DNA from: Lotus japonicus
Lineage: Eukaryota; Streptophyta; Magnoliopsida; Fabales; Fabaceae
Assembly (NCBI RefSeq): GCF_012489685.1
Contig: NC_080046.1
Span: 20,707,304 to 20,771,303, forward strand
DNA: 64,000 bases
Direction of reading: 5' to 3'
A program made the translations under genes and the position numbers. The notes beneath the pieces were generated by a model. That model worked only from the letters and a program-made list of their open reading frames with translations, ran no database searches and had not been told where the DNA came from. This document shows, in pieces, positions 1 to 64,000 of the stretch (position 1 is its first letter; every line of letters starts with the position of its first letter).

Positions 1-930
1 GAAGTAATAAAATGAGAATGATAAAATGGTGGTGGTGGTGGTGGTGGGTACAATAGAAGTGGTGTGATGTTCATGTTAAGAGGAGGCGAAGAGGGACCAG
101 AATGGAGTAACTTCTTTCTTCCGTTACCTCCTGGTCTGCTGAACTCAATAGCAACCGGTTTGCCATGAATTTCCTTCCCATTCATCTGTTTCAAAGCCAT
201 CTCTGCGTCTCTTGTGTCAAAGAACTCAACAAATCTCTGCTTCTTTTTCCATGGTGTATCTCTCAGTTCCTTTATGGCACCTGTAAGTAAATTATATCAC
301 AAAAAGAGTGAAATAGAAAGTAGAATGAGATAGAGACATTTCAACATTTCAAAATCAAACATGCATGCAATTACCGAAAGGTTCAAAAACTCGTCGAAGA
401 TTCTGAGTGGACACGTCGGGAGACAACTTGAAAACGACGAGGGTTCCTTGGTTGTGAGCGTCGGGGAGGGCGGCACTGGGGGTGGGGACGACGTAGTGGG
501 CCCACACAGCGCGGCCGGCGATGAGGCCTGCAGGCGGCGGATGCACGGCGGTGTAGTAATATAAGTGAGGGTGGTGGCTGAAGAAGGAGGCGCAGTGCAT
601 GTGAAGGGTGCGGATGGCGGTGAAGGCGGCCTCGGCGTGGCGGAGGTCGTAGAAATGGACGGTGACAATGCCGTGACGGAGGTGCTCCATCTGGACGGCC
701 CTGACGTCGCCGAACGGCTCAAGGTCTCTACGTAGGGCGGACTCGGTGGTTAAGGGGACAGGGGTGAGGAGGAGGGAGCGGGTGGGGGAGGTTGACAACT
801 TCGCCGGAGGGGTGACGGCGAGGGGTATGATAGGAATGTGGTTAGTGTTAGTGTTAGTGGGTGTGAACTCTTTGGCTTTGGGGTCTAAGGTTGTTCCGGC
901 GGAGACAGTGGTGGTTTGTTCTTCTTCCAT
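1..930 (-). CDS. TEL: TERMINAL EAR1-like / Mei2-like RNA-binding protein, 5' part (two exons, cut by window edge)
   Basis: Exon 1 is 930-375 (ATG at 930-928, context acaATGG) and exon 2 is 282 down past base 1; a 92-nt GT-AG intron lies between and the frame is kept across it (codon for Gly186 is split). Residues about 51-145 form a first RRM (RSLLLTPVP, FGDVRAVQM, VTVHFYDLRHAEAA, GRAVWAHYVVP). A second starts near 162 (GTLVVFKLSP, RRVFEPFG) and continues in exon 2 with RFVEFFDTRDAEMALKQMNG and IEFSRPGG. These are hallmark sequences of the plant TE1/TEL branch of Mei2-like proteins, known to act in meristems on leaf initiation and plastochron. A GGT run at 30-48 encodes a proline stretch after RRM2. 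The Mei2-type RRM3 lies outside the window. Family assignment is firm; which paralogue it is cannot be told. Confidence 0.9.
283..374 (-). other. Intron 1 of the TEL-like gene
   Basis: The donor GTAATT follows exon base 375 and the acceptor TTACTTACAG ends at 283 (minus strand). Removing the 92 nt joins EPFG to AIKELRDTP in one frame and continues RRM2. The intron interrupts the second RRM. Confidence 0.85.
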
Positions 931-1048
931 TGTTCCCACAATCTGGCTATAGCTATTCTTCTTTCTAATCACTGTGTGAGACAGTGAGAAACAGAGGTAC
1001 TTGCAGAGGAGCAGGGTATTAGTGCGCGGTTCTCTAAATAAATGTGAA

Positions 1049-1070
1049 ATATATATATATATATATATAT
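1049..1070 (-). promoter_or_regulatory. (AT)11 microsatellite in the probable TATA region of the TEL-like gene
   Basis: Eleven AT units lie about 120-140 bp upstream of the ATG on the minus strand. No other TATA-like sequence is nearer, so the repeat may serve as the TATA region and give a 5' leader of roughly 90 nt. The role is inferred from position only. Confidence 0.4.
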
Positions 1071-1465
1071 CTCTTGTTGTGGTGTGTTTTTGTGTATGGT
1101 TGTGTGTGTCAATGTGGCTCAATAGGTATATGTCTCTTGACTGTTGTGTCGCAAAGATCAGAAAAGATTAATGGAAAAGGTTGAGGATCGATCATCTCTC
1201 CTATTATGAAAAGGAAAAGGTTTCATTCAAGGTCATTGCTACTATACCACAAGACTTAGTTTAGATATGATATATGTAATTATATGGATCAATTAAAATC
1301 GACTAGGTGGCATTAATTTTTTTTGGTTTTATTTGTTTTGGAACAACTGAAAAAGGAAATTAATTAAGTTAACACAAGGTAAATCAATTATGGTTTGGAA
1401 TGGTCAGACTTGAATGACTAATGGATGGTCTTTCACCTTTCACCTTTTCGCAAAGTTTTGAAACT
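1071..1465. other. Upstream region of the TEL-like gene, no gene seen
   Basis: AT-rich non-coding DNA between the AT repeat and the MITE. It is probably the distal promoter of the TEL-like gene. No ORF, RNA gene or repeat unit was recognised. Confidence 0.5.
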
Positions 1466-1474
1466 TCAAGTTTA

Positions 1475-2017
1475 GGCTTAATTGCAACTTTGGTCCCCGA
1501 CGTTTACCAATGCCATGATTTTGGTTCCTCACCTAATTTAATTACATGGATGGTCCCCGACGTTGTAGGTCGTGTGCAACGTTAGTCCTACCGTTTATTT
1601 CTTAATAGAGGAGACTTACGTGGACGTCTAGTTGGAGAGAGAAAGAAGGTATGAGGAGAGAGGGAAGCACGTGAGTATCACGTGAACTCACGTGAACCTT
1701 ATATGAACCCATTATACCCAAATCTGAAAACCTAGGGATCTAATTCGTGTTACCTTCTTCGTTCTAGAGAGGTCAGGGGTTTGGGTATAATGGGTTCAGA
1801 TAAGGGTCACGTGATACTCACGTGCTTCCCTCTCTCCTCATACCTCCTTTCTCTCTCCAACTAGACGTCCACGTAAGTCTCCACTATTAAGAAATAAACA
1901 GTAGGACTAACGTTGCACATGACCTACAACGTCGAGTACCATCCATGTAATTAAATTAGGTGGGGGACCAAAATCGTGGCATTGGTAAACGTCGGGGACC
2001 AAAGTTGCAATTAAGCC
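1475..2017. mobile_element. MULE-type MITE, near-perfect long inverted repeat, 9-bp TSD
   Basis: The 543-bp element starts GGCTTAATTGCAACTTTGG and ends with its reverse complement. The arms (about 1475-1721 and 1779-2017) pair almost throughout, leaving a loop of roughly 57 bp. Each arm carries GGTCCCCGACG, CACGTGAGTATCACGTGA and GAACCCATTATACCCAAA type blocks. It is flanked by a perfect 9-bp duplication TCAAGTTTA (1466-1474 and 2018-2026), the size made by Mutator-like transposases. No transposase is encoded. It sits about 545 bp upstream of the TEL-like start codon. Confidence 0.92.
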
Positions 2018-2026
2018 TCAAGTTTA

Positions 2027-2529
2027 TCTTCCATGAAAAGCTTGAAAGTTGAAGCTCTGTTGCAAGTGGTTTCTCCCATTTTGTGCTGAGGTTCCTCTGA
2101 CGACTCAGGTACCTTGTTTTTGTCGTCTCACATTTTCCCCTTCTTCTCTCTTCTCTCCCCCATGGTTGTCGTTCTAGTGATCGTTGCGTTTTTCAGTTTA
2201 CTGTTTTGTCTCAATTGCTGGTTTCCATTTACATTTCGTAATCGTTTTTATTTTTTCTTTTGTCTCTGTTTGCGCGAACCTTTTGTCGCCTACATTATCG
2301 CTTCACTTCCATTATCTAACTACAATTACATGCTTAGTGGTTTTCTATGTTTCTGGGTGGGAAAAGGATATTATGAGTGTTGATGTTAGTCATTTTGTGT
2401 TGCATGTTGTTATTTTCATGGTGTTGTGCGATTATTATTTTCTTGTGCTAAAATGGCAACATATGAAAACAAAAAGTGCAATCTTTGTTGTTAATGGCAG
2501 CCTTATTTTTACTTTTTACATAGAAATTA
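2027..2529. other. Unassigned AT-rich interval
   Basis: T-rich sequence with a fortuitous open frame (2184-2645, +) of low-complexity Phe/Leu/Val-rich translation. No recognisable gene, RNA or repeat family was seen. Confidence 0.4.
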
Positions 2530-2982
2530 TGATATTGTCTAAAGAAGCAGAGCAAGAAGCTGATAAGAAGACAAATTCTACAATGAGGAGAATAGTCAAA
2601 GCTACAATGCAGACTACACTAGAAAAGAAGTATCAAATCTGCTAGCTTGTCAAGTCAAAGGAAGTAAAGGAAAGTTCAAGATTCAACATGGTCCACGCAA
2701 GAAAGTCAAAGCATCAAGATCATCAAGTGCAAAAAGAGTCAAAGTTACAAAGCAGACGATACCAGTAAGGAAAGTCAACTCAGCTAGATAGTCTAAAGAA
2801 AGAGAAAAGAAGAAAGATAAAGAAAGAAGAAGCTCATTCAAGAGAAGAATGATCAAGATGCAATATAGTCTATACAAGAAGAGTCAACATCAATACCACC
2901 TTGGAAGAAGAATCAAAGCTTCGAATCAATTCATGTAAAGATCAGCTCAAGCTATCAGATCGTCTGAAGAGAAGACAACACT
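2530..2982 (+). repeat. Left piece of an old Sirevirus-like LTR remnant (R0)
   Basis: A purine-rich tract (repeated AAAGTCAA, AGAAGA, TCAAGAT) that reads like the U3 of a plant Sirevirus LTR, possibly starting TGATATTGTC at 2530. It ends where gypsy LTR G0 begins. The tract at 38929 has the same style and could be its continuation. No terminal match was found, so the assignment is inference. Confidence 0.4.
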
Positions 2983-3978
2983 TGTAACACCCTGATTTCT
3001 CGAGTGTCACACAGTAACCAATCACATGTATATTCGTAAAGAATTTTCGTCGATTCAATTATTAATCTTCAATTAATGACAAAGTTCAATTATTGCGAAG
3101 CTCTTAAAAAGCTTACGACTTAAACTTGCGGAATAAATAAAACATACAACTCGGAATAAAGCAACTATTTAATTAAAAGCAATAAATAATCCAACAGTAC
3201 AAAAGTTGAAACCTCGGGCTAAAGCCCTAAACCAAAATATCCATAATCTCTGAAAATGAAACAAATAAATGATAGTTCAGAACTACGTGTCACTCGATCC
3301 CCAACAAGACAAACATCAATCACTCCTCGAGCCACCCGCATTGTCTCTTCTTTGACGGAGCGCCGGCATCAGGATCTGGAAGTGACTCTAGAGGCAGGAC
3401 TAGAAAGTCACCAATACGCCCCCACCAGGCTGGTACCTCATGCGCTCGTGAAGTCCCCACCGCTCTGTCACCAACCCTTGGAGCTTCAGCTCGAATGTTC
3501 TCCGGAAGATTAGGCCATGCAACCACTGGCCGAGACTCCGCAGTCGTCTCCTCAGAAGGATCTGTCTCCCCCGATGAAACGCTAGACTCTTCGTCCTTCG
3601 GACAGTGGAATCTTGCCGGTGGATAGGGCATCTCAATAATCCCTCCGCGTATCAACTGCTCCTCCACAATGTTGCCTTGCTTGTCTCGTCCTGTAAGTGC
3701 CACATCGCCGACGTAAATCTTGCAAACTCCGGACGCGTCGGCCATCCAGACTCGATCGTCATCTTGATCATGTAGTCTCATCACCCAGGAGTGGGCATGA
3801 ACCGTAGTCTGGGTCAGTGCCATCTACCCCCCCCAAATAAACACATAGCAAACATTGCAAGGGTCAGATCTCATGTTCACATATAGCAAGATCGTATATC
3901 ACATAAATAATAAGATTTAAATGGAAAATCTTTAAGTCTCATCTCAGTCAGTCACCTAAGTTCAGTTAGACTAACGTC
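2983..3978 (-). repeat. Partial Ty3/gypsy LTR (G0), minus orientation, broken by element A
   Basis: It begins TGTAACACCCTGATTTC, the reverse complement of a gypsy LTR 3' end of the GGGTGTTACA type also seen in G1 and G2. It is cut at 3978, where copia element A starts. The other half was not found, and was probably lost in the A-D junction deletion. The flank ACACT (2978-2982) may be its TSD; a partial match lies at 38926-38930. Confidence 0.6.
3320..3823 (-). CDS. ORF inside gypsy LTR G0, unknown function (167 aa)
   Basis: ATG at 3823, stop at 3320. The first 60 residues include WVMRLHDQDDDRVWMADASG and KIYVGDVALTGRDKQGNI. The middle is Ser/Glu-rich (SSVSSGETDPSEETT) and the tail ends KKRQCGWLEE. 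I do not recognise the family. It lies about 340 bp from the 3' end of the LTR in sense orientation; G2 carries an open frame with a similar SSSEEEDPSEE segment in a comparable place. It could be a retrotransposon accessory ORF or a chance frame in GC-richer LTR sequence. Confidence 0.35.
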   Translation of the reverse strand: MALTQTTVHAHSWVMRLHDQDDDRVWMADASGVCKIYVGDVALTGRDKQGNIVEEQLIRGGIIEMPYPPARFHCPKDEESSVSSGETDPSEETTAESRPVVAWPNLPENIRAEAPRVGDRAVGTSRAHEVPAWWGRIGDFLVLPLESLPDPDAGAPSKKRQCGWLEE

Positions 3979-5185
3979 TGTAAGATCAAGTTTTGATCTA
4001 GTAGTACAACTCTATGTTTTGATGATTACAAGTTAACCTTTTGATATGAACAATTGTGGTACTCTAACGTGTTTTTCTGAGTGTGCTATTTACAGGCTCT
4101 GACCTCAACTCAATCTCACACAAATCAGAAGCACTGTGTATAAAGAGCAACCCAAGCAACGCTTTCGCATTCACCATGTTCAATATGAACAGTGGAAAAG
4201 CTTCAGAAGTTCTGAAGTTATACAAACTCTGATGTGGACTCAGTCACTAGAAGTTCTGAAGATCCAGAAAGTCTGATAACCAAGAAACACTGAAGGCTCA
4301 GATATTCTGATGGTGTAGAAGACTCTGAAGATCCAGAAGCTGATTAGTGAAATTCTGTTGTCCAGAAGCAAGATACTCTGAAGACCATGTTCTTCCCTCT
4401 GAGTTCAGAATCAGAAGAAACAATGGTCAGAGGATCTGGGCTTTCCCTCTGACTCTGATCAACCGGCTTCACAAGTTCCAATATGAAGCATTCCCCTGAT
4501 CAGAAGTCTCCTAGGTTTAAAGGTCAAGTCGCTATCCAAGTACAAAAGCAACTGTACCTTCCTGACGACCTACCTAACAGTCTCAGACACAGCAGAAGCT
4601 GGATTTTCCAGAACTGCCCTCCAACGGTAGCATTTCCCATGCAACGCTCAACCCTAATCTTTGGAGTATATAAAGAGGCTGAAGACTGAAAGAAGCGGCC
4701 AGAAGCATTCACATACGCGCAGGACAAACTTAAATTCTTCTAAGCTTTCTTTCATCTGAAATTCATTGAGTTTACTATTAGCTTTTTAGAAGCAAATCTC
4801 TTGTAAACAATTCTTTGATAAACAGTTTGTTTAGTTCCTTTAGGAGATCAAGGCTGATCGGATCCTAGAGAAGACTAAGAGAGTGAATCTTAGTGTGAGC
4901 TAAGTCAGTGTAATTGTTAGTCACTTGTAGGTTTCAAGTGCAGTTGTAACTCTTACCTGATTAGTGGATTGCCTTCATTCTAAGAAGGAAGAAATCACCT
5001 TAACGGGTGGACTGGAGTAGCTTGAGTGATTTATCAAGTGAACCAGGATAAAATCCTTGTGTGCTTTTCTATCTCTTATCTTTAGCACTTAAGTTCTCGA
5101 AAGATTTGTCAAAATCTTTAAGGTGGAAGTTTTATACTGAAAACGTTATTCAAACCCCCCCTTTCTACCGTTTTTCATACCTTCA
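3979..5185 (+). repeat. 5' LTR of element A
   Basis: 1207 bp, starting TGTAAGATCAAG and ending CATACCTTCA, directly followed by the primer binding site. U3 is packed with inverted CAGAAG/CTCTGA motifs. It differs from B-D in the TATA area (TATATAAA) and just after it. Confidence 0.95.
4667..4674 (+). promoter_or_regulatory. TATA box of element A LTR
   Basis: TATATAAAG in the same place as TATATATAG in the LTRs of B, C and D, after the conserved CAACCCTAATC..TTGGAG stretch. It marks the likely U3/R area. Confidence 0.7.
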
Positions 5186-5187
5186 AT

Positions 5188-5199
5188 TGGTATCAGAGC
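5188..5199 (+). other. Primer binding site, element A
   Basis: TGGTATCAGAGC, complementary to the 3' end of plant initiator Met-tRNA, two bases after the LTR end. It is standard for plant copia elements. Confidence 0.95.
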
Positions 5200-5257
5200 G
5201 CAAGTTCTGATTACCACACCTAACAGTGTTCAGTGATCCGGGCCGGTGTGAAAAACA

Positions 5258-6526
5258 ATGGCTGCCACCACCAGTGAAACTCAAAGAGATGGTTACAATG
5301 CAAAGCCTCCTATGTTCGACGGTCAAAGGTTCGAATATTGGAAAGATAGACTGGAAAGTTTCTTTCTGGGTTTCGATGCAGATCTCTGGGATATTATTGT
5401 GGATGGCTACGAGCGTCCAGTTGATGCAGATGGCAAGAAGATCCCAAGGTCAGAGATGACTGCAGATCAAAAGAAGCTGTACTCACAACATCACAAAGCA
5501 AGAGCAATTCTTCTAAGTGCTATTTCCTATGAAGAGTACCAGAAGATTACAGATCGTGAGTTTGCGAAAGGCATTTTCGAATCTCTGAAGATGTCTCATG
5601 AAGGAAACAAGAAGAGTCTGATGGTGACATTTGATGAATCAGAGTCAGAGGATGTTGACTCTGATGGTGAAGTCCAAGGACTCATGGCTATTGTCAAAGA
5701 CAAGGAAGCAGAGTCAAAGGGAGTTGTTGACTCTGACTCAGAATCAGAAGGAAATCCTAACTCAGACGATGAAAATGAGGTATTCGCTTCTTTCTCTACC
5801 TCTGAACTGAAACATGCATTGTCTGATATTATGGATAAGTATAACTCCTTATTGTCTAAGCATAAGAAGCTGAAAAAGAACTTATCTGTTGTTTCCAAGA
5901 CTCCTTCTGAACATGAGAAAATTATTTCTGATTTGAAAAATGATAATCATGCCTTGATCAATTCTAACTCTGTGCTTAAGAACCAGATTGCTAAGTTAGA
6001 AGAAATTGTTGCCTGTGATGCCTCTGATTGTAGAAATGAATCTAAGTATGAAAAGTCTTTTCAAAGATTCCTAGCTAAAAGCGTGGATAGAAGCTTAATG
6101 GCTTCAATGATCTATGGCGTAAGCAGAAATGGAATGCATGACATTGGCTATTCTAAACCAATTAGAAATGAGCCCTCTGTGTCTAAAGCTAAATCCTTGT
6201 ATGAATGCTTTGTTCCCTCTGGTACCATATTGCCTGATCTTGTACCTGCTAAAGTTGCTAAAAACCCTCTTAAAAAGGGATCCTTCTCTATGACTAAATA
6301 TCATGCAAATATTCCTTTAAAATATCATGTTGAGACACCCAAGGTGATCAGAACCTCTGGGGTAACTAACAAGAGAGGACCCAGAAAGTGGGTACCTAAG
6401 GACAAGATTATCTATGTTGCAGATATCCTTGATAGCTCCACTGAAACACCAATCATGGTATCTGGACAGTGGATGCTCGCGTCACATGACGGGAGAAAGG
6501 CGTATGTTCCGAGAGCTGAAACTTAA
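5258..6526 (+). pseudogene. gag of element A, internally deleted (422 aa, no zinc knuckle)
   Basis: Open from ATG 5258 to 6526. The N-terminal copia-gag region ([20 protein letters not shown]) and the acidic/coiled C-terminal half are present. At HEGNKK (about residue 117) it jumps to [13 protein letters not shown]. Compared with B, 642 bp (214 codons, in frame) are missing, including the central gag domain and the CCHC knuckle. Short A/G-rich similarity (ACAAGAAG versus ACGAAGAAG) flanks the join. It should yield a capsid-defective protein. Confidence 0.85.
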
Positions 6527-7008
6527 GCCTGGAGGCGAAGTTGGCTTTGGAGGAAATGAAAAGGGTAAAATTGTTGGTACTGGTACTATTTGTGTAGATA
6601 GTAGTCCATGCATTGATAATGTGTTATTGGTAGACGGCTTAACACATAACTTATTGTCTATAAGTCAGATAGCTGACAAGGGTTATGATGTTATATTCAA
6701 TCAAAAGTCCTGCCGGGCTGTAAGTCAAATCGATGGCTCTGTTCTGTTTAACAGCAAGAGGAAGAACAATATTTATAAGATCAGATTATCTGAGTTGGAG
6801 GCTCAGAATGTGAAGTGCCTTCTGTCTGTTAATGAAGAGCAGTGGGTATGACATAGACGGTTAGGGCATGCCAGTATGAGAAAGATTTCTCAGCTGAGCA
6901 AGCTAAACCTTGTCAGGGGCTTACCCAATCTGAAGTTCGCTTCAGACGCTCTTTGTGAAGCATGTCAGAAAGGCAAATTCACAAAAGTCCCTTTCAAGGC
7001 AAAGAATG
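6414..7008 (+). pseudogene. pol of element A, first part (protease, pre-integrase), with stop
   Basis: Read in the +1 frame relative to gag. It has the aspartic protease motif [12 protein letters not shown] and the gag-pre-integrase region. A TGA at 6849-6851 replaces the Trp codon before HRRLGHASM that the other copies have. Coding sequence then continues to 7008, where solo LTR G1 interrupts within the integrase zinc-binding area. Confidence 0.88.
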
Positions 7009-8599
7009 TGTAAGACCCAAGTTTTAAGCTTAGAATAAGTGGAAGAGATTTCCATTTACGATTAGGTTTGACGTATCGTGAACGGAAAACCTGAACAAGA
7101 GTTTATCGAATGGAATAAATTTATGAAGGAGAAAGTTCAGGAAAAGTCAAAGGATTGTATCGAAGTCGATTTAAGTTATAGCACGACTAATATTCGTTTT
7201 AAAACCTAGGACAAGAACCTTAGGAAATCAAACTGTGTTCCACCCTTGGAACACTGTAGGAATTTAGTCCAAAAATCTTCAGAGAAATGTTAGAACTTCT
7301 CTTTTTCCATATATCACAATCGTTTCGAGGCGAAACTCTAGAATCTACGAACGTCCGATTCCAATCATCGGAAGTTTGCCGAAACCAAAACCCTGGTATT
7401 TCAAAACCCTAGAATCACCCGACGATGAAGACTTTTTCTATTCAGAGCTTCAAATGAAGATTCTACACGCGTACACCCATTTCTCTCGATGATTTCAATC
7501 TTTCTTCAGAAGGAAGTTTTCTATTCCGACATCCGATGCAAAAAGTAACTTATCGGGTAAAATAGTTTTTACACCGACTTTGCATTAGTCACTTAAAATA
7601 CAAGGAGACCTCTGTTGAGTTTTGGTATTATGTCGCCAAAACCTATCTTAGAATTCATGGAGAATGAAGCCGGAAAAATCGGAATCGCGAAACTTTCGTT
7701 TTCCCGCGTTTTGCCGACCTCTATATATAGCATTAAAAACAAGCCTCGAAAACCAAAAATCATACCGATATTTCTTTGAAGAATTAGAAGATTCAGCGGG
7801 GAGAATATCGTGTCTAAAATACGTTGGAATCAGTAGGAAGAATGGGAAATCACTCTCATATTTTTATCTTAACTCTATGAGCAAAATCCTCCGATATCTA
7901 AACAAATCTGTACCGGTTTACAAAATATCTTCTCAAAATATCTGTTCATACTCATCCAATCTTGATAAATATCTATTCATACCTATCCAATCTTGATAAA
8001 TATCTATTCATACTTATCCGATCCTTGCTAAATATCTTCCATTTCATTCCCTATATATATATGTTGAAGCTTGAGACAAAACCTCACAAACACACACACA
8101 CAACACGCGGCCAAGAGGAGAGGAGGAGAAGAAGATTTTCTTGATTTCTTGCTTGATCGTTGATCCGACAGTTGCTACTTCAAGGTTTCGAGGTTCTTTT
8201 GAGGAATTTCCTGAAGAACTAGGAGCGGATTGTGAAGGAACCTTCGAAGATAATCCTGGAAATTGGCTAAGGTGAGGGCTTCTCACTGAATACTAGCTAA
8301 TGCTTTAGGTGTCGACGAATTCGACTTGATTTATTGTTTATGCACTTATTTGTGTTTGACTGAGAAATGTTTTCTGAGGCTACGGCTGACAATTGATAAT
8401 CATTTATCGCTTGAATTGTTTTGAGTTTGAATCACATGCTATGTGCTAAATGGTTAATCTAGGATGTGTGATATCTGCCCTATATGCTAAGTGTTATGTG
8501 GTTAACTTAGGTTGTGTTGATATATGAGCTATGATTGTTGGATTGTGCTAATTTAACTATGCTATTACACTTATATCTGTGATACTGAGGAGTGAGAAT
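7009..8599 (+). repeat. Gypsy solo LTR G1, left part
   Basis: It starts TGTAAGACCCAAG immediately after the TSD GAATG (7004-7008). The LTR is interrupted at 8599 by element B; the total without B is about 3664 bp. No gypsy gag or pol is present and both TSD copies survive, so this is a solo LTR. The long LTR and termini suggest a chromovirus of the Tekay/Del type (inference). A CA microsatellite lies near 8090-8105. Confidence 0.85.
7722..7729 (+). promoter_or_regulatory. TATA box of gypsy LTR G1
   Basis: TATATATAGC after CCGACCTC. The homologous LTR G2 keeps the same element at 55325-55332 on the minus strand, which supports a real promoter. Confidence 0.55.
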
Positions 8600-9816
8600 T
8601 GTAAGATCAAGTTTTGATCTAGTAGTACAACTCTATGTTTTGATGATTACAAGTTAACCTTTTGATATGAACAATTGTGGTACTCTAACGTGTTTTTCTG
8701 AGTGTGCTATTTACAGGCTCTGACCTCAACTCAATCTCACACAAATCAGAAGCACTGTGTATAAAGGGTAACCCAAGCAACGCTTTCGCATTCACCATGT
8801 TCAGTATGAACAGTGGAAAAGCTTCAGAAGTTCTGAAGCTATACAAACTCTGATGTGGACTCAGTCGCTAGAAGCTCTGAAGATCCAGAAGTTCTGATAA
8901 CCAAGAAACACTGAAGGTTCAGATGTTCTGATGGTGTAGAAGACTCTGAAGATCCAGAAGCTGAATAGTGGAAACTCTGAAGTCCAGAAGCAAGAAACTC
9001 TGAAGGCCATGTTCTTCCCTCTGAGTTCAGAATCAGAAGATACAATGGTCAGAGGATCTGTGCTTTCCCTCTGACTCTGATCAACCGGCTTCACAAGTTC
9101 CAATATGAAGTATTCCCTTGATCAGAAGTCTCCTAGGTTAAAAGGTCAAGTCGCTATCCAAGTACAAAAGCAAGTGTACCTTCCTGACGACCTACCTAAC
9201 GTTCTCAGCCACAGCAGAAGCTGGATTTTCCAGAACTGCCCTCCAACGGTAGCATTTCCCATGCAACGCTCAACCCTAATCCTTGGAGTATATATAGAGG
9301 CTGAAGATTGAAAGAAGTGGCTAGAAACAGAGAAAAAGAAATACACACGCGCAAGACATATTCAAAATATTCTAAGCTTTCTTTCATCTGAAATTCATTG
9401 TGTTTACTATTAGCTTTTTAGAAGCAAATCTCTTGTAAACATTTCTTTGATAAAATGTTTGTTTAGTTCCTTTAGGAGATCAAGGTTGATCGGATCCTAG
9501 AGAAGACTAAGAGAGTGAATCTTAGTGTGAGCTAAGTCAGTGTAATTGTTAGTCACTTGTAGGTTTCAAGTGCAGTTGTAACTCTTACCTGATTAGTGGA
9601 TTGCCTTCATTCTAAGAAGGAAGAAATCACCTTAACGGGTGGACTGGAGTAGCTTGAGTGATTTATCAAGTGAACCAGGATAAAATCCTTGTGTGCTTTT
9701 CTATCTCTTATCTTAAGCACTTAAGTTCTCGAAAGATTTGCCAAAATCTTTAAGGTGGAAGTTTTGTACTGAAAACGTTATTCAAACCCCCCCTTTCTAC
9801 CGTTTTCATACCTTCA
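8600..9816 (+). repeat. 5' LTR of element B
   Basis: 1217 bp, TGTAAGATCAAG to CATACCTTCA. A perfect palindrome at 8820-8840 has 10-bp arms AGCTTCAGAA around a central G. TATA box TATATATAG at 9289-9297. Confidence 0.96.
9289..9296 (+). promoter_or_regulatory. TATA box of element B LTR
   Basis: TATATATAGAGG after CCTTGGAG, conserved in C and D and shifted to TATATAAA in A. Confidence 0.7.
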
Positions 9817-9818
9817 AT

Positions 9819-9830
9819 TGGTATCAGAGC
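9819..9830 (+). other. Primer binding site, element B
   Basis: TGGTATCAGAGC, initiator Met-tRNA complement, two bases after the LTR. Confidence 0.95.
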
Positions 9831-9888
9831 GCAAGTTCTGATTACCACACCTAACAGTGTTCAGTGATCCGGGCCGGTGTGAAAAACA

Positions 9889-11799
9889 ATGGCTGCCACC
9901 ACCAGTGAAACTCAAAGAGATGGTTACAATGCAAAGCCTCCTATGTTCGACGGTCAAAGGTTCGAATATTGGAAAGATAGACTGGAAAGTTTCTTTCTGG
10001 GTTTCGATGCAGATCTCTGGGATATTATTGTGGATGGCTACGAGCGTCCAATTGATGCAGATGGCAAGAAGATCCCAAGGTCAGAGATGACTGCAGATCA
10101 AAAGAAGCTGTACTCACAACATCACAAAGCAAGAGCAATTCTTCTAAGTGCTATTTCCTATGAAGAGTACCAGAAGATTACAGATCGTGAGTTTGCTAAA
10201 GGCATTTTTGAATCTCTGAAGATGTCTCATGAAGGAAACAAGAAAGTCAAAGAATCAAAGGCATTGTCTTTGATCCAAAAGTATGAATCCTTCATCATGG
10301 AGCCAAATGAGTCCATTGAAGAAATGTTCTCCAGATTTCAATTGCTTGTAGCTGGCATACGACCTCTCAACAAGAGCTACACAACAAAAGATCATGTCAT
10401 AAGGGTCATCAGGTGTCTTCCTGAAAGTTGGATGCCTTTGGTGACTTCAATAGAGCTCACGAGAGACGTTGAGAATATGAGGTTAGAAGAACTCATCAGC
10501 ATTTTGAAATGCCATGAGCTGAAGCGCTCAGAGATGCAAGATCTGAGGAAAAAGTCCATAGCCTTGAAATCCAAATCTGAAAAGGCTAAGGTTGAGAAGT
10601 CAAAGGCTCTTCAAGTTGAAGAAGAAGAATTTGAAGAAGCATCAGAAGATTCTGATGAAGATGAGCTGACTCTGATCTCCAAGAGACTCAACCGCATCTG
10701 GAAGCACAGGCAGAGCAAGTTCAAAGGCTCTGGAAAGGCAAAAGGAAAGTATGAGTCCTCAGGCCAGAAGAAGTCTTCAATCAAGGAAGTCACATGTTTT
10801 GAGTGCAAAGAATCTGGGCACTACAAAAGTGATTGTCCAAAGTTGAAGAAAGACAAGAAGCCAAAGAAGCACTTCAAGACGAAGAAGAGTCTGATGGTGA
10901 CATTTGATGAATCAGAGTCAGAGGATGTTGACTCTGATGGTGAAGTCCAAGGACTCATGGCAATTGTCAAAGACAAGGAAGCAGAGTCAAAGGAAGCTGT
11001 TGACTCTGACTCAGAATCAGAAGGAGATCCTAACTCAGACGATGAAAATGAGGTATTTGCTTCTTTCTCTACCTCTGAACTGAAACATGCTTTGTCTGAT
11101 ATCATGGATAAGTATAACTCCTTATTGTCTAAGCATAAAAAGTTGAAAAAGAACTTATCTGCTGTCTCCAAGACTCCTTCTGAACATGAGAAAACTATTT
11201 CTGATTTGAAAAATGAAAATCATGCTTTGGTAAATTCTAACTCTGTGCTTAAGAACCAGATTGCTAAGTTAGAAGAAATTGTTGCCTGTGATGCCTCTGA
11301 TTGTAGGAATGAATCTAAGTATGAAAAGTCTTTTCAAAGATTCCTAGCTAAAAGCGTGGATAGAAGCTTAATGGCTTCAATGATCTATGGCGTAAGCAGA
11401 AATGGAATGCATGGCATTGGCTATTCTAAACCAATTAGAAATGAGCCTTCTGTGTCTAAAGCTAAATCCTTGTATGAATGCTTTGTTCCCTCTGGTACCA
11501 TATTGCCTGATCCTGTACCTGCTAAAATTGCTAAAAACCCTCTTAAAAAGGGATCTTTCTCTATGACTAAATATCATGCAAATATTCCTTTAAAATATTA
11601 TGTTGAGACACCCAAGGTGATCAGAACCTCTGGGGTAACTAACAAAAGAGGACCCAGAAAGTGGGTACCTAAGGACAAGATTATCTATGTTGCAGATATC
11701 CTTGATAGCTCCACTGAAACACCAATCATGGTATCTGGACAGTGGATGCTCGCGTCACATGACGGGAGAAAAGCGTATGTTCCGAGAGCTGAAACTTAA
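9889..11799 (+). CDS. gag: gag of element B (636 aa)
   Basis: ATG at 9889 in the good plant context aacaATGGC, 60 nt after the primer site. Structural nucleocapsid polyprotein of a copia element. Visible parts: N-terminal [20 protein letters not shown]; copia gag core (about 80-230); Lys-rich segment with [24 protein letters not shown] zinc knuckle [14 protein letters not shown] at about 303-316; Glu/Asp/Ser-rich region; Lys-rich coiled region with [20 protein letters not shown]. The last 50 residues ([15 protein letters not shown] to YVPRAET) overlap the start of the pol frame. Pol is in the +1 frame, so a frameshift or another bypass is needed for Gag-Pol. No stops or indels seen. Confidence 0.93.
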
Positions 11800-14791
11800 G
11801 CCTGGAGGCGAAGTTGGCTTCGGAGGAAATGAAAAGGGTAAAATTGTTGGTACTGGTACTATTTGTGTAGATAGTAGTCCATGCATTGATAATGTTTTAT
11901 TGGTAGACGGCTTAACACATAACTTATTGTCTATAAGTCAATTAGCTGACAAGGGTTATGATGTTATATTCAATCAAAAGTCCTGCCGGGCTGTAAGTCA
12001 GATCGATGGCTCTGTTCTGTTTAACAGCAAGAGGAAGAACAACATCTATAAGATCAGATTATCTGAGTTGGAGGCTCAGAATGTGAAGTGCCTTCTGTCT
12101 GTTAATGAAGAGCAGTGGGTATGGCATAGACGGTTAGGGCATGCCAGTATGAGAAAGATTTCTCAGCTGAGCAAGCTAAACCTTGTCAGGGGCTTACCCA
12201 ATCTGAAGTTCGCTTCAGACGCTCTTTGTGAAGCATGTCAGAAAGGCAAATTCACAAAAGTCCCTTTCAAGGCAAAGAATGTTGTCTCAACCTCAAGGCC
12301 ATTAGAACTTCTGCATATCGACCTGTTTGGACCAGTGAAAACTGAGTCTATAGGTGGCAAGAGATATGGGATGGTTATCGTTGATGACTATAGCCGCTGG
12401 ACATGGGTAAAGTTTCTAACCCGCAAGGATGAGTCTCATGCTGTGTTCTCTACCTTCATTGCTCAAGTGCAAAACGAGAAGGCTTGTAGGATTGTGCGTG
12501 TCAGAAGTGACCATGGTGGAGAGTTTGAGAATGACAAGTTTGAGAGTCTGTTTGATTCCTATGGAATTGCGCATGATTTCTCTTGTCCCAGAACTCCTCA
12601 ACAAAATGGTGTTGTTGAGAGGAAGAACAGAACTCTTCAGGAGATGGCTAGAACCATGCTCCAAGAAACTGGCATGGCTAAGCACTTTTGGGCAGAGGCA
12701 GTAAATACAGCATGTTACATTCAGAACAGAATCTCTGTGAGACCAATTCTGAATAAGACTCCTTATGAATTGTGGAAGAACATAAAACCCAACATTTCTT
12801 ATTTTCATCCTTTTGGCTGTGTTTGTTATGTTCTCAATACTAAGGATAGATTGCATAAATTTGATGCTAAGTCTTCTAAGTGTCTATTACTCGGTTACTC
12901 TGAGAGATCTAAAGGTTTTAGATTTTATAATACTGTTGCTAAGACTATTGAAGAATCTATTCATGTTAGATTTGACGATAAGCTTGACTCTGACCAGTCA
13001 AAGCTAGTTGAAAAGTTTGCAGATTTAAGCATTAATGTTTCTGACAAAGGCAAAGCTCCAGAGGAAGTTGAGCCAGAGGAAGATGAACCAGAGGAAGAAG
13101 CTGGTCCCTCTAACTCACAAACTCTGAAGAAGAGCAGAATCACTGCAGCTCACCCTAAGGAATTGATTTTGGGCAACAAAGACGAACCAGTCAGAACCAG
13201 ATCTGCCTTCAGACCCTCTGAAGAGACCTTGCTCAGTCTGAAAGGATTGGTGTCCTTAATTGAACCCAAGTCCATAGATGAAGCTCTTCAGGACAAGGAT
13301 TGGATTCTGGCTATGGAAGAAGAATTGAATCAATTCTCCAAGAACGATGTTTGGAGCTTAGTGAAGAAGCCTGAGAATGTTCATGTTATTGGAACGAAAT
13401 GGGTATTCAGAAACAAGCTAAATGAGAAAGGAGAAGTAGTCAGAAACAAGGCAAGGCTAGTTGCTCAAGGCTACAGCCAGCAGGAAGGAATAGACTACAC
13501 TGAAACATTTGCTCCGGTAGCAAGACTGGAGGCAATTAGACTGTTGATCTCCTTCTCAGTAAATCACAACATAGTTCTACATCAGATGGACGTGAAGAGT
13601 GCCTTCCTAAATGGTTATATTTCAGAGGAAGTCTATGTTCATCAACCCCCAGGTTTTGAAGATGAGAAGAAACCGGACCATGTGTTCAAATTGAAGAAAT
13701 CACTCTACGGTCTGAAGCAAGCTCCCAGAGCATGGTATGAGAGACTCAGCTCATTCCTTCTGGAGAATGAGTTTGTAAGGGGTAAAGTAGATACAACTCT
13801 TTTTTGCAAGACTTATAAAGATGATATCTTAATTGTGCAAATTTATGTTGATGATATTATATTTGGTTCTGCTAATCAATCTCTATGCAAAGAATTTTCT
13901 GAGATGATGCAGGCTGAATTTGAGATGAGTATGATGGGAGAATTAAAGTACTTTCTGGGAATACAAGTTGATCAAACACCAGAAGGAACATATATCCATC
14001 AGAGCAAGTACACTAAAGAACTTCTGAAGAAGTTCAATATGCTGGAATCTACAGTGACCAAGACTCCAATGCATCCTACATGCATTTTGGAGAAAGAAGA
14101 TAAAAGTGGTAAAGTATGTCAGAAGCTCTATCGTGGAATGATAGGTTCACTTCTATACTTAACTGCATCTAGGCCAGACATATTATTTAGTGTTCACTTA
14201 TGTGCTCGTTTCCAATCAGATCCAAGGGAAACCCACTTAACTGCTGTTAAGAGGATCCTAAGGTATCTGAAAGGCACCACTAACCTTGGCTTGATGTATA
14301 AGAAAACATCAGAGTATAAGCTTTCAGGTTATTGTGATGCTGATTATGCTGGAGATAGAACAGAGAGAAAAAGTACTTCTGGAAATTGTCAATTTCTGGG
14401 AAGCAATCTAGTCTCATGGGCAAGCAAGAGGCAATCAACCATTGCACTATCAACTGCAGAGGCAGAATATATCTCAGCAGCAATATGCAGCACTCAGATG
14501 CTCTGGATGAAACATCAGCTGGAGGATTATCAGATCCTTGAGAGCAATATCCCAATTTATTGTGATAACACTGCTGCAATCTCGTTGAGCAAGAATCCTA
14601 TCTTGCATTCAAGGGCAAAGCACATTGAGGTAAAGTATCACTTCATTAGAGATTATGTGCAGAAGGGCGTACTTCTTCTGAAGTTTGTTGATACTGACCA
14701 TCAATGGGCAGATATCTTTACAAAGCCCTTAGCTGAAGATAGATTTAGTTTTATTCTGAAAAATCTAAACATGGACTTTTGTCCAGAGTGA
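11687..14791 (+). CDS. pol: pol of element B: protease, integrase, reverse transcriptase, RNase H (1034 aa from first ATG)
   Basis: Order is PR-INT-RT-RH, diagnostic of Ty1/copia. Protease motif [11 protein letters not shown] at 17-27. Integrase zinc finger from HRRLGH to CEACQKGK; catalytic D212 (HIDLFGP), D275 (RSDHGGEF) and E311 (VVERKNR), a correct D,D(35)E. RT has [31 protein letters not shown] and YVDD at 720-723. RNase H has YCDADYAGD (D884) and STAEAEY. The frame is open from 11639, so it overlaps gag by 161 nt. The ATG at 11687 is probably not the real start, since product is expected through frameshifting. Intact. Confidence 0.95.
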
Positions 14792-15036
14792 AGATGGATC
14801 AGAACCTCTGACTATGATACTTCTTGATCAGAAGATGTCTAGTCCAGAAGGTAACTCAATCAGAGTGTGTGTGCCCACTGGTACTGACTCTGAAGCTGAG
14901 ACAACAACACGTGCGTCAGAATTTCTGATGCATAGTTCCTTGTGCCCGTGTGATAGTCTGTTATGATTGCGTGTAGATATGCTTATCTCCTGTGTGTGAC
15001 TGTGTATTTTACTGTTACTATCTATCTTTAATTTTC

Positions 15037-15076
15037 AACCGTTGATCTTAAAGTGCTTTTTGAATCAACAACGGTT
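15037..15076 (+). promoter_or_regulatory. Hairpin in the pol-to-env leader, element B
   Basis: AACCGTTGAT and ATCAACAACGGTT pair with a 3-nt bulge around an 18-nt loop. It is followed by GATAAAACCCACTATACACA and a pyrimidine-rich leader ending in the ATG at 15235. Present in B, C and D. It could be RNA structure or part of an internal promoter; function unknown. Confidence 0.4.
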
Positions 15077-15234
15077 ATTTGATAAAACCCACTATACACA
15101 CATGTTCTTGTTCACTTCCGGTTTTCACTCTCGCACTCTCTGCTTTTCAAAACCGCCTCTTTCTTGATTTCTCTCTCGATCTCTCTTCATCCTTCAAACT
15201 TCATCTTCTACCTCAAACCTTCAACCTCTTCAAA

Positions 15235-17906
15235 ATGGTGAGACAAACCAGAAGATCTGCTGCAGATGCACCTCAGTTCCCTAACATGGTAGTTGGTTTG
15301 GCAACGGGTCAAAGGGGCTCTGAGAACCCGGCACAAGAACAAGTTCAAGTTCAAGAGCAGATTGTTCCAATTGCAGAACGGGGCTGTGCCGTTCACTGCG
15401 TATTTGCTCCTGAGGAACTCCAAGTCCTGGCAGAATGGAGATTCGACCTCGACAACCTGGCTGCAAATGGGTTTGATCTTCGTCCTGAAGTCCAAGCTCA
15501 AGGTTGGGGAAACTACTTCAATCGACTTCGAGGACCGGTGTATGAGAAACTGGTAAAGGAATTCTGGAAGCACGCAGACTGCGATGATACTCAAGTGGTC
15601 TCTCACATTCTTGGCAGGAAGATCATCATCACTGAGAAGTCATTCGTGAATCTGCTAGGAGCAGAAACTGCTTATGGGTATCGGTTCCAACTGACGGAAT
15701 CCAAGCTGAAACCCAGCACCAAAGACAAAGTCAACAAGGCCCTGTACACCACCTTCAAACCGGGCAAGACGAGTTACAAGGTGATGGATCTTCATCCCAA
15801 ACTCAGGATCTGGCACAAGATCCTGCTCAACTGCATCAATCAGAGACCGAAGGGAAGTTCCCCAGATTACATCAACTTCAACCAGAAGGCGATGCTGTTT
15901 TTCATTCAAGACAAGGAGAAGATCTGCCTTCCCTACTTCCTGTTCTCCTACTTGAAGGAATGCATCAGGAAGTCTCGCACCACCGCCTCCATCAAGTCTG
16001 CAATCAAATATATCCCTTTTGGGAGGCTGCTCTCAGACTTTCTCATTGAAAGCAACTTGGTGCAAGATTTGATCAATGCTGGTTGCACAGAGGATTTGAG
16101 CACAATTGTCAGTGATGTCTTCACTGCAAACTCCTTGAAGAAGATGGGCTTAATCCAGAAGAAGATTGCTCCTGCTCATGAAGACACATCTTCTGAGATC
16201 AGAGGAAGAAGAATGCCTCTGAATGACTACCCTCTGTGGACTCAAGCGGAAAATCCTGACGCCATCAGATGCTATGTTGAAGACCTCAGGGCTCAAGGTT
16301 TCGAAATTGACCTTGATGATTTCGTCAGCAGACTACCGCCAGCTCCAGAGTTTCCTTCTCCTCCCAAGAGGAAAGCTCAGAGGAAGATGGTTCTGGACGA
16401 ATCTTCTGAGGAATCTGATGTCCCTCTGGTCAAGAAGACGAAGAGAAAGCCTGATGATGGTGATGATGATGATAGTGAGGATGGTCCTCCCCAGAAGAAG
16501 AAGAAGAAAGTCAGAATCGTGGTGAAGCCTACTCGGGTGGAACCAGCTGCTGAAGTGGTCAGAAGGACTGAACCTCCTGCCAGAGTGACTCGATCATCAG
16601 CACATTCAAGTAAGCCTGCACTTGCTTCTGATGATGATTTGAATTTATTTGATGCACTTCCTATTTCTGCCTTGCTTCAACACTCCTCAAATCCCCTCAC
16701 TCCTATTCCTGAATCCCAACCAGCCGCCCAAACCACCTCTCCACCACATTCCCCAAGATCCTCCTTCTTTCAACCTTCTCCTACCGAAGCACCTCTCTGG
16801 AATTTGCTTCAGAACCCAACCTCTAGGTCAGAAGATCCGACCTCTCTCCTTACTATTCCGTACGACCCATTATCTTCTGAACCCATCATCCATGACCAAC
16901 CAGAACCCAACCAAACAGAACCACAACCCAGAACGTCTGATCACTCTGCTCCCAGAGCATCAGCACGTCCTGCTGCTAGAACCACGGATACAGACTCTTC
17001 AACAGCCTTTACACCTGTATCCTTCCCAATCAATGTTGTTGATTCTTCTCCCTCCAATAACTCTGAATCAATTAGAAAATTCATGGAGGTTAGAAAAGAG
17101 AAGGTGTCTGCCTTGGAAGAGTATTACCTTACCTGTCCAAGCCCTAGGAGATATCCTGGCCCTAGACCTGAACGTCTAGTTGACCCAGATGAACCTATCT
17201 TGGCCAATCCTATCCAAGAGGCAGACCCCTTAGTTCAACAAGCTCACCCTGTCCCTGACCAACAAGAGCCCATTCAACCAGACCCTGAACCCGAACAATC
17301 AGTGTCTAACCAATCCTCGGTTAGATCACCTCACCCTCTGGTTGAAACTTCAGACCCTCACCTTGGAACCTCTGAACCCAATGCTCCCATGATTAACATT
17401 GGTTCTCCACAAGGTGCCTCTGAAGCTCATAGCAACATTGGCTAGTGGCTCAAGTTCCGATTATGATGCAGCTCCAGCATGCAGAGGGCAGTCAGAGCAT
17501 TGAGGCTGCAAAGCAAAGGTTTGCTAGAAGGGTGGCTCTTCATGAACTAGAACAGAGAAATAAGCTTCTTGAAGCTATTGAAGAAGCCAAGAGAAAGAAA
17601 GAACAAGCAGAAGAAGCTGCACGTCAAGCTGCAGCTCAAGCTGCACAAGCCAGACTTGAGGCAGAGCGACTTGAAGCTGAGGCTGAAGCTCTTAGATGCC
17701 AAGCACTTGCACCAGTTGTGTTTACTCCTGCTGCTTCTGCTTCCATTCCAGATCCTCAAGCTGCTCAGAATGTTCCTTCCAGTTCTACTCAGACAAGCTC
17801 ATCCAGACTCGACATCATGGAACAACGTCTTGACACTCATGAATCCATGCTGATTGAGATGAAGCACATGATGATGGAACTTCTGCGACGCACTGACAAA
17901 CCTTAG
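15235..17906 (+). pseudogene. Envelope-like ORF of element B, frameshifted by a deletion
   Basis: ATG at 15235 (TCAAAATGGTGAG). The first frame runs to 17445 and stops at SNIG; the rest (17445-17906) is in another frame. Compared with C and D, about 190 bp are missing near 17430 (the segment with SLSECINIF and ADEWN), which explains the shift. The N-terminal 330 residues are conserved (KEFWKHADCDDTQVVSHILG, KICLPYFLFSYLKECIRKS). Next come basic/acidic nuclear-signal-like clusters (KKTKRKP, KKKKKVRIVVKP), a Pro-rich region and a C-terminal coiled coil (LEAERLEAEAEA). No signal peptide or membrane span is evident. Confidence 0.85.
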
Positions 17907-18106
17907 TTTTAGGATCTCTTCTTTTTCTTCTTTTTCGTTACCTTTGTTTTCCTTTGTTAAACTCTGTTTCTTTTTATTTATTTATTCTCTTTTGTTCGTT
18001 TGTGATTATATATGCATAACTATATACTTATGTCACATATGTTTGCTAAACTCGTTTTATTCATAATTGTTCTATGTTTACATCATATTTCATTACATCA
18101 TATAAT

Positions 18107-18499
18107 CTAGAATGGAGGATCTCTCCTCATTCTTCTGCACTCCTGGCGCTGCTCTGACCTATCCTTCTCCAGACGCTCCAGTACATGCTGGATGTTGCTG
18201 AGCCTGATCTTTAGCTCATCCCTCTCCAGAATCTCTTCTGAAGTCTTGAGCTTCTCTTCCACTCTCTCTTTCTCTTCCAGCAGCTTGAGTTCAAGCCGGC
18301 TGAGTTCTTGCACCTCCTCCACGAAGGCAAGAAATTCCTTCAGGTCTCTCTCCAACTCTGGACGCAGGTCCTCTTCGAGCAGTGTCCGCGTCAGCTCCGC
18401 GATGGTAGTTGCACCCTCTGGATGCCTGATGTTCAGGAACAAGTCCTCTTCAAAGGCCTTCTTCCTCAGCTCTTCTAGTGCTACGTTGTATGATGCCAT
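18107..18499 (-). CDS. Conserved antisense ORF of element B (130 aa, coiled-coil)
   Basis: ATG at 18499 in a strong plant context (AAAAATGGC), stop at 18107. Opposite in strand to gag, pol and env, converging on the env stop 200 bp away. Highly charged Glu/Lys/Leu/Arg protein starting MASYNVALEELRKKAFEED and ending QECRRMRRDPPF, with heptad-like LELKLLEEKERVEEKLK in the middle; no family recognised. C and D encode a 130-aa homologue with about 72% identity to this one, mostly conservative exchanges and no indels. A TATA-like ATAAATAG (minus strand, 18690-18683) lies about 185 bp upstream. A real expressed protein is inferred, not shown. Confidence 0.75.
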   Translation of the reverse strand: MASYNVALEELRKKAFEEDLFLNIRHPEGATTIAELTRTLLEEDLRPELERDLKEFLAFVEEVQELSRLELKLLEEKERVEEKLKTSEEILERDELKIRLSNIQHVLERLEKDRSEQRQECRRMRRDPPF

Positions 18500-19306
18500 T
18501 TTTTTTTTCTGAAAATTATTCGAGGTGTGAAGCTTACCTTTCTCTCCAACGCTTTTCATAGGCTTCACTTTCTCTCTGAAAGTTAATGCTCTTACAGTTT
18601 CTCGAGGTTAAGTTCTTGGTAACTGACCCTTCTATTTACTCACTTGACCGGTGGTAAACGTTCATCCCTTGCATTAACTCTTCTATTTATTTTCGCCTAA
18701 CTCTGATTCTTACATCGTTTTCATTTTCTTTTAAACTTAGACCTTCTCTAACGGGGAGTACCTTGTACTTCAAGCTAAGTTTTTCACACCCCAAGCTTTT
18801 TGCTTATGACAAAAAGGGGGAGTAAACCCAGTTTTTGATGTGTAAGATGTGTTAGTGTGACTTATTTTTCTTTTGGAGATTTTAAGAGTTCCACCTTCAT
18901 GACCATAGATGTGTCACTGGGCAAATACAAGGAATACATTTCACTTCTTCTGTAGTGATTCTAAGTTGACTGTGATACCCAAGACTCTGATACCTTGTCC
19001 TTGACTCTGATCACTTATGCGCTCTGTTTATTCGTTTTTCATCTATGTCATAAGCTTTTCACTCTGAACTCTTATGTTTTTTTTTAGCTCAGAATCTAGA
19101 CTTTACTAACGTTTTCATCAAGTATTAGATTCAGGGGGAGCTAAGCTCAGAATCAAGCAGTGACTTGAATTCAGAATGAGCAAGATAAACTATTCACATC
19201 AGGATAAGTCTTAATCTATATCTCTAAACTCTGAGTGAATTCAGTTTAATGTTTAAGAATTGTTCATCAAAAATCTTAGTTTTGTCATCATCAAAAAGGG
19301 GGAGAT
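18500..19306 (+). other. 3' non-coding region of element B with polypurine tract and PPT-like copies
   Basis: The polypurine tract AAAAAGGGGGAGAT (19293-19306) abuts the 3' LTR. Similar motifs lie at 18811-18822 (AAAAAGGGGGAG), near 18753 (CGGGGAG) and at 19131-19140 (TCAGGGGGAG). Multiple PPT-like motifs are a reported Sirevirus trait. No sense-strand gene seen; this would also be the upstream region of the antisense ORF. Confidence 0.8.
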
Positions 19307-20525
19307 TGTAAGATCAAGTTTTGATCTAGTAGTACAACTCTATGTTTTGATGATTACAAGTTAACCTTTTGATATGAACAATTGTGGTACTCTAACGTGT
19401 TTTTCTGAGTGTGCTATTTACAGGCTCTGACCTCAACTCAATCTCACACAAATCAGAAGCACTGTGTATAAAGGGTAACCCAAGCAACGCTTTCGCATTC
19501 ACCCTGTTCAGTATGAACAGTGGAAAAGCTTCAGAAGTTCTGAAGCTATACAAACTCTGATGTGGACTCAGTCGCTAGAAGCTCTGAAGATCCAGAAGTT
19601 CTGATAACCAAGAAACACTGAAGGTTCAGATGTTCTGATGGTGTAGAAGATTCTGAAGATCCAGAAGCTGAATAGTGGAAACTCTGAAGTCCAGAAGCAA
19701 GAAACTCTGAAGGCCATGTTCTTCCCTCTGAGTTCAGAATCAGAAGATACAATGGTCAGAGGATCTGTGCTTTCCCTCTGACTCTGATCAACCGGCTTCA
19801 CAAGTTCCAATATGAAGTATTCCCCTGATCAGAAGTCTCCTAGGTTAAAAGGTCAAGTCGCTATCCAAGTACAAAAGCAAGTGTACCTTCCTGACGACCT
19901 ACCTAACGTTCTCAGCCACAGCAGAAGCTGGATTTTCCAGAACTGCCCTCCAACGGTAGCATTTCCCATGCAACGCTCAACCCTAATCCTTGGAGTATAT
20001 ATAGAGGCTGAAGATTGAAAGAAGTGGCTAGAAATAGAGAAAAAGAAATACACACGCGCAAGACATATTCAAAATATTCTAAGCTTTCTTTCATCTGAAA
20101 TTCATTGTGTTTACTATTAGCTTTTTAGAAGCAAATCTCTTGTAAACATTTCTTTGATAAAATGTTTGTTTAGTTCCTTTAGGAGATCAAGGTTGATCGG
20201 ATCCTAGAGAAGACTAAGAGAGTGAATCTTAGTGTGAGCTAAGTCAGTGTAATTGTTAGTCACTTGTAGGTTTCAAGTGCAGTTGTAACTCTTACCTGAT
20301 TAGTGGATTGCCTTCATTCTAAGAAGGAAGAAATCACCTTAACGGGTGGACTGGAGTAGCTTGAGTGATTTATCAAGTGAACCAGGATAAAATCCTTGTG
20401 TGCTTTTCTATCTCTTATCTTTAGCACTTAAGTTCTCGAAAGATTTGCCAAAATCTTTAAGGTGGAAGTTTTGTACTGAAAACGTTATTCAAACCCCCCC
20501 CTTTCTACCGTTTTTCATACCTTCA
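19307..20525 (+). repeat. 3' LTR of element B
   Basis: 1219 bp, TGTAAGATCAAG to CATACCTTCA, nearly identical to the 5' LTR and followed by TSD AGAAT (20526-20530). Confidence 0.96.
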
Positions 20526-22603
20526 AGAATAAGGGGCAGGTCATGCCGATTTTATTTTGAGAGTGTGAGAAAGTTTGACGGGACGGGTTTGTTTTGGGAA
20601 CGTTTGTTAGGTCGAACCAAGGTTCGAACCTTCATTGTTTTAGGGGATCTAGTGTTTTCTCGGAGAGTTGTTTGGGTTTGATGGGAACTTTGAACTTATA
20701 GAGTTTTGGACCGAAAATAATCATAATATGTTTTATGTAAATAAATCCATAATATACTTACTAAGAATATAATGTTTTAATTAATGACGATGATTCAACA
20801 GAAAAGACTTAGGAATGAAAGTGAGTTTGGAAAACGGGAATGGGTCGGTGATCCTAGCTTTGGGAACTTTATTTTGAAAGGTGTTGGAAATGAAAACTGA
20901 ACTTTGGAATTAACGACATAATGGATTAACTCACGATGGAACACTTTACCTAATAAAAGAAATATTGTTTTAAGGGAACTCATTTTTATGGAAAAGAATT
21001 TGAAGACGGGCTTTAGCCAAGGGTCTGGGCATTAGTAAGGTACCTAGTAGAGTACACTTGGCACAACAGGTAGTGACGGTCAGCCGTGTAGAGTTGTATC
21101 GTGCCTGTTGATGTCTGGCGTAGCAAGCAGAATGGTTAAACCCGTAGGGTCACAACCGACTTGACTATAGCCTAGGGTTCTCGTTGTAGAAGCCTTTGGT
21201 CAATGAACCAATTTTACCTGTGAGGACGAATCGTTGTTTAGCTAACCATATTGCACCCATGCATACACGCGATGAAGTGCCAAGTGGAGTACTTCGGTAT
21301 AGCAGGAAGCAACGATCAGCCGTGTAGAGTTGAATCGGTCCTGATTATACCTGGCACAACAGGAGGTAACGATCATCCATGTAGAGTTGTATCGTGCCTG
21401 TTGATGTCCGGCATAGCAAGCAGAAATGGTCGAACCATGTAGAGTTTGTACCGTCTTGACTATAGCCAAAGGTGATAAGTGACGCCCGAGCAGAAATGGT
21501 TAAACACGAGGCCAGTGTTACGACCGTCTCGAGGTGCCCAGCCTTTAAGTGGCAATACCATTGGTTTGTCCCGTCGCCAAGCAGAGTGACGTTATTCGGG
21601 TTTGTGTCAGCATATTCTGCATTGGCACACCATGCATCTTATTATGATTACCGTTGCATTGACATATCATGCACTTTAACTATATTCGTTGATATATTGC
21701 TTATCGAGTTTTCTAGATATAACTTATTGAATCGCTGAGTGTGATTGATAATTGTTAATCTTATCTGATGCATGCTAATTGTTTCGTCTTTTATATTCAT
21801 TGTGAAATATACAACCCTAGGATGTTATCCCTAGCTATAAGCCTAAGTGGCTATTCTCTTATCTATATCTATTGGTGGTATTATTTACATAATTCTTTGG
21901 AGTTGACCCTCGCGTCTTCTGTGTGTGCTTTGGCGGACAAACGCCCTTTGTCAGATGTCTATGGCGGACTGATTCACGAGGGTTCACCCTTCGGGGGGGA
22001 ACTAGGTTCGAGATGCCGGGATAGGAGCGCATCGCGGTAGCGAGAGGAGGACGGATGGTGTACATAGACTTGGTCGTTCTGGATTCAGATTCGGACGGCG
22101 ATCATGCAAGCACGTAGGTTTGAGTGCTGGTGTGAGCTCCTCGAGATAGGATTAGTGTAGGAGTAGAGTCTTAGCTCTGACCGTCATCATTTTCTTTGGG
22201 GACAGGGTAGTTTTCCCGCCTATAGCTTTTTGTGTGGTTTCTTTACGGGAATCACAGAAAGTTGGTTGGACTTAGGAGGTATTCTTTCAGACCGTTTGGG
22301 CTAACTTATTCTCATTTTTGAGGGATAGTGTTGCGAACACTTGACCTTCCTTTTGGATTTTACATTTGCCTACGGGCGTTACTTTCAACTACTTTCCGTC
22401 ACTGGAGGTTTACTCGTGACGTGGTTTGCAACTTACAGCGGGGGCTGTATTTATATTATACATTAGTTCTGTTATCTTTTGTTGGGAGTTTATTTCTTTC
22501 AGTCTTTGGTTCTATTATCAAAAAAAAAAATATAATTCACATTTTTCCGCTTAAACTTTCTTTTTGGTTACTAAAGTGACGCCACCGAAATCGGGGTGTT
22601 ACA
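20526..22603 (+). repeat. Gypsy solo LTR G1, right part
   Basis: It continues G1 after the AGAAT duplication and ends CGGGGTGTTACA at 22603, followed by the second copy of GAATG (22604-22608). Homologous to the first part of G2 in opposite orientation (AAGGGGCAGGTCATGCCG in both, with few changes). Confidence 0.85.
21059..21472 (+). repeat. Degenerate internal repeats in LTR G1
   Basis: A unit of about 115 bp (GGCACAACAGG, CGTGTAGAGTTGTATCGTG, TAGCAAGCAGAA, TTGACTATAGCC) occurs at about 21059-21172 and 21352-21472, with a partial copy at 21294-21350. The matching stretch of G2 (about 41150-41345) is shorter and lacks this array. Confidence 0.65.
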
Positions 22604-24915
22604 GAATGTTGTCTCAACCTCAAGGCCGTTGGAACTTCTGCATATCGACCTTTTTGGACCAGTGAAAACTGAGTCTATAGGTGGCAAGAGATATGGGATG
22701 GTTATCGTTGATGACTATAGCCGCTGGACATGGGTAAAGTTTCTAACCCGTAAGGATGAGTCTCATGCTGTGTTCTCTACCTTCATTGCTCAAGTGCAAA
22801 ACGAGAAGGCTTGTAGGATTGTGCGTGTCAGAAGTGACCATGGTGGAGAGTTTGAGAATGACAAATTTGAGAGTCTGTTTGATTCCTATGGAATTGCACA
22901 TGATTTCTCTTGTCCCAGAACTCCTCAACAAAATGGTGTTGTTGAGAGGAAGAACAGAACTCTTCAGGAGATGGCTAGAACCATGCTCCAAGAAACTGGC
23001 ATGGCTAAGCACTTTTGGGCAGAGGCAGTAAATACAGCATGTTACATTCAGAACAGAATCTCTGTGAGACCAATTCTGAATAAGACTCCTTATGAATTGT
23101 GGAAGAACATAAAACCCAACATTTCTTATTTTCATCCTTTTGGCTGTGTTTGTTATGTTCTCAATACTAAGGATAGATTGCATAAATTTGATGCTAAGTC
23201 TTCTAAGTGTCTATTACTCGGTTACTCTGAGAGATCTAAAGGTTTTAGATTTTATAATACTGTTGCTAAGACTATTGAAGAATCTATTCATGTTAGATTT
23301 GACGATAAGCTTGACTCTGACCAGTCAAAGCTAGTTGAAAAGTTTGCAGATTTAAGCATTAATGTTTCTGACAAAGGCAAAGCTCCAGAGGAAGTTGAGC
23401 CAGAGGAAGATGAACCAGAGGAAGAAGCTGGTCCCTCTAACTCACAAACTCTGAAGAAGAGCAGAATCACTGCAGCTCACCCTAAGGAATTGATTTTGGG
23501 CAACAAAGACGAACCAGTCAGAACCAGATCTGCCTTCAGACCCTCTGAAGAGACCTTGCTCAGTCTGAAAGGATTGGTGTCCTTAATTGAACCCAAGTCC
23601 ATAGATGAAGCTCTTCAGGACAAGGATTGGATTCTGGCTATGGAAGAAGAATTGAATCAATTCTCCAAGAACGATGTTTGGAGCTTAGTGAAGAAGCCTG
23701 AGAATGTTCATGTTATTGGAACGAAATGGGTATTCAGAAACAAGCTAAATGAGAAAGGAGAAGTAGTCAGAAACAAGGCAAGGCTAGTTGCTCAAGGCTA
23801 CAGCCAGCAGGAAGGAATAGACTACACTGAAACATTTGCTCCGGTAGCAAGACTGGAGGCAATTAGACTGTTGATCTCCTTCTCAGTAAATCACAACATA
23901 GTTCTACATCAGATGGACGTGAAGAGTGCCTTCCTAAATGGTTATATTTCAGAGGAAGTCTATGTTCATCAACCCCCAGGTTTTGAAGATGAGAAGAAAC
24001 CGGACCATGTGTTCAAATTGAAGAAATCACTCTACGGTCTGAAGCAAGCTCCCAGAGCATGGTATGAGAGACTCAGCTCATTCCTTCTGGAGAATGAGTT
24101 TGTAAGGGGTAAAGTAGATACAACTCTTTTCTGCAAGACTTATAAAGATGATATCTTAATTGTGCAAATTTATGTTGATGATATTATATTTGGTTCTGCT
24201 AATCAATCTCTATGCAAAGAATTTTCTGAGATGATGCAGGCTGAATTTGAGATGAGTATGATGGGAGAATTAAAGTACTTTCTGGGAATACAAGTTGATC
24301 AGACACCAGAAGGAACATATATCCATCAGAGCAAGTACACTAAAGAACTTCTGAAGAAGTTCAATATGCTGGAATCTACAGTGGCCAAGACTCTAATGCA
24401 TCCTACATGCATTCTGGAGAAAGAAGATAAAAGTGGTAAAGTATGTTAGAAGCTCTATCGTGGCATGATAGGTTCACTTCTATACTTAACTGCATCTAGG
24501 CCAGACATACTATTTAGTGTTCATTTATGTGCTCGGTTCCAATCAGATCCAAGGGAAACCCACTTAACTGCTGTTAAGAGGATCCTAAGGTATTTGAAAG
24601 GCTCCACTAACCTTGGCTTGATGTATAAGAAAACATCAGAGTATAAGCTTTCAGGTTATTGTGATGCTGATTATGCTGGGGATAGAACAGAGAGAAAAAG
24701 TACTTCTGGAAATTGTCAATTTCTGGGAAGCAATCTAGTCTCATGGGCAAGCAAGAGGCAATCAACCATTGCACTATCAACTGCAGAGGCAGAATATATC
24801 TCAGCAGCAATATGCAGCACTCAGATGCTCTGGATGAAACATCAGCTGGAGGATTATCAGATCCTTGAGAGCAATATCCCAATCTATTGTGATAACACTG
24901 CTGCAATCTCATTGA
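22604..24915 (+). pseudogene. pol of element A, second part (integrase core, RT, partial RNase H)
   Basis: Continues the integrase exactly at the GAATG duplication. It contains the D,D(35)E core ([22 protein letters not shown]), the RT with [10 protein letters not shown], and RNase H up to [12 protein letters not shown] at 24447-24449 replaces a Gln codon of the other copies. At about 24915 a deletion of roughly 3.5 kb joins it to the antisense-ORF region, removing the RNase H tail and the whole envelope-like ORF. Confidence 0.88.
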
Positions 24916-24918
24916 AAT

Positions 24919-25254
24919 CTAGAATGGAGGATCCCTCCTCATTCTTCTGCACTCCTGGCGCTGCTCTGACCTATCCTTCTCCAGACGCTCCAGTACATGC
25001 TGGATGTTGTTGAGCCTGTCTTTTAGCTCATCCCTCTCCAGAATCTCTTCTGCAGTCTTGAGCTTCTCTTCCAAGATCTCTTTTTCTTCCAGCAGCTTGA
25101 GTTCAAGCCGGCTGAGTTCTTGCACCTCCTCCACGAAGGCAAGAAATTCCCTCAGGTCTCTCTTCAACTCTGGACGCAGGTCCTCCTCCAGCAGTGTCCG
25201 TGTCAGCTCCGAGATGGTCGTTATACCCTCTGGATGCTTAATGTTCAGGAACAA
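24919..25254 (-). pseudogene. Antisense ORF of element A, start codon deleted
   Basis: Open in the same frame as the 130-aa antisense ORF of B, ending QECRRMRRDPPF. A deletion of about 75 bp removes the ATGGC start region and first residues. The homologous frame continues upstream of the internal Met at 25254 into ALEELRKKAFEED. Close to B (RTLLEEDLRPEL, LSRLELKLLEEKE). Confidence 0.6.
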
Positions 25255-26039
25255 GTCCTCCTCGAAGGCCTTCTTCCTCAGCTCTTCTAGTGCTACGATG
25301 CTTCACTTTCTCTCTGAAAGTTAATGCTCCTACAGTTTCTCGAGATTAAATTCTTGGTAACTGACCCTTCTCTTTACTCCCTTGACCGGTGGTAAACGTT
25401 CTTCTCTTGCATTAACTCTTCTATTCATTTCGCCTAACTCTGATTCTTGCATCGTTTTCATTTTCTTTAAACTTAGACCTTCTCTAAGGGGGAGTACCTT
25501 GTACTTCAAGCTAAGTTTTTCACACCCCAAGCTTTTTGCTTATGACAAAAAGGGGGAGTAAACCCAGTTTTTGATGTGTAAGATGTGTTAGTGTGATTTA
25601 TTTTTCTTTTGGAGAATTTAAGAGTTCCACCTTCATGACCATAGATGTGTCACTCGGCAAATACAAGGAATACATTTCACTTCTTCTGAAGTGATTCTAA
25701 GTTGACTCTGATACCCAAGACTCTGATACCTTGTCCGTGACTCTGATTACTTATGCGCTCTGTTTACTCGATTTTCATCTATGTCATAAGTTTTTCACTC
25801 TGAACTCTTATATCATTTAGCTCAGAATCTAGACTTTACTAACGTTTTCATCAAGTATTAGATTCAGGGGGAGCTAAGCTCAGAATCAAGCAGTGACTTG
25901 AATTCAGAATGAGCAAGATAAACTATTCACATCAGGATAAGTCTTATTCTATATCCCTAAACTCTGAGTGAATTCAGTTTAATGTTTAAGAATTGTTCAT
26001 CAAAAATCTTAGTTTTGTCATCATCAAAAAGGGGGAGAT
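25255..26039 (+). other. 3' non-coding region of element A with PPT
   Basis: PPT AAAAAGGGGGAGAT at 26026-26039 next to the LTR and a second AAAAAGGGGGAG at 25546-25557. Otherwise as in B; the TATA-like ATAAATAG of the other copies is altered here. Confidence 0.75.
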
Positions 26040-26786
26040 TGTAAGATCAAGTTTTGATCTAGTAGTACAACTCTATGTTTTGATGATTACAAGTTAACCT
26101 TTTGATATGAACAATTGTGGTACTCTAACGTGTTTTTCTGAGTGTGCTATTTACAGGCTCTGACCTCAACTCAATCTCACACAAATCAGAAGCACTGTGT
26201 ATAAAGAGTGACCCAAGCAACGCTTTCGCATTCACCATGTTCAGTATGAACAGTGGAAAAGCTTCAGAAGTTCTGAAGTTATACAAACTCTGATGTGGAC
26301 TCAGTCACTAGAAGTTTTGAAGATCTAGAAAGTCTGATAACCAAGAAACACTGAAGGCTCAGATATTCTGATGGTGTAGAAGACTCTGAAGATCCAGAAG
26401 CTTATTAGTGAAATTCTGTTGTCCAGAAGCAAGATACTCTGAAGACCATGTTCTTCCCTCTGAGTTCAGAATCAGAAGAAACAATGGTCAGAGGATCTGG
26501 GCTTTCCCTCTGACTCTGATCAACCGGCTTCACAAGTTCCAATATGAAGCATTCCCCTGATCAGAAGTCTCCCAGGTTTAAAGGTCAAGTCGCTATCCAA
26601 GTACAAAAGCAACTGTACCTTCCTGACGACCTACCTAACAGTCTCAGACACAGCAGAAGCTGGATTTTCCAGAACTGCCCTCCAACGGTAGCATTTCCCA
26701 TGCAACGCTCAACCCTAATCTTTGGAGTATATAAAGAGGCTGAAGACTGAAAGAAGCGGCCAGAAGCATTCACATACGCGCAAGAC
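26040..26786 (+). repeat. 3' LTR of element A, truncated
   Basis: The first 747 bp of the LTR, shared with 3979-4725 at about 99%. It stops after CATACGCGCAAGAC, then CTA, then the inverted 3' LTR of element D. The missing U5 and the missing TSD show a deletion or rearrangement breakpoint. Confidence 0.9.
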
Positions 26787-26789
26787 CTA

Positions 26790-28044
26790 GGGTTGAATAA
26801 CGTTTTCAGTACAAAACTACCACCTTAAAGATTTTGACAAATCTTTCGAGAACTTAAATGCTAAAGATAAGAGATAGAAAAGCACACAAGGATTTTATCC
26901 TGGTTCACTTGATAAATCACTCAAGCTACTCCAGTCCACCCGTTAAGGTGATTTCTTCCTTCTTAGAATGAAGGCAATCCACTAATCAGGTAAGAGTTAC
27001 AACTGCACTTGAAACCTACAAGTGACTAACAATTACACTGACTTAGCTCACACTAAGATTCACTCTCTTAGTCTTCTCTAGGATCCGATCAACCTTGATC
27101 TCCTAAAGGAACTACCACTAAGATTCACTCTCTTAGTCTTCTTAAGGATACTGACCTACCCGGTCCCTTAAGGAAAATCAAACAACTGTTTGAGGTTGGT
27201 GTTTACAAGGGTTTGCTTCTAAATAAGCTGAGTGTAAACTAAATAAATTACAAGATGAAAGAAGGCTTAGAATATTTTTGAATATGTCTTGCGCGTGTGT
27301 ATTGCTTCTTGCTATTCTTCTAGCCGCTTCTTTCAATCTTCAGCCTCTATATATACTCCAAGGATTAGGGTTGAGCGTTGCATGGGAAATGCTACCGTTG
27401 GAGGGCAGTTCTGGAAAATCCAGCTTCTGCTGTGGCTGAGAACGTTAGGTAGGTCGTCAGGAAGGTACACTTGCTTTTGTACTTGGATAGCGACTTGACC
27501 TTTTAACCTAGGAGACTTCTGATCAGGGGAATACTTCATATTGGAACTTGTGAAGCCGGTTGATCAGAGTCAGAGGGAAAGCACAGATCCTCTGACCATT
27601 GTATCTTCTGATTCTGAACTCAGAGGGAAGAACATGGCCTTCAGAGTTTCTTGCTTCTGGACTTCAGAGTTTCCACTATTCAGCTTCTGGATCTTCAGAG
27701 TCTTCTACACCATCAGAACATCTGAACCTTCAGTGTTTCTTGGCTATCAGAACTTCTGGATCTTCAGAGCTTCTAGCGACTGAGTCCTCATCAGAGTTTG
27801 TATAGCTTCAGAACTTCTGAAGCTTTTCCACTGTTCATACTGAACATGGTGAATGCGAAAGCGTTGCTTGGGTTACCCTTTATACACAGTGCTTCTGATT
27901 TGTGTGAGATTGAGTTGAGGTCAGAGCCTGTAAATAGCACACTCAGAAAAACACGTTAGAGTACCACAATTGTTCATATCAAAAGGTTAACTTGTAATCA
28001 TCAAAACATAGAGTTGTACTACTAGATCAAAACTTGATCTTACA
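26790..28044 (-). repeat. 3' LTR of element D, missing its last ~30 bp
   Basis: Reverse complement runs TGTAAGATCAAG (at 28044) to about TTATTCAACCC (26790). The terminal part present at 37645-37675 in the 5' LTR is absent. A TATATATA box is present on the minus strand around 27350. Confidence 0.92.
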
Positions 28045-28850
28045 ATCTCCCCCTTTTTGATGATGACAAAACTAAGATTTTTGATGAACAATTCTTAAAC
28101 ATTAAACTGAATTCACTCAGAGTTTAGAGATATAGAATAAGACTTATCCTGATGTGAATAGTTTATCTTGCTCATTCTGAATTCAAGTCACTGCTTGATT
28201 CTGAGCTTAGCTCCCCCTGAATCTAATACTTGATGAAAACGTTAGTAAAGTCTAGATTCTGAGCTAAAACATATAAGAGTTCAGAGTGAAAAGCTTATGA
28301 CATAGATGAAAAACGAATAATCAGAGCGCATAATTGATCAGAGTCATGGACAAGGTATCAGAGTCTTGGGTATCAGAGTCAACTTAGAATCACTTCAGAA
28401 GAAGTGAAATGTATTCCTTGTATTTGCCCAGTGACACATCTATGGTCATGAAGGTGGAACTCTTAAATTCTCCAAAAGAAAAATAAGTCACACTAACACA
28501 TCTTACACATCAAAAACTGGGTGTACTCCCCCTTTTTGTCATAAGCAAAAAGCTTGGGGTGTGAAAAACTTAGCTTGAAGTACAAGGTACTCCCCCTTAG
28601 AGAAGGTCTAAGTTTAAAGAAAATGAAAATGATGTAAGAATCAGAGTTAGGCGAAAATAAATAGAAGAGTTAATGCAAGGGATGAACGTTTACCACCGGT
28701 CAAGTGAGTAAATAGAAGGGTCAGTTACCAAGAACTTAACCTCGAGAAACTGTAGGAGCATTAACTTTCAGAGAGAAAGTGAAACCTATAAAAAAACGTT
28801 GGAGAGAAAGGTAAGCTTCACACCTCGAATAATTTTCAGTAAGAAAAAAA
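28045..28850 (-). other. 3' non-coding region of element D with PPT
   Basis: PPT (reverse complement of 28045-28058) abuts the 3' LTR; a second PPT-like motif is at 28526-28537 and others lie near 28590 and 28212. On the plus strand this is the upstream region of the antisense ORF, with ATAAATAG at 28657-28664. Confidence 0.78.
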
Positions 28851-29243
28851 ATGGCATCATACAGAACGACATTAGAAGAGCTCAGAAGGAAGGCTTTTGA
28901 GGAAGATATGTTCCTCAATATTAGGCATCCCGATGGTACAAAGACCATACAAGAGCTGACGAAGACACTGCTGGAAGAAGATCTTGGTCTAGAGATGGAG
29001 AAAGATCTGAAGGAGTTCCTCTGCTTCGTGGAGGAGATTCAGGAGCTTTGCCAGCGGGAGCTGAATCTGCTGGAAGAGAAGGAGACTGTGGAAAAGAGAC
29101 TCAAGACGACAGAAGATAGTCTAGAGAGAGATGAGCTGAGCATCAAACTCGGCAACATAGAGTATACACTGGATCGTCTGGAGAAGGAAAGAGTGGAGCA
29201 GCGCCAAGAATGCAGAAGAATGAGGAAGGATCCTCCATTCTAG
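28851..29243 (+). CDS. Conserved antisense ORF of element D (130 aa, coiled-coil)
   Basis: Opposite in strand to the rest of D. ATG in AAAAAAATGGC at 28851, stop at 29243. Starts MASYRTTLEELRRKAFEED and ends QECRRMRKDPPF; rich in Glu, Lys and Leu with a heptad-like centre. Very close to the copy in C (a handful of changes) and about 28% different from B, always at the same length. The ATAAATAG element lies 187 bp upstream. Function unknown; no homologue recognised. Confidence 0.75.
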   Translation: MASYRTTLEELRRKAFEEDMFLNIRHPDGTKTIQELTKTLLEEDLGLEMEKDLKEFLCFVEEIQELCQRELNLLEEKETVEKRLKTTEDSLERDELSIKLGNIEYTLDRLEKERVEQRQECRRMRKDPPF

Positions 29244-29461
29244 ATGTAGGGAATAATGTATGATGGAAAGAATTATGATGTTAACATAGAACGATTATGA
29301 ATAAAACAAGTTTTGCAAACATATGTGACACAAATATATAGATATATGCATATAGAATCACAAACGAACAAATGAAAATAAGTAAATAAAAAAAAAGGAA
29401 ACAGAGTTTAACAAAAAGGAAAACAAAGTAAACGAAAGAAGAAAAAGAAGAGATCCTAAGA

Positions 29462-32311
29462 CTAAGGTTTGTCAGTGCGTCGCAGAAGTTCCATCATCAT
29501 TTGCTTCATCTCAATCAGCATGGATTCATGAGTGTCAAGACGTTGTTCCATGAGGTCGAGTCTGGATGAGCTTGTCTGAGTAGAGCTGGAAGGAACGTTC
29601 TGAGCAGCTTGAGGTTCTGGAATGGAAGCAGAAGTAGCAGGAGTAAACATAACTGGTGCAAGTCGCTCTGCCTCAGCCTCAGCTTCAAGACGCTCTGCCT
29701 CAAGTCTGGCTTGTTCAGCCTGAGCTGCTGCTTGACGTGCAGCTTCTTCTGCTTGCTCTTTCTTTCGCTTGGCTTCTTCAATAGCTTCAAGAAGCTTATT
29801 TCTCTGTGCTAGTTCATGAAGAGCCACTCGTCTAGCAAACCTCTGCTTGGCAGCCTCAATCCTCTGACCTCCCTCTGCATGCAGGAGCTGCAACATGATT
29901 GGAAACTGAGCCACTAGCCAAGTGCTCAAATTGTTCCACTCATCAGCCACATGTTCAGCATTCTCACTGAGATCAGTCTGACCGTGCACATTGCGGAGCC
30001 TCAAGGAGGCTTCATGATAGAAAATATTGATGCACTCAGAGAGAGATGTGGGTTGGAGGTGAGTATAGGGAATGATGGAGAGGTTGGTTTTAGGAGAGGC
30101 TGGGTGATTGCTGCTATGAGCTTCAGAGGCCACTTGTGGAGAACCAATGTTAATTATGGGAGCATTGGGTTCAGAGGTTCCACGGTGAGGGTCTGAAGTT
30201 TCAACCAGAGGGTGAGGTGATCTAACCGAGGATTGGTTAGACACTGATTGTTCAGGTTCAGGGTCTGGTTGAATGGGCTCTTGTTGGTCAGGGACAGGAT
30301 GAGCTTGTTGAACTAAGGGGTCTGCCTCTTGGATAGGATTGGCCAAGATAGGTTCATCTGGGTCAACTAGACGTTCAGGTCTAGGGCCAGGATATTGCCT
30401 AGGGCTTGGACATGTAAGGTAATATTCTTCCAAGGAAGATACCTTTTCTTTCCTAACCTCCATGAATTTTCTAATTGATTCAGAGGTATTGGAGGGAGGA
30501 GAGTCAATGACATTGATTGGGAAGGATACAGGGGTGAAGGCTGTGGAAGAGTCTGTATCCGTGGTTCTGGCAGCAGGACGTGCTGATGCTCTGGGAGCAG
30601 AGTGATCAGACGTTCTGGGTTGTGGTTCTGTTTGGTTGGGCTCGGGTTGGTCATGGATGATGGGTTCAGAAGGTAATGGGTCGTATGGAATGGTAAGGAG
30701 AGAGGTTGGATCTTCTGACCTAGAGGTTTGGGTCTGAAGCAAATTCCAGAGAGGTGCTTCAGTAGGAGAAGGTTGAAAGAAGGAAGATCTTGGGGAATGT
30801 GGTGGAGTGGTGGTTTGTGCGGCTGGCTGGGATTCAGGAATAGGAGTGAGGGGATTTGAGAAGTGTTGAAGTAAGGCAGAAATAGGAAGTGCATCAAATA
30901 AGTTCAAATCATCATCAGAAGCAAGTGCAGGCTTACTTGTATGTGCTGATGATCGAGTCACTCTGGCAGGAGCTTCAGTCCTTCTGACCTCTGCAGCAGC
31001 TGGTTCCACCCGAGTAGGCTTCACCACAATTCTGACCTTCTTCTGCTTCTTCTTTGGAGGACCATCCTCACTATCATCACCATCATCATCAGCAGGCTTG
31101 CTCTTCGGTTTCTTGACCAGAGGGACATCAGATTCCTCTGAGGATTCTTCCAGAACCATCTTCCTCTTGGTTTTCTTCTTGGGAGGAGAAGGAAACTCTG
31201 GTGCTGGTGGAAGTCTGCTGACAAAATCATCAAGGTCAATCTCGAATCCTTGAGCCCTGAGGTCTTCAACATAGCATCTGATGGCGTCAGGATGGTCTGC
31301 TTGAGTCCACAGAGGGTAGTCATTCAGAGGCATTCTTCTTCCTCTGATCTCAGAAGATGTGTCTTCATGAGCAGGAGCAATCTTCTTCTGGATTAAGCCC
31401 ATTTTCTTCAGAGAGTTGGCAGTGAAGACATCACTGACAATTGTGCTCAAGTCCTCTGTGCAACCAGCATTGATCAAATCTTGCACCAAGTTGCTTTCAA
31501 TGAGAAAGTCTGAGAGCAGTCTCCCAAAAGGGATATATTTGATTGCAGACTTGATGGAGGCGGTGGTGCGAGACTTCCGGATGCATTCCTTCAAGTAGGA
31601 GAACAGGAAGTAGGGAAGGCAAATCTTCTCCTTGTCTTGAATGAAAAACAGCATCGCCTTCTGGTTGAAGTTGATGTAATCTGGAGAACTACCCTTCGGT
31701 CTCTGATTGATGCAGTTGAGTAGGATCTTGTGCCAGATTCTCAGTTTGGGGTGAAGGTCCATCACCTTGTAACTCGTCTTGCCCGGTTTGAAGGTGGTGT
31801 ACAGGGCCTTGTTGACGATGTCCTTGGTGCTGGGTTTCAGCTTGGATTCCGTCAGTTGGAACCGATACCCATAAGCAGTTTCTGCTCCTAGCAGATTCAC
31901 GAATGACTTCTCAGTGATGATGATCTTCCTGCCAAGAATGTGAGAGACCACCTGAGTGTCATCGCAGTCTGCGTGCTTCCAGAATTCCTTTACCAATTTC
32001 TCATACACCGGTCCTCGAAGTCGATTGAAGTAGTTTCCCCAACCTTGAGCTTGGACTTCAGGACGAAGATCAAACCCATTTGCAGCCAAGTTGTCGAGGT
32101 TGAATCTCCATTCTGCCAGGACTTGGAGTTCCTCAGGAGGAAAGACACAGTGAACGGCACAGCCCCGTTCTGCAATAGGAACAACCTGCTCTTGAGCTTG
32201 AACTTGTTCTTGTGCCGGGTTCTCAGAGCCTTGTTGACCCGTTGCCAAACCGACTACCATGTGAGGGAACTGGGGTGCATCTGCAGTAGATCGTCTGGTT
32301 TGTCTCACCAT
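29462..32311 (-). CDS. Envelope-like ORF of element D (949 aa, intact)
   Basis: ATG at 32311 (TCAAAATGGTGAG), stop at 29462. Starts MVRQTRRSTADAPQF. Conserved N-terminal domain to about residue 330 (NYFNRLRGPVYEKLVKEF, SPDYINFNQKAMLFFIQDKE); basic/acidic clusters around 375-432 (KKKTKRKM, KKPKSKP, KKKQKKVRIVVKP); Pro/Ser/Thr-rich region to about 740; C-terminal coiled coil about 815-885 (LEAIEEAKRKKEQAEEAARQ). Such downstream ORFs in Sireviruses are called envelope-like. No signal peptide or membrane segment is seen, and the basic clusters look nuclear, so an envelope role is doubtful. The frame is unrelated to pol, with a 443-bp gap. Confidence 0.85.
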   Translation of the reverse strand: MVRQTRRSTADAPQFPHMVVGLATGQQGSENPAQEQVQAQEQVVPIAERGCAVHCVFPPEELQVLAEWRFNLDNLAANGFDLRPEVQAQGWGNYFNRLRGPVYEKLVKEFWKHADCDDTQVVSHILGRKIIITEKSFVNLLGAETAYGYRFQLTESKLKPSTKDIVNKALYTTFKPGKTSYKVMDLHPKLRIWHKILLNCINQRPKGSSPDYINFNQKAMLFFIQDKEKICLPYFLFSYLKECIRKSRTTASIKSAIKYIPFGRLLSDFLIESNLVQDLINAGCTEDLSTIVSDVFTANSLKKMGLIQKKIAPAHEDTSSEIRGRRMPLNDYPLWTQADHPDAIRCYVEDLRAQGFEIDLDDFVSRLPPAPEFPSPPKKKTKRKMVLEESSEESDVPLVKKPKSKPADDDGDDSEDGPPKKKQKKVRIVVKPTRVEPAAAEVRRTEAPARVTRSSAHTSKPALASDDDLNLFDALPISALLQHFSNPLTPIPESQPAAQTTTPPHSPRSSFFQPSPTEAPLWNLLQTQTSRSEDPTSLLTIPYDPLPSEPIIHDQPEPNQTEPQPRTSDHSAPRASARPAARTTDTDSSTAFTPVSFPINVIDSPPSNTSESIRKFMEVRKEKVSSLEEYYLTCPSPRQYPGPRPERLVDPDEPILANPIQEADPLVQQAHPVPDQQEPIQPDPEPEQSVSNQSSVRSPHPLVETSDPHRGTSEPNAPIINIGSPQVASEAHSSNHPASPKTNLSIIPYTHLQPTSLSECINIFYHEASLRLRNVHGQTDLSENAEHVADEWNNLSTWLVAQFPIMLQLLHAEGGQRIEAAKQRFARRVALHELAQRNKLLEAIEEAKRKKEQAEEAARQAAAQAEQARLEAERLEAEAEAERLAPVMFTPATSASIPEPQAAQNVPSSSTQTSSSRLDLMEQRLDTHESMLIEMKQMMMELLRRTDKP

Positions 32312-32469
32312 TTTGAAGAGGTTGAGGGTTTGAGGTAGAAGATGAAGTTTGAAGGATGAAGAGAGATCGAGAGAGAAATCAAGAAGGAGGCGGTTTTGAA
32401 AAGCAGAGAGTGCGAGAGTGAAAACCGGAAGTGAGAGAGAACGTGTGTGTATAGTGGGTTTTATCAAAT

Positions 32470-32509
32470 AACCGTTGTTGATTCAAAAAGCACTTTAAGA
32501 TCAACGGTT
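32470..32509 (-). promoter_or_regulatory. Hairpin in the pol-to-env leader, element D
   Basis: Same paired AACCGTTGAT / ATCAACAACGGTT structure as in B and C, between pol and the envelope-like ORF. Role unknown. Confidence 0.4.
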
Positions 32510-32754
32510 GAAAATTAAAGATATATAGTAACAGTAAAATACACAATCACACACAGGAGATAAGCATATCTACACGCAATCATAACAGACTATCACACGG
32601 GCACAAGGAACTATGCATCAGAAATTCTGACGCACGTGTTGTTGTCTCAGCTTCAGAGTCAGTACCAGTGGGCACACACACTCTGATTGAGTTACCTTCT
32701 GGACTAGACATCTTCTGATCAAGAAGTATCATAGTCAGAGGTTCTGATCCATCT

Positions 32755-35700
32755 TCACTCTGGACAAAAGTCCATGTTTAGATTTTTCAGAATAAAACTA
32801 AATCTATCTTCAGCTAAGGGCTTTGTAAAGATATCTGCCCATTGATGGTCAGTATCAACAAACTTCAGAAGAAGTACGCCCTTCTGTACATAATCTCTAA
32901 TAAAATGATACTTTACCTCAATGTGCTTTGCCCTTGAATGCAAGATAGGATTCTTACTCAATGAGATTGCAGCAGTGTTATCACAATAGATTGGGATATT
33001 GCTCTCAAGGATCTGATAATCCTCCAGCTGATGTTTCATCCAGAGCATCTGAGTGCTGCATATTGCTGCTGAGATATATTCTGCCTCTGCAGTTGATAGT
33101 GCAATGGTTGATTGCCTCTTGCTTGCCCATGAGACTAGATTGCTTCCCAGAAATTGACAATTTCCAGAAGTACTTTTTCTCTCTGTTCTATCTCCAGCAT
33201 AATCAGCATCACAATAACCTGAAAGCTTATACTCTGATGTTTTCTTATACATCAAGCCAAGGTTAGTGGTGCCTTTCAGATACCTTAGGATCCTCTTAAC
33301 AGCAGTTAAGTGAGTTTCCCTTGGATCTGATTGGAAACGAGCACATAAATGAACACTAAATAATATGTCTGGCCTAGATGCAGTTAAGTATAGAAGTGAA
33401 CCTATCATGCCACGATAGAGCTTCTGACATACTTTACCACTTTTATCTTCTTTTTCCAGAATGCATGTTGGATGCATTGGAGTCTTGGCCACTGTAGATT
33501 CCAGCATATTGAACTTCTTCAGAAGTTCTTTAGTGTACTTGCTCTGATGGATATATGTTCCTTCTGGTGTTTGATCAACTTGTATTCCCAGAAAGTACTT
33601 TAATTCTCCCATCATACTCATCTCAAATTCAGCCTGCATCATCTCAGAAAATTCTTTGCATAGAGATTGATTAGCAGAACCAAATATAATATCATCAACA
33701 TAAATTTGCACAATTAAGATATCATCTTTATAAGTCTTGCAAAAGAGAGTTGTATCTACTTTACCCCTTACAAACTCATTCTCCAGAAGGAATGAGCTAA
33801 GTCTCTCATACCATGCTCTGGGAGCTTGCTTCAGACCGTAGAGTGATTTCTTCAATTTGAACACATGGTCTGGTTTCTTTTCATCTTCAAAACCTGGGGG
33901 TTGATGAACATAGACTTCCTCTGAGATATAACCATTTAGGAAGGCACTCTTTACGTCCATCTGATGTAGAATTATGTTGTGATTTACTGAGAAAGAAATC
34001 AATAGTCTGATTGCCTCCAGTCTTGCTACTGGAGCAAATGTTTCAGTGTAGTCTATTCCTTCCTGCTGGCTGTAGCCTTGAGCAACTAGCCTTGCCTTGT
34101 TTCTGACTACATCTCCTTTCTCATTTAGCTTGTTTCTGAATACCCATTTCGTTCCAATAACATGGACATTCTCAGGCTTCTTCACTAAGCTCCAAACATC
34201 GTTCTTGGAGAATTGATTCAATTCTTCTTCCATGGCCAGAATCCAATCCTTGTCCTGAAGAGCTTCATCTATGGACTTGGGTTCAATTAAGGACACCAAT
34301 CCTTTCAGACTCAGCAAGGTCTCTTCAGAGGGTCTGAAGGCAGATCTGGTTCTGACTGGTTCATCTTTGTTGCCCAGAATCAATTCCTTAGGATGAGCTG
34401 CAGTGATTCTGCTCTTCTTCAGAGTTTGTGAGTTAGAGGGACCAGCTTCTTCCTCTGGTTCATCTTCCTCTGGCTCAACTTCCTCTGGAGCTTTGCCTTC
34501 GTCAGAAACATTAATGCTTAAATCTGCAAACTTTTCAACTAGCTTTGACTGGTCAGAGTCAAGCTTATCATCAAATCTAACATGAATAGATTCTTCAATA
34601 GTCTTAGCATCAGTATTATAAAATCTAAAACCTTTAGATCTATCAGAATAACCAAGTAATAGACACTTAGAAGACTTAGCATCAAATTTATGCAATCTAT
34701 CCTTAGTATTGAGAACATAACAAACACAGCCAAAAGGATGAAAATAAGAAATGTTGGGTTTTATGTTCTTCCACAATTCATAAGGAGTCTTATTCAGAAT
34801 TGGTCTCACAGAGATTCTGTTCTGAATGTAACATGCTGTATTTACTGCCTCTGCCCAAAAGTGCTTAGCCATGCCAGTTTCTTGGAGCATGGTTCTAGCC
34901 ATCTCCTGAAGAGTTCTGTTCTTCCTCTCAACAACACCATTTTGTTGAGGAGTTCTGGGACAAGAGAAATCATGTGCAATTCCATAGGAATCAAACAGAC
35001 TCTCAAACTTGTCATTCTCAAACTCTCCACCATGGTCACTTCTGACACGCACAATTCTACAAGCCTTCTCGTTTTGCACTTGAGCAATGAAGGTAGAGAA
35101 CACAGCATGAGACTCATCCTTGCGGGTTAGAAACTTTACCCATGTCCAGCGGCTATAGTCATCAACGATAACCATCCCATATCTCTTGCCACCTATTGAC
35201 TCAGTTTTCACTGGTCCAAACAGGTCGATATGCAGAAGTTCTAACGGCCTTGAGGTTGAGACAACATTCTTTGCCTTGAAAGGGACTTTTGTGAATTTGC
35301 CTTTCTGACATGCTTCACAAAGAGCGTCTGAAGCGAACTTCAGATTGGGTAAGCCCCTGACAAGGTTTAGCTTGCTCAGCTGAGAAATCTTTCTCATACT
35401 GGCATGCCCTAACCGTCTATGCCATACCCACTGCTCTTCATTAACAGACAGAAGGCACTTCACATTCTGAGCCTCCAACTCAGATAATCTGATCTTATAA
35501 ATGTTGTTCTTCCTCTTGCTGTTAAACAGAACAGAGCCATCGATCTGACTTACAGCCCGGCAGGACTTTTGATTGAATATAACATCATAACCCTTGTCAG
35601 CTAATTGACTTATAGACAATAAGTTATGTGTTAAGCCGTCTACCAATAAAACATTATCAATGCATGGACTACTATCTACACAAATAGTACCAGTACCAAT

Positions 35701-35859
35701 AATTTTACCCTTTTCATTTCCTCTGAAGCCAACTTCGCCTCCAGGCTTAAGTTTCAGCTCTCGGAACATACGCTTTTCTCCCGTCATGTGAAGCGAGCAT
35801 CCACTGTCCAGATACCATGATTGGTGTTTCAGTGGAGCTATCAAGGATATCTGCAACAT
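32755..35859 (-). CDS. pol: pol of element D: protease, integrase, RT, RNase H (1034 aa from first ATG)
   Basis: Full PR-INT-RT-RH polyprotein without stops. The layout and length match B, so the integrase D,D(35)E triad and the YVDD of RT fall at the same residues. The protease motif reads [11 protein letters not shown], with Leu where the other copies have Arg, next to the active-site DSG; its effect is unknown. Read in the +1 frame relative to gag. It should be expressible only through gag, which is broken in this copy. Confidence 0.94.
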
Positions 35860-37572
35860 AGATAATCTTGTCCTTAGGTACCCACTTTCTGGGTCCTCTT
35901 TTGTTAGTTACCCCAGAGGTTCTGATCACCTTGGGTGTCTCAACATAATATTTTAAAGGAATATTTGCATGATATTTAGTCATAGAGAAAGATCCCCTTT
36001 TAAGAGGGTTTTTAGCAACTTTAGCAGGTACATGATCAGGCAATATGGTACCAGACGGAACAAAGCATTCATACAAGGATTTAGCTTTAGACACAGAAGG
36101 CTCATTTCTAATTGGTTTAGAATAGCCAATGCCATGCATTCCATTTCTGCTTACGCCATAGATCATTGAAGCCATTAAGCTTCTATCTACGCTTTTAGCC
36201 AGGAATCTTTGAAAAGATTTTTCATACTTAGATTCATGCTTACTATCAGAGGCATCGCAGGCAATAACTTCTTCTAACTTAGCAATTTGATTCTTAAGCA
36301 CAGAGTTAGAATTAACTAAAGCATGGTTATCATTTTTCAAATCAGATATGATTTTCTCATGTTCAGAAGGAGTTTTAGAAACAACAGATAAGGTCTTTTT
36401 CAGCTTCTTATGCTTAGACAATAAAGAGTTATACTTATCCATGATATCAGACAAAGCATGTTTCAGTTCAGAGGTAGAGAAAGAAGCAAATACCTCATTT
36501 TCATCGTCAGAGTCTGGATCTCCTTCTGATTCTGAGTTAGAGTCAACAGCTTCCTTTGACTCTGCTCCTTTGTCTTTGACAATGGCCATGAGTCCTTGGA
36601 CTTCACCATCAGAGTCAACATCCTCTGACTCTGATTCATCGAATGTCACCATCAGACTCTTCTTGGTCTTGAAGTGCTTCTTTGGCTTCTTGTCTTTCTT
36701 CAACTTTGGACAATCACTTTTGTAGTGCCCAGATTCTTTGCACTCAAAGCATGTGACTTCCCTGATTGAAGACTTCTTCTGGCCTGAGGACTCATACTTG
36801 CCTTTTGCCTTTCCAGAGCCTTTGAACTTGCTCTGCCTGTGCTTCCAGATGCGGTTGAGTCTCTTGGAGATCAGAGTCAGCTCATCTTCATCAGAATCTT
36901 CTGATGCCTCTTCAGATTCTTCTTCTTCAGCTTGAAGAGCCTTTGACTTCTCAACCTTAGCCTTTTCAGATTTGGATTTCAAGGCTATGGACTTTTTCCT
37001 CAGATCTTGCATCTCTGAGCGCTTCAGCTCATGGCATTTCAAAATGCTGATAAGTTCTTCTAAACTCATATTCTCAACGTCTCTCGTGAGCTCTATTGAA
37101 GTCACCAAAGGCATCCAACTTTCAGGAAGACACCTGATGACCCTTATGACATGATCTTTTGTTGTGTAGCTCTTGTTGAGAGGACGTATGCCAGCTACAA
37201 GCAGTTGAAATCTGGAGAACATTTCTTCAATGGACTCATTTGGCTCCATGATGAAGGATTCATACTTTTGGATCAAAGACAATGCCTTTGATTCTTTGAC
37301 TTCCTTGTTTCCTTCATGAGACATCTTCAGAGAATCAAAAATGCCTTTAGCAAACTCACGATCTGTAATCTTCTGGTACTCCTCATAGGAAATAGCACTT
37401 AGAAGAATTGTTCTTGCTTTGTGATGTTGTGAGTACAGCTTCTTTTGATCTGCAGTCATCTCTGACCTTGGGATCTTCTTGCCATCTGCATCAACTCGAA
37501 CCTTTGACCATCGAACATAGGAGGCTTTGCGTTGTAACCATCTCTTTGAGTTTCACTGGTGGTGGCAGCCAT
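35747..37572 (-). pseudogene. gag of element D, frameshifted by an 85-bp deletion
   Basis: The usual ATG (ATGGCTGCC) is at 37572, but after the codons for GQRF the next 85 bp found in C are missing, so the frame shifts within the first 30 residues. The remaining gag reads from 37459 ([13 protein letters not shown]) to 35747 without stops, including [14 protein letters not shown] and the C-terminal overlap with pol. Upstream translation would terminate early. This copy probably cannot make its own Gag or Gag-Pol. Confidence 0.88.
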
Positions 37573-37630
37573 TGTTTTTCACACCGGCCCGGATCACTGA
37601 ACACTGTTAGGTGTGGTAATCAGAACTTGC

Positions 37631-37642
37631 GCTCTGATACCA
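37631..37642 (-). other. Primer binding site, element D
   Basis: Reverse complement is TGGTATCAGAGC, two bases from the LTR end. Confidence 0.95.
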
Positions 37643-37644
37643 AT

Positions 37645-38928
37645 TGAAGGTATGAATAACGGTAGAAAGGGGGGGTTTGAATAACGTTTTCAGTACAAAA
37701 CTACCACCTTAAAGATTTTGACAAATCTTTCGAGAACTTAAATGCTAAAGATAAGAGATAGAAAAGCACACAAGGATTTTATCCTGGTTCACTTGATAAA
37801 TCACTCAAGCTACTCCAGTCCACCCGTTAAGGTGATTTCTTCCTTCTTAGAATGAAGGCAATCCACTAATCAGGTAAGAGTTACAACTGCACTTGAAACC
37901 TACAAGTGACTAACAATTACACTGACTTAGCTCACACTAAGATTCACTCTCTTAGTCTTCTCTAGGATCCGATCAACCTTGATCTCCTAAAGGAACTACC
38001 ACTAAGATTCACTCTCTTAGTCTTCTTAAGGATACTGACCTACCCGGTCCCTTAAGGAAAATCAAACAACTGTTTGAGGTTGGTGTTTACAAGGGTTTGC
38101 TTCTAAATAAGCTGAGTGTAAACTAAATAAATTACAAGATGAAAGAAGGCTTAGAATATTTTTGAATATGTCTTGCGCGTGTGTATTGCTTCTTGCTATT
38201 CTTCTAGCCGCTTCTTTCAATCTTCAGCCTCTATATATACTCCAAGGATTAGGGTTGAGCGTTGCATGGGAAATGCTACCGTTGGAGGGCAGTTCTGGAA
38301 AATCCAGCTTCTGCTGTGGCTGAGAACGTTAGGTAGGTCGTCAGGAAGGTACACTTGCTTTTGTACTTGGATAGCGACTTGACCTTTTAACCTAGGAGAC
38401 TTCTGATCAGGGGAATACTTCATATTGGAACTTGTGAAGCCGGTTGATCAGAGTCAGAGGGAAAGCACAGATCCTCTGACCATTGTATCTTCTGATTCTG
38501 AACTCAGAGGGAAGAACATGGCCTTCAGAGTTTCTTGCTTCTGGACTTCAGAGTTTCCACTATTCAGCTTCTGGATCTTCAGAGTCTTCTACACCATCAG
38601 AACATCTGAACCTTCAGTGTTTCTTGGCTATCAGAACTTCTGGATCTTCAGAGCTTCTAGCGACTGAGTCCTCATCAGAGTTTGTATAGCTTCAGAACTT
38701 CTGAAGCTTTTCCACTGTTCATACTGAACATGGTGAATGCGAAAGCGTTGCTTGGGTTACCCTTTATACACAGTGCTTCTGATTTGTGTGAGATTGAGTT
38801 GAGGTCAGAGCCTGTAAATAGCACACTCAGAAAAACACGTTAGAGTACCACAATTGTTCATATCAAAAGGTTAACTTGTAATCATCAAAACATAGAGTTG
38901 TACTACTAGATCAAAACTTGATCTTACA
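37645..38928 (-). repeat. 5' LTR of element D
   Basis: 1284 bp, TGTAAGATCAAG at 38928 to CATACCTTCA at 37645. TATA box TATATATA at 38232-38239. The extra length comes from a partial duplication around GACTAAGAGAGTGAATCTT. Confidence 0.95.
38232..38239 (-). promoter_or_regulatory. TATA box of element D LTR
   Basis: TATATATAG on the minus strand in the position conserved among the LTRs. Confidence 0.68.
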
Positions 38929-39915
38929 CTACAAAGTCTAACTAAAGACCATTGAAGAAAAATTGGAAAAGAGCTTAGAATAGCTTCTTGGAGAAGTATT
39001 GCAAAGTCAAGATCATAAGCTCTAACAAAGGATAAAGCAAAGCAAGAAGTACAAATGTGTCACTATCAGATTTCCATTTTTATAGACCAACGGATAGAAG
39101 TTCAGGTATATGCTACCTACAGGCTGACATAATACTTCTTTTTGGAAAAGGGTCTCAGTCAAACAGTACTATGTCAATAACGCATCAAGTATATAATATA
39201 CTGTTTGATCCAACGACTAGAAGCTGTGTGAAGAACACGATCCAACAACTATCTTTCTCTCACAACAGAATCATGTGTATAAAGTCTTCACTTGCAGAAC
39301 TTGCACTTATGCTCACCAAAATTGAGCTTCCATGTTCAACACGATTAAGCATAAAAAGAAGCCTCAGAGTTCACCACTCAGAGATGATCATCAATATCGT
39401 CTGCTTGAACATGAAGAGTAGATTTTATTAAGAGACAAATCCTCTCTACATCTATCATGTAAAAGAACATAAAGTATATGCCTAGAGTCAAACCTCACAA
39501 AATAGTTTATAGTTCATAATCTTAAATGTATCAACCATCACTCTTTCTATAAGAGACTTTTGTAGATGAAATGATCTTGTGAAAGATCATTTAAGGAGAA
39601 GTCCTTTAAACTTGTTGTAAAGGAGGAGTTCTGATAATACATAGTAAGGAGGATTCGTACAAATACTTATTTTTTCTGTTGAGGCAGCGTCCAAAGAATA
39701 CCTAGTAATGCCTGAAGCGGCAGTGGCAAAATAATACTTAGTCTTCCTGAAGAGGTCGGGACAAAGAATACTTGTTTTGCTTGAAGAGACAGGGTTCAAA
39801 TAATACTTTTAAGGAGAAGTACTTAATACTTGAGCTTAGTGAAATCTTGGTACAACCAAGAACTGGATGTAGCCCTATCGTTCACGAGGTGAACCAGGAT
39901 AAAATTGATGGTGTG
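38929..39915 (+). repeat. Middle piece of old LTR remnant R0
   Basis: Non-coding sequence with several imperfect copies of a motif around AAGGAGAAGT..AATACTT (39600-39830) and GTGAACCAGGATAAAATTGATGG before G2. The last part resembles the R/U5 area of Sirevirus LTRs (compare GTGAACCAGGATAAAATCC in A-D). No gene was found. It continues at 56040 after removal of G2/C. Confidence 0.45.
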
Positions 39916-40404
39916 TGTAACACCCCGATTTCGATGGCGTCACTTTAGTAACCAAAAGTAAACTTAATGCGGAAAAACGTGAAATATTTTTTTTTCGATA
40001 ATAACTAAGACAAGACTGAATTAAATAAAACCCAAAAGCGAAAAGCAATAGAACTAATATACAATATATAAACAGCCCCCGCTGTAAGTAACAACCTCGT
40101 CACGAGTAACCTCCAGTGACGGAAAGAAAAGTGCAACGCCCGTAGGCAATATATACAAACCAAATGAAAAGGGTGAAGTGCCCGCAACACCATCCCTCAA
40201 AACTGAGAATCAGCTGACCCAATGGCCTGAAAATAAGACCTCCTAAGTCCAACCAACTCTCTGTGATTCCCGTAAGGAAACCACACAAAAAGCTATAGGC
40301 GGATCTACCCTGTCCCCTAAGTAACAAATGAAGCAAGACTGTCAGAGCTAAAACTCTACTCCTACACTAATCCTAACTCGAGGAGCTCATACCAACACTC
40401 AAAA

Positions 40405-40914
40405 CTATGTGCTAGCATGATCGTCGTCTGAATCAGAATCCAGAACGACCAAGTCTACCAGCCCTATCCGTCCTCCCCTCGCAAGCGCAGTGCGCTCCGA
40501 TGCTGGACTCACGGGCTTAGGGCCCGAACCCTGATCATCAATGATCGCAACAGAGGGTGCACTAGACCCTGCCGAAGGCACTCCCACTGGAATCTCCTCT
40601 GAGGGATCCTCCTCCTCTGAAGATGATGGTGGCGGCGGTGCTCCTCCGAATCCTGGTCCGCAGTGAACGCCCGGTGGCAAGTTGAAGCTGATAGAGCATC
40701 GCCTCAACACTCCTGACCTCAAGAGTCCTCCACTGTCCACGTGGTCCTCCATGATGCGCCCCGAATACGTCGCTCGGTGGCTCGCGGGGTCAACCACCCA
40801 CGACCCGGGGTCGTCCTGATCTATCATCTCGTACCTAATCCCCCCGAAGGGTGGACCATGGTGAACCAGTCCGCAATATTCATCTGACAAAAGGCGTTGT
40901 CCGCCAAAGCACAC
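40405..40914 (-). CDS. Open frame inside gypsy LTR G2, unknown function
   Basis: An uninterrupted frame of about 169 codons with FGGQRLLSDEYCGLVHHG, a Pro/Ser/Glu segment (PPPPSSSEEEDPSEEIPV) and an acidic end VVLDSDSDDDHAST. There is no ATG at its upstream end; the first internal Met follows GGIRYE. G1 keeps the end (VVLDSDSD) but has lost the middle. G0 has an ORF with a similar acidic SEE segment near its own 3' end. Coding status is uncertain; no family recognised. Confidence 0.3.
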   Translation of the reverse strand: MCFGGQRLLSDEYCGLVHHGPPFGGIRYEMIDQDDPGSWVVDPASHRATYSGRIMEDHVDSGGLLRSGVLRRCSISFNLPPGVHCGPGFGGAPPPPSSSEEEDPSEEIPVGVPSAGSSAPSVAIIDDQGSGPKPVSPASERTALARGGRIGLVDLVVLDSDSDDDHAST

Positions 40915-41556
40915 ACAGAAGACGCGAGGGTCAACTCAAAAGAACTATGTAGATAATAAACCCAATAGGTACAAATAATAGATAGCCACTTAGGCTTATA
41001 GCTAAAGATGTCATTCCTAGGGTTGCATGTTCCACAATAACATAAACACAATAATAGCATATAGCATGTTCCAAATAGGTTTAACAATTACCAATCACAC
41101 TCAACAACTAAATTAGTATGCATGTTGCATGATATGTATGCAGGTTAACCCAGTCAACCACATGCATTCCGGAAAGGGATGGACATCAAACGGATCAGCC
41201 CTAACACCAGCCACGGTGGAGCCATTTCGGCCCGCGTGCCTCTTACTCCAACAGGGGTAGTCAGATCAGCAGTAAACCCGTAGGTCTGCCATTTCGGTCT
41301 GCTACAAGAGACGTCTACAAACGCTCTTTCACGGCATTCCGGGTCTTATGACCATTTTGGAAACCGACGAGGTCCAGAGTACGTCCTGTGTTAATACCTC
41401 ATTAATGTTGCATGTATGCAAAATGATTAGTCAAACAACGTCTCCAACCTCACTCGACACGTCGCCACGTGTTCTAGGGAAGTTAAAGTCTCTAAAAGCT
41501 TACCCTAAGGTAAAGTCGATTCTGCGACCAAAAGACACACTTCATAACGACACATA

Positions 41557-41686
41557 GCTGCTCCAACAGCACCACAACAAACGCTGCTCCAACAGCACAA
41601 TAACCAACGCTGCTCCAACAGCACAACAATAAACGCTGCTCCAACAGCACAACAACAAACGCTGCTCCAACAGCACAACAACAAAC
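41557..41686 (-). repeat. Five tandem copies of a 26-bp unit in LTR G2
   Basis: Units start at 41557, 41583, 41609, 41635 and 41661 with GCTGCTCCAACAGCAC followed by an A/C-rich tail. Differences are confined to the tails. Not seen in G1. Confidence 0.9.
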
Positions 41687-41997
41687 TCAACACTTGGATC
41701 CGACGACACTCCTCGTTTTTCCAAAACTAGGATTTGACTTCCAATGCCTTCCTTCGAGGTTGTTATCATTACTTAAAGATTTTGAGGTTATTTAAGGTCT
41801 TATGAATTTCTTTATAAAATAGATTCCATTTTGTCTTATCGCAAGTCTTATACATTTTCAGGATCTCCCAATCCCAAGTCGCTTCCAGAGGATGTCTCGA
41901 TCCACTAAACAAAATTAAGGCCCGAACCTCGTTCGTCCTATCAAACTTTCTCAAAACTCTCAAAACAAAATCGGCATGACCTGCCCGCTATTCTCAC

Positions 41998-43226
41998 TGT
42001 AAGATCAAGTTTTGATCTAGTAGTACAACTCTATGTTTTGATGATTACAAGTTAACCTTTTGATATGAACAATTGTGGTACTCTAACGTGTTTTTCTGAG
42101 TGTGCTATTTACAGGCTCTGACCCTGACTCAATTTCACACAAATCAGAAGCACTGTGTATAAAGGGTAACCCAAGCAACGCTTTCGCATTCACCATGTTC
42201 AGTATGAACAGTGGAAAAGCTTCAGAAGATCTGAAGCTATACAAACTCTGATGAGGACTCAGTCGCTAGAAGCTCTGATGATCCAGAAGTTCTGACAACC
42301 AAGAAACACTGAAGGTTCAGATGTTCCGATGGTGTAGAAGACTCTGAAGATCCAGAAGCTGAATAGTGGAAACTCTGAAGTCCAGAAGCAAGAAACTCTG
42401 AAGGCCATGTTCTTCCCTCTGAGTTCAGAATCAGAAGATACAATGGTCAGAGGATCTGTGCTATCCCTCTGACTCTGATCAACCGGCTTCACAAGTTCCA
42501 ATACGAAGCATTCCTCTGATCAGAAGTCTCCTAGGTTAAAAGGTCAAGTCGCTATCCTAGTACAAAAGCAAGTGTACCTTCCTGACGACCTACCTAACGT
42601 TCTCAGCCACAGCAGAAGCTGGATTTTCCAGAACTGCCCTCCAACGGTAGCATTTCCCATGCAACGCTCAACCCTAATCCTTGGAGTATATATAGAGGCT
42701 GAAGATTGAAAGAAGCGGCTAGAAGTAGAAGAAAAAAAAAAAAAATATACAAGAAGCAATACACACGCGCAAGATATATTCTAAGCTTTCTTTCATCTTG
42801 TAATTTATTTTAGTTTACACTCAGCTTATTCAGAAGCAAACCCTTGTAAACACCAACCTCAAACAGTTGTTTGATTTTCCTTTAGGAGATCAAGGTTGAT
42901 CGGATCCTAGAGAAGACTAAGAGAGTGAATCTTAGTGTGAGCTAAGTCAGTGTAATTGTTAGTCACTTGTAGGTTTCAAGTGCAGTTGTAACTCTTACCT
43001 GATTAGTGGATTGCCTTCATTCTAAGAAGGAAGAAATCACCTTAACGGGTGGACTGGAGTAGCTTGAGTGATTTATCAAGTGAACCAGGATAAAATCCTT
43101 GTGTGCTTTTCTATCTCTATCTTTTGCACTTAGTTCTCGAAAAGATTTGTTAAAATCTTTAAGGTGGTAGTTTTGTACTGAAAACGTTATTCAAACCCCC
43201 CCTTTCTACCGTTTTTCATACCTTCA
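41998..43226 (+). repeat. 5' LTR of element C
   Basis: 1229 bp, TGTAAGATCAAG to CATACCTTCA; TATA box TATATATAG at 42687-42695; A-run near 42730-42744. U3 palindrome present in a variant form (AGCTTCAGA..TCTGAAGCT). Confidence 0.96.
42687..42694 (+). promoter_or_regulatory. TATA box of element C LTR
   Basis: TATATATAGAGG, conserved position in the LTR family. Confidence 0.7.
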
Positions 43227-43228
43227 AT

Positions 43229-43240
43229 TGGTATCAGAGC
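43229..43240 (+). other. Primer binding site, element C
   Basis: TGGTATCAGAGC, initiator Met-tRNA complement. Confidence 0.95.
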
Positions 43241-43298
43241 GCAAGTTCTGATTACCACACCTAACAGTGTTCAGTGATCCGGGCCGGTGTGAAAAACA

Positions 43299-45209
43299 AT
43301 GGCTGCCACCACCAGTGAAACTCAAAGAGATGGTTACAACGCAAAGCCTCCTATGTTCGATGGTCAAAGGTTCGAATATTGGAAAGATAGACTGGAAAGT
43401 TTCTTTCTGGGTTTCGATGCAGATCTCTGGGATATTATTGTGGATGGCTATGAGCGTCCAGTTGATGCAGATGGCAAAAAGATCCCAAGGTCAGAGATGT
43501 CTGCAGATCAAAAGAAGCTGTACTCACAACATCATAAAGCAAGAGCAATTCTTCTAAGTGCTATCTCCTATGAGGAGTACCAGAAGATTACAGATCGTGA
43601 GTTTGCTAAAGGCATTTTTGATTCTCTGAAGATGTCTCATGAAGGAAACAAGAAAGTCAAAGAATCAAAGGCATTGTCTTTGATCCAAAAGTATGAATCC
43701 TTCATCATGGAGCCAAATGAGTCCATTGAAGAAATGTTCTCCAGATTTCAACTGCTTGTAGCTGGCATACGTCCTCTCAACAAGAGCTACACAACAAAAG
43801 ATCACGTCATAAGGGTCATCAGGTGTCTTCCTGAAAGTTGGATGCCTTTGGTGACTTCAATAGAGCTCACGAGAGATGTTGAGAATATGAGTTTAGAAGA
43901 ACTCATCAGCATTTTGAAATGCCATGAGCTGAAGCGCTCAGAGATGCAAGATCTGAGGAAAAAGTCCATAGCCTTGAAATCCAAATCTGAAAAGGCTAAG
44001 GTTGAGAAGTCAAAGGCTCTTCAAGCTGAAGAAGAAGAATCTGAAGAAGCATCAGAAGATTCTGATGAAGATGAGCTGACTCTGATCTCCAAGAGACTCA
44101 ACCGCATCTGGAAGCACAAGCAGAGCAAGTTCAAAGGCTCTGGAAAGGCAAGAGGAAAGTCTGAATCCTCAGGTCAGAAGAAGTCATCAATCAAGGAAGT
44201 CACTTGCTTTGAGTGCAAAGAATCAGGGCACTACAAAAGTGACTGTCCAAAATTGAAGAAGGACAAGAAGCCAAAGAAGCACTTCAAGACCAAGAAGAGT
44301 CTGATGGTGACATTCGATGAATCAGAGTCAGAGGATGTTGACTCTGATGGTGAAGTCCAAGGACTCATGGCTATTGTCAAAGACAAAGGAACAGAGTCAA
44401 AGGAAGCTGTTGACTCTGACTCAGAATCAGAAGGAGATCCAGACTCTGACGATGAAAATGAGGTATTTGCTTCCTTCTCTACCTCTGAACTGAAACATGC
44501 TTTGTCTGATATCATGGATAAGTATAACTCCTTGTTGTCTAAGCATAAGAAGCTGAAAAAGAACTTATCTGCTGTTTCTAAAACTCCTTCTGAACATGAG
44601 AAAATCATATCTGATTTGAAAAATGATAACCATGCTTTAGTTAATTCTAACTCTGTGCTTAAGAATCAAATTGCAAAGTTAGAAGAAGTTATTGCCTGCG
44701 ATGCCTCTGATAGTAAGCATGAATCTAAGTATGAAAAATCTTTTCAAAGATTCCTGGCTAAAAGCGTAGATAGAAGCTTAATGGCTTCAATGATCTATGG
44801 TGTAAGCAGAAATGGAATGCATGGCATTGGCTATTCTAAACCAATTAGAAATGAGCCTTCTGTGTCTAAAGCTAAATCCTTGTATGAATGCTTTGTTCCC
44901 TCTGGTACCATATTGCCTGATCCTGTACCTGCTGAAGTTGCTAAAAACCCTCTTAAAAAGGGATCTTTCTCTATGACTAAATATCATGCAAATATTCCTT
45001 TAAAATATCATGTTGAGACACCCAAGGTGATCAGAACCTTTGGGGTAACTAACAAAAGAGGACCCAGAAAGTGGGTACCTAAGGACAAGATTATCTATGT
45101 TGCAGATATCCTTGATAGCTCCACTGAAACACCAATCATGGTATCTGGACAGTGGATGCTCGCGTCACATGACGGGAGAAAAGCGTATGTTCCGAGAGCT
45201 GAAACTTAA
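43299..45209 (+). CDS. gag: gag of element C (636 aa)
   Basis: Same length and layout as the gag of B: N-terminal [16 protein letters not shown], copia gag core, [18 protein letters not shown] near residue 303, acidic Ser/Glu/Asp region, Lys-rich coiled region and the pol-overlapping tail (YVADIL to YVPRAET). Start ATG at 43299 in aacaATGGC. Differs from B by scattered changes (for example [10 protein letters not shown] for [10 protein letters not shown]). Intact. Pol follows in the +1 frame. Confidence 0.94.
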
Positions 45210-48186
45210 GCCTGGAGGCGAAGTTGGCTTTGGAGGAAATGAAAAGGGTAAAATTATTGGTACTGGTACTATTTGTGTAGATAGTAGTCCATGCATTGAT
45301 AATGTTTTATTGGTAGACGGCTTAACACATAACTTATTGTCTATAAGTCAATTAGCTGACAAGGGTTATGATGTTATATTCAATCAAAAGTCCTGCCGGG
45401 CTGTAAGTCAGATCGATGGCTCTGTTCTGTTTAACAGCAAGAGGAAGAACAACATTTATAAGATCAGATTATCTGAGTTGGAGGCTCAGAATGTGAAGTG
45501 CCTTCTGTCTGTTAATGAAGAGCAGTGGGTATGGCATAGACGGTTAGGGCATGCCAGTATGAGAAAGATTTCTCAGCTGAGCAAGCTAAACCTTGTCAGG
45601 GGCTTACCCAATCTGAAGTTCGCTTCAGACGCTCTTTGTGAAGCATGTCAGAAAGGCAAATTCACAAAAGTCCCTTTCAAGGCAAAGAATGTTGTCTCAA
45701 CCTCAAGGCCGTTAGAACTTCTGCATATCGACCTGTTTGGACCAGTGAAAACTGAGTCTATAGGTGGCAAGAGATATGGGATGGTTATCGTTGATGACTA
45801 TAGCCGCTGGACATGGGTAAAGTTTCTAACCCGCAAGGATGAGTCTCATGCTGTGTTCTCTACCTTCATTGCTCAAGTGCAAAACGAGAAGGCTTGTAGA
45901 ATTGTGCGTGTCAGAAGTGACCATGGTGGAGAGTTTGAGAATGACAAGTTTGAGAGTCTGTTTGATTCCTATGGAATTACACATGATTTCTCTTGTCCCA
46001 GAACTCCTCAACAAAATGGTGTTGTTGAGAGGAAGAACAGAACTCTTCAGGAGATGGCTAGAACCATGCTCCAAGAAACTGGCATGGCTAAGCACTTTTG
46101 GGCAGAGGCAGTAAATACAGCATGTTACATTCAGAACAGAATCTCTGTGAGACCAATTCTGAATAAGACTCCTTATGAATTGTGGAAGAACATAAAACCC
46201 AACATTTCTTATTTTCATCCTTTTGGCTGTGTTTGTTATGTTCTCAATACTAAGGATAGATTGCATAAGTTTGATGCTAAATCTTCTAAGTGTCTATTAC
46301 TTGGTTATTCTGATAGATCTAAAGGTTTTAGATTTTATAATACTGATGCTAAGACTATTGAAGAATCTATTCATGTTAGATTTGATGATAAGCTTGACTC
46401 TGACCAGTCAAAGCTAGTTGAAAAGTTTGCAGATTTAAGCATTAATGTTTCTGACAAAGGCAAAGCTCCAGAGGAAGTTGAACCAGAGGAAGAAGCTGGT
46501 CCCTCTAACTCACAAACTCTGAAGAAGAGCAGAATCACTGCAGCTCATCCTAAGGAATTGATTCTGGGCAACAAAGATGAACCAGTCAGAACCAGATCCG
46601 CCTTCAGACCCTCTGAAGAGACCTTGCTGAGTCTGAAAGGATTGGTGTCCTTAATTGAACCCAAGTCCATAGATGAAGCTCTTCAGGACAAGGATTGGAT
46701 TCTGGCCATGGAAGAAGAATTGAATCAATTCTCCAAGAACGATGTTTGGAGCTTAGTGAAGAAGCCTGAGAATGTCCATGTTATTGGAACGAAATGGGTA
46801 TTCAGAAACAAGCTAAATGAGAAAGGAGATGTAGTCAGAAACAAGGCAAGGCTAGTTGCTCAAGGCTACAGCCAGCAGGAAGGAATAGACTACACTGAAA
46901 CATTTGCTCCAGTAGCAAGACTGGAGGCAATCAGACTATTGATTTCTTTCTCAGTAAATCACAACATAGTTCTACATCAGATGGACGTAAAGAGTGCCTT
47001 CCTAAATGGTTATATCTCAGAGGAAGTCTATGTTCATCAACCCCCAGGTTTTGAAGATGAAAAGAAACCAGACCATGTGTTCAAATTGAAGAAATCACTC
47101 TACGGTCTGAAGCAAGCTCCCAGAGCATGGTATGAGAGACTTAGCTCATTCCTTCTGGAGAATGAGTTTGTAAGGGGTAAAGTAGATACAACTCTCTTTT
47201 GCAAGACTTATAAAGATGATATCTTAATTGTGCAAATTTATGTTGATGATATTATATTTGGTTCTGCTAATCAATCTCTATGCAAAGAATTTTCTGAGAT
47301 GATGCAGGCTGAATTTGAGATGAGTATGATGGGAGAATTAAAGTACTTTCTGGGAATACAAGTTGATCAAACACCAGAAGGAACATATATCCATCAGAGC
47401 AAGTACACTAAGGAACTTCTGAAGAAGTTCAATATGCTGGAATCTACAGTGGCCAAGACCCCAATGCATCCAACATGCATTCTGGAAAAAGAAGATATAA
47501 GTGGTAAAGTATGTCAGAAGCTCTATCGTGGCATGATAGGTTCACTTCTATACTTAACTGCATCTAGGCCAGACATATTATTTAGTGTTCATTTATGTGC
47601 TCGTTTCCAATCAGATCCAAGGGAAACCCACTTAACTGCTGTTAAGAGGATCCTAAGGTATCTGAAAGGCACCACTAACCTTGGCTTGATGTATAAGAAA
47701 ACATCAGAGTATAAGCTTTCAGGTTATTGTGATGCTGATTATGCTGGAGATAGAACAGAGAGAAAAAGTACTTCTGGAAATTGTCAATTTCTGGGAAGCA
47801 ATCTAGTCTCATGGGCAAGCAAGAGGCAATCAACCATTGCACTATCAACTGCAGAGGCAGAATATATCTCAGCAGCAATATGCAGCACTCAGATGCTCTG
47901 GATGAAACATCAGCTGGAGGATTATCAGATCCTTGAGAGCAATATCCCAATCTATTGTGATAACACTGCTGCAATTTCGTTGAGCAAGAATCCTATCTTG
48001 CATTCAAGGGCAAAGCACATTGAGGTAAAGTATCACTTCATTAGAGATTATGTGCAGAAGGGCGTACTTCTTCTGAAGTTTGTTGATACTGACCATCAAT
48101 GGGCAGATATCTTTACAAAGCCCTTAGCTGAAGATAGATTTAATTTTATTCTGAAAAATCTAAACATGGACTTTTGTCCAGAGTGA
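45097..48186 (+). CDS. pol: pol of element C: protease, integrase, RT, RNase H (1029 aa from first ATG)
   Basis: PR-INT-RT-RH order. [11 protein letters not shown] protease, HIDLFGP / RSDHGGEF / VVERKNR integrase triad, [10 protein letters not shown] at 714-723, YCDADYAGD and STAEAEY in RNase H. Five residues shorter than B and D in the acidic linker between integrase and RT (VEPEEEAGP). No stop or frameshift. Overlaps the gag frame by 161 nt when the open frame is counted. Confidence 0.96.
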
Positions 48187-48431
48187 AGATAGATCAGAAC
48201 CTCTGACTATGATACTTCTTGATCAGAAGATGTCTAGTCCAGAAGGTAACTCAATCAGAGTGTGTGTGCCCACTGGTACTGACTCTGAAGCTGAGACAAC
48301 AACACGTGCGTCAGAACTTCTGATGCATAGTTCCTTGTGCCCGTGTGACAGTCTGTTGTGATTGCGTGTAGATATGCTTATCTTCTGTGTGTGATTGTGT
48401 ATTTTACTGTTACTGTCTATCTTTAATTTTC

Positions 48432-48471
48432 AACCGTTGATCTTAAAGTGCTTTTTGAATCAACAACGGTT
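48432..48471 (+). promoter_or_regulatory. Hairpin in the pol-to-env leader, element C
   Basis: AACCGTTGAT / ATCAACAACGGTT stem, followed by ACCCACTATACACACAC and a CT-rich leader of about 140 nt to the ATG at 48630. The leader resembles a plant 5' UTR, so a separate transcript for the envelope-like ORF is possible. Confidence 0.4.
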
Positions 48472-48629
48472 ATTTGATAAAACCCACTATACACACACGT
48501 TCTCTCTCACTTCCGGTTTTCAATCTCGCACTCCCTGCTTTTCAAAACCGCCTCCTTCGTGATTTCTCTCTCGATCTCTCTTCATCCTTCAAACTTCATC
48601 TTCTACCTCAAACCTTCAACCTCTTCAAA

Positions 48630-51479
48630 ATGGTGAGACAAACCAGAAGATCTACTGCAGATGCACCTCAGTTCCCTCACATGGTAGTCGGTTTGGCAAC
48701 GGGTCAACGGGGCTCTGAGAACCCAGCACAAGAACAAGCTCAAGCTCAAGAGGAGATTGTTCCTATTGTAGAACGGGGCTGTGCCGTTCACTGTGTATTT
48801 CCTCCTGAGGAACTCCAAGTCCTGGCAGAATGGAGATTCAACCTCGACAACTTGGCTGCAAATGGGTTTGATCTCCGTCCTGAAGTCCAAGCTCAAGGTT
48901 GGGGAAACTACTTCAATCGACTTCGAGGACCGGTGTATGAGAAGCTAGTAAAGGAATTCTGGAAGCACGCTGATTGTGATGACACTCAGGTGGTCTCTTA
49001 CATACTGGGTAGGAAGATCATCATCACGGAGAAGTCATTCGTGAATCTGCTAGGTGCAGAAACTGCTCATGGGTATCGGTTCTCACTGACGGAATCGAAG
49101 CTGAAATCCAGAACCAAGGACATCGTCAACAAGGCCCTGTACACCACCTTCAAACCGGGCAAGACGAGCTACAAAGTGATGGACCTTCAACCCAAACTCA
49201 GGGTCTGGCACAAGATCCTGCTCAACTGCATCAATCAACGACCAAAGGGCAGTTCTCCAGACTACATCAACTTCAATCAGAAGGCGATGCTGTTCTTCAT
49301 TCAAGACAAGGAGAAGATCTGCCTTCCCTACTTCCTGTTCTCCTATTTGAAGGAATGCATCCGGAAGTCTCGCACCACCTCCTCCATCAAGTCAGCCATC
49401 AAATATATCCCTTTTGGGAGGCTGATCTCAGACTTTCTCATTGAAAGCAACTTGGTGCAAGATTTGATCAATGCTGGTTGCACAGAGGACTTGAGCACAA
49501 TTGTTAGCGATGTCTTCACTGCCAACTCTCTGAAGAAGATGGGTTTGGTCCAGAAGAAGATTGCTCCTGCTCATGAGGACACATCTTCTGAGATCAGAAG
49601 AAGAAGAATGCCTCTGAATGACTACCCTCTGTGGACTCAAGCAGACCATCCTGAAGCCATCAGATGCTATGTTGAAGACCTCAGGGCTCAAGGATTCGAG
49701 ATTGACCTTGATGATTTCGTCAGCAGACTTCCACCAGCTCCAGAGTTTCCTTCTCCTCCCAAGAAGAAAACCAAGAGGAAGATGGTTCTGGACGAATCCT
49801 CAGAGGAATCTGATGTCCCTCTGGTCAAGAAGGCGAAGAGCAAGCCTGATGATGATGATGGTGATGATAGTGAGGATGGTCCTCCAAAGAAGAAGCAGAA
49901 GAAAGTCAGAATTGTGGTGAAGCCTACTCGGGTGGAACCAGCTGCTGCAGAGGTCAGAAGGACTGAACCTCCTGCCAGAGTGACTCGATCATCAGCACAT
50001 TCAAGTAAGCCTGCACTTACCTCTGATGATGATTTGAATTTATTTGATGCACTCCCAATTTCTGCCTTACTCCAACACTCTTCAAATCCCCTCACTCCTA
50101 TTCATGAATCCCAGCCAGCCGCACAAACCACCTCTCCACCACATTCCCCAAGATCTTCATTCTTTCAACCTTCTCCTGCTGAAGCACCACTCTGGAATTT
50201 GCTTCAGAACCAACCCTCTAGGTCAGAAGATCCAACCTCCCTCCTTACCATTCCATACGACTCATTAACTTCTGAACCCATCATCCCCAATCAACCAGAA
50301 CCCAAACCAACAGAACCACAACCCAGAACGTCTGATCACTCTGCTCCCAGAGCATCAGCACGTCCTGCTGTCAGAACCACGGATACAGACTCTTCATCAG
50401 CCTTCACACCTGTATCCTTCCCCATCAATGTCTTTGACTCTCCTCCCTCCAATACCTCTGAATCACTTAGAAAATTCATGGAGGTTAGGAAAGAGAAGGT
50501 ATCTGCCTTGGAAGAATATTACCTTACCTGTCCAAGCCCTAGGCAATATCCTGGCCCTAGACCTGAACGTCTAGTTGACCCAGATGAACCTATCTTGGCC
50601 AATCCTATCCAAGAGGCAGACCCCTTAGTCCAACAGGCTCACCCTGTCCCTGACCAACAAGAGCCAATTCAACCAGACCCTGAACCTGAACAATCAGTAT
50701 CTAACCAATCCTCGGTTAGATCACCTCACCCTCTGGTTGAAACTTCAGACCCTCACCGTGGAACCTCTGAACCCAATGCTCCCATAATTAACATTGGTTC
50801 TCCACAAGGTGCCTCTGAAGCTCATAGCAGCAATCACCCAGCCTCTCCTGCACCCAACCTCTCCATCATTCCCTATACTCACCTTCAACCCACATCTCTC
50901 TCTGAGTGCATCAATATTTTCAATCATGAAGCCTCCTTGAGGCTCCGCAATGTGCACGGTCAGACTGACCTCAGTGAGAATGCTGAAAATGTGGCTGATG
51001 AGTGGAACGAGTTGAGCACTTGGCTAGTGGCTCAGTTTCCCGTTATGCTGCAGCTCCTGCATGCAGAGGGACGTCAGAGCATTGAGGCTGCAAAGCAAAG
51101 GTTTGCTAGGAGGGTGGCTCTTCATGAACTCGAACAGAGAACCAAGCTTCTTGAAGCCATTGAAGAAGCCAAGAGACAGAAAGAACAAGAAGAAGAAGCT
51201 GCCCGTAAAGCAGCAGCTCAGGCTGAACAAGCCAGACTTGAGGCAGAACGTCTTGAAGCTGAGGCTGAGGCAGAGCGACTTGCACCAGTTCTGTTTACTC
51301 CTGCTGCTTCTGCTTCCATTCCAGAACCTCAAGCTGCTCAGAACGTTCCTTCAAGCTCTACTCCGACAAGCTCATCCAGACTCGACATCATGGAACAACG
51401 TCTTGACACTCATGAATCCATGCTGATTGAGATGAAGCACATGATGATGGAACTTCTGCGCCGTACTGCCAAATCTTAG
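48630..51479 (+). CDS. Envelope-like ORF of element C (949 aa, intact)
   Basis: ATG at 48630 (TCAAAATGGTGAG), chosen over the longer upstream open frame because that has no ATG. N-terminal conserved domain about 1-330 (WKHADCDDTQVVSYILGRK, SIKSAIKYIPFGRLISDFL). Basic/acidic clusters about 375-432 (KKAKSKPDDDD, KKKQKKVRIVVKP). Pro-rich region with PEPEQSVSNQSSVRS. A conserved block SLSECINIFNHEASLRLRN near 770. Coiled coil about 815-885. A final DIMEQRLDTHESMLIEMKH helix-like tail. No signal peptide or membrane span seen. Called envelope-like by position and family only. Confidence 0.86.
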   Translation: MVRQTRRSTADAPQFPHMVVGLATGQRGSENPAQEQAQAQEEIVPIVERGCAVHCVFPPEELQVLAEWRFNLDNLAANGFDLRPEVQAQGWGNYFNRLRGPVYEKLVKEFWKHADCDDTQVVSYILGRKIIITEKSFVNLLGAETAHGYRFSLTESKLKSRTKDIVNKALYTTFKPGKTSYKVMDLQPKLRVWHKILLNCINQRPKGSSPDYINFNQKAMLFFIQDKEKICLPYFLFSYLKECIRKSRTTSSIKSAIKYIPFGRLISDFLIESNLVQDLINAGCTEDLSTIVSDVFTANSLKKMGLVQKKIAPAHEDTSSEIRRRRMPLNDYPLWTQADHPEAIRCYVEDLRAQGFEIDLDDFVSRLPPAPEFPSPPKKKTKRKMVLDESSEESDVPLVKKAKSKPDDDDGDDSEDGPPKKKQKKVRIVVKPTRVEPAAAEVRRTEPPARVTRSSAHSSKPALTSDDDLNLFDALPISALLQHSSNPLTPIHESQPAAQTTSPPHSPRSSFFQPSPAEAPLWNLLQNQPSRSEDPTSLLTIPYDSLTSEPIIPNQPEPKPTEPQPRTSDHSAPRASARPAVRTTDTDSSSAFTPVSFPINVFDSPPSNTSESLRKFMEVRKEKVSALEEYYLTCPSPRQYPGPRPERLVDPDEPILANPIQEADPLVQQAHPVPDQQEPIQPDPEPEQSVSNQSSVRSPHPLVETSDPHRGTSEPNAPIINIGSPQGASEAHSSNHPASPAPNLSIIPYTHLQPTSLSECINIFNHEASLRLRNVHGQTDLSENAENVADEWNELSTWLVAQFPVMLQLLHAEGRQSIEAAKQRFARRVALHELEQRTKLLEAIEEAKRQKEQEEEAARKAAAQAEQARLEAERLEAEAEAERLAPVLFTPAASASIPEPQAAQNVPSSSTPTSSSRLDIMEQRLDTHESMLIEMKHMMMELLRRTAKS

Positions 51480-51693
51480 TTTTTTAGGATCTCTTCTTTT
51501 TCTTCCTTTTCCTTTTTATTTAACGTTGTTTTATTTAAACTCTGCTTATTTACTTACTTTAATTTGTTCATTTGTGATTCTATATGCATATATCTATATA
51601 TGTTTGTGTCACATATGTTTGCAAAACCTGTTTTATTCATAATCGTTCTATGTTTACATCATAATTCTTTCCATCATACATTATTCCCTATAT

Positions 51694-52086
51694 CTAGAAT
51701 GGAGGATCCTTCCTCATTCTTCTGCATTCTTGGCGCTGCTCCACTCTTTCCTTCTCCAGACGATCCAATGCATACTCTATGTTGCCAAGTTTGATGCTTA
51801 GATCATCTTTTTCTAGACTATCTTCTGTCGTCTTAAGTCTCTTTTCCACAGTCTCCTTCTCTTCCAGCAGATTCAGCTCCCGCTGGCAAAGCTCCTGAAT
51901 CTCTTCCACGAAGCAGAGGAACTCCTTCAGATCTTTCTCCATCTCTGGACCAAGATCTTCTTCAAGCAGTGTCTTCGTCAGCTCTTGTATGGTCTTTGTA
52001 CCATCGGGATGCCTAATATTGAGGAACATATCTTCCTCAAACGCCTTCCTTCTGAGCTCTTCTAATGCCATTCTGTATGATGCCAT
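51694..52086 (-). CDS. Conserved antisense ORF of element C (130 aa, coiled-coil)
   Basis: ATG at 52086 in AAAAAAATGGC, stop at 51694, converging on the envelope-like stop at 51479. Starts MASYRMALEELRRKAFEED, ends QECRRMRKDPPF. About 72% identical to the B copy and nearly identical to D; all three are exactly 130 codons with no indels. TATA-like ATAAATAG (minus strand of 52267-52274) lies about 181 bp upstream. Charged, helix-prone, no recognised family. Confidence 0.77.
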   Translation of the reverse strand: MASYRMALEELRRKAFEEDMFLNIRHPDGTKTIQELTKTLLEEDLGPEMEKDLKEFLCFVEEIQELCQRELNLLEEKETVEKRLKTTEDSLEKDDLSIKLGNIEYALDRLEKERVEQRQECRRMRKDPPF

Positions 52087-52884
52087 TTTTTTTCTGAATA
52101 TTATTCGAGGTGTGAAGCTTACCTTTCTCTCCAACGTTTTTATAGGCTTCACTTTCTCTCTGAAAGTTAATGCTCTTACAGTTTCTCGAGGTTAAGTACT
52201 TGGTAACTGACCCTTCTATTTCCTCACTTGACCGGTGGTAAACGTTCATCCCTTGCATTAACTCTTCTATTTATTATCGCCTCACTCTGATTCTTACATC
52301 GTCTTCATTTTCTTTCAACTTAGACCTTCTCTAAGGGGGAAGTACCTTGTACTTCAAGCTAAGTTTTTCACACCCCAAGCTTTTTGCTTATGACAAAAAG
52401 GGGGAGTAAACCCAGTTTTTGATGTAAGATGTGTTAGTGTGACTTATTTTTCTTTTGGAGATTTTAAGAGTTCCACCTTCATGACCATAGATGTGTCACT
52501 GGGCAAATACAAGGAATACATTTCACTTCTTCTGAAGTGATTCTAAGTTGACTCTGATACCCAAGACTCTGATACCTTGTCCATGACTCTGATCACTTAT
52601 GCGCTCTGATTATTCGTTCGTCATCTATGTCATAAGCATTTCACTCTGAACTCTTATATGATTTAGCTCAGAATCTAGACTTTACTAACGTTTCATCAAG
52701 TATTAGATTCAGGGGGAGCTAAGCTCAGAATCAAGCAGTAACTTGAATTCAGAATGAGCAAGATAAACTATTCACATCAGGATAAGTCTTATTCTATATC
52801 TCTAAACTCTGAGTGAATTCACTTTAATGTTTAAGAATTGTTCATCAAAAATCTTAGTTTTGTCATCATCAAAAAGGGGGAGAT
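52087..52884 (+). other. 3' non-coding region of element C with PPT
   Basis: PPT AAAAAGGGGGAGAT (52871-52884) next to the LTR; PPT-like copies at 52395-52406, near 52336 (AAGGGGGAAG) and near 52712 (TCAGGGGGAG). Confidence 0.8.
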
Positions 52885-54114
52885 TGTAAGATCAAGTTTT
52901 GATCTAGTAGTACAACTCTATGTTTTGATGATTACAAGTTAACCTTTTGATATGAACAATTGTGGTACTCTAACGTGTTTTTCTGAGTGTGCTATTTACA
53001 GGCTCTGACCCTGACTCAATTTCACACAAATCAGAAGCACTGTGTATAAAGGGTAACCCAAGCAACGCTTTCGCATTCACCATGTTCAGTATGAACAGTG
53101 GAAAAGCTTCAGAAGATCTGAAGCTATACAAACTCTGATGAGGACTCAGTCGCTAGAAGCTCTGATGATCCAGAAGTTCTGACAACCAAGAAACACTGAA
53201 GGTTCAGATGTTCCGATGGTGTAGAAGACTCTGAAGATCCAGAAGCTGAATAGTGGAAACTCTGAAGTCCAGAAGCAAGAAACTCTGAAGGCCATGTTCT
53301 TCCCTCTGAGTTCAGAATCAGAAGATACAATGGTCAGAGGATCTGTGCTATCCCTCTGACTCTGATCAACCGGCTTCACAAGTTCCAATACGAAGCATTC
53401 CTCTGATCAGAAGTCTCCTAGGTTAAAAGGTCAAGTCGCTATCCTAGTACAAAAGCAAGTGTACCTTCCTGACGACCTACCTAACGTTCTCAGCCACAGC
53501 AGAAGCTGGATTTTCCAGAACTGCCCTCCAACGGTAGCATTTCCCATGCAACGCTCAACCCTAATCCTTGGAGTATATATAGAGGCTGAAGATTGAAAGA
53601 AGCGGCTAGAAGTAGAAGAAAAAAAAAAAAAAATATACAAGAAGCAATACACACGCGCAAGATATATTCTAAGCTTTCTTTCATCTTGTAATTTATTTTA
53701 GTTTACACTCAGCTTATTCAGAAGCAAACCCTTGTAAACACCAACCTCAAACAGTTGTTTGATTTTCCTTTAGGAGATCAAGGTTGATCGGATCCTAGAG
53801 AAGACTAAGAGAGTGAATCTTAGTGTGAGCTAAGTCAGTGTAATTGTTAGTCACTTGTAGGTTTCAAGTGCAGTTGTAACTCTTACCTGATTAGTGGATT
53901 GCCTTCATTCTAAGAAGGAAGAAATCACCTTAACGGGTGGACTGGAGTAGCTTGAGTGATTTATCAAGTGAACCAGGATAAAATCCTTGTGTGCTTTTCT
54001 ATCTCTATCTTTTGCACTTAGTTCTCGAAAAGATTTGTTAAAATCTTTAAGGTGGTAGTTTTGTACTGAAAACGTTATTCAAACCCCCCCTTTCTACCGT
54101 TTTTCATACCTTCA
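52885..54114 (+). repeat. 3' LTR of element C
   Basis: 1230 bp; matches the 5' LTR at every position I compared except one extra A in the A-run near 53620. Followed by TSD CTCAC. Confidence 0.96.
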
Positions 54115-54119
54115 CTCAC

Positions 54120-56039
54120 CATTCAGAATCTCAGATTCCAGTACAGAGTATATTTAAATTATCACAATCAACAACATGTCATATATCAATAAATCGCATC
54201 ATAAACACTTAGCACTTAGCATATAAAGCATGCACCACACATCCTAGATTACCCACATAGCACATAGCATGTAAGACAATCTCAAAAACATTCAGTAGAT
54301 GAATCATCTACATTGTCAGCCGAAGCCTCAGAAAACATTTTCCAATCACACACAATCCAGTGCATAAACAATAAACAATGTCGAAAACATCGACCCTAAG
54401 CATTAACTAGAGATTTAGTGAGAAGCCCTCACCTGAAGGTTCTCCAGTATGATCGTCAAGCGCTTCCTCGCACTCAAAGTGTTGTTCCTCAGAGAAATCC
54501 TCAAAAGCACCTTTACAATAAAATCACAGAATACTATAAGAATCTATCGAAAACTAAGCTATCGATACTTACTAAGGTTACTCGAAGTAATCTATACTCT
54601 AAGGTACGATAATCTAGCGCGAAAGACAAGTTTTCGGAAAAGGAAATTTTCCTCCTCCTCCCCTATAGGGCTCGGCCACTTTTGGTAATTGTGGGGCTCG
54701 ATTTTTCTTCGATCAAACTTGGTTCCTATGCTTTCATAAGCCGTAACTAAGGGTATTATGAACTCGGAAAAATTATCGGATCAAAAACTGTCGCAGGGGT
54801 ATTTTGGTCATGATTTTTAACTTAGGATTTTCAAAACTGAAATCCCAAAAATAAAATTTTGCAGGGACGTCACCAACGACGTTTATGACAACTAATCCTA
54901 CTAGCACTAAGCTAAGGCGATAGTTTTCAGCCTAAAGGTTGAAGCTTTACACCAAAAACTCCAAAAATGGGTATTTTAGGTTCAAATTGATTCCGGCGGA
55001 ATTCCGGCGACATAACGGAAAATCTAATCCGGCAGAAGTGATCTTGGGCACATATAGAAGAGGTTTAGAATCAGAAATGAAATATTCAGGATAGTTTTGC
55101 AAAAACCCATAAACTATCCACTCAGAAAACTCTACAGAAAAGCTATGGAAAAAGCGATCGGAGGTAAGGATTAGCGACTATACCTCGAAGCCTTGAAGTA
55201 GCAACTGATTGATCGACGATCAAGCAAACGATGAAGAAAATCTTGTCCTCCTTCTTCCTCTTTGTGGCCGCGGGTTTGGGTGGGGAAATGGGTAGTTTTT
55301 TTGGTTTTTTCTTCCTTTCTTTGCTATATATAGAAGGTGGAAATTCGCGGGAAAATGAAAGTTTCGCGAATCTGATTTTTCCGGCGTCATTCTCCGTGAA
55401 TTAATAGATATGTTTTGGCAAAAGAATTCCAAAACTATAAAGAGGTCTCCTTGTATTTTTGGCAACTAATGCATAGTCGGTATAAAACTATTTTACCCGA
55501 TAAGTTGCTTTTTGCATCGAATGTCGGAATAGAAAACTTCCTTCGGAAGAAAGATTGAAATCATCAAGAGAAATGGGTGTACGCGTGTAGAATATTCATT
55601 TGAAGCTCTGAATAGATAAAGTCCCCATAGTCGGGTGATTCTAGGGTTTTGAAATACCAGGGATTCGGTTTCGGCAAACTTCCGATGATTGGAATCAGAC
55701 GTTCGTAGATCCTAGAGTTTCGCCTCGAAACGATTGTGATATATGGAAAAAGAGAAGTTCTAACATTTCTCTAAAGATTTTTGGAATTAACTGCCATCGT
55801 GCCTAAAAGTGAAAATTAGCTATATACTAGGGTTTCTGACCTAGGTTTAAGCGTAAAACGTTCGTGCTATAACTTTTATCGATCATAATGCAATCCTTGA
55901 ACTTTTCCTGAACTTTCTCCTTCATAAATATATTTCATTTAATAAACTTTCGTTCAGGTTTCCCTTCACATTACATCAACCCTAATCGTGAATAAGAAGT
56001 TTATTCACTTAGCATAAACTTAAAAACTCGGGCCTTACA
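54120..56039 (-). repeat. Gypsy solo LTR G2, second part (minus orientation)
   Basis: Continues G2 after element C and ends GGCCTTACA at 56039, followed by TSD GTGTG (56040-56044). TATATATA at 55325-55332 matches the TATA of G1. The open frame at 55220-55465 is a chance frame. Confidence 0.85.
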
Positions 56040-56165
56040 GTGTGAATCTTCTCCTTCCCTGCTCTTAAGTTTCCGTTGTACCAAACGATACCAATGAGGT
56101 GATGAACCTTTATATCGTTTGGAAAACCAAGTTTTTGGATGACACAATTCAAACCCCTCCTTTCT
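56040..56165 (+). repeat. Right end of old LTR remnant R0
   Basis: After the GTGTG duplication the sequence reads like the end of a Sirevirus LTR (AATCTTCTCCTTCCCTGC, then ATTCAAACCCCTCCTTTC, compare ATTCAAACCCCCCCTTTC in A-D). No primer site or polypurine tract follows, so it is a remnant. Confidence 0.5.
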
Positions 56166-57899
56166 TGTGCTACTCTGATCAACTTCAACCATTTTTCCAA
56201 CTATGGTGGATTCAGCATGTTAGGAGTTCTCCAAGCTTGCATTAAGAAGCCAACTGCGTGCATCAACTTGTTAACTTCTTCCGTCAATCTAGTGATTATG
56301 TTTAGGACAATATGGTCATAAAGAATGAGAAAAGGAACCTCACCCCAATAACTAATGAATTCCACCCGAAAAGGAACCCCACATAAAAGGAAATATGAAT
56401 TTATGACATAAGTCACAATCAAACAAAACCCCACCCCACCCCAACCCAAAATCACAAAAGGCCATATATGTCACCAGTTACAATCAGACATAACCCCACC
56501 CACCCCAACCCAAAATAAGAAAAAGATATTTATGTCATAAATTACAATCAGAATAGGAAAAATTTCAAGTAATTAGAAAGGACAAATTTTCACACACATA
56601 AATTACATAAATTTTCAAGTAGTCAGAAAATAAATGTTTGAAGTAGTCAGAAAAGGAATTTTACGGCTTCAGATCAAGCATTGGATGAATGTAAAAAGAA
56701 TATATGAATCTGAAATTTCTGAAGATGAATCCTCTAAGGCCAAAATAAGAAAGTATAAACCAAAGAGAAACCTGGATGAAATGGTAACGATTGAAGGCAT
56801 TTTTATTTGCCTACTTGAGTGGATTGAAATGGTGGGATGGGTGCGTGCCATCATCAGCGAGGTAATGGACTCGATATCTCGCAGGGTTTTTCCTCTTCCA
56901 ACCATGGCTTCTTTGGTTGATTTTCCTGAGAGAAGGTGGTGAAATAACCTCTAGACACATATCTAGAGGTGATTTATATGGTCGATTATGAACAGTCACG
57001 AGGCTAGCTGGCATCGGTTGACGTTAACGACGTCTTTCTTCAGTGTCTTTCTCTAATAAACTGTAGTTGAAAGCGATAGCCTAATGACTGATGCACCATT
57101 TCTCAAATCCGAAATCATTTCCACTCATGAGGTTCCCGCGTACGAACTCTCTCTTCTTTCAAAAATTCTCACTAAAGTAGGGGCATACTCGTCATTTCGC
57201 ATACCAAATAGGGGCATGATGGTGATTCCGGTCAATCAAATAGGGCATACTTGATTGCTTTGTGTTTTAAATAAAATCTCACTTTCATTTGTACTGTGTG
57301 GAATTCTCTTGCAATTGAGAGAAAATAGAGAATATCAAAGATGGATTCACTCACCATTCACCAAGACTGTAAAGAAATAGATAACTTCGCTCTTCTAGAA
57401 AACTAGTGTTATAAATCATGTAATACACGATATTTTAGATTTTTTTAGATACAAATAATGTAATTTAATTTTTTTAGGATATATACTGACCCCTCTTCTA
57501 TCTGGACATTATAGTTCTCTGTGGGATCACGTCAAATAGTAGCATGAAATGTACCACTGTGATTTTCTTCGAAAGAAAAATGTGTCATGGTATATTGATG
57601 AGGAAATAGTAAATATATACAGCCTTCTCAAAGGTGATCAAAAGACAAATACAACCTAAAGAAGCCTAAAAAAAGGACCAATCCTAGAAAAACTATCTAG
57701 CCCAAATGGACCCAAAAACAATTCTCAAAGCCTAAACTCATCTAGAGATAGCCAAACAATCAACAAAGCTCGCAAAAGCCAACTAAACCAACAAAACCCC
57801 CTAAACAGAATCCAAGAAATCACTTTGATTATTAAGAAGTCGGTATGCGATTATTTAAGCTAATTATCAATTAATTCATCCTTGCAAATTGAACACTCA

Positions 57900-57903
<4 letters not shown>
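56166..57903. other. Unassigned region
   Basis: AT-rich DNA with no recognised gene. An open frame at 56634-56942 (102 codons, ESEISEDESSKAKIRKYKPK) could be a decayed exon but matches nothing I know. A tandem repeat lies at 56402-56551. Confidence 0.4.
56402..56551. repeat. Tandem repeat, ~64-65 bp unit, 2.3 copies
   Basis: Units start at 56402, 56467 and 56531 with TATG(A/T)CA..TACAATCA type sequence; the first two also share ACCCCACC..CCCCAACCCAAAAT. Confidence 0.7.

Positions 57904-57951
<48 letters not shown>
57904..57951. repeat. (AT)24 microsatellite
   Basis: Perfect AT dinucleotide run of 48 bp. Confidence 0.97.
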
Positions 57952-57953
<2 letters not shown>

Positions 57954-58020
57954 TGCTTGCATGTCCACACGTGTCACTAGTGACTAGACTCACTACCATG
58001 TACCAACACTTGTATCTTAT

Positions 58021-58147
58021 CTGGGTGGGGTGGGTAGCTCACATGGTTGAACTAAGAGTAATTGCAGGTGAAGGGCTAGAGTTCGAACCCTGAGAAGGGA
58101 TAATTTGTACTAATTTACTAACAACTAACATTTGCCTATAAAAAAAA
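58021..58147 (+). mobile_element. tRNA-derived SINE with 13-bp TSD
   Basis: 127 bp. Pol III A box TAGCTCACATGG (58035-58046) and B box GAGTTCGAACC (58079-58089) at tRNA-like spacing, then a non-tRNA tail ending in an A-run. Flanked by ACTTGTATCTTAT (58008-58020) and ACTTGTATTTTAT (58148-58160), a 13-bp duplication with one mismatch, as LINE machinery makes. It is not a functional tRNA. Confidence 0.85.
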
Positions 58148-58160
58148 ACTTGTATTTTAT

Positions 58161-58696
58161 TTTTTCTTCAATAGTTCAAAGTTCGATACATCAAGCCCAC
58201 AAAGTGATAAATAATATATCAAGGCCCATATGACAATCTAGAAACATCCAACCTAGATCGGATTCTCTATAAAATAGTTGATGCCTTCACTCGCTCTCAC
58301 GCAAATCACTTTATGTTAGGGTTTCCAGTAAACTTGATACTCCAAGCCTCCGATAACGCTGCCACAACAAAGTTTTTCATTTCACTCTCTCCATCCAATC
58401 CTTAAGATCCGATGCCGTCTTGTGCTAAGCTTCACTCAAATTAGGTATTTACCTTCTCTTGGTTCTTAATTCTCCATATCCACTTGTTATTATCCATTCG
58501 TTAATTGCATCAATTTTTATTTTCTTAGGTTGTTTTGATCTCGTGCCAAAGTTTTTTTTGAAGTCTCCTCCATCCAGATTAATAAGCCTTGGGACAACTC
58601 TGTGGGCCTTGGGACAACTGTGTTATCGTTTCTTTTTACTAGCTTCCAAGGTGACACTACGCTCAATCTATCCACAACAGTTATTTGTTTGATTAA

Positions 58697-58748
<52 letters not shown>

Positions 58749-59372
58749 CGGTTTGACTCTGTAACAATGAATCAATTTGGGAATGTGTTTCTAAATTGAT
58801 GAATTATGTTTTTATTTTCTACTTTAATTCCAAACTATTGATGAACTATCTATGATTTGTTCAAAGAATCATTGCACATATTAACCATATCAAATCATTC
58901 ATGATCTTTCCAATAATCAAAAGATTTTGAGAAATATTCTGAGAGTGTTGAATATAATCAACGGATTTTTTGTTACCTTTACTTGTGTGGATTGCTATGA
59001 TACATTTCCCTTTAATCTTCACTTGTTTATTGTATGATTATAACATCCATGTGCATAATCATATAATAATATAGCTTGTACCTTGTTTACTTTTGTAAAT
59101 TAAGAAGCTATTATGGTAAAAACGTTGTTTTGCAGCAAGATATTAACATACAAGATGAGGATGACACCGCAATTGAAGAAATGTGATTTGTTTATGGTTC
59201 TGATGAGAAGTATGAGATTGATAGGCACATTTCTTCAAAAACTAGATAAAGAACATTCAAAAGCTTGTGTTCACTCATCACAAGTTGAATTTATTCATCC
59301 CCTTGTGTTTGTTGAAGGTATTTGCTGATATATGTATCTTACCTCTTTTTAGGATGGAAAAATGAAAACTAA
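58161..59372 (+). other. Unassigned region with possible decayed exons
   Basis: A T-rich stretch ending TTTTGCAG at about 59137 precedes QDINIQDEDDTAIEEM, an in-frame TGA, then FVYGSDEKYEIDRH, and a GAAG/GTATTTG donor-like site near 59320. It reads like an exon of a decayed gene, family unknown. The rest is non-coding. Confidence 0.3.
58699..58745. repeat. (GT)23 microsatellite
   Basis: Uninterrupted GT run of 47 bp. Confidence 0.97.
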
Positions 59373-60146
59373 GGTCAAGCTCACATGAATTTTCAAGTTA
59401 GAAGCAATGCAACCAACATAAACTTTTGATAATATTGCACACTAATTTGATCTTGGACTTAAATTTTCTACCACTACACTAAATTGATCTGAGGCCCCAC
59501 CTTTACTGATATATGTCCCCACCTAGGTGAACCAAGTAAGATGAGAGAAACTTCTTCTTCGGCTAGAGAAATGTAAACATAGATGAAAATGACTGTGAAC
59601 AGGTCATGGAAAGAGGAAAATGAAATAAAAATGATATTGAATGTTCCATGGGAAGAGTACAGCAAAAAATCAGAATAAATGTAGGTTTAACAAACCTCTA
59701 TATAAAAAATGAAGGTGTTTGCATGATTGAACCTTAATCCTTAGTTAGTTAGTTTGTTTACCTAAGTCTTACTTTATATTGCAACACCAATCATGCAAAC
59801 ACCTTCGTTTTTTTTATATAGAGGTTTGTTCAACCTGGATTTCTTCTGATTTTTTGCTATACTCTTCCCATGGAACATTCAATATCATTTTTATTTCATT
59901 TTCCTCTTTCCATGAACCGTTCACAGTCATTTTCATCTCTGTTTACATTTCTTTAGCCGAAGAAGAAGTTTCTCTCATCTTACTTGGTTCACCTAGGCGG
60001 AGGACATATATCAGTAAAGGTGGGGTTTTAGATCAATTTAGTGTGGAACTAGGAACTTTTAGTCCAAGATCAATTTAGTGTGCAATATTTTCAAAAGTTT
60101 ATGATGTTTAAATTGCTCTTAACTTGAAAATTATGTGAGCTTGACC
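59373..60146. mobile_element. 774-bp inverted-repeat element abutting S2 gag
   Basis: The left arm starting GGTCAAGCTCACATG is matched by a right arm ending with its reverse complement CATGTGAGCTTGACC (one or two changes). The arms (about 350 bp each) share GATCAATTTAGTG, TGAACCAAGTAAGATGAGAG and CAAACACCTTC in inverted order, with a spacer of roughly 50-90 bp. No ORF. The TSD is unresolved: AACTA lies at the right edge and one base off the left edge. A non-autonomous DNA transposon (MITE) is the likely class. Confidence 0.8.
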
Positions 60147-61610
60147 AACTACGACTACGACTACTGGAAGGCTCGCATGATTGCGTTTCTCAAGTCTATT
60201 GATAGCAAGACATGGAAGGCTATTGTCAAAGGTTGGAAACATCCGGTGAACACGCCCAAGGAAGGTTCATCTGTTAGTGAGTTGAAACCTGAGGATGAAT
60301 GTAATAAAGAAGAGGATGAAGAGGGCGCTTGGGAATTCTAAAGCGCTGAATGCTATATTCAATGGAGTGGATAAAAATATGTTCCGTTTAATCAACACCT
60401 GCACTGTGGCAAATGATGCTTGGGAGATTCTCAAGACTGCTCATGAGGGAACTTCCAGAGTTAGAATGTCAAGGCTTTAGATCCTAACAACTCAGTTTGA
60501 GAACTTAAAAATGAAGGAAGATGAGACCATTTCTGATTTTCATATGAGACTGCGTGATATTGCAAACTCCTCATTCGCCTTGGGAGAACAAATGTCAGAG
60601 GAGAAGCTTGTGAGAAAGATTCTCAAATCTCTTCCTAAGAGGTTTGACATGAAAGTAACTGTTATTGAAGAAGCTCAAGACATAAGCAGCATCAAGGTGG
60701 ATGAGCTTATTGGTTCCTTGATGACTTTTGAAATGACTCAGAATGATAGATCTGAAAAAAGAAATAAAAGCATTGCCCTTGTCTCAAGCACAGATGTAGA
60801 TGATGATATGTCTGATAATGAAACTGGTGAAAGCATATCAGAGGCCATAGCTTTTCTGGGAAGAAAGTTCAACAAGTTTTTGAAGAGGCTGGACAAGAGG
60901 TCAAGGCCAAATGGGCAAGACAAACGGCCTGACAACTTCAAAAGTCAGCAATTTCAAAGAAAAGTGAAAGATGAAGACAAGGCAGAAAATGGCCGAGGAG
61001 TTCAATGTCATGAATGTGAGGGTTTTGGCCATATCAGGGCAGAATGTGCCACCTATTTGAAGAAACAAAAGAAGGGAATGGTTGCCACTTGGTCTGATGA
61101 AGAATCTGATACTGAAAGTGAAGATGTAACAACAAACAAAGTAACATCTTTCCTGGTTAGATGTGATTCAGATGATGGGGACAGCGACAAGGAGATCTCT
61201 GATGAGGAACTTGCTGAACCTTATAAGCTGTTGTACATTAAGTGGAAAGAAGCATGTATTTATGGGCATCAACAAAAGAAGCAAGTCTTTGATCTTCAAG
61301 CTGAGAAGAAGAAGCTGACTGAAGAAGTGGCCTTATTAAACTCAAAAATGGAAGGAATGACCAAGTCCATTCGCATGATGAGTAAGAGCACTAATATATT
61401 GGATGAAATTCTTGATGTTGGAAAGAGTGCAGGTGATAAGACTGGAATAGGGTTTGATTATCGTGCTGTAAACAAGGCAAGCCAGAACATGACCAAGGAA
61501 CATGTGCAAACTGGAAAGCAATCAAATATTCCCATGTGGAACCGCATGCCTCAACAATCTGTTACACATCCGTATGCTCAAGTTAGGAACTATCAAAATT
61601 CAACTTGGTC
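60147..61610 (+). pseudogene. gag of SIRE1-like element S2, decayed
   Basis: Homologous reading starts at NYDYDYWKARM directly after the inverted-repeat element; the true N-terminus is missing. A frameshift occurs near 60330 and a TAG at 60478-60480; after that it is open from 60511. It keeps LPKRFDMKVTVIEEAQDISS, the CCHC knuckle CHECEGFGHIRAEC (from 61006), an acidic region and a coiled coil. The second zinc-finger-like segment (HYCGRFGHIRPYC, near 61613) lies in another frame. A different Sirevirus subfamily from A-D. Confidence 0.85.
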
Positions 61611-64000
61611 ATTATTGTGGCAGATTTGGTCATATCAGACCATATTGCTTCAAGCTGTATGGGTATCCTATGTTTCAAGATGTGTCACGAGATAATGAAA
61701 AGAAGAGTCCAGGTAAAAGCAAGTGGAAGCCAAAGGTTAATACTACTACTCTCATTGCTCACACCTCTCTGCGTGCATCATCAAAGGAAGACTGGTACTT
61801 CGACAGTGGATCTTCCGGACACATGACAGTAGTAAAGAGTTATCTTGAGAAACTGGAACCACATGCTAAGAGTTTTGTCACCTTCGATGATGGAGCCAAA
61901 GGAAAAATCAGAGGAATTGGAAAATTGTCTGACACAAGATCTCCAAATCTGGATGATGTTCTGCTAGTTGAAGGATTGACTGCAAACTTGATCAGCATAA
62001 GTCAACATTGTGACCAAGGCTTGAAGGTAGTTTTCAAAAAATCTGGTTGTGTTGTCAAAAACAAGAACAAGGATGTGTTAATGAGGGGAGCTAGATCAAA
62101 GGACAGCTGTTAAATGTAGACTTCTGAAACAACCTCTTTGTCTGCTCGATGTTTGATGTCTAAAGAAGATGAAGCTAGAATCTGGCATAAAAAATTAGGT
62201 CATCTAAATCTTAAGAGCATGAAAAGAATTATTGCTGAGGAAGCGGTTAGAGGAATACCAAAGTTGAAAATCCAAGAAGGAAATGTGTGTGGTGAATGTC
62301 TGATTAGGAAGCAAGTCAAAGTGTCTCACCAGAAGCTGCAACATCAGACTACATCAAAAGTTCTTGAATTACTTCACATGGATTTGATGGGACCAATGCG
62401 AGTGGAAAGTCTGGGAGGAAAAAGGTACGTGTTTGTTTGTGTAGATGATTTTTCTAGATTCACTTGGGTAGAATTTCTCAAAGAATAGTCAGACACCTTT
62501 GAAGTTTTCAAAGAATTATGTCTCCAAGTGCAAAGGGAAAAAAAGGAGTGGGATTGTCAAAATAAGAAGTGATCATGGAAAAGAATTTGAAAATGGTCAA
62601 TTCTCTGAGTTCTGTTCCTTTGAAGGAATCAAACATGAATTCTCTGCTCCTATTACTCCTTAGCAAAACGGTGTGGTTGAAAGGAAAAACAGGACTTTAC
62701 AAGAATCTGCCAGGGCCATGTTGCATGCTAAAAATCTACCATATCATTTTTGGGCTGAGGCCATCAACACTGCTTGCTACATCCACAATCGTGTTACCAT
62801 TCGCAAAGGAGATACAGTTACTCAGTATGAACTATGGAAAGGGAAAAAGCCTACAGTGAAGTATTTCCATGTCTTTGGCAGCAAGTGTTATATTCTATCT
62901 GATAGAGAACATAGGCGAAAACTGGATCCTAAAAGAGAGGTTGGAATATTTTAGGATATTCTGGGAACAACGGAGCTTATAGAGTTTATAATATTCGTAC
63001 TAAAGTCATGGTGGAATCCATTAATGTAGTTGTTGATGACACACCCGATGAGAGAACAGGACAAGTGCATGAGGAAGATGATCTACCATATCAAAGTACT
63101 GATGTTGAACCAGATGAGCCTGCAATTCAATCCTCTGATGAACAAGAAAATATTGTCACTCAACCACCTTTAGCAGCTAAAGGACCCTCCATTAGAGTCC
63201 AGAAGATACACCCAAAGGAAAATATCATTGGTGATCTGAATGATGGTGTTACTACAAGGTCAAGAGATCTGATTTCTAATGCTTGCTTCATATCCAAAAT
63301 AGAACCAAAGAACATCAAAGAAGCTTTGACTGATGAATTCTGGAATCAATCCATGCAAGAGGAACTGGGACAGTTCAAGAGAAATGAAGTGTGGGAATTG
63401 GTTCCAAGACCTGATGATGCAAATGTTGTGGGAACTAAGTGGATATTCAGGAACAAGTCTGATGAAAGTGGTAATATGACAAGGAACAAATCTCACCTAG
63501 TTGCTCAGGGATACTCTCAAATAGAAGGAATAGACTTTGATGAAACCTTCGCTCCTGTGGCTCGTCTTGAATCAATCAGATTGCTATTGGGAGTAGCTTG
63601 TTTGCTGAAATTCAGACTATATCATATGGATGTCAAGAGTGCCTTCTTAAATGGCTACTTGAATAAAGAAGTCTATGTGGAACAACCTAAAGGGTTTGTA
63701 GATCCTAGCTTTCCAGATCATGTCTATAGATTGAAAAAGGCTCTGTATGGCTTAAAACAAGCACCTAGAGCATGGTATGAAAGATTAACATAATTCATGA
63801 TCAACAATGGTTATGACAAAGGTGGTATTGACAAGACATTGTTTGTCAAGAAGAATGGCAGTGATCTTATGGTAGCTCAAATCTATGTCGATGACATTGT
63901 GTTTGGAGGCATGTCGAACCAAATGGTGGAGCAATTTGTTGAGCAAATGAAATCTGAGTTTGAAATGAGTCTTGTAGGAGAATTAACTTACTTTATGGGA
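61611..64000 (+). pseudogene. pol of SIRE1-like element S2, decayed, cut by window end
   Basis: Protease motif YFDSGSSGHMT (near 61800), pre-integrase IWHKKLGHLN, integrase HMDLMGP (62377), RSDHG (62566) and VVERKNR (62673), RT from WIFRNK to IYVDDIVFGG (YVDD codons 63884-63895). Breaks: stops at 62111, 62486, 62661, 62952 and 63791, plus frameshifts near 62540 and 62960. RT continues beyond the window; RNase H and the 3' LTR are not seen. Confidence 0.9.

What the first reader, a model, noticed from the sequence alone, without database searches (positions are those of the whole stretch)
18107..18499. Conserved 130-aa antisense ORF in a Sirevirus family, diverging as a discrete cassette
Seen: elements B (18499-18107), C (52086-51694) and D (28851-29243) each carry, opposite to gag/pol/env, an ORF of exactly 130 codons with an AAAAATGGC start; A has a start-less copy (25254-24919). 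B and C proteins differ at about 36 of 130 sites, mostly K/R, E/D, V/I or L/M exchanges, with many silent changes and no indel or stop. The roughly 200 bp just upstream of the start are about 96% identical between B and C, and pol differs by only a few percent. So divergence is concentrated in the ORF, and coding on the antisense strand seems preserved by selection. Antisense ORFs are known in some plant LTR retrotransposons; I do not know of this coiled-coil protein being characterised in Sireviruses.
Basis: partly seen in the sequence, partly recalled or inferred. Interest (0 to 1): 0.9.

Follow-up and report, generated by a model that had tools for sequence, protein, structure and literature searches.

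The report
Antisense accessory gene in Sirevirus retrotransposons
A young plant retrotransposon family carries, on the strand opposite its main genes, a small conserved protein gene that exists in two anciently diverged versions swapped like a cassette between otherwise nearly identical elements.

Summary
Three young Sireviruses in the window (B, C, D; LTR pairs 99.4-99.9% identical) each carry a stop-free 130-codon ORF antisense to gag/pol/env, between env and the 3' LTR. A fourth copy (A) lacks the start region. B and C proteins differ at exactly 36 of 130 sites. Between B and C, dS is 1.05 in this ORF but 0.06 in pol, 0.13 in gag and 0.18 in env. dN/dS in the antisense frame is 0.15-0.19 among B, C and D; no other frame is stop-free in all three. 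Substitution-redistribution simulations reject non-coding drift (0 of 20,000 as extreme). The divergent block B/D is 18140-18486, nearly the ORF. A whole-genome search scored 150 matches; 149 have no internal stop, but these are the best-scoring, B-like copies. Seven database proteins are relatives. No fold, Pfam or PDB relative was found. Best reading: a genuine antisense accessory protein gene, spread by recombination. Antisense extra ORFs are known in Ty3/gypsy; my searches listed none in Sireviruses. Function and transcription are untested. The planned survey of C-type copies failed (search tool unavailable).

The parts
18107..18499 (-). antisense ORF of element B, 130 codons, type 1 (P0001)
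51694..52086 (-). antisense ORF of element C, 130 codons, type 2 (P0002)
28851..29243 (+). antisense ORF of element D (D lies on the minus strand), 130 codons, type 2 (P0003)
24919..25296 (-). start-less antisense ORF copy of element A, type 1; codons 6 onward
18500..18740 (-). conserved stretch upstream of the antisense ORF, with TATA-like AAATAAATAG about 190 bases before the ATG and a GGTAAG...TTTTCAG stretch ending about 10 bases before the ATG; promoter role inferred
   Evidence: alignment; identity; exact TATA-like motif in 39 of 49 loci
18140..18486 (-). segment of raised divergence B versus D (86 of 347 sites differ inside, 110 of 2269 outside)
9889..11799 (+). gag of element B (copia-type gag, zinc knuckle)
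11687..14791 (+). pol of element B (integrase, copia-type reverse transcriptase)
15079..17445 (+). env-like ORF of element B, 788 aa; the ORF is broken compared with the 1001-aa ORFs of C and D
19297..19306 (+). terminal Sirevirus polypurine tract AGGGGGAG + AT before the 3' LTR of B
   Evidence: definition in PMC2829016
8600..9817 (+). 5' LTR of element B
19307..20526 (+). 3' LTR of element B (99.4% identical to its 5' LTR)
41998..54114 (+). element C, LTR to LTR (LTRs 99.9% identical)
26790..38928 (-). element D, LTR to LTR (LTRs 99.9% identical)

Best explanation
The ORF is a real accessory protein gene of a young Sirevirus family, encoded on the strand opposite gag-pol-env in the env-3' LTR linker. 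Shown by sequence: one frame only is open in B, C and D, it is under purifying selection, and it exists as two types that are much older than the elements carrying them. Inferred: it is transcribed from its own promoter in the conserved linker upstream of its ATG. Inferred: the ORF types move between element lineages by template switching during reverse transcription of co-packaged RNAs, the near-identical linker and LTR and the conserved ORF ends serving as switch points. Inferred and least certain: the product, a helical hairpin with coiled-coil periodicity, is a dimerising adaptor or regulator that aids the element (for example nuclear entry, or countering host silencing). Its effective partner differs enough between lineages for two types to persist. 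Confidence by step: protein-coding gene 0.93; recombination cassette 0.85; own antisense promoter 0.6; pro-element accessory rather than self-limiting role 0.55. The single figure below is for the first two steps plus an accessory role of some kind.
For: dN/dS 0.15 (B/C), 0.19 (B/D), 0.18 (C/D); B/C pos1/2/3 differences 18/18/54. 0 of 20,000 simulations match the low aa change or the third-position excess, for B/C and for B/D. Only the antisense frame is stop-free in B, C and D. dS 1.05 in the ORF against 0.06 pol, 0.13 gag and 0.18 env. B/D block edges fall at codon 5 and about codon 120. Among 50 fetched loci (one of them B itself) the ORF stays 97-100% like B, with ATG and TAG in place, no indel, and an internal stop in 1 of 50. 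LTRs, where scored, are as close to D's as to B's (99-100%), and downstream flanks, where scored, range 82-100%. GC in the B ORF is 52% against 36% upstream and 24% downstream. Five full-length protein relatives at 92, 79, 62, 55 and 45% identity keep 129-130 residues, three sharing a one-codon deletion. 149 of 150 scored genome matches (B included) have no internal stop.
Against: No transcript or protein evidence exists here. The 150 scored matches and 50 fetched loci are the best-scoring of 4377 first-look candidates, so they cannot give the true fraction of intact copies. All 50 are B-type; beyond the window no C-type copy was seen. A has lost the start. B/A dN/dS is 0.40. AATAAA is expected by chance. 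A second, distant Sirevirus family next door has no homologue. The C/D signal alone is modest (P 0.026 for aa changes, 0.056 for third positions). The B/C block extends beyond the ORF into the downstream spacer (17956-18486). NG dS near 1 is close to saturation and imprecise.
Confidence: 0.75

Rival explanations
1. Self-limiting or self-recognition factor: the antisense protein restrains the element that encodes it and its close kin, and swapping to the other ORF type lets an element escape cross-restriction. This works like yeast Ty1 copy number control but is encoded differently.
For: Divergence limited to one cassette on near-identical backgrounds. This parallels canonical Ty1 versus Ty1', where gag divergence arose by horizontal transfer and recombination and restriction depends on the gag type present (PMC7055915, passages).
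Against: Ty1 p22 is a sense-strand Gag fragment; this protein has no gag match in Pfam. No restriction data. Two types may be mere history.
Confidence: 0.17
2. Non-coding antisense RNA: the antisense transcript itself regulates the element (dsRNA, siRNA) and the open frame is incidental.
For: Antisense promoters or regulatory transcripts are known for plant LTR elements, including Ty1/copia (apple Mdoryco1-1, Arabidopsis AtRE1; PMC7264820), and for yeast Ty1 (PMC12786077 passages). That AtRE1 is Ty1/copia is recalled.
Against: Codon-level purifying selection, conservative replacements (mean BLOSUM62 0.75 against -0.29 simulated) and protein relatives with an in-frame deletion are not expected of a non-coding RNA.
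Confidence: 0.05
3. The interval is coding on the sense strand and the antisense frame is a mirror of it.
For: The sense frame whose third positions coincide with those of the antisense frame shows omega 0.22-0.23, and in B it is open after its first codon.
Against: C and D have a stop inside that frame. Its dS is lower and omega higher than the antisense frame's. The other two sense frames carry 4-7 stops.
Confidence: 0.02
4. Recently captured host gene fragment carried along without function.
For: GC of the ORF differs from its flanks.
Against: Divergence with dN/dS of 0.15-0.19 inside the family; no non-element homologue in Pfam, PDB or the protein database, though that database holds few plant proteins as far as the hits show. 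The host's own genes could be searched only through the top 150 element copies.
Confidence: 0.03

Closest known systems
Antisense additional ORFs between pol and 3' LTR (aORF-3R) of plant Ty3/gypsy elements: Grande gene23, RIRE2, Retand ORF4 (TRP28), bean pvRetro13 ORF2
   Same: Antisense to gag-pol, located between pol and the 3' LTR, kept in many copies, function unknown, own promoter reported for Grande (review PMC7264820, main text read; PMC11963269 passages).
   Different: Those are Ty3/gypsy. The bean ORF2 proteins are 211-939 aa (PMC4093653 passages) against 130 here. No Transposase_28 match here. Here the element is Ty1/copia and also has a sense env-like ORF.
SIRE-lineage extra ORFs (env-like, eORF-3'F)
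   Same: Same lineage and same 3' region; 74% of SIRE elements have a forward 3' extra ORF (PMC6317226 passages).
   Different: Those are forward. That survey counted only extra ORFs of at least 250 codons, so a 130-codon reverse ORF would not have been listed. It found extra ORFs in 582 Ty1/copia elements; how many are 3' reverse was not visible in the passages seen.
Yeast Ty1 / Ty1' gag mosaics and copy number control
   Same: Ty1/copia (Pseudoviridae) subfamilies with divergence concentrated in a coding cassette through recombination (PMC7055915 passages).
   Different: Ty1's cassette is sense-strand gag, and divergence also touches parts of the LTRs and pol; here it is an antisense non-gag ORF.
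Retroviral antisense genes (HBZ of HTLV-1, APH-2 of HTLV-2)
   Same: Antisense accessory proteins, as discussed in PMC11963269 (passages).
   Different: No sequence relation tested or claimed; analogy only.

Membership tests
Sirevirus (SIRE lineage, Ty1/copia) | copia-type gag and pol with integrase before reverse transcriptase | tested here: met
   element B: PF14223, zf-CCHC, gag_pre-integrs, rve, RVT_2
Sirevirus (SIRE lineage, Ty1/copia) | PPT AGGGGGAG followed by AT/TG at the 3' LTR, with further PPT copies upstream | tested here: met
   all four 3' ends (A-D), 3-4 octamers each; definition from PMC2829016 passages
Sirevirus (SIRE lineage, Ty1/copia) | env-like sense ORF after pol (optional) | tested here: inconclusive
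   1001-aa ORFs in C and D, 788 aa in B; Pfam PF20167 on B's ORF at 41.8 bits, below its cut-off of 45
Sirevirus (SIRE lineage, Ty1/copia) | PBS, LTR repeat-motif boxes, integrase signal | not tested
   not examined
plant aORF-3R (antisense extra ORF between pol and 3' LTR) | position and antisense orientation | tested here: met
plant aORF-3R (antisense extra ORF between pol and 3' LTR) | present in most copies of the family | tested here: inconclusive
   the four 3' ends A-D in the window carry it (A without start); 150 scored genome matches, but copies lacking it were not counted
plant aORF-3R (antisense extra ORF between pol and 3' LTR) | coding constraint comparable to other element proteins | tested here: met
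   dN/dS 0.15-0.19 against gag 0.12-0.18, env 0.20-0.21 and pol 0.06-0.13 among B, C, D
plant aORF-3R (antisense extra ORF between pol and 3' LTR) | antisense transcript from its own promoter | not testable with these tools
   no RNA data; upstream motifs only
Retand TRP28 / Transposase_28 antisense proteins | PF04195 domain | tested here: not met
   no such match at E <= 0.1 in any of 8 members scanned
Ty1 p22-type copy number control factor | sense-strand product derived from gag | tested here: not met
   antisense, downstream of env; no gag match in Pfam

The most novel reading that the evidence does not exclude
The antisense protein is a type-specific recognition or self-restriction factor of Sireviruses. 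Its two ancient types act like an incompatibility locus: an element that swaps its ORF cassette escapes the control exerted by resident copies, so the locus is kept divergent while recombination homogenises the rest of the element.
Probability: 0.15. Interest if true: 0.85.

Novelty: new variant of a known kind. Interest (0 to 1): 0.62.

Why it matters
Antisense accessory genes of plant LTR elements are poorly understood, and the named examples in the papers seen here are Ty3/gypsy. A compact, conserved antisense gene in a very young Sirevirus family, in two old types on otherwise almost identical backgrounds, gives a natural comparison. If type tracks amplification, targeting or silencing, the function becomes testable from existing genome and RNA data. 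It also shows that a survey with a 250-codon cut-off would miss such genes.

Tried and rejected
Fast protein evolution as the cause of the divergence: rejected, because synonymous divergence is raised as much. Sense-strand coding: rejected by stops in C and D and weaker selection statistics. Its low omega is expected because its third positions coincide with those of the antisense frame. AATAAA as a poly(A) signal: not beyond chance. An intron just before the ATG (GGTAAG...TTTTCAG): about 30 bases, shorter than plant introns usually are (recalled), so not claimed. Fold relatives: Foldseek on the AlphaFold model (pLDDT 77.8, pTM 0.62) gave none at E <= 0.001 in BFVD or PDB. The best PDB sequence hit has E 0.31. 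Pfam matches are weak (best E 0.0025) and at most 2 of 8 members share one. Viral and bacterial/archaeal contigs: none confirmed. A homologue in the neighbouring distant Sirevirus family: none by tblastn; its 140-aa antisense ORF (L052:7356-6934) has no Pfam match and was not followed further. Sampling more genome by hand: 60 kb beside the window and 50 kb on C4 held no ORF copy. The sigma-70 scan is not meaningful in a plant. AtCOPIA4 (PMC3036077, passages): 'antisense' there means laboratory knock-down constructs, not an antisense gene.

Full report
What is there. The window lies in a 553.7-Mb genome with six large contigs. I take it to be Lotus japonicus from size and chromosome number (recalled, not tested). 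It holds nested Ty1/copia elements. Pfam on element B finds copia-type gag, integrase and RVT_2. The four 3' LTR junctions of A-D carry the Sirevirus polypurine octamer followed by AT/TG, with extra octamers upstream, as defined in PMC2829016 (passages read). B, C and D are young: their LTR pairs are 99.43, 99.92 and 99.92% identical.

The antisense ORF. B (18499-18107), C (52086-51694) and D (28851-29243) each have a 130-codon ORF antisense to gag/pol/env, ending about 200 bases from the env stop. A has the same ORF from codon 6 on; its start and the bases just upstream are missing. B and C differ at 36 of 130 residues and B and D at 36, with no indel. Codon-position differences are 18/18/54 and 19/19/50.

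Coding test. Nei-Gojobori in the antisense frame gives dN/dS 0.15 (B/C), 0.19 (B/D), 0.18 (C/D) and 0.40 (B/A). Of six frames only this one is stop-free in B, C and D. The mirrored sense frame, whose third positions coincide, shows omega 0.22-0.23; it is open after its first codon in B but has an internal stop in C and D. Scattering the observed B/C changes at random over the ORF gives 3.5 stops and 55 aa changes on average. Observed are 0 and 36; 0 of 20,000 simulations reach 36 or fewer aa changes, and 2.2% have no stop. Replacements are conservative (mean BLOSUM62 0.75 against -0.29). C/D alone is weaker: P 0.026 for aa changes and 0.056 for third positions. Fifty loci were fetched from the genome: the 30 best-scoring (the first is B itself) and 20 mostly from the lower end of the 150 scored. 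All 50 have ATG and TAG and no indel in the ORF, and 1 of 50 has an internal stop. Distinct variants relative to B, counted one base at a time, are 38 synonymous, 24 nonsynonymous and 2 to stop, against an expected 22-29% synonymous. These loci were selected by protein score, so the figures are biased towards conservation.

The cassette. Between B and C, dS is 0.059 in pol, 0.127 in gag, 0.184 in env and 1.049 in the ORF. Between C and D it is 0.022, 0.068, 0.140 and 0.108. Sliding identity shows B/C and B/D at 72-77% in the three windows wholly inside the ORF. B/C and B/D are 89-100% from the window straddling the ATG through the linker and most of the LTR (falling to 69-89% in two windows of the LTR from about 20049, where the D piece ends), and 86-99% in the env windows compared. 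The spacer between env and the ORF stop is 78-91%. The best two-rate segment for B/D is 18140-18486, i.e. codon 5 to about codon 120 (86 of 347 sites against 110 of 2269 outside). For B/C it extends into the downstream spacer, 17956-18486 (114 of 531 against 107 of 2347). Because synonymous sites are as divergent as this, selection on the protein cannot be the cause of the block; an old allele on a young background can. In the 50 B-type loci the ORF is 97-100% like B, while the downstream spacer, where scored, is 82-100%. The LTR, where scored, is 99-100% identical both to B's and to D's, although D has the other ORF type. So ORF type and background are shuffled. Template switching between co-packaged RNAs is the ordinary route for this (established knowledge of retroelements; not shown here).

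Relatives. The protein database gives seven relatives, two of them partial. The full-length ones are 92, 79, 62, 55 and 45% identical to B and keep 129-130 residues. Two are labelled Bradyrhizobium sp. TM233 on short contigs of 561 and 483 bases; the strain name occurs in papers on sorghum-root isolates (search listing with abstract starts only), so I read them as plant DNA in a bacterial assembly (inference). An unrooted ML tree separates C, D and P0007-P0009 from B, A, P0005 and P0006 (support 98); C with D has 89. The species of P0005 and P0007-P0009 are unknown. The adjacent distant Sirevirus (reverse transcriptase 59% identical to B's where compared; window 60511 into L052) has an env-like ORF (PF20167, 85 bits) but no homologue of this ORF.

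Structure. AlphaFold2 from a 9-row alignment predicts helices 2-15, 18-22, 33-41, 47-86 and 90-126, with pLDDT 77.8 and pTM 0.62. The two long helices show coiled-coil-like a/d hydrophobic periodicity and high charge (no shuffled control was run for the periodicity). Foldseek finds nothing at E <= 0.001 in BFVD or PDB.

Expression signals. Upstream, B, C and D share a TATA-like AAATAAATAG or one-base variant about 190 bases before the ATG. The exact motif is kept in 39 of 49 loci tested (one of 50 dropped because its start motif was not found). AATAAA follows the stop within 150 bases in 49 of 49, but the region is so AT-rich that shuffles of B's region have it 77% of the time. Transcription is therefore inferred only.

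Literature. The 2020 review of extra ORFs in plant LTR elements (PMC7264820; main text read, last part of references not read) describes antisense ORFs for Grande, RIRE2, Retand and pvRetro13 and does not mention SIRE elements. It does report antisense promoters in other elements such as apple Mdoryco1-1, a Ty1-copia element by its cited title, and Arabidopsis AtRE1. The 2014 bean survey (PMC4093653, passages) reports opposite-strand ORF2 only in 15 Ty3-gypsy families and sense env-like ORFs in two SIRE1-related copia families; it also mentions a Lotus relative, LjRetro3. The 2019 REXdb survey (PMC6317226, passages) names forward 3' extra ORFs as typical of SIRE and used a 250-codon minimum. 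It found extra ORFs in 582 Ty1/copia elements; whether any are 3' reverse I could not see, as its supplementary files were not read. 'Antisense' does not occur in the main texts of PMC2829016 or PMC3599292. My searches listed no title or abstract start describing an antisense gene in a Sirevirus. Most listed papers were not opened, so absence from these searches is not proof of absence in print.

How it most likely works. Shown: a selected protein gene with two old types. Inferred: antisense transcription from the linker and a helical accessory protein serving the element. The alternative of a self-limiting factor is kept as a rival because Ty1 and Ty1' show a similar cassette pattern in gag, tied to copy number control (PMC7055915, passages).

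Noticed in passing
window 3979-26786: Element A appears split: its 5' part (LTR from 3979, gag-pol similarity up to about 7009) and 3' part (pol similarity from 22603, antisense ORF, 3' LTR match 26040-26786) flank a stretch that contains element B; A's 3' LTR match stops where element D begins (26790). Nested insertions (inference).
   Followed up: partly
window 24915-24919: In A, pol similarity (to 24915) runs straight into the antisense ORF's 3' end; env is missing while most of the antisense ORF is kept.
   Followed up: partly
window around 17437: B's env-like ORF is split into 788- and 153-aa frames and lacks a stretch of roughly 160 bases that C and D have; intact copies exist.
   Followed up: no
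window 18500-18540 and equivalents in C and D: GGTAAGCTTCACACCTCGAAT, identical in B, C and D, followed by a TTTTCAG-like end, lies just before the antisense ATG (exact in 45 of 49 loci); it looks like a very short intron, or a conserved signal of unknown role.
   Followed up: partly
window 60511-64000 into L052:1-7475: A second, distant Sirevirus family with env-like ORF (PF20167, 85 bits) and PPT AGGGGGAGATTG at L052:7465, without a relative of the antisense ORF.
   Followed up: partly
P0006, P0011: Two proteins filed under Bradyrhizobium sp. TM233 are close relatives of this plant retrotransposon ORF on 561- and 483-base contigs: probable plant contamination in a bacterial assembly.
   Followed up: partly
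50 B-type loci, downstream spacer: The spacer between the ORF stop and env comes in at least two clearly different forms on the same ORF type, another sign of recombination next to the ORF.
   Followed up: partly
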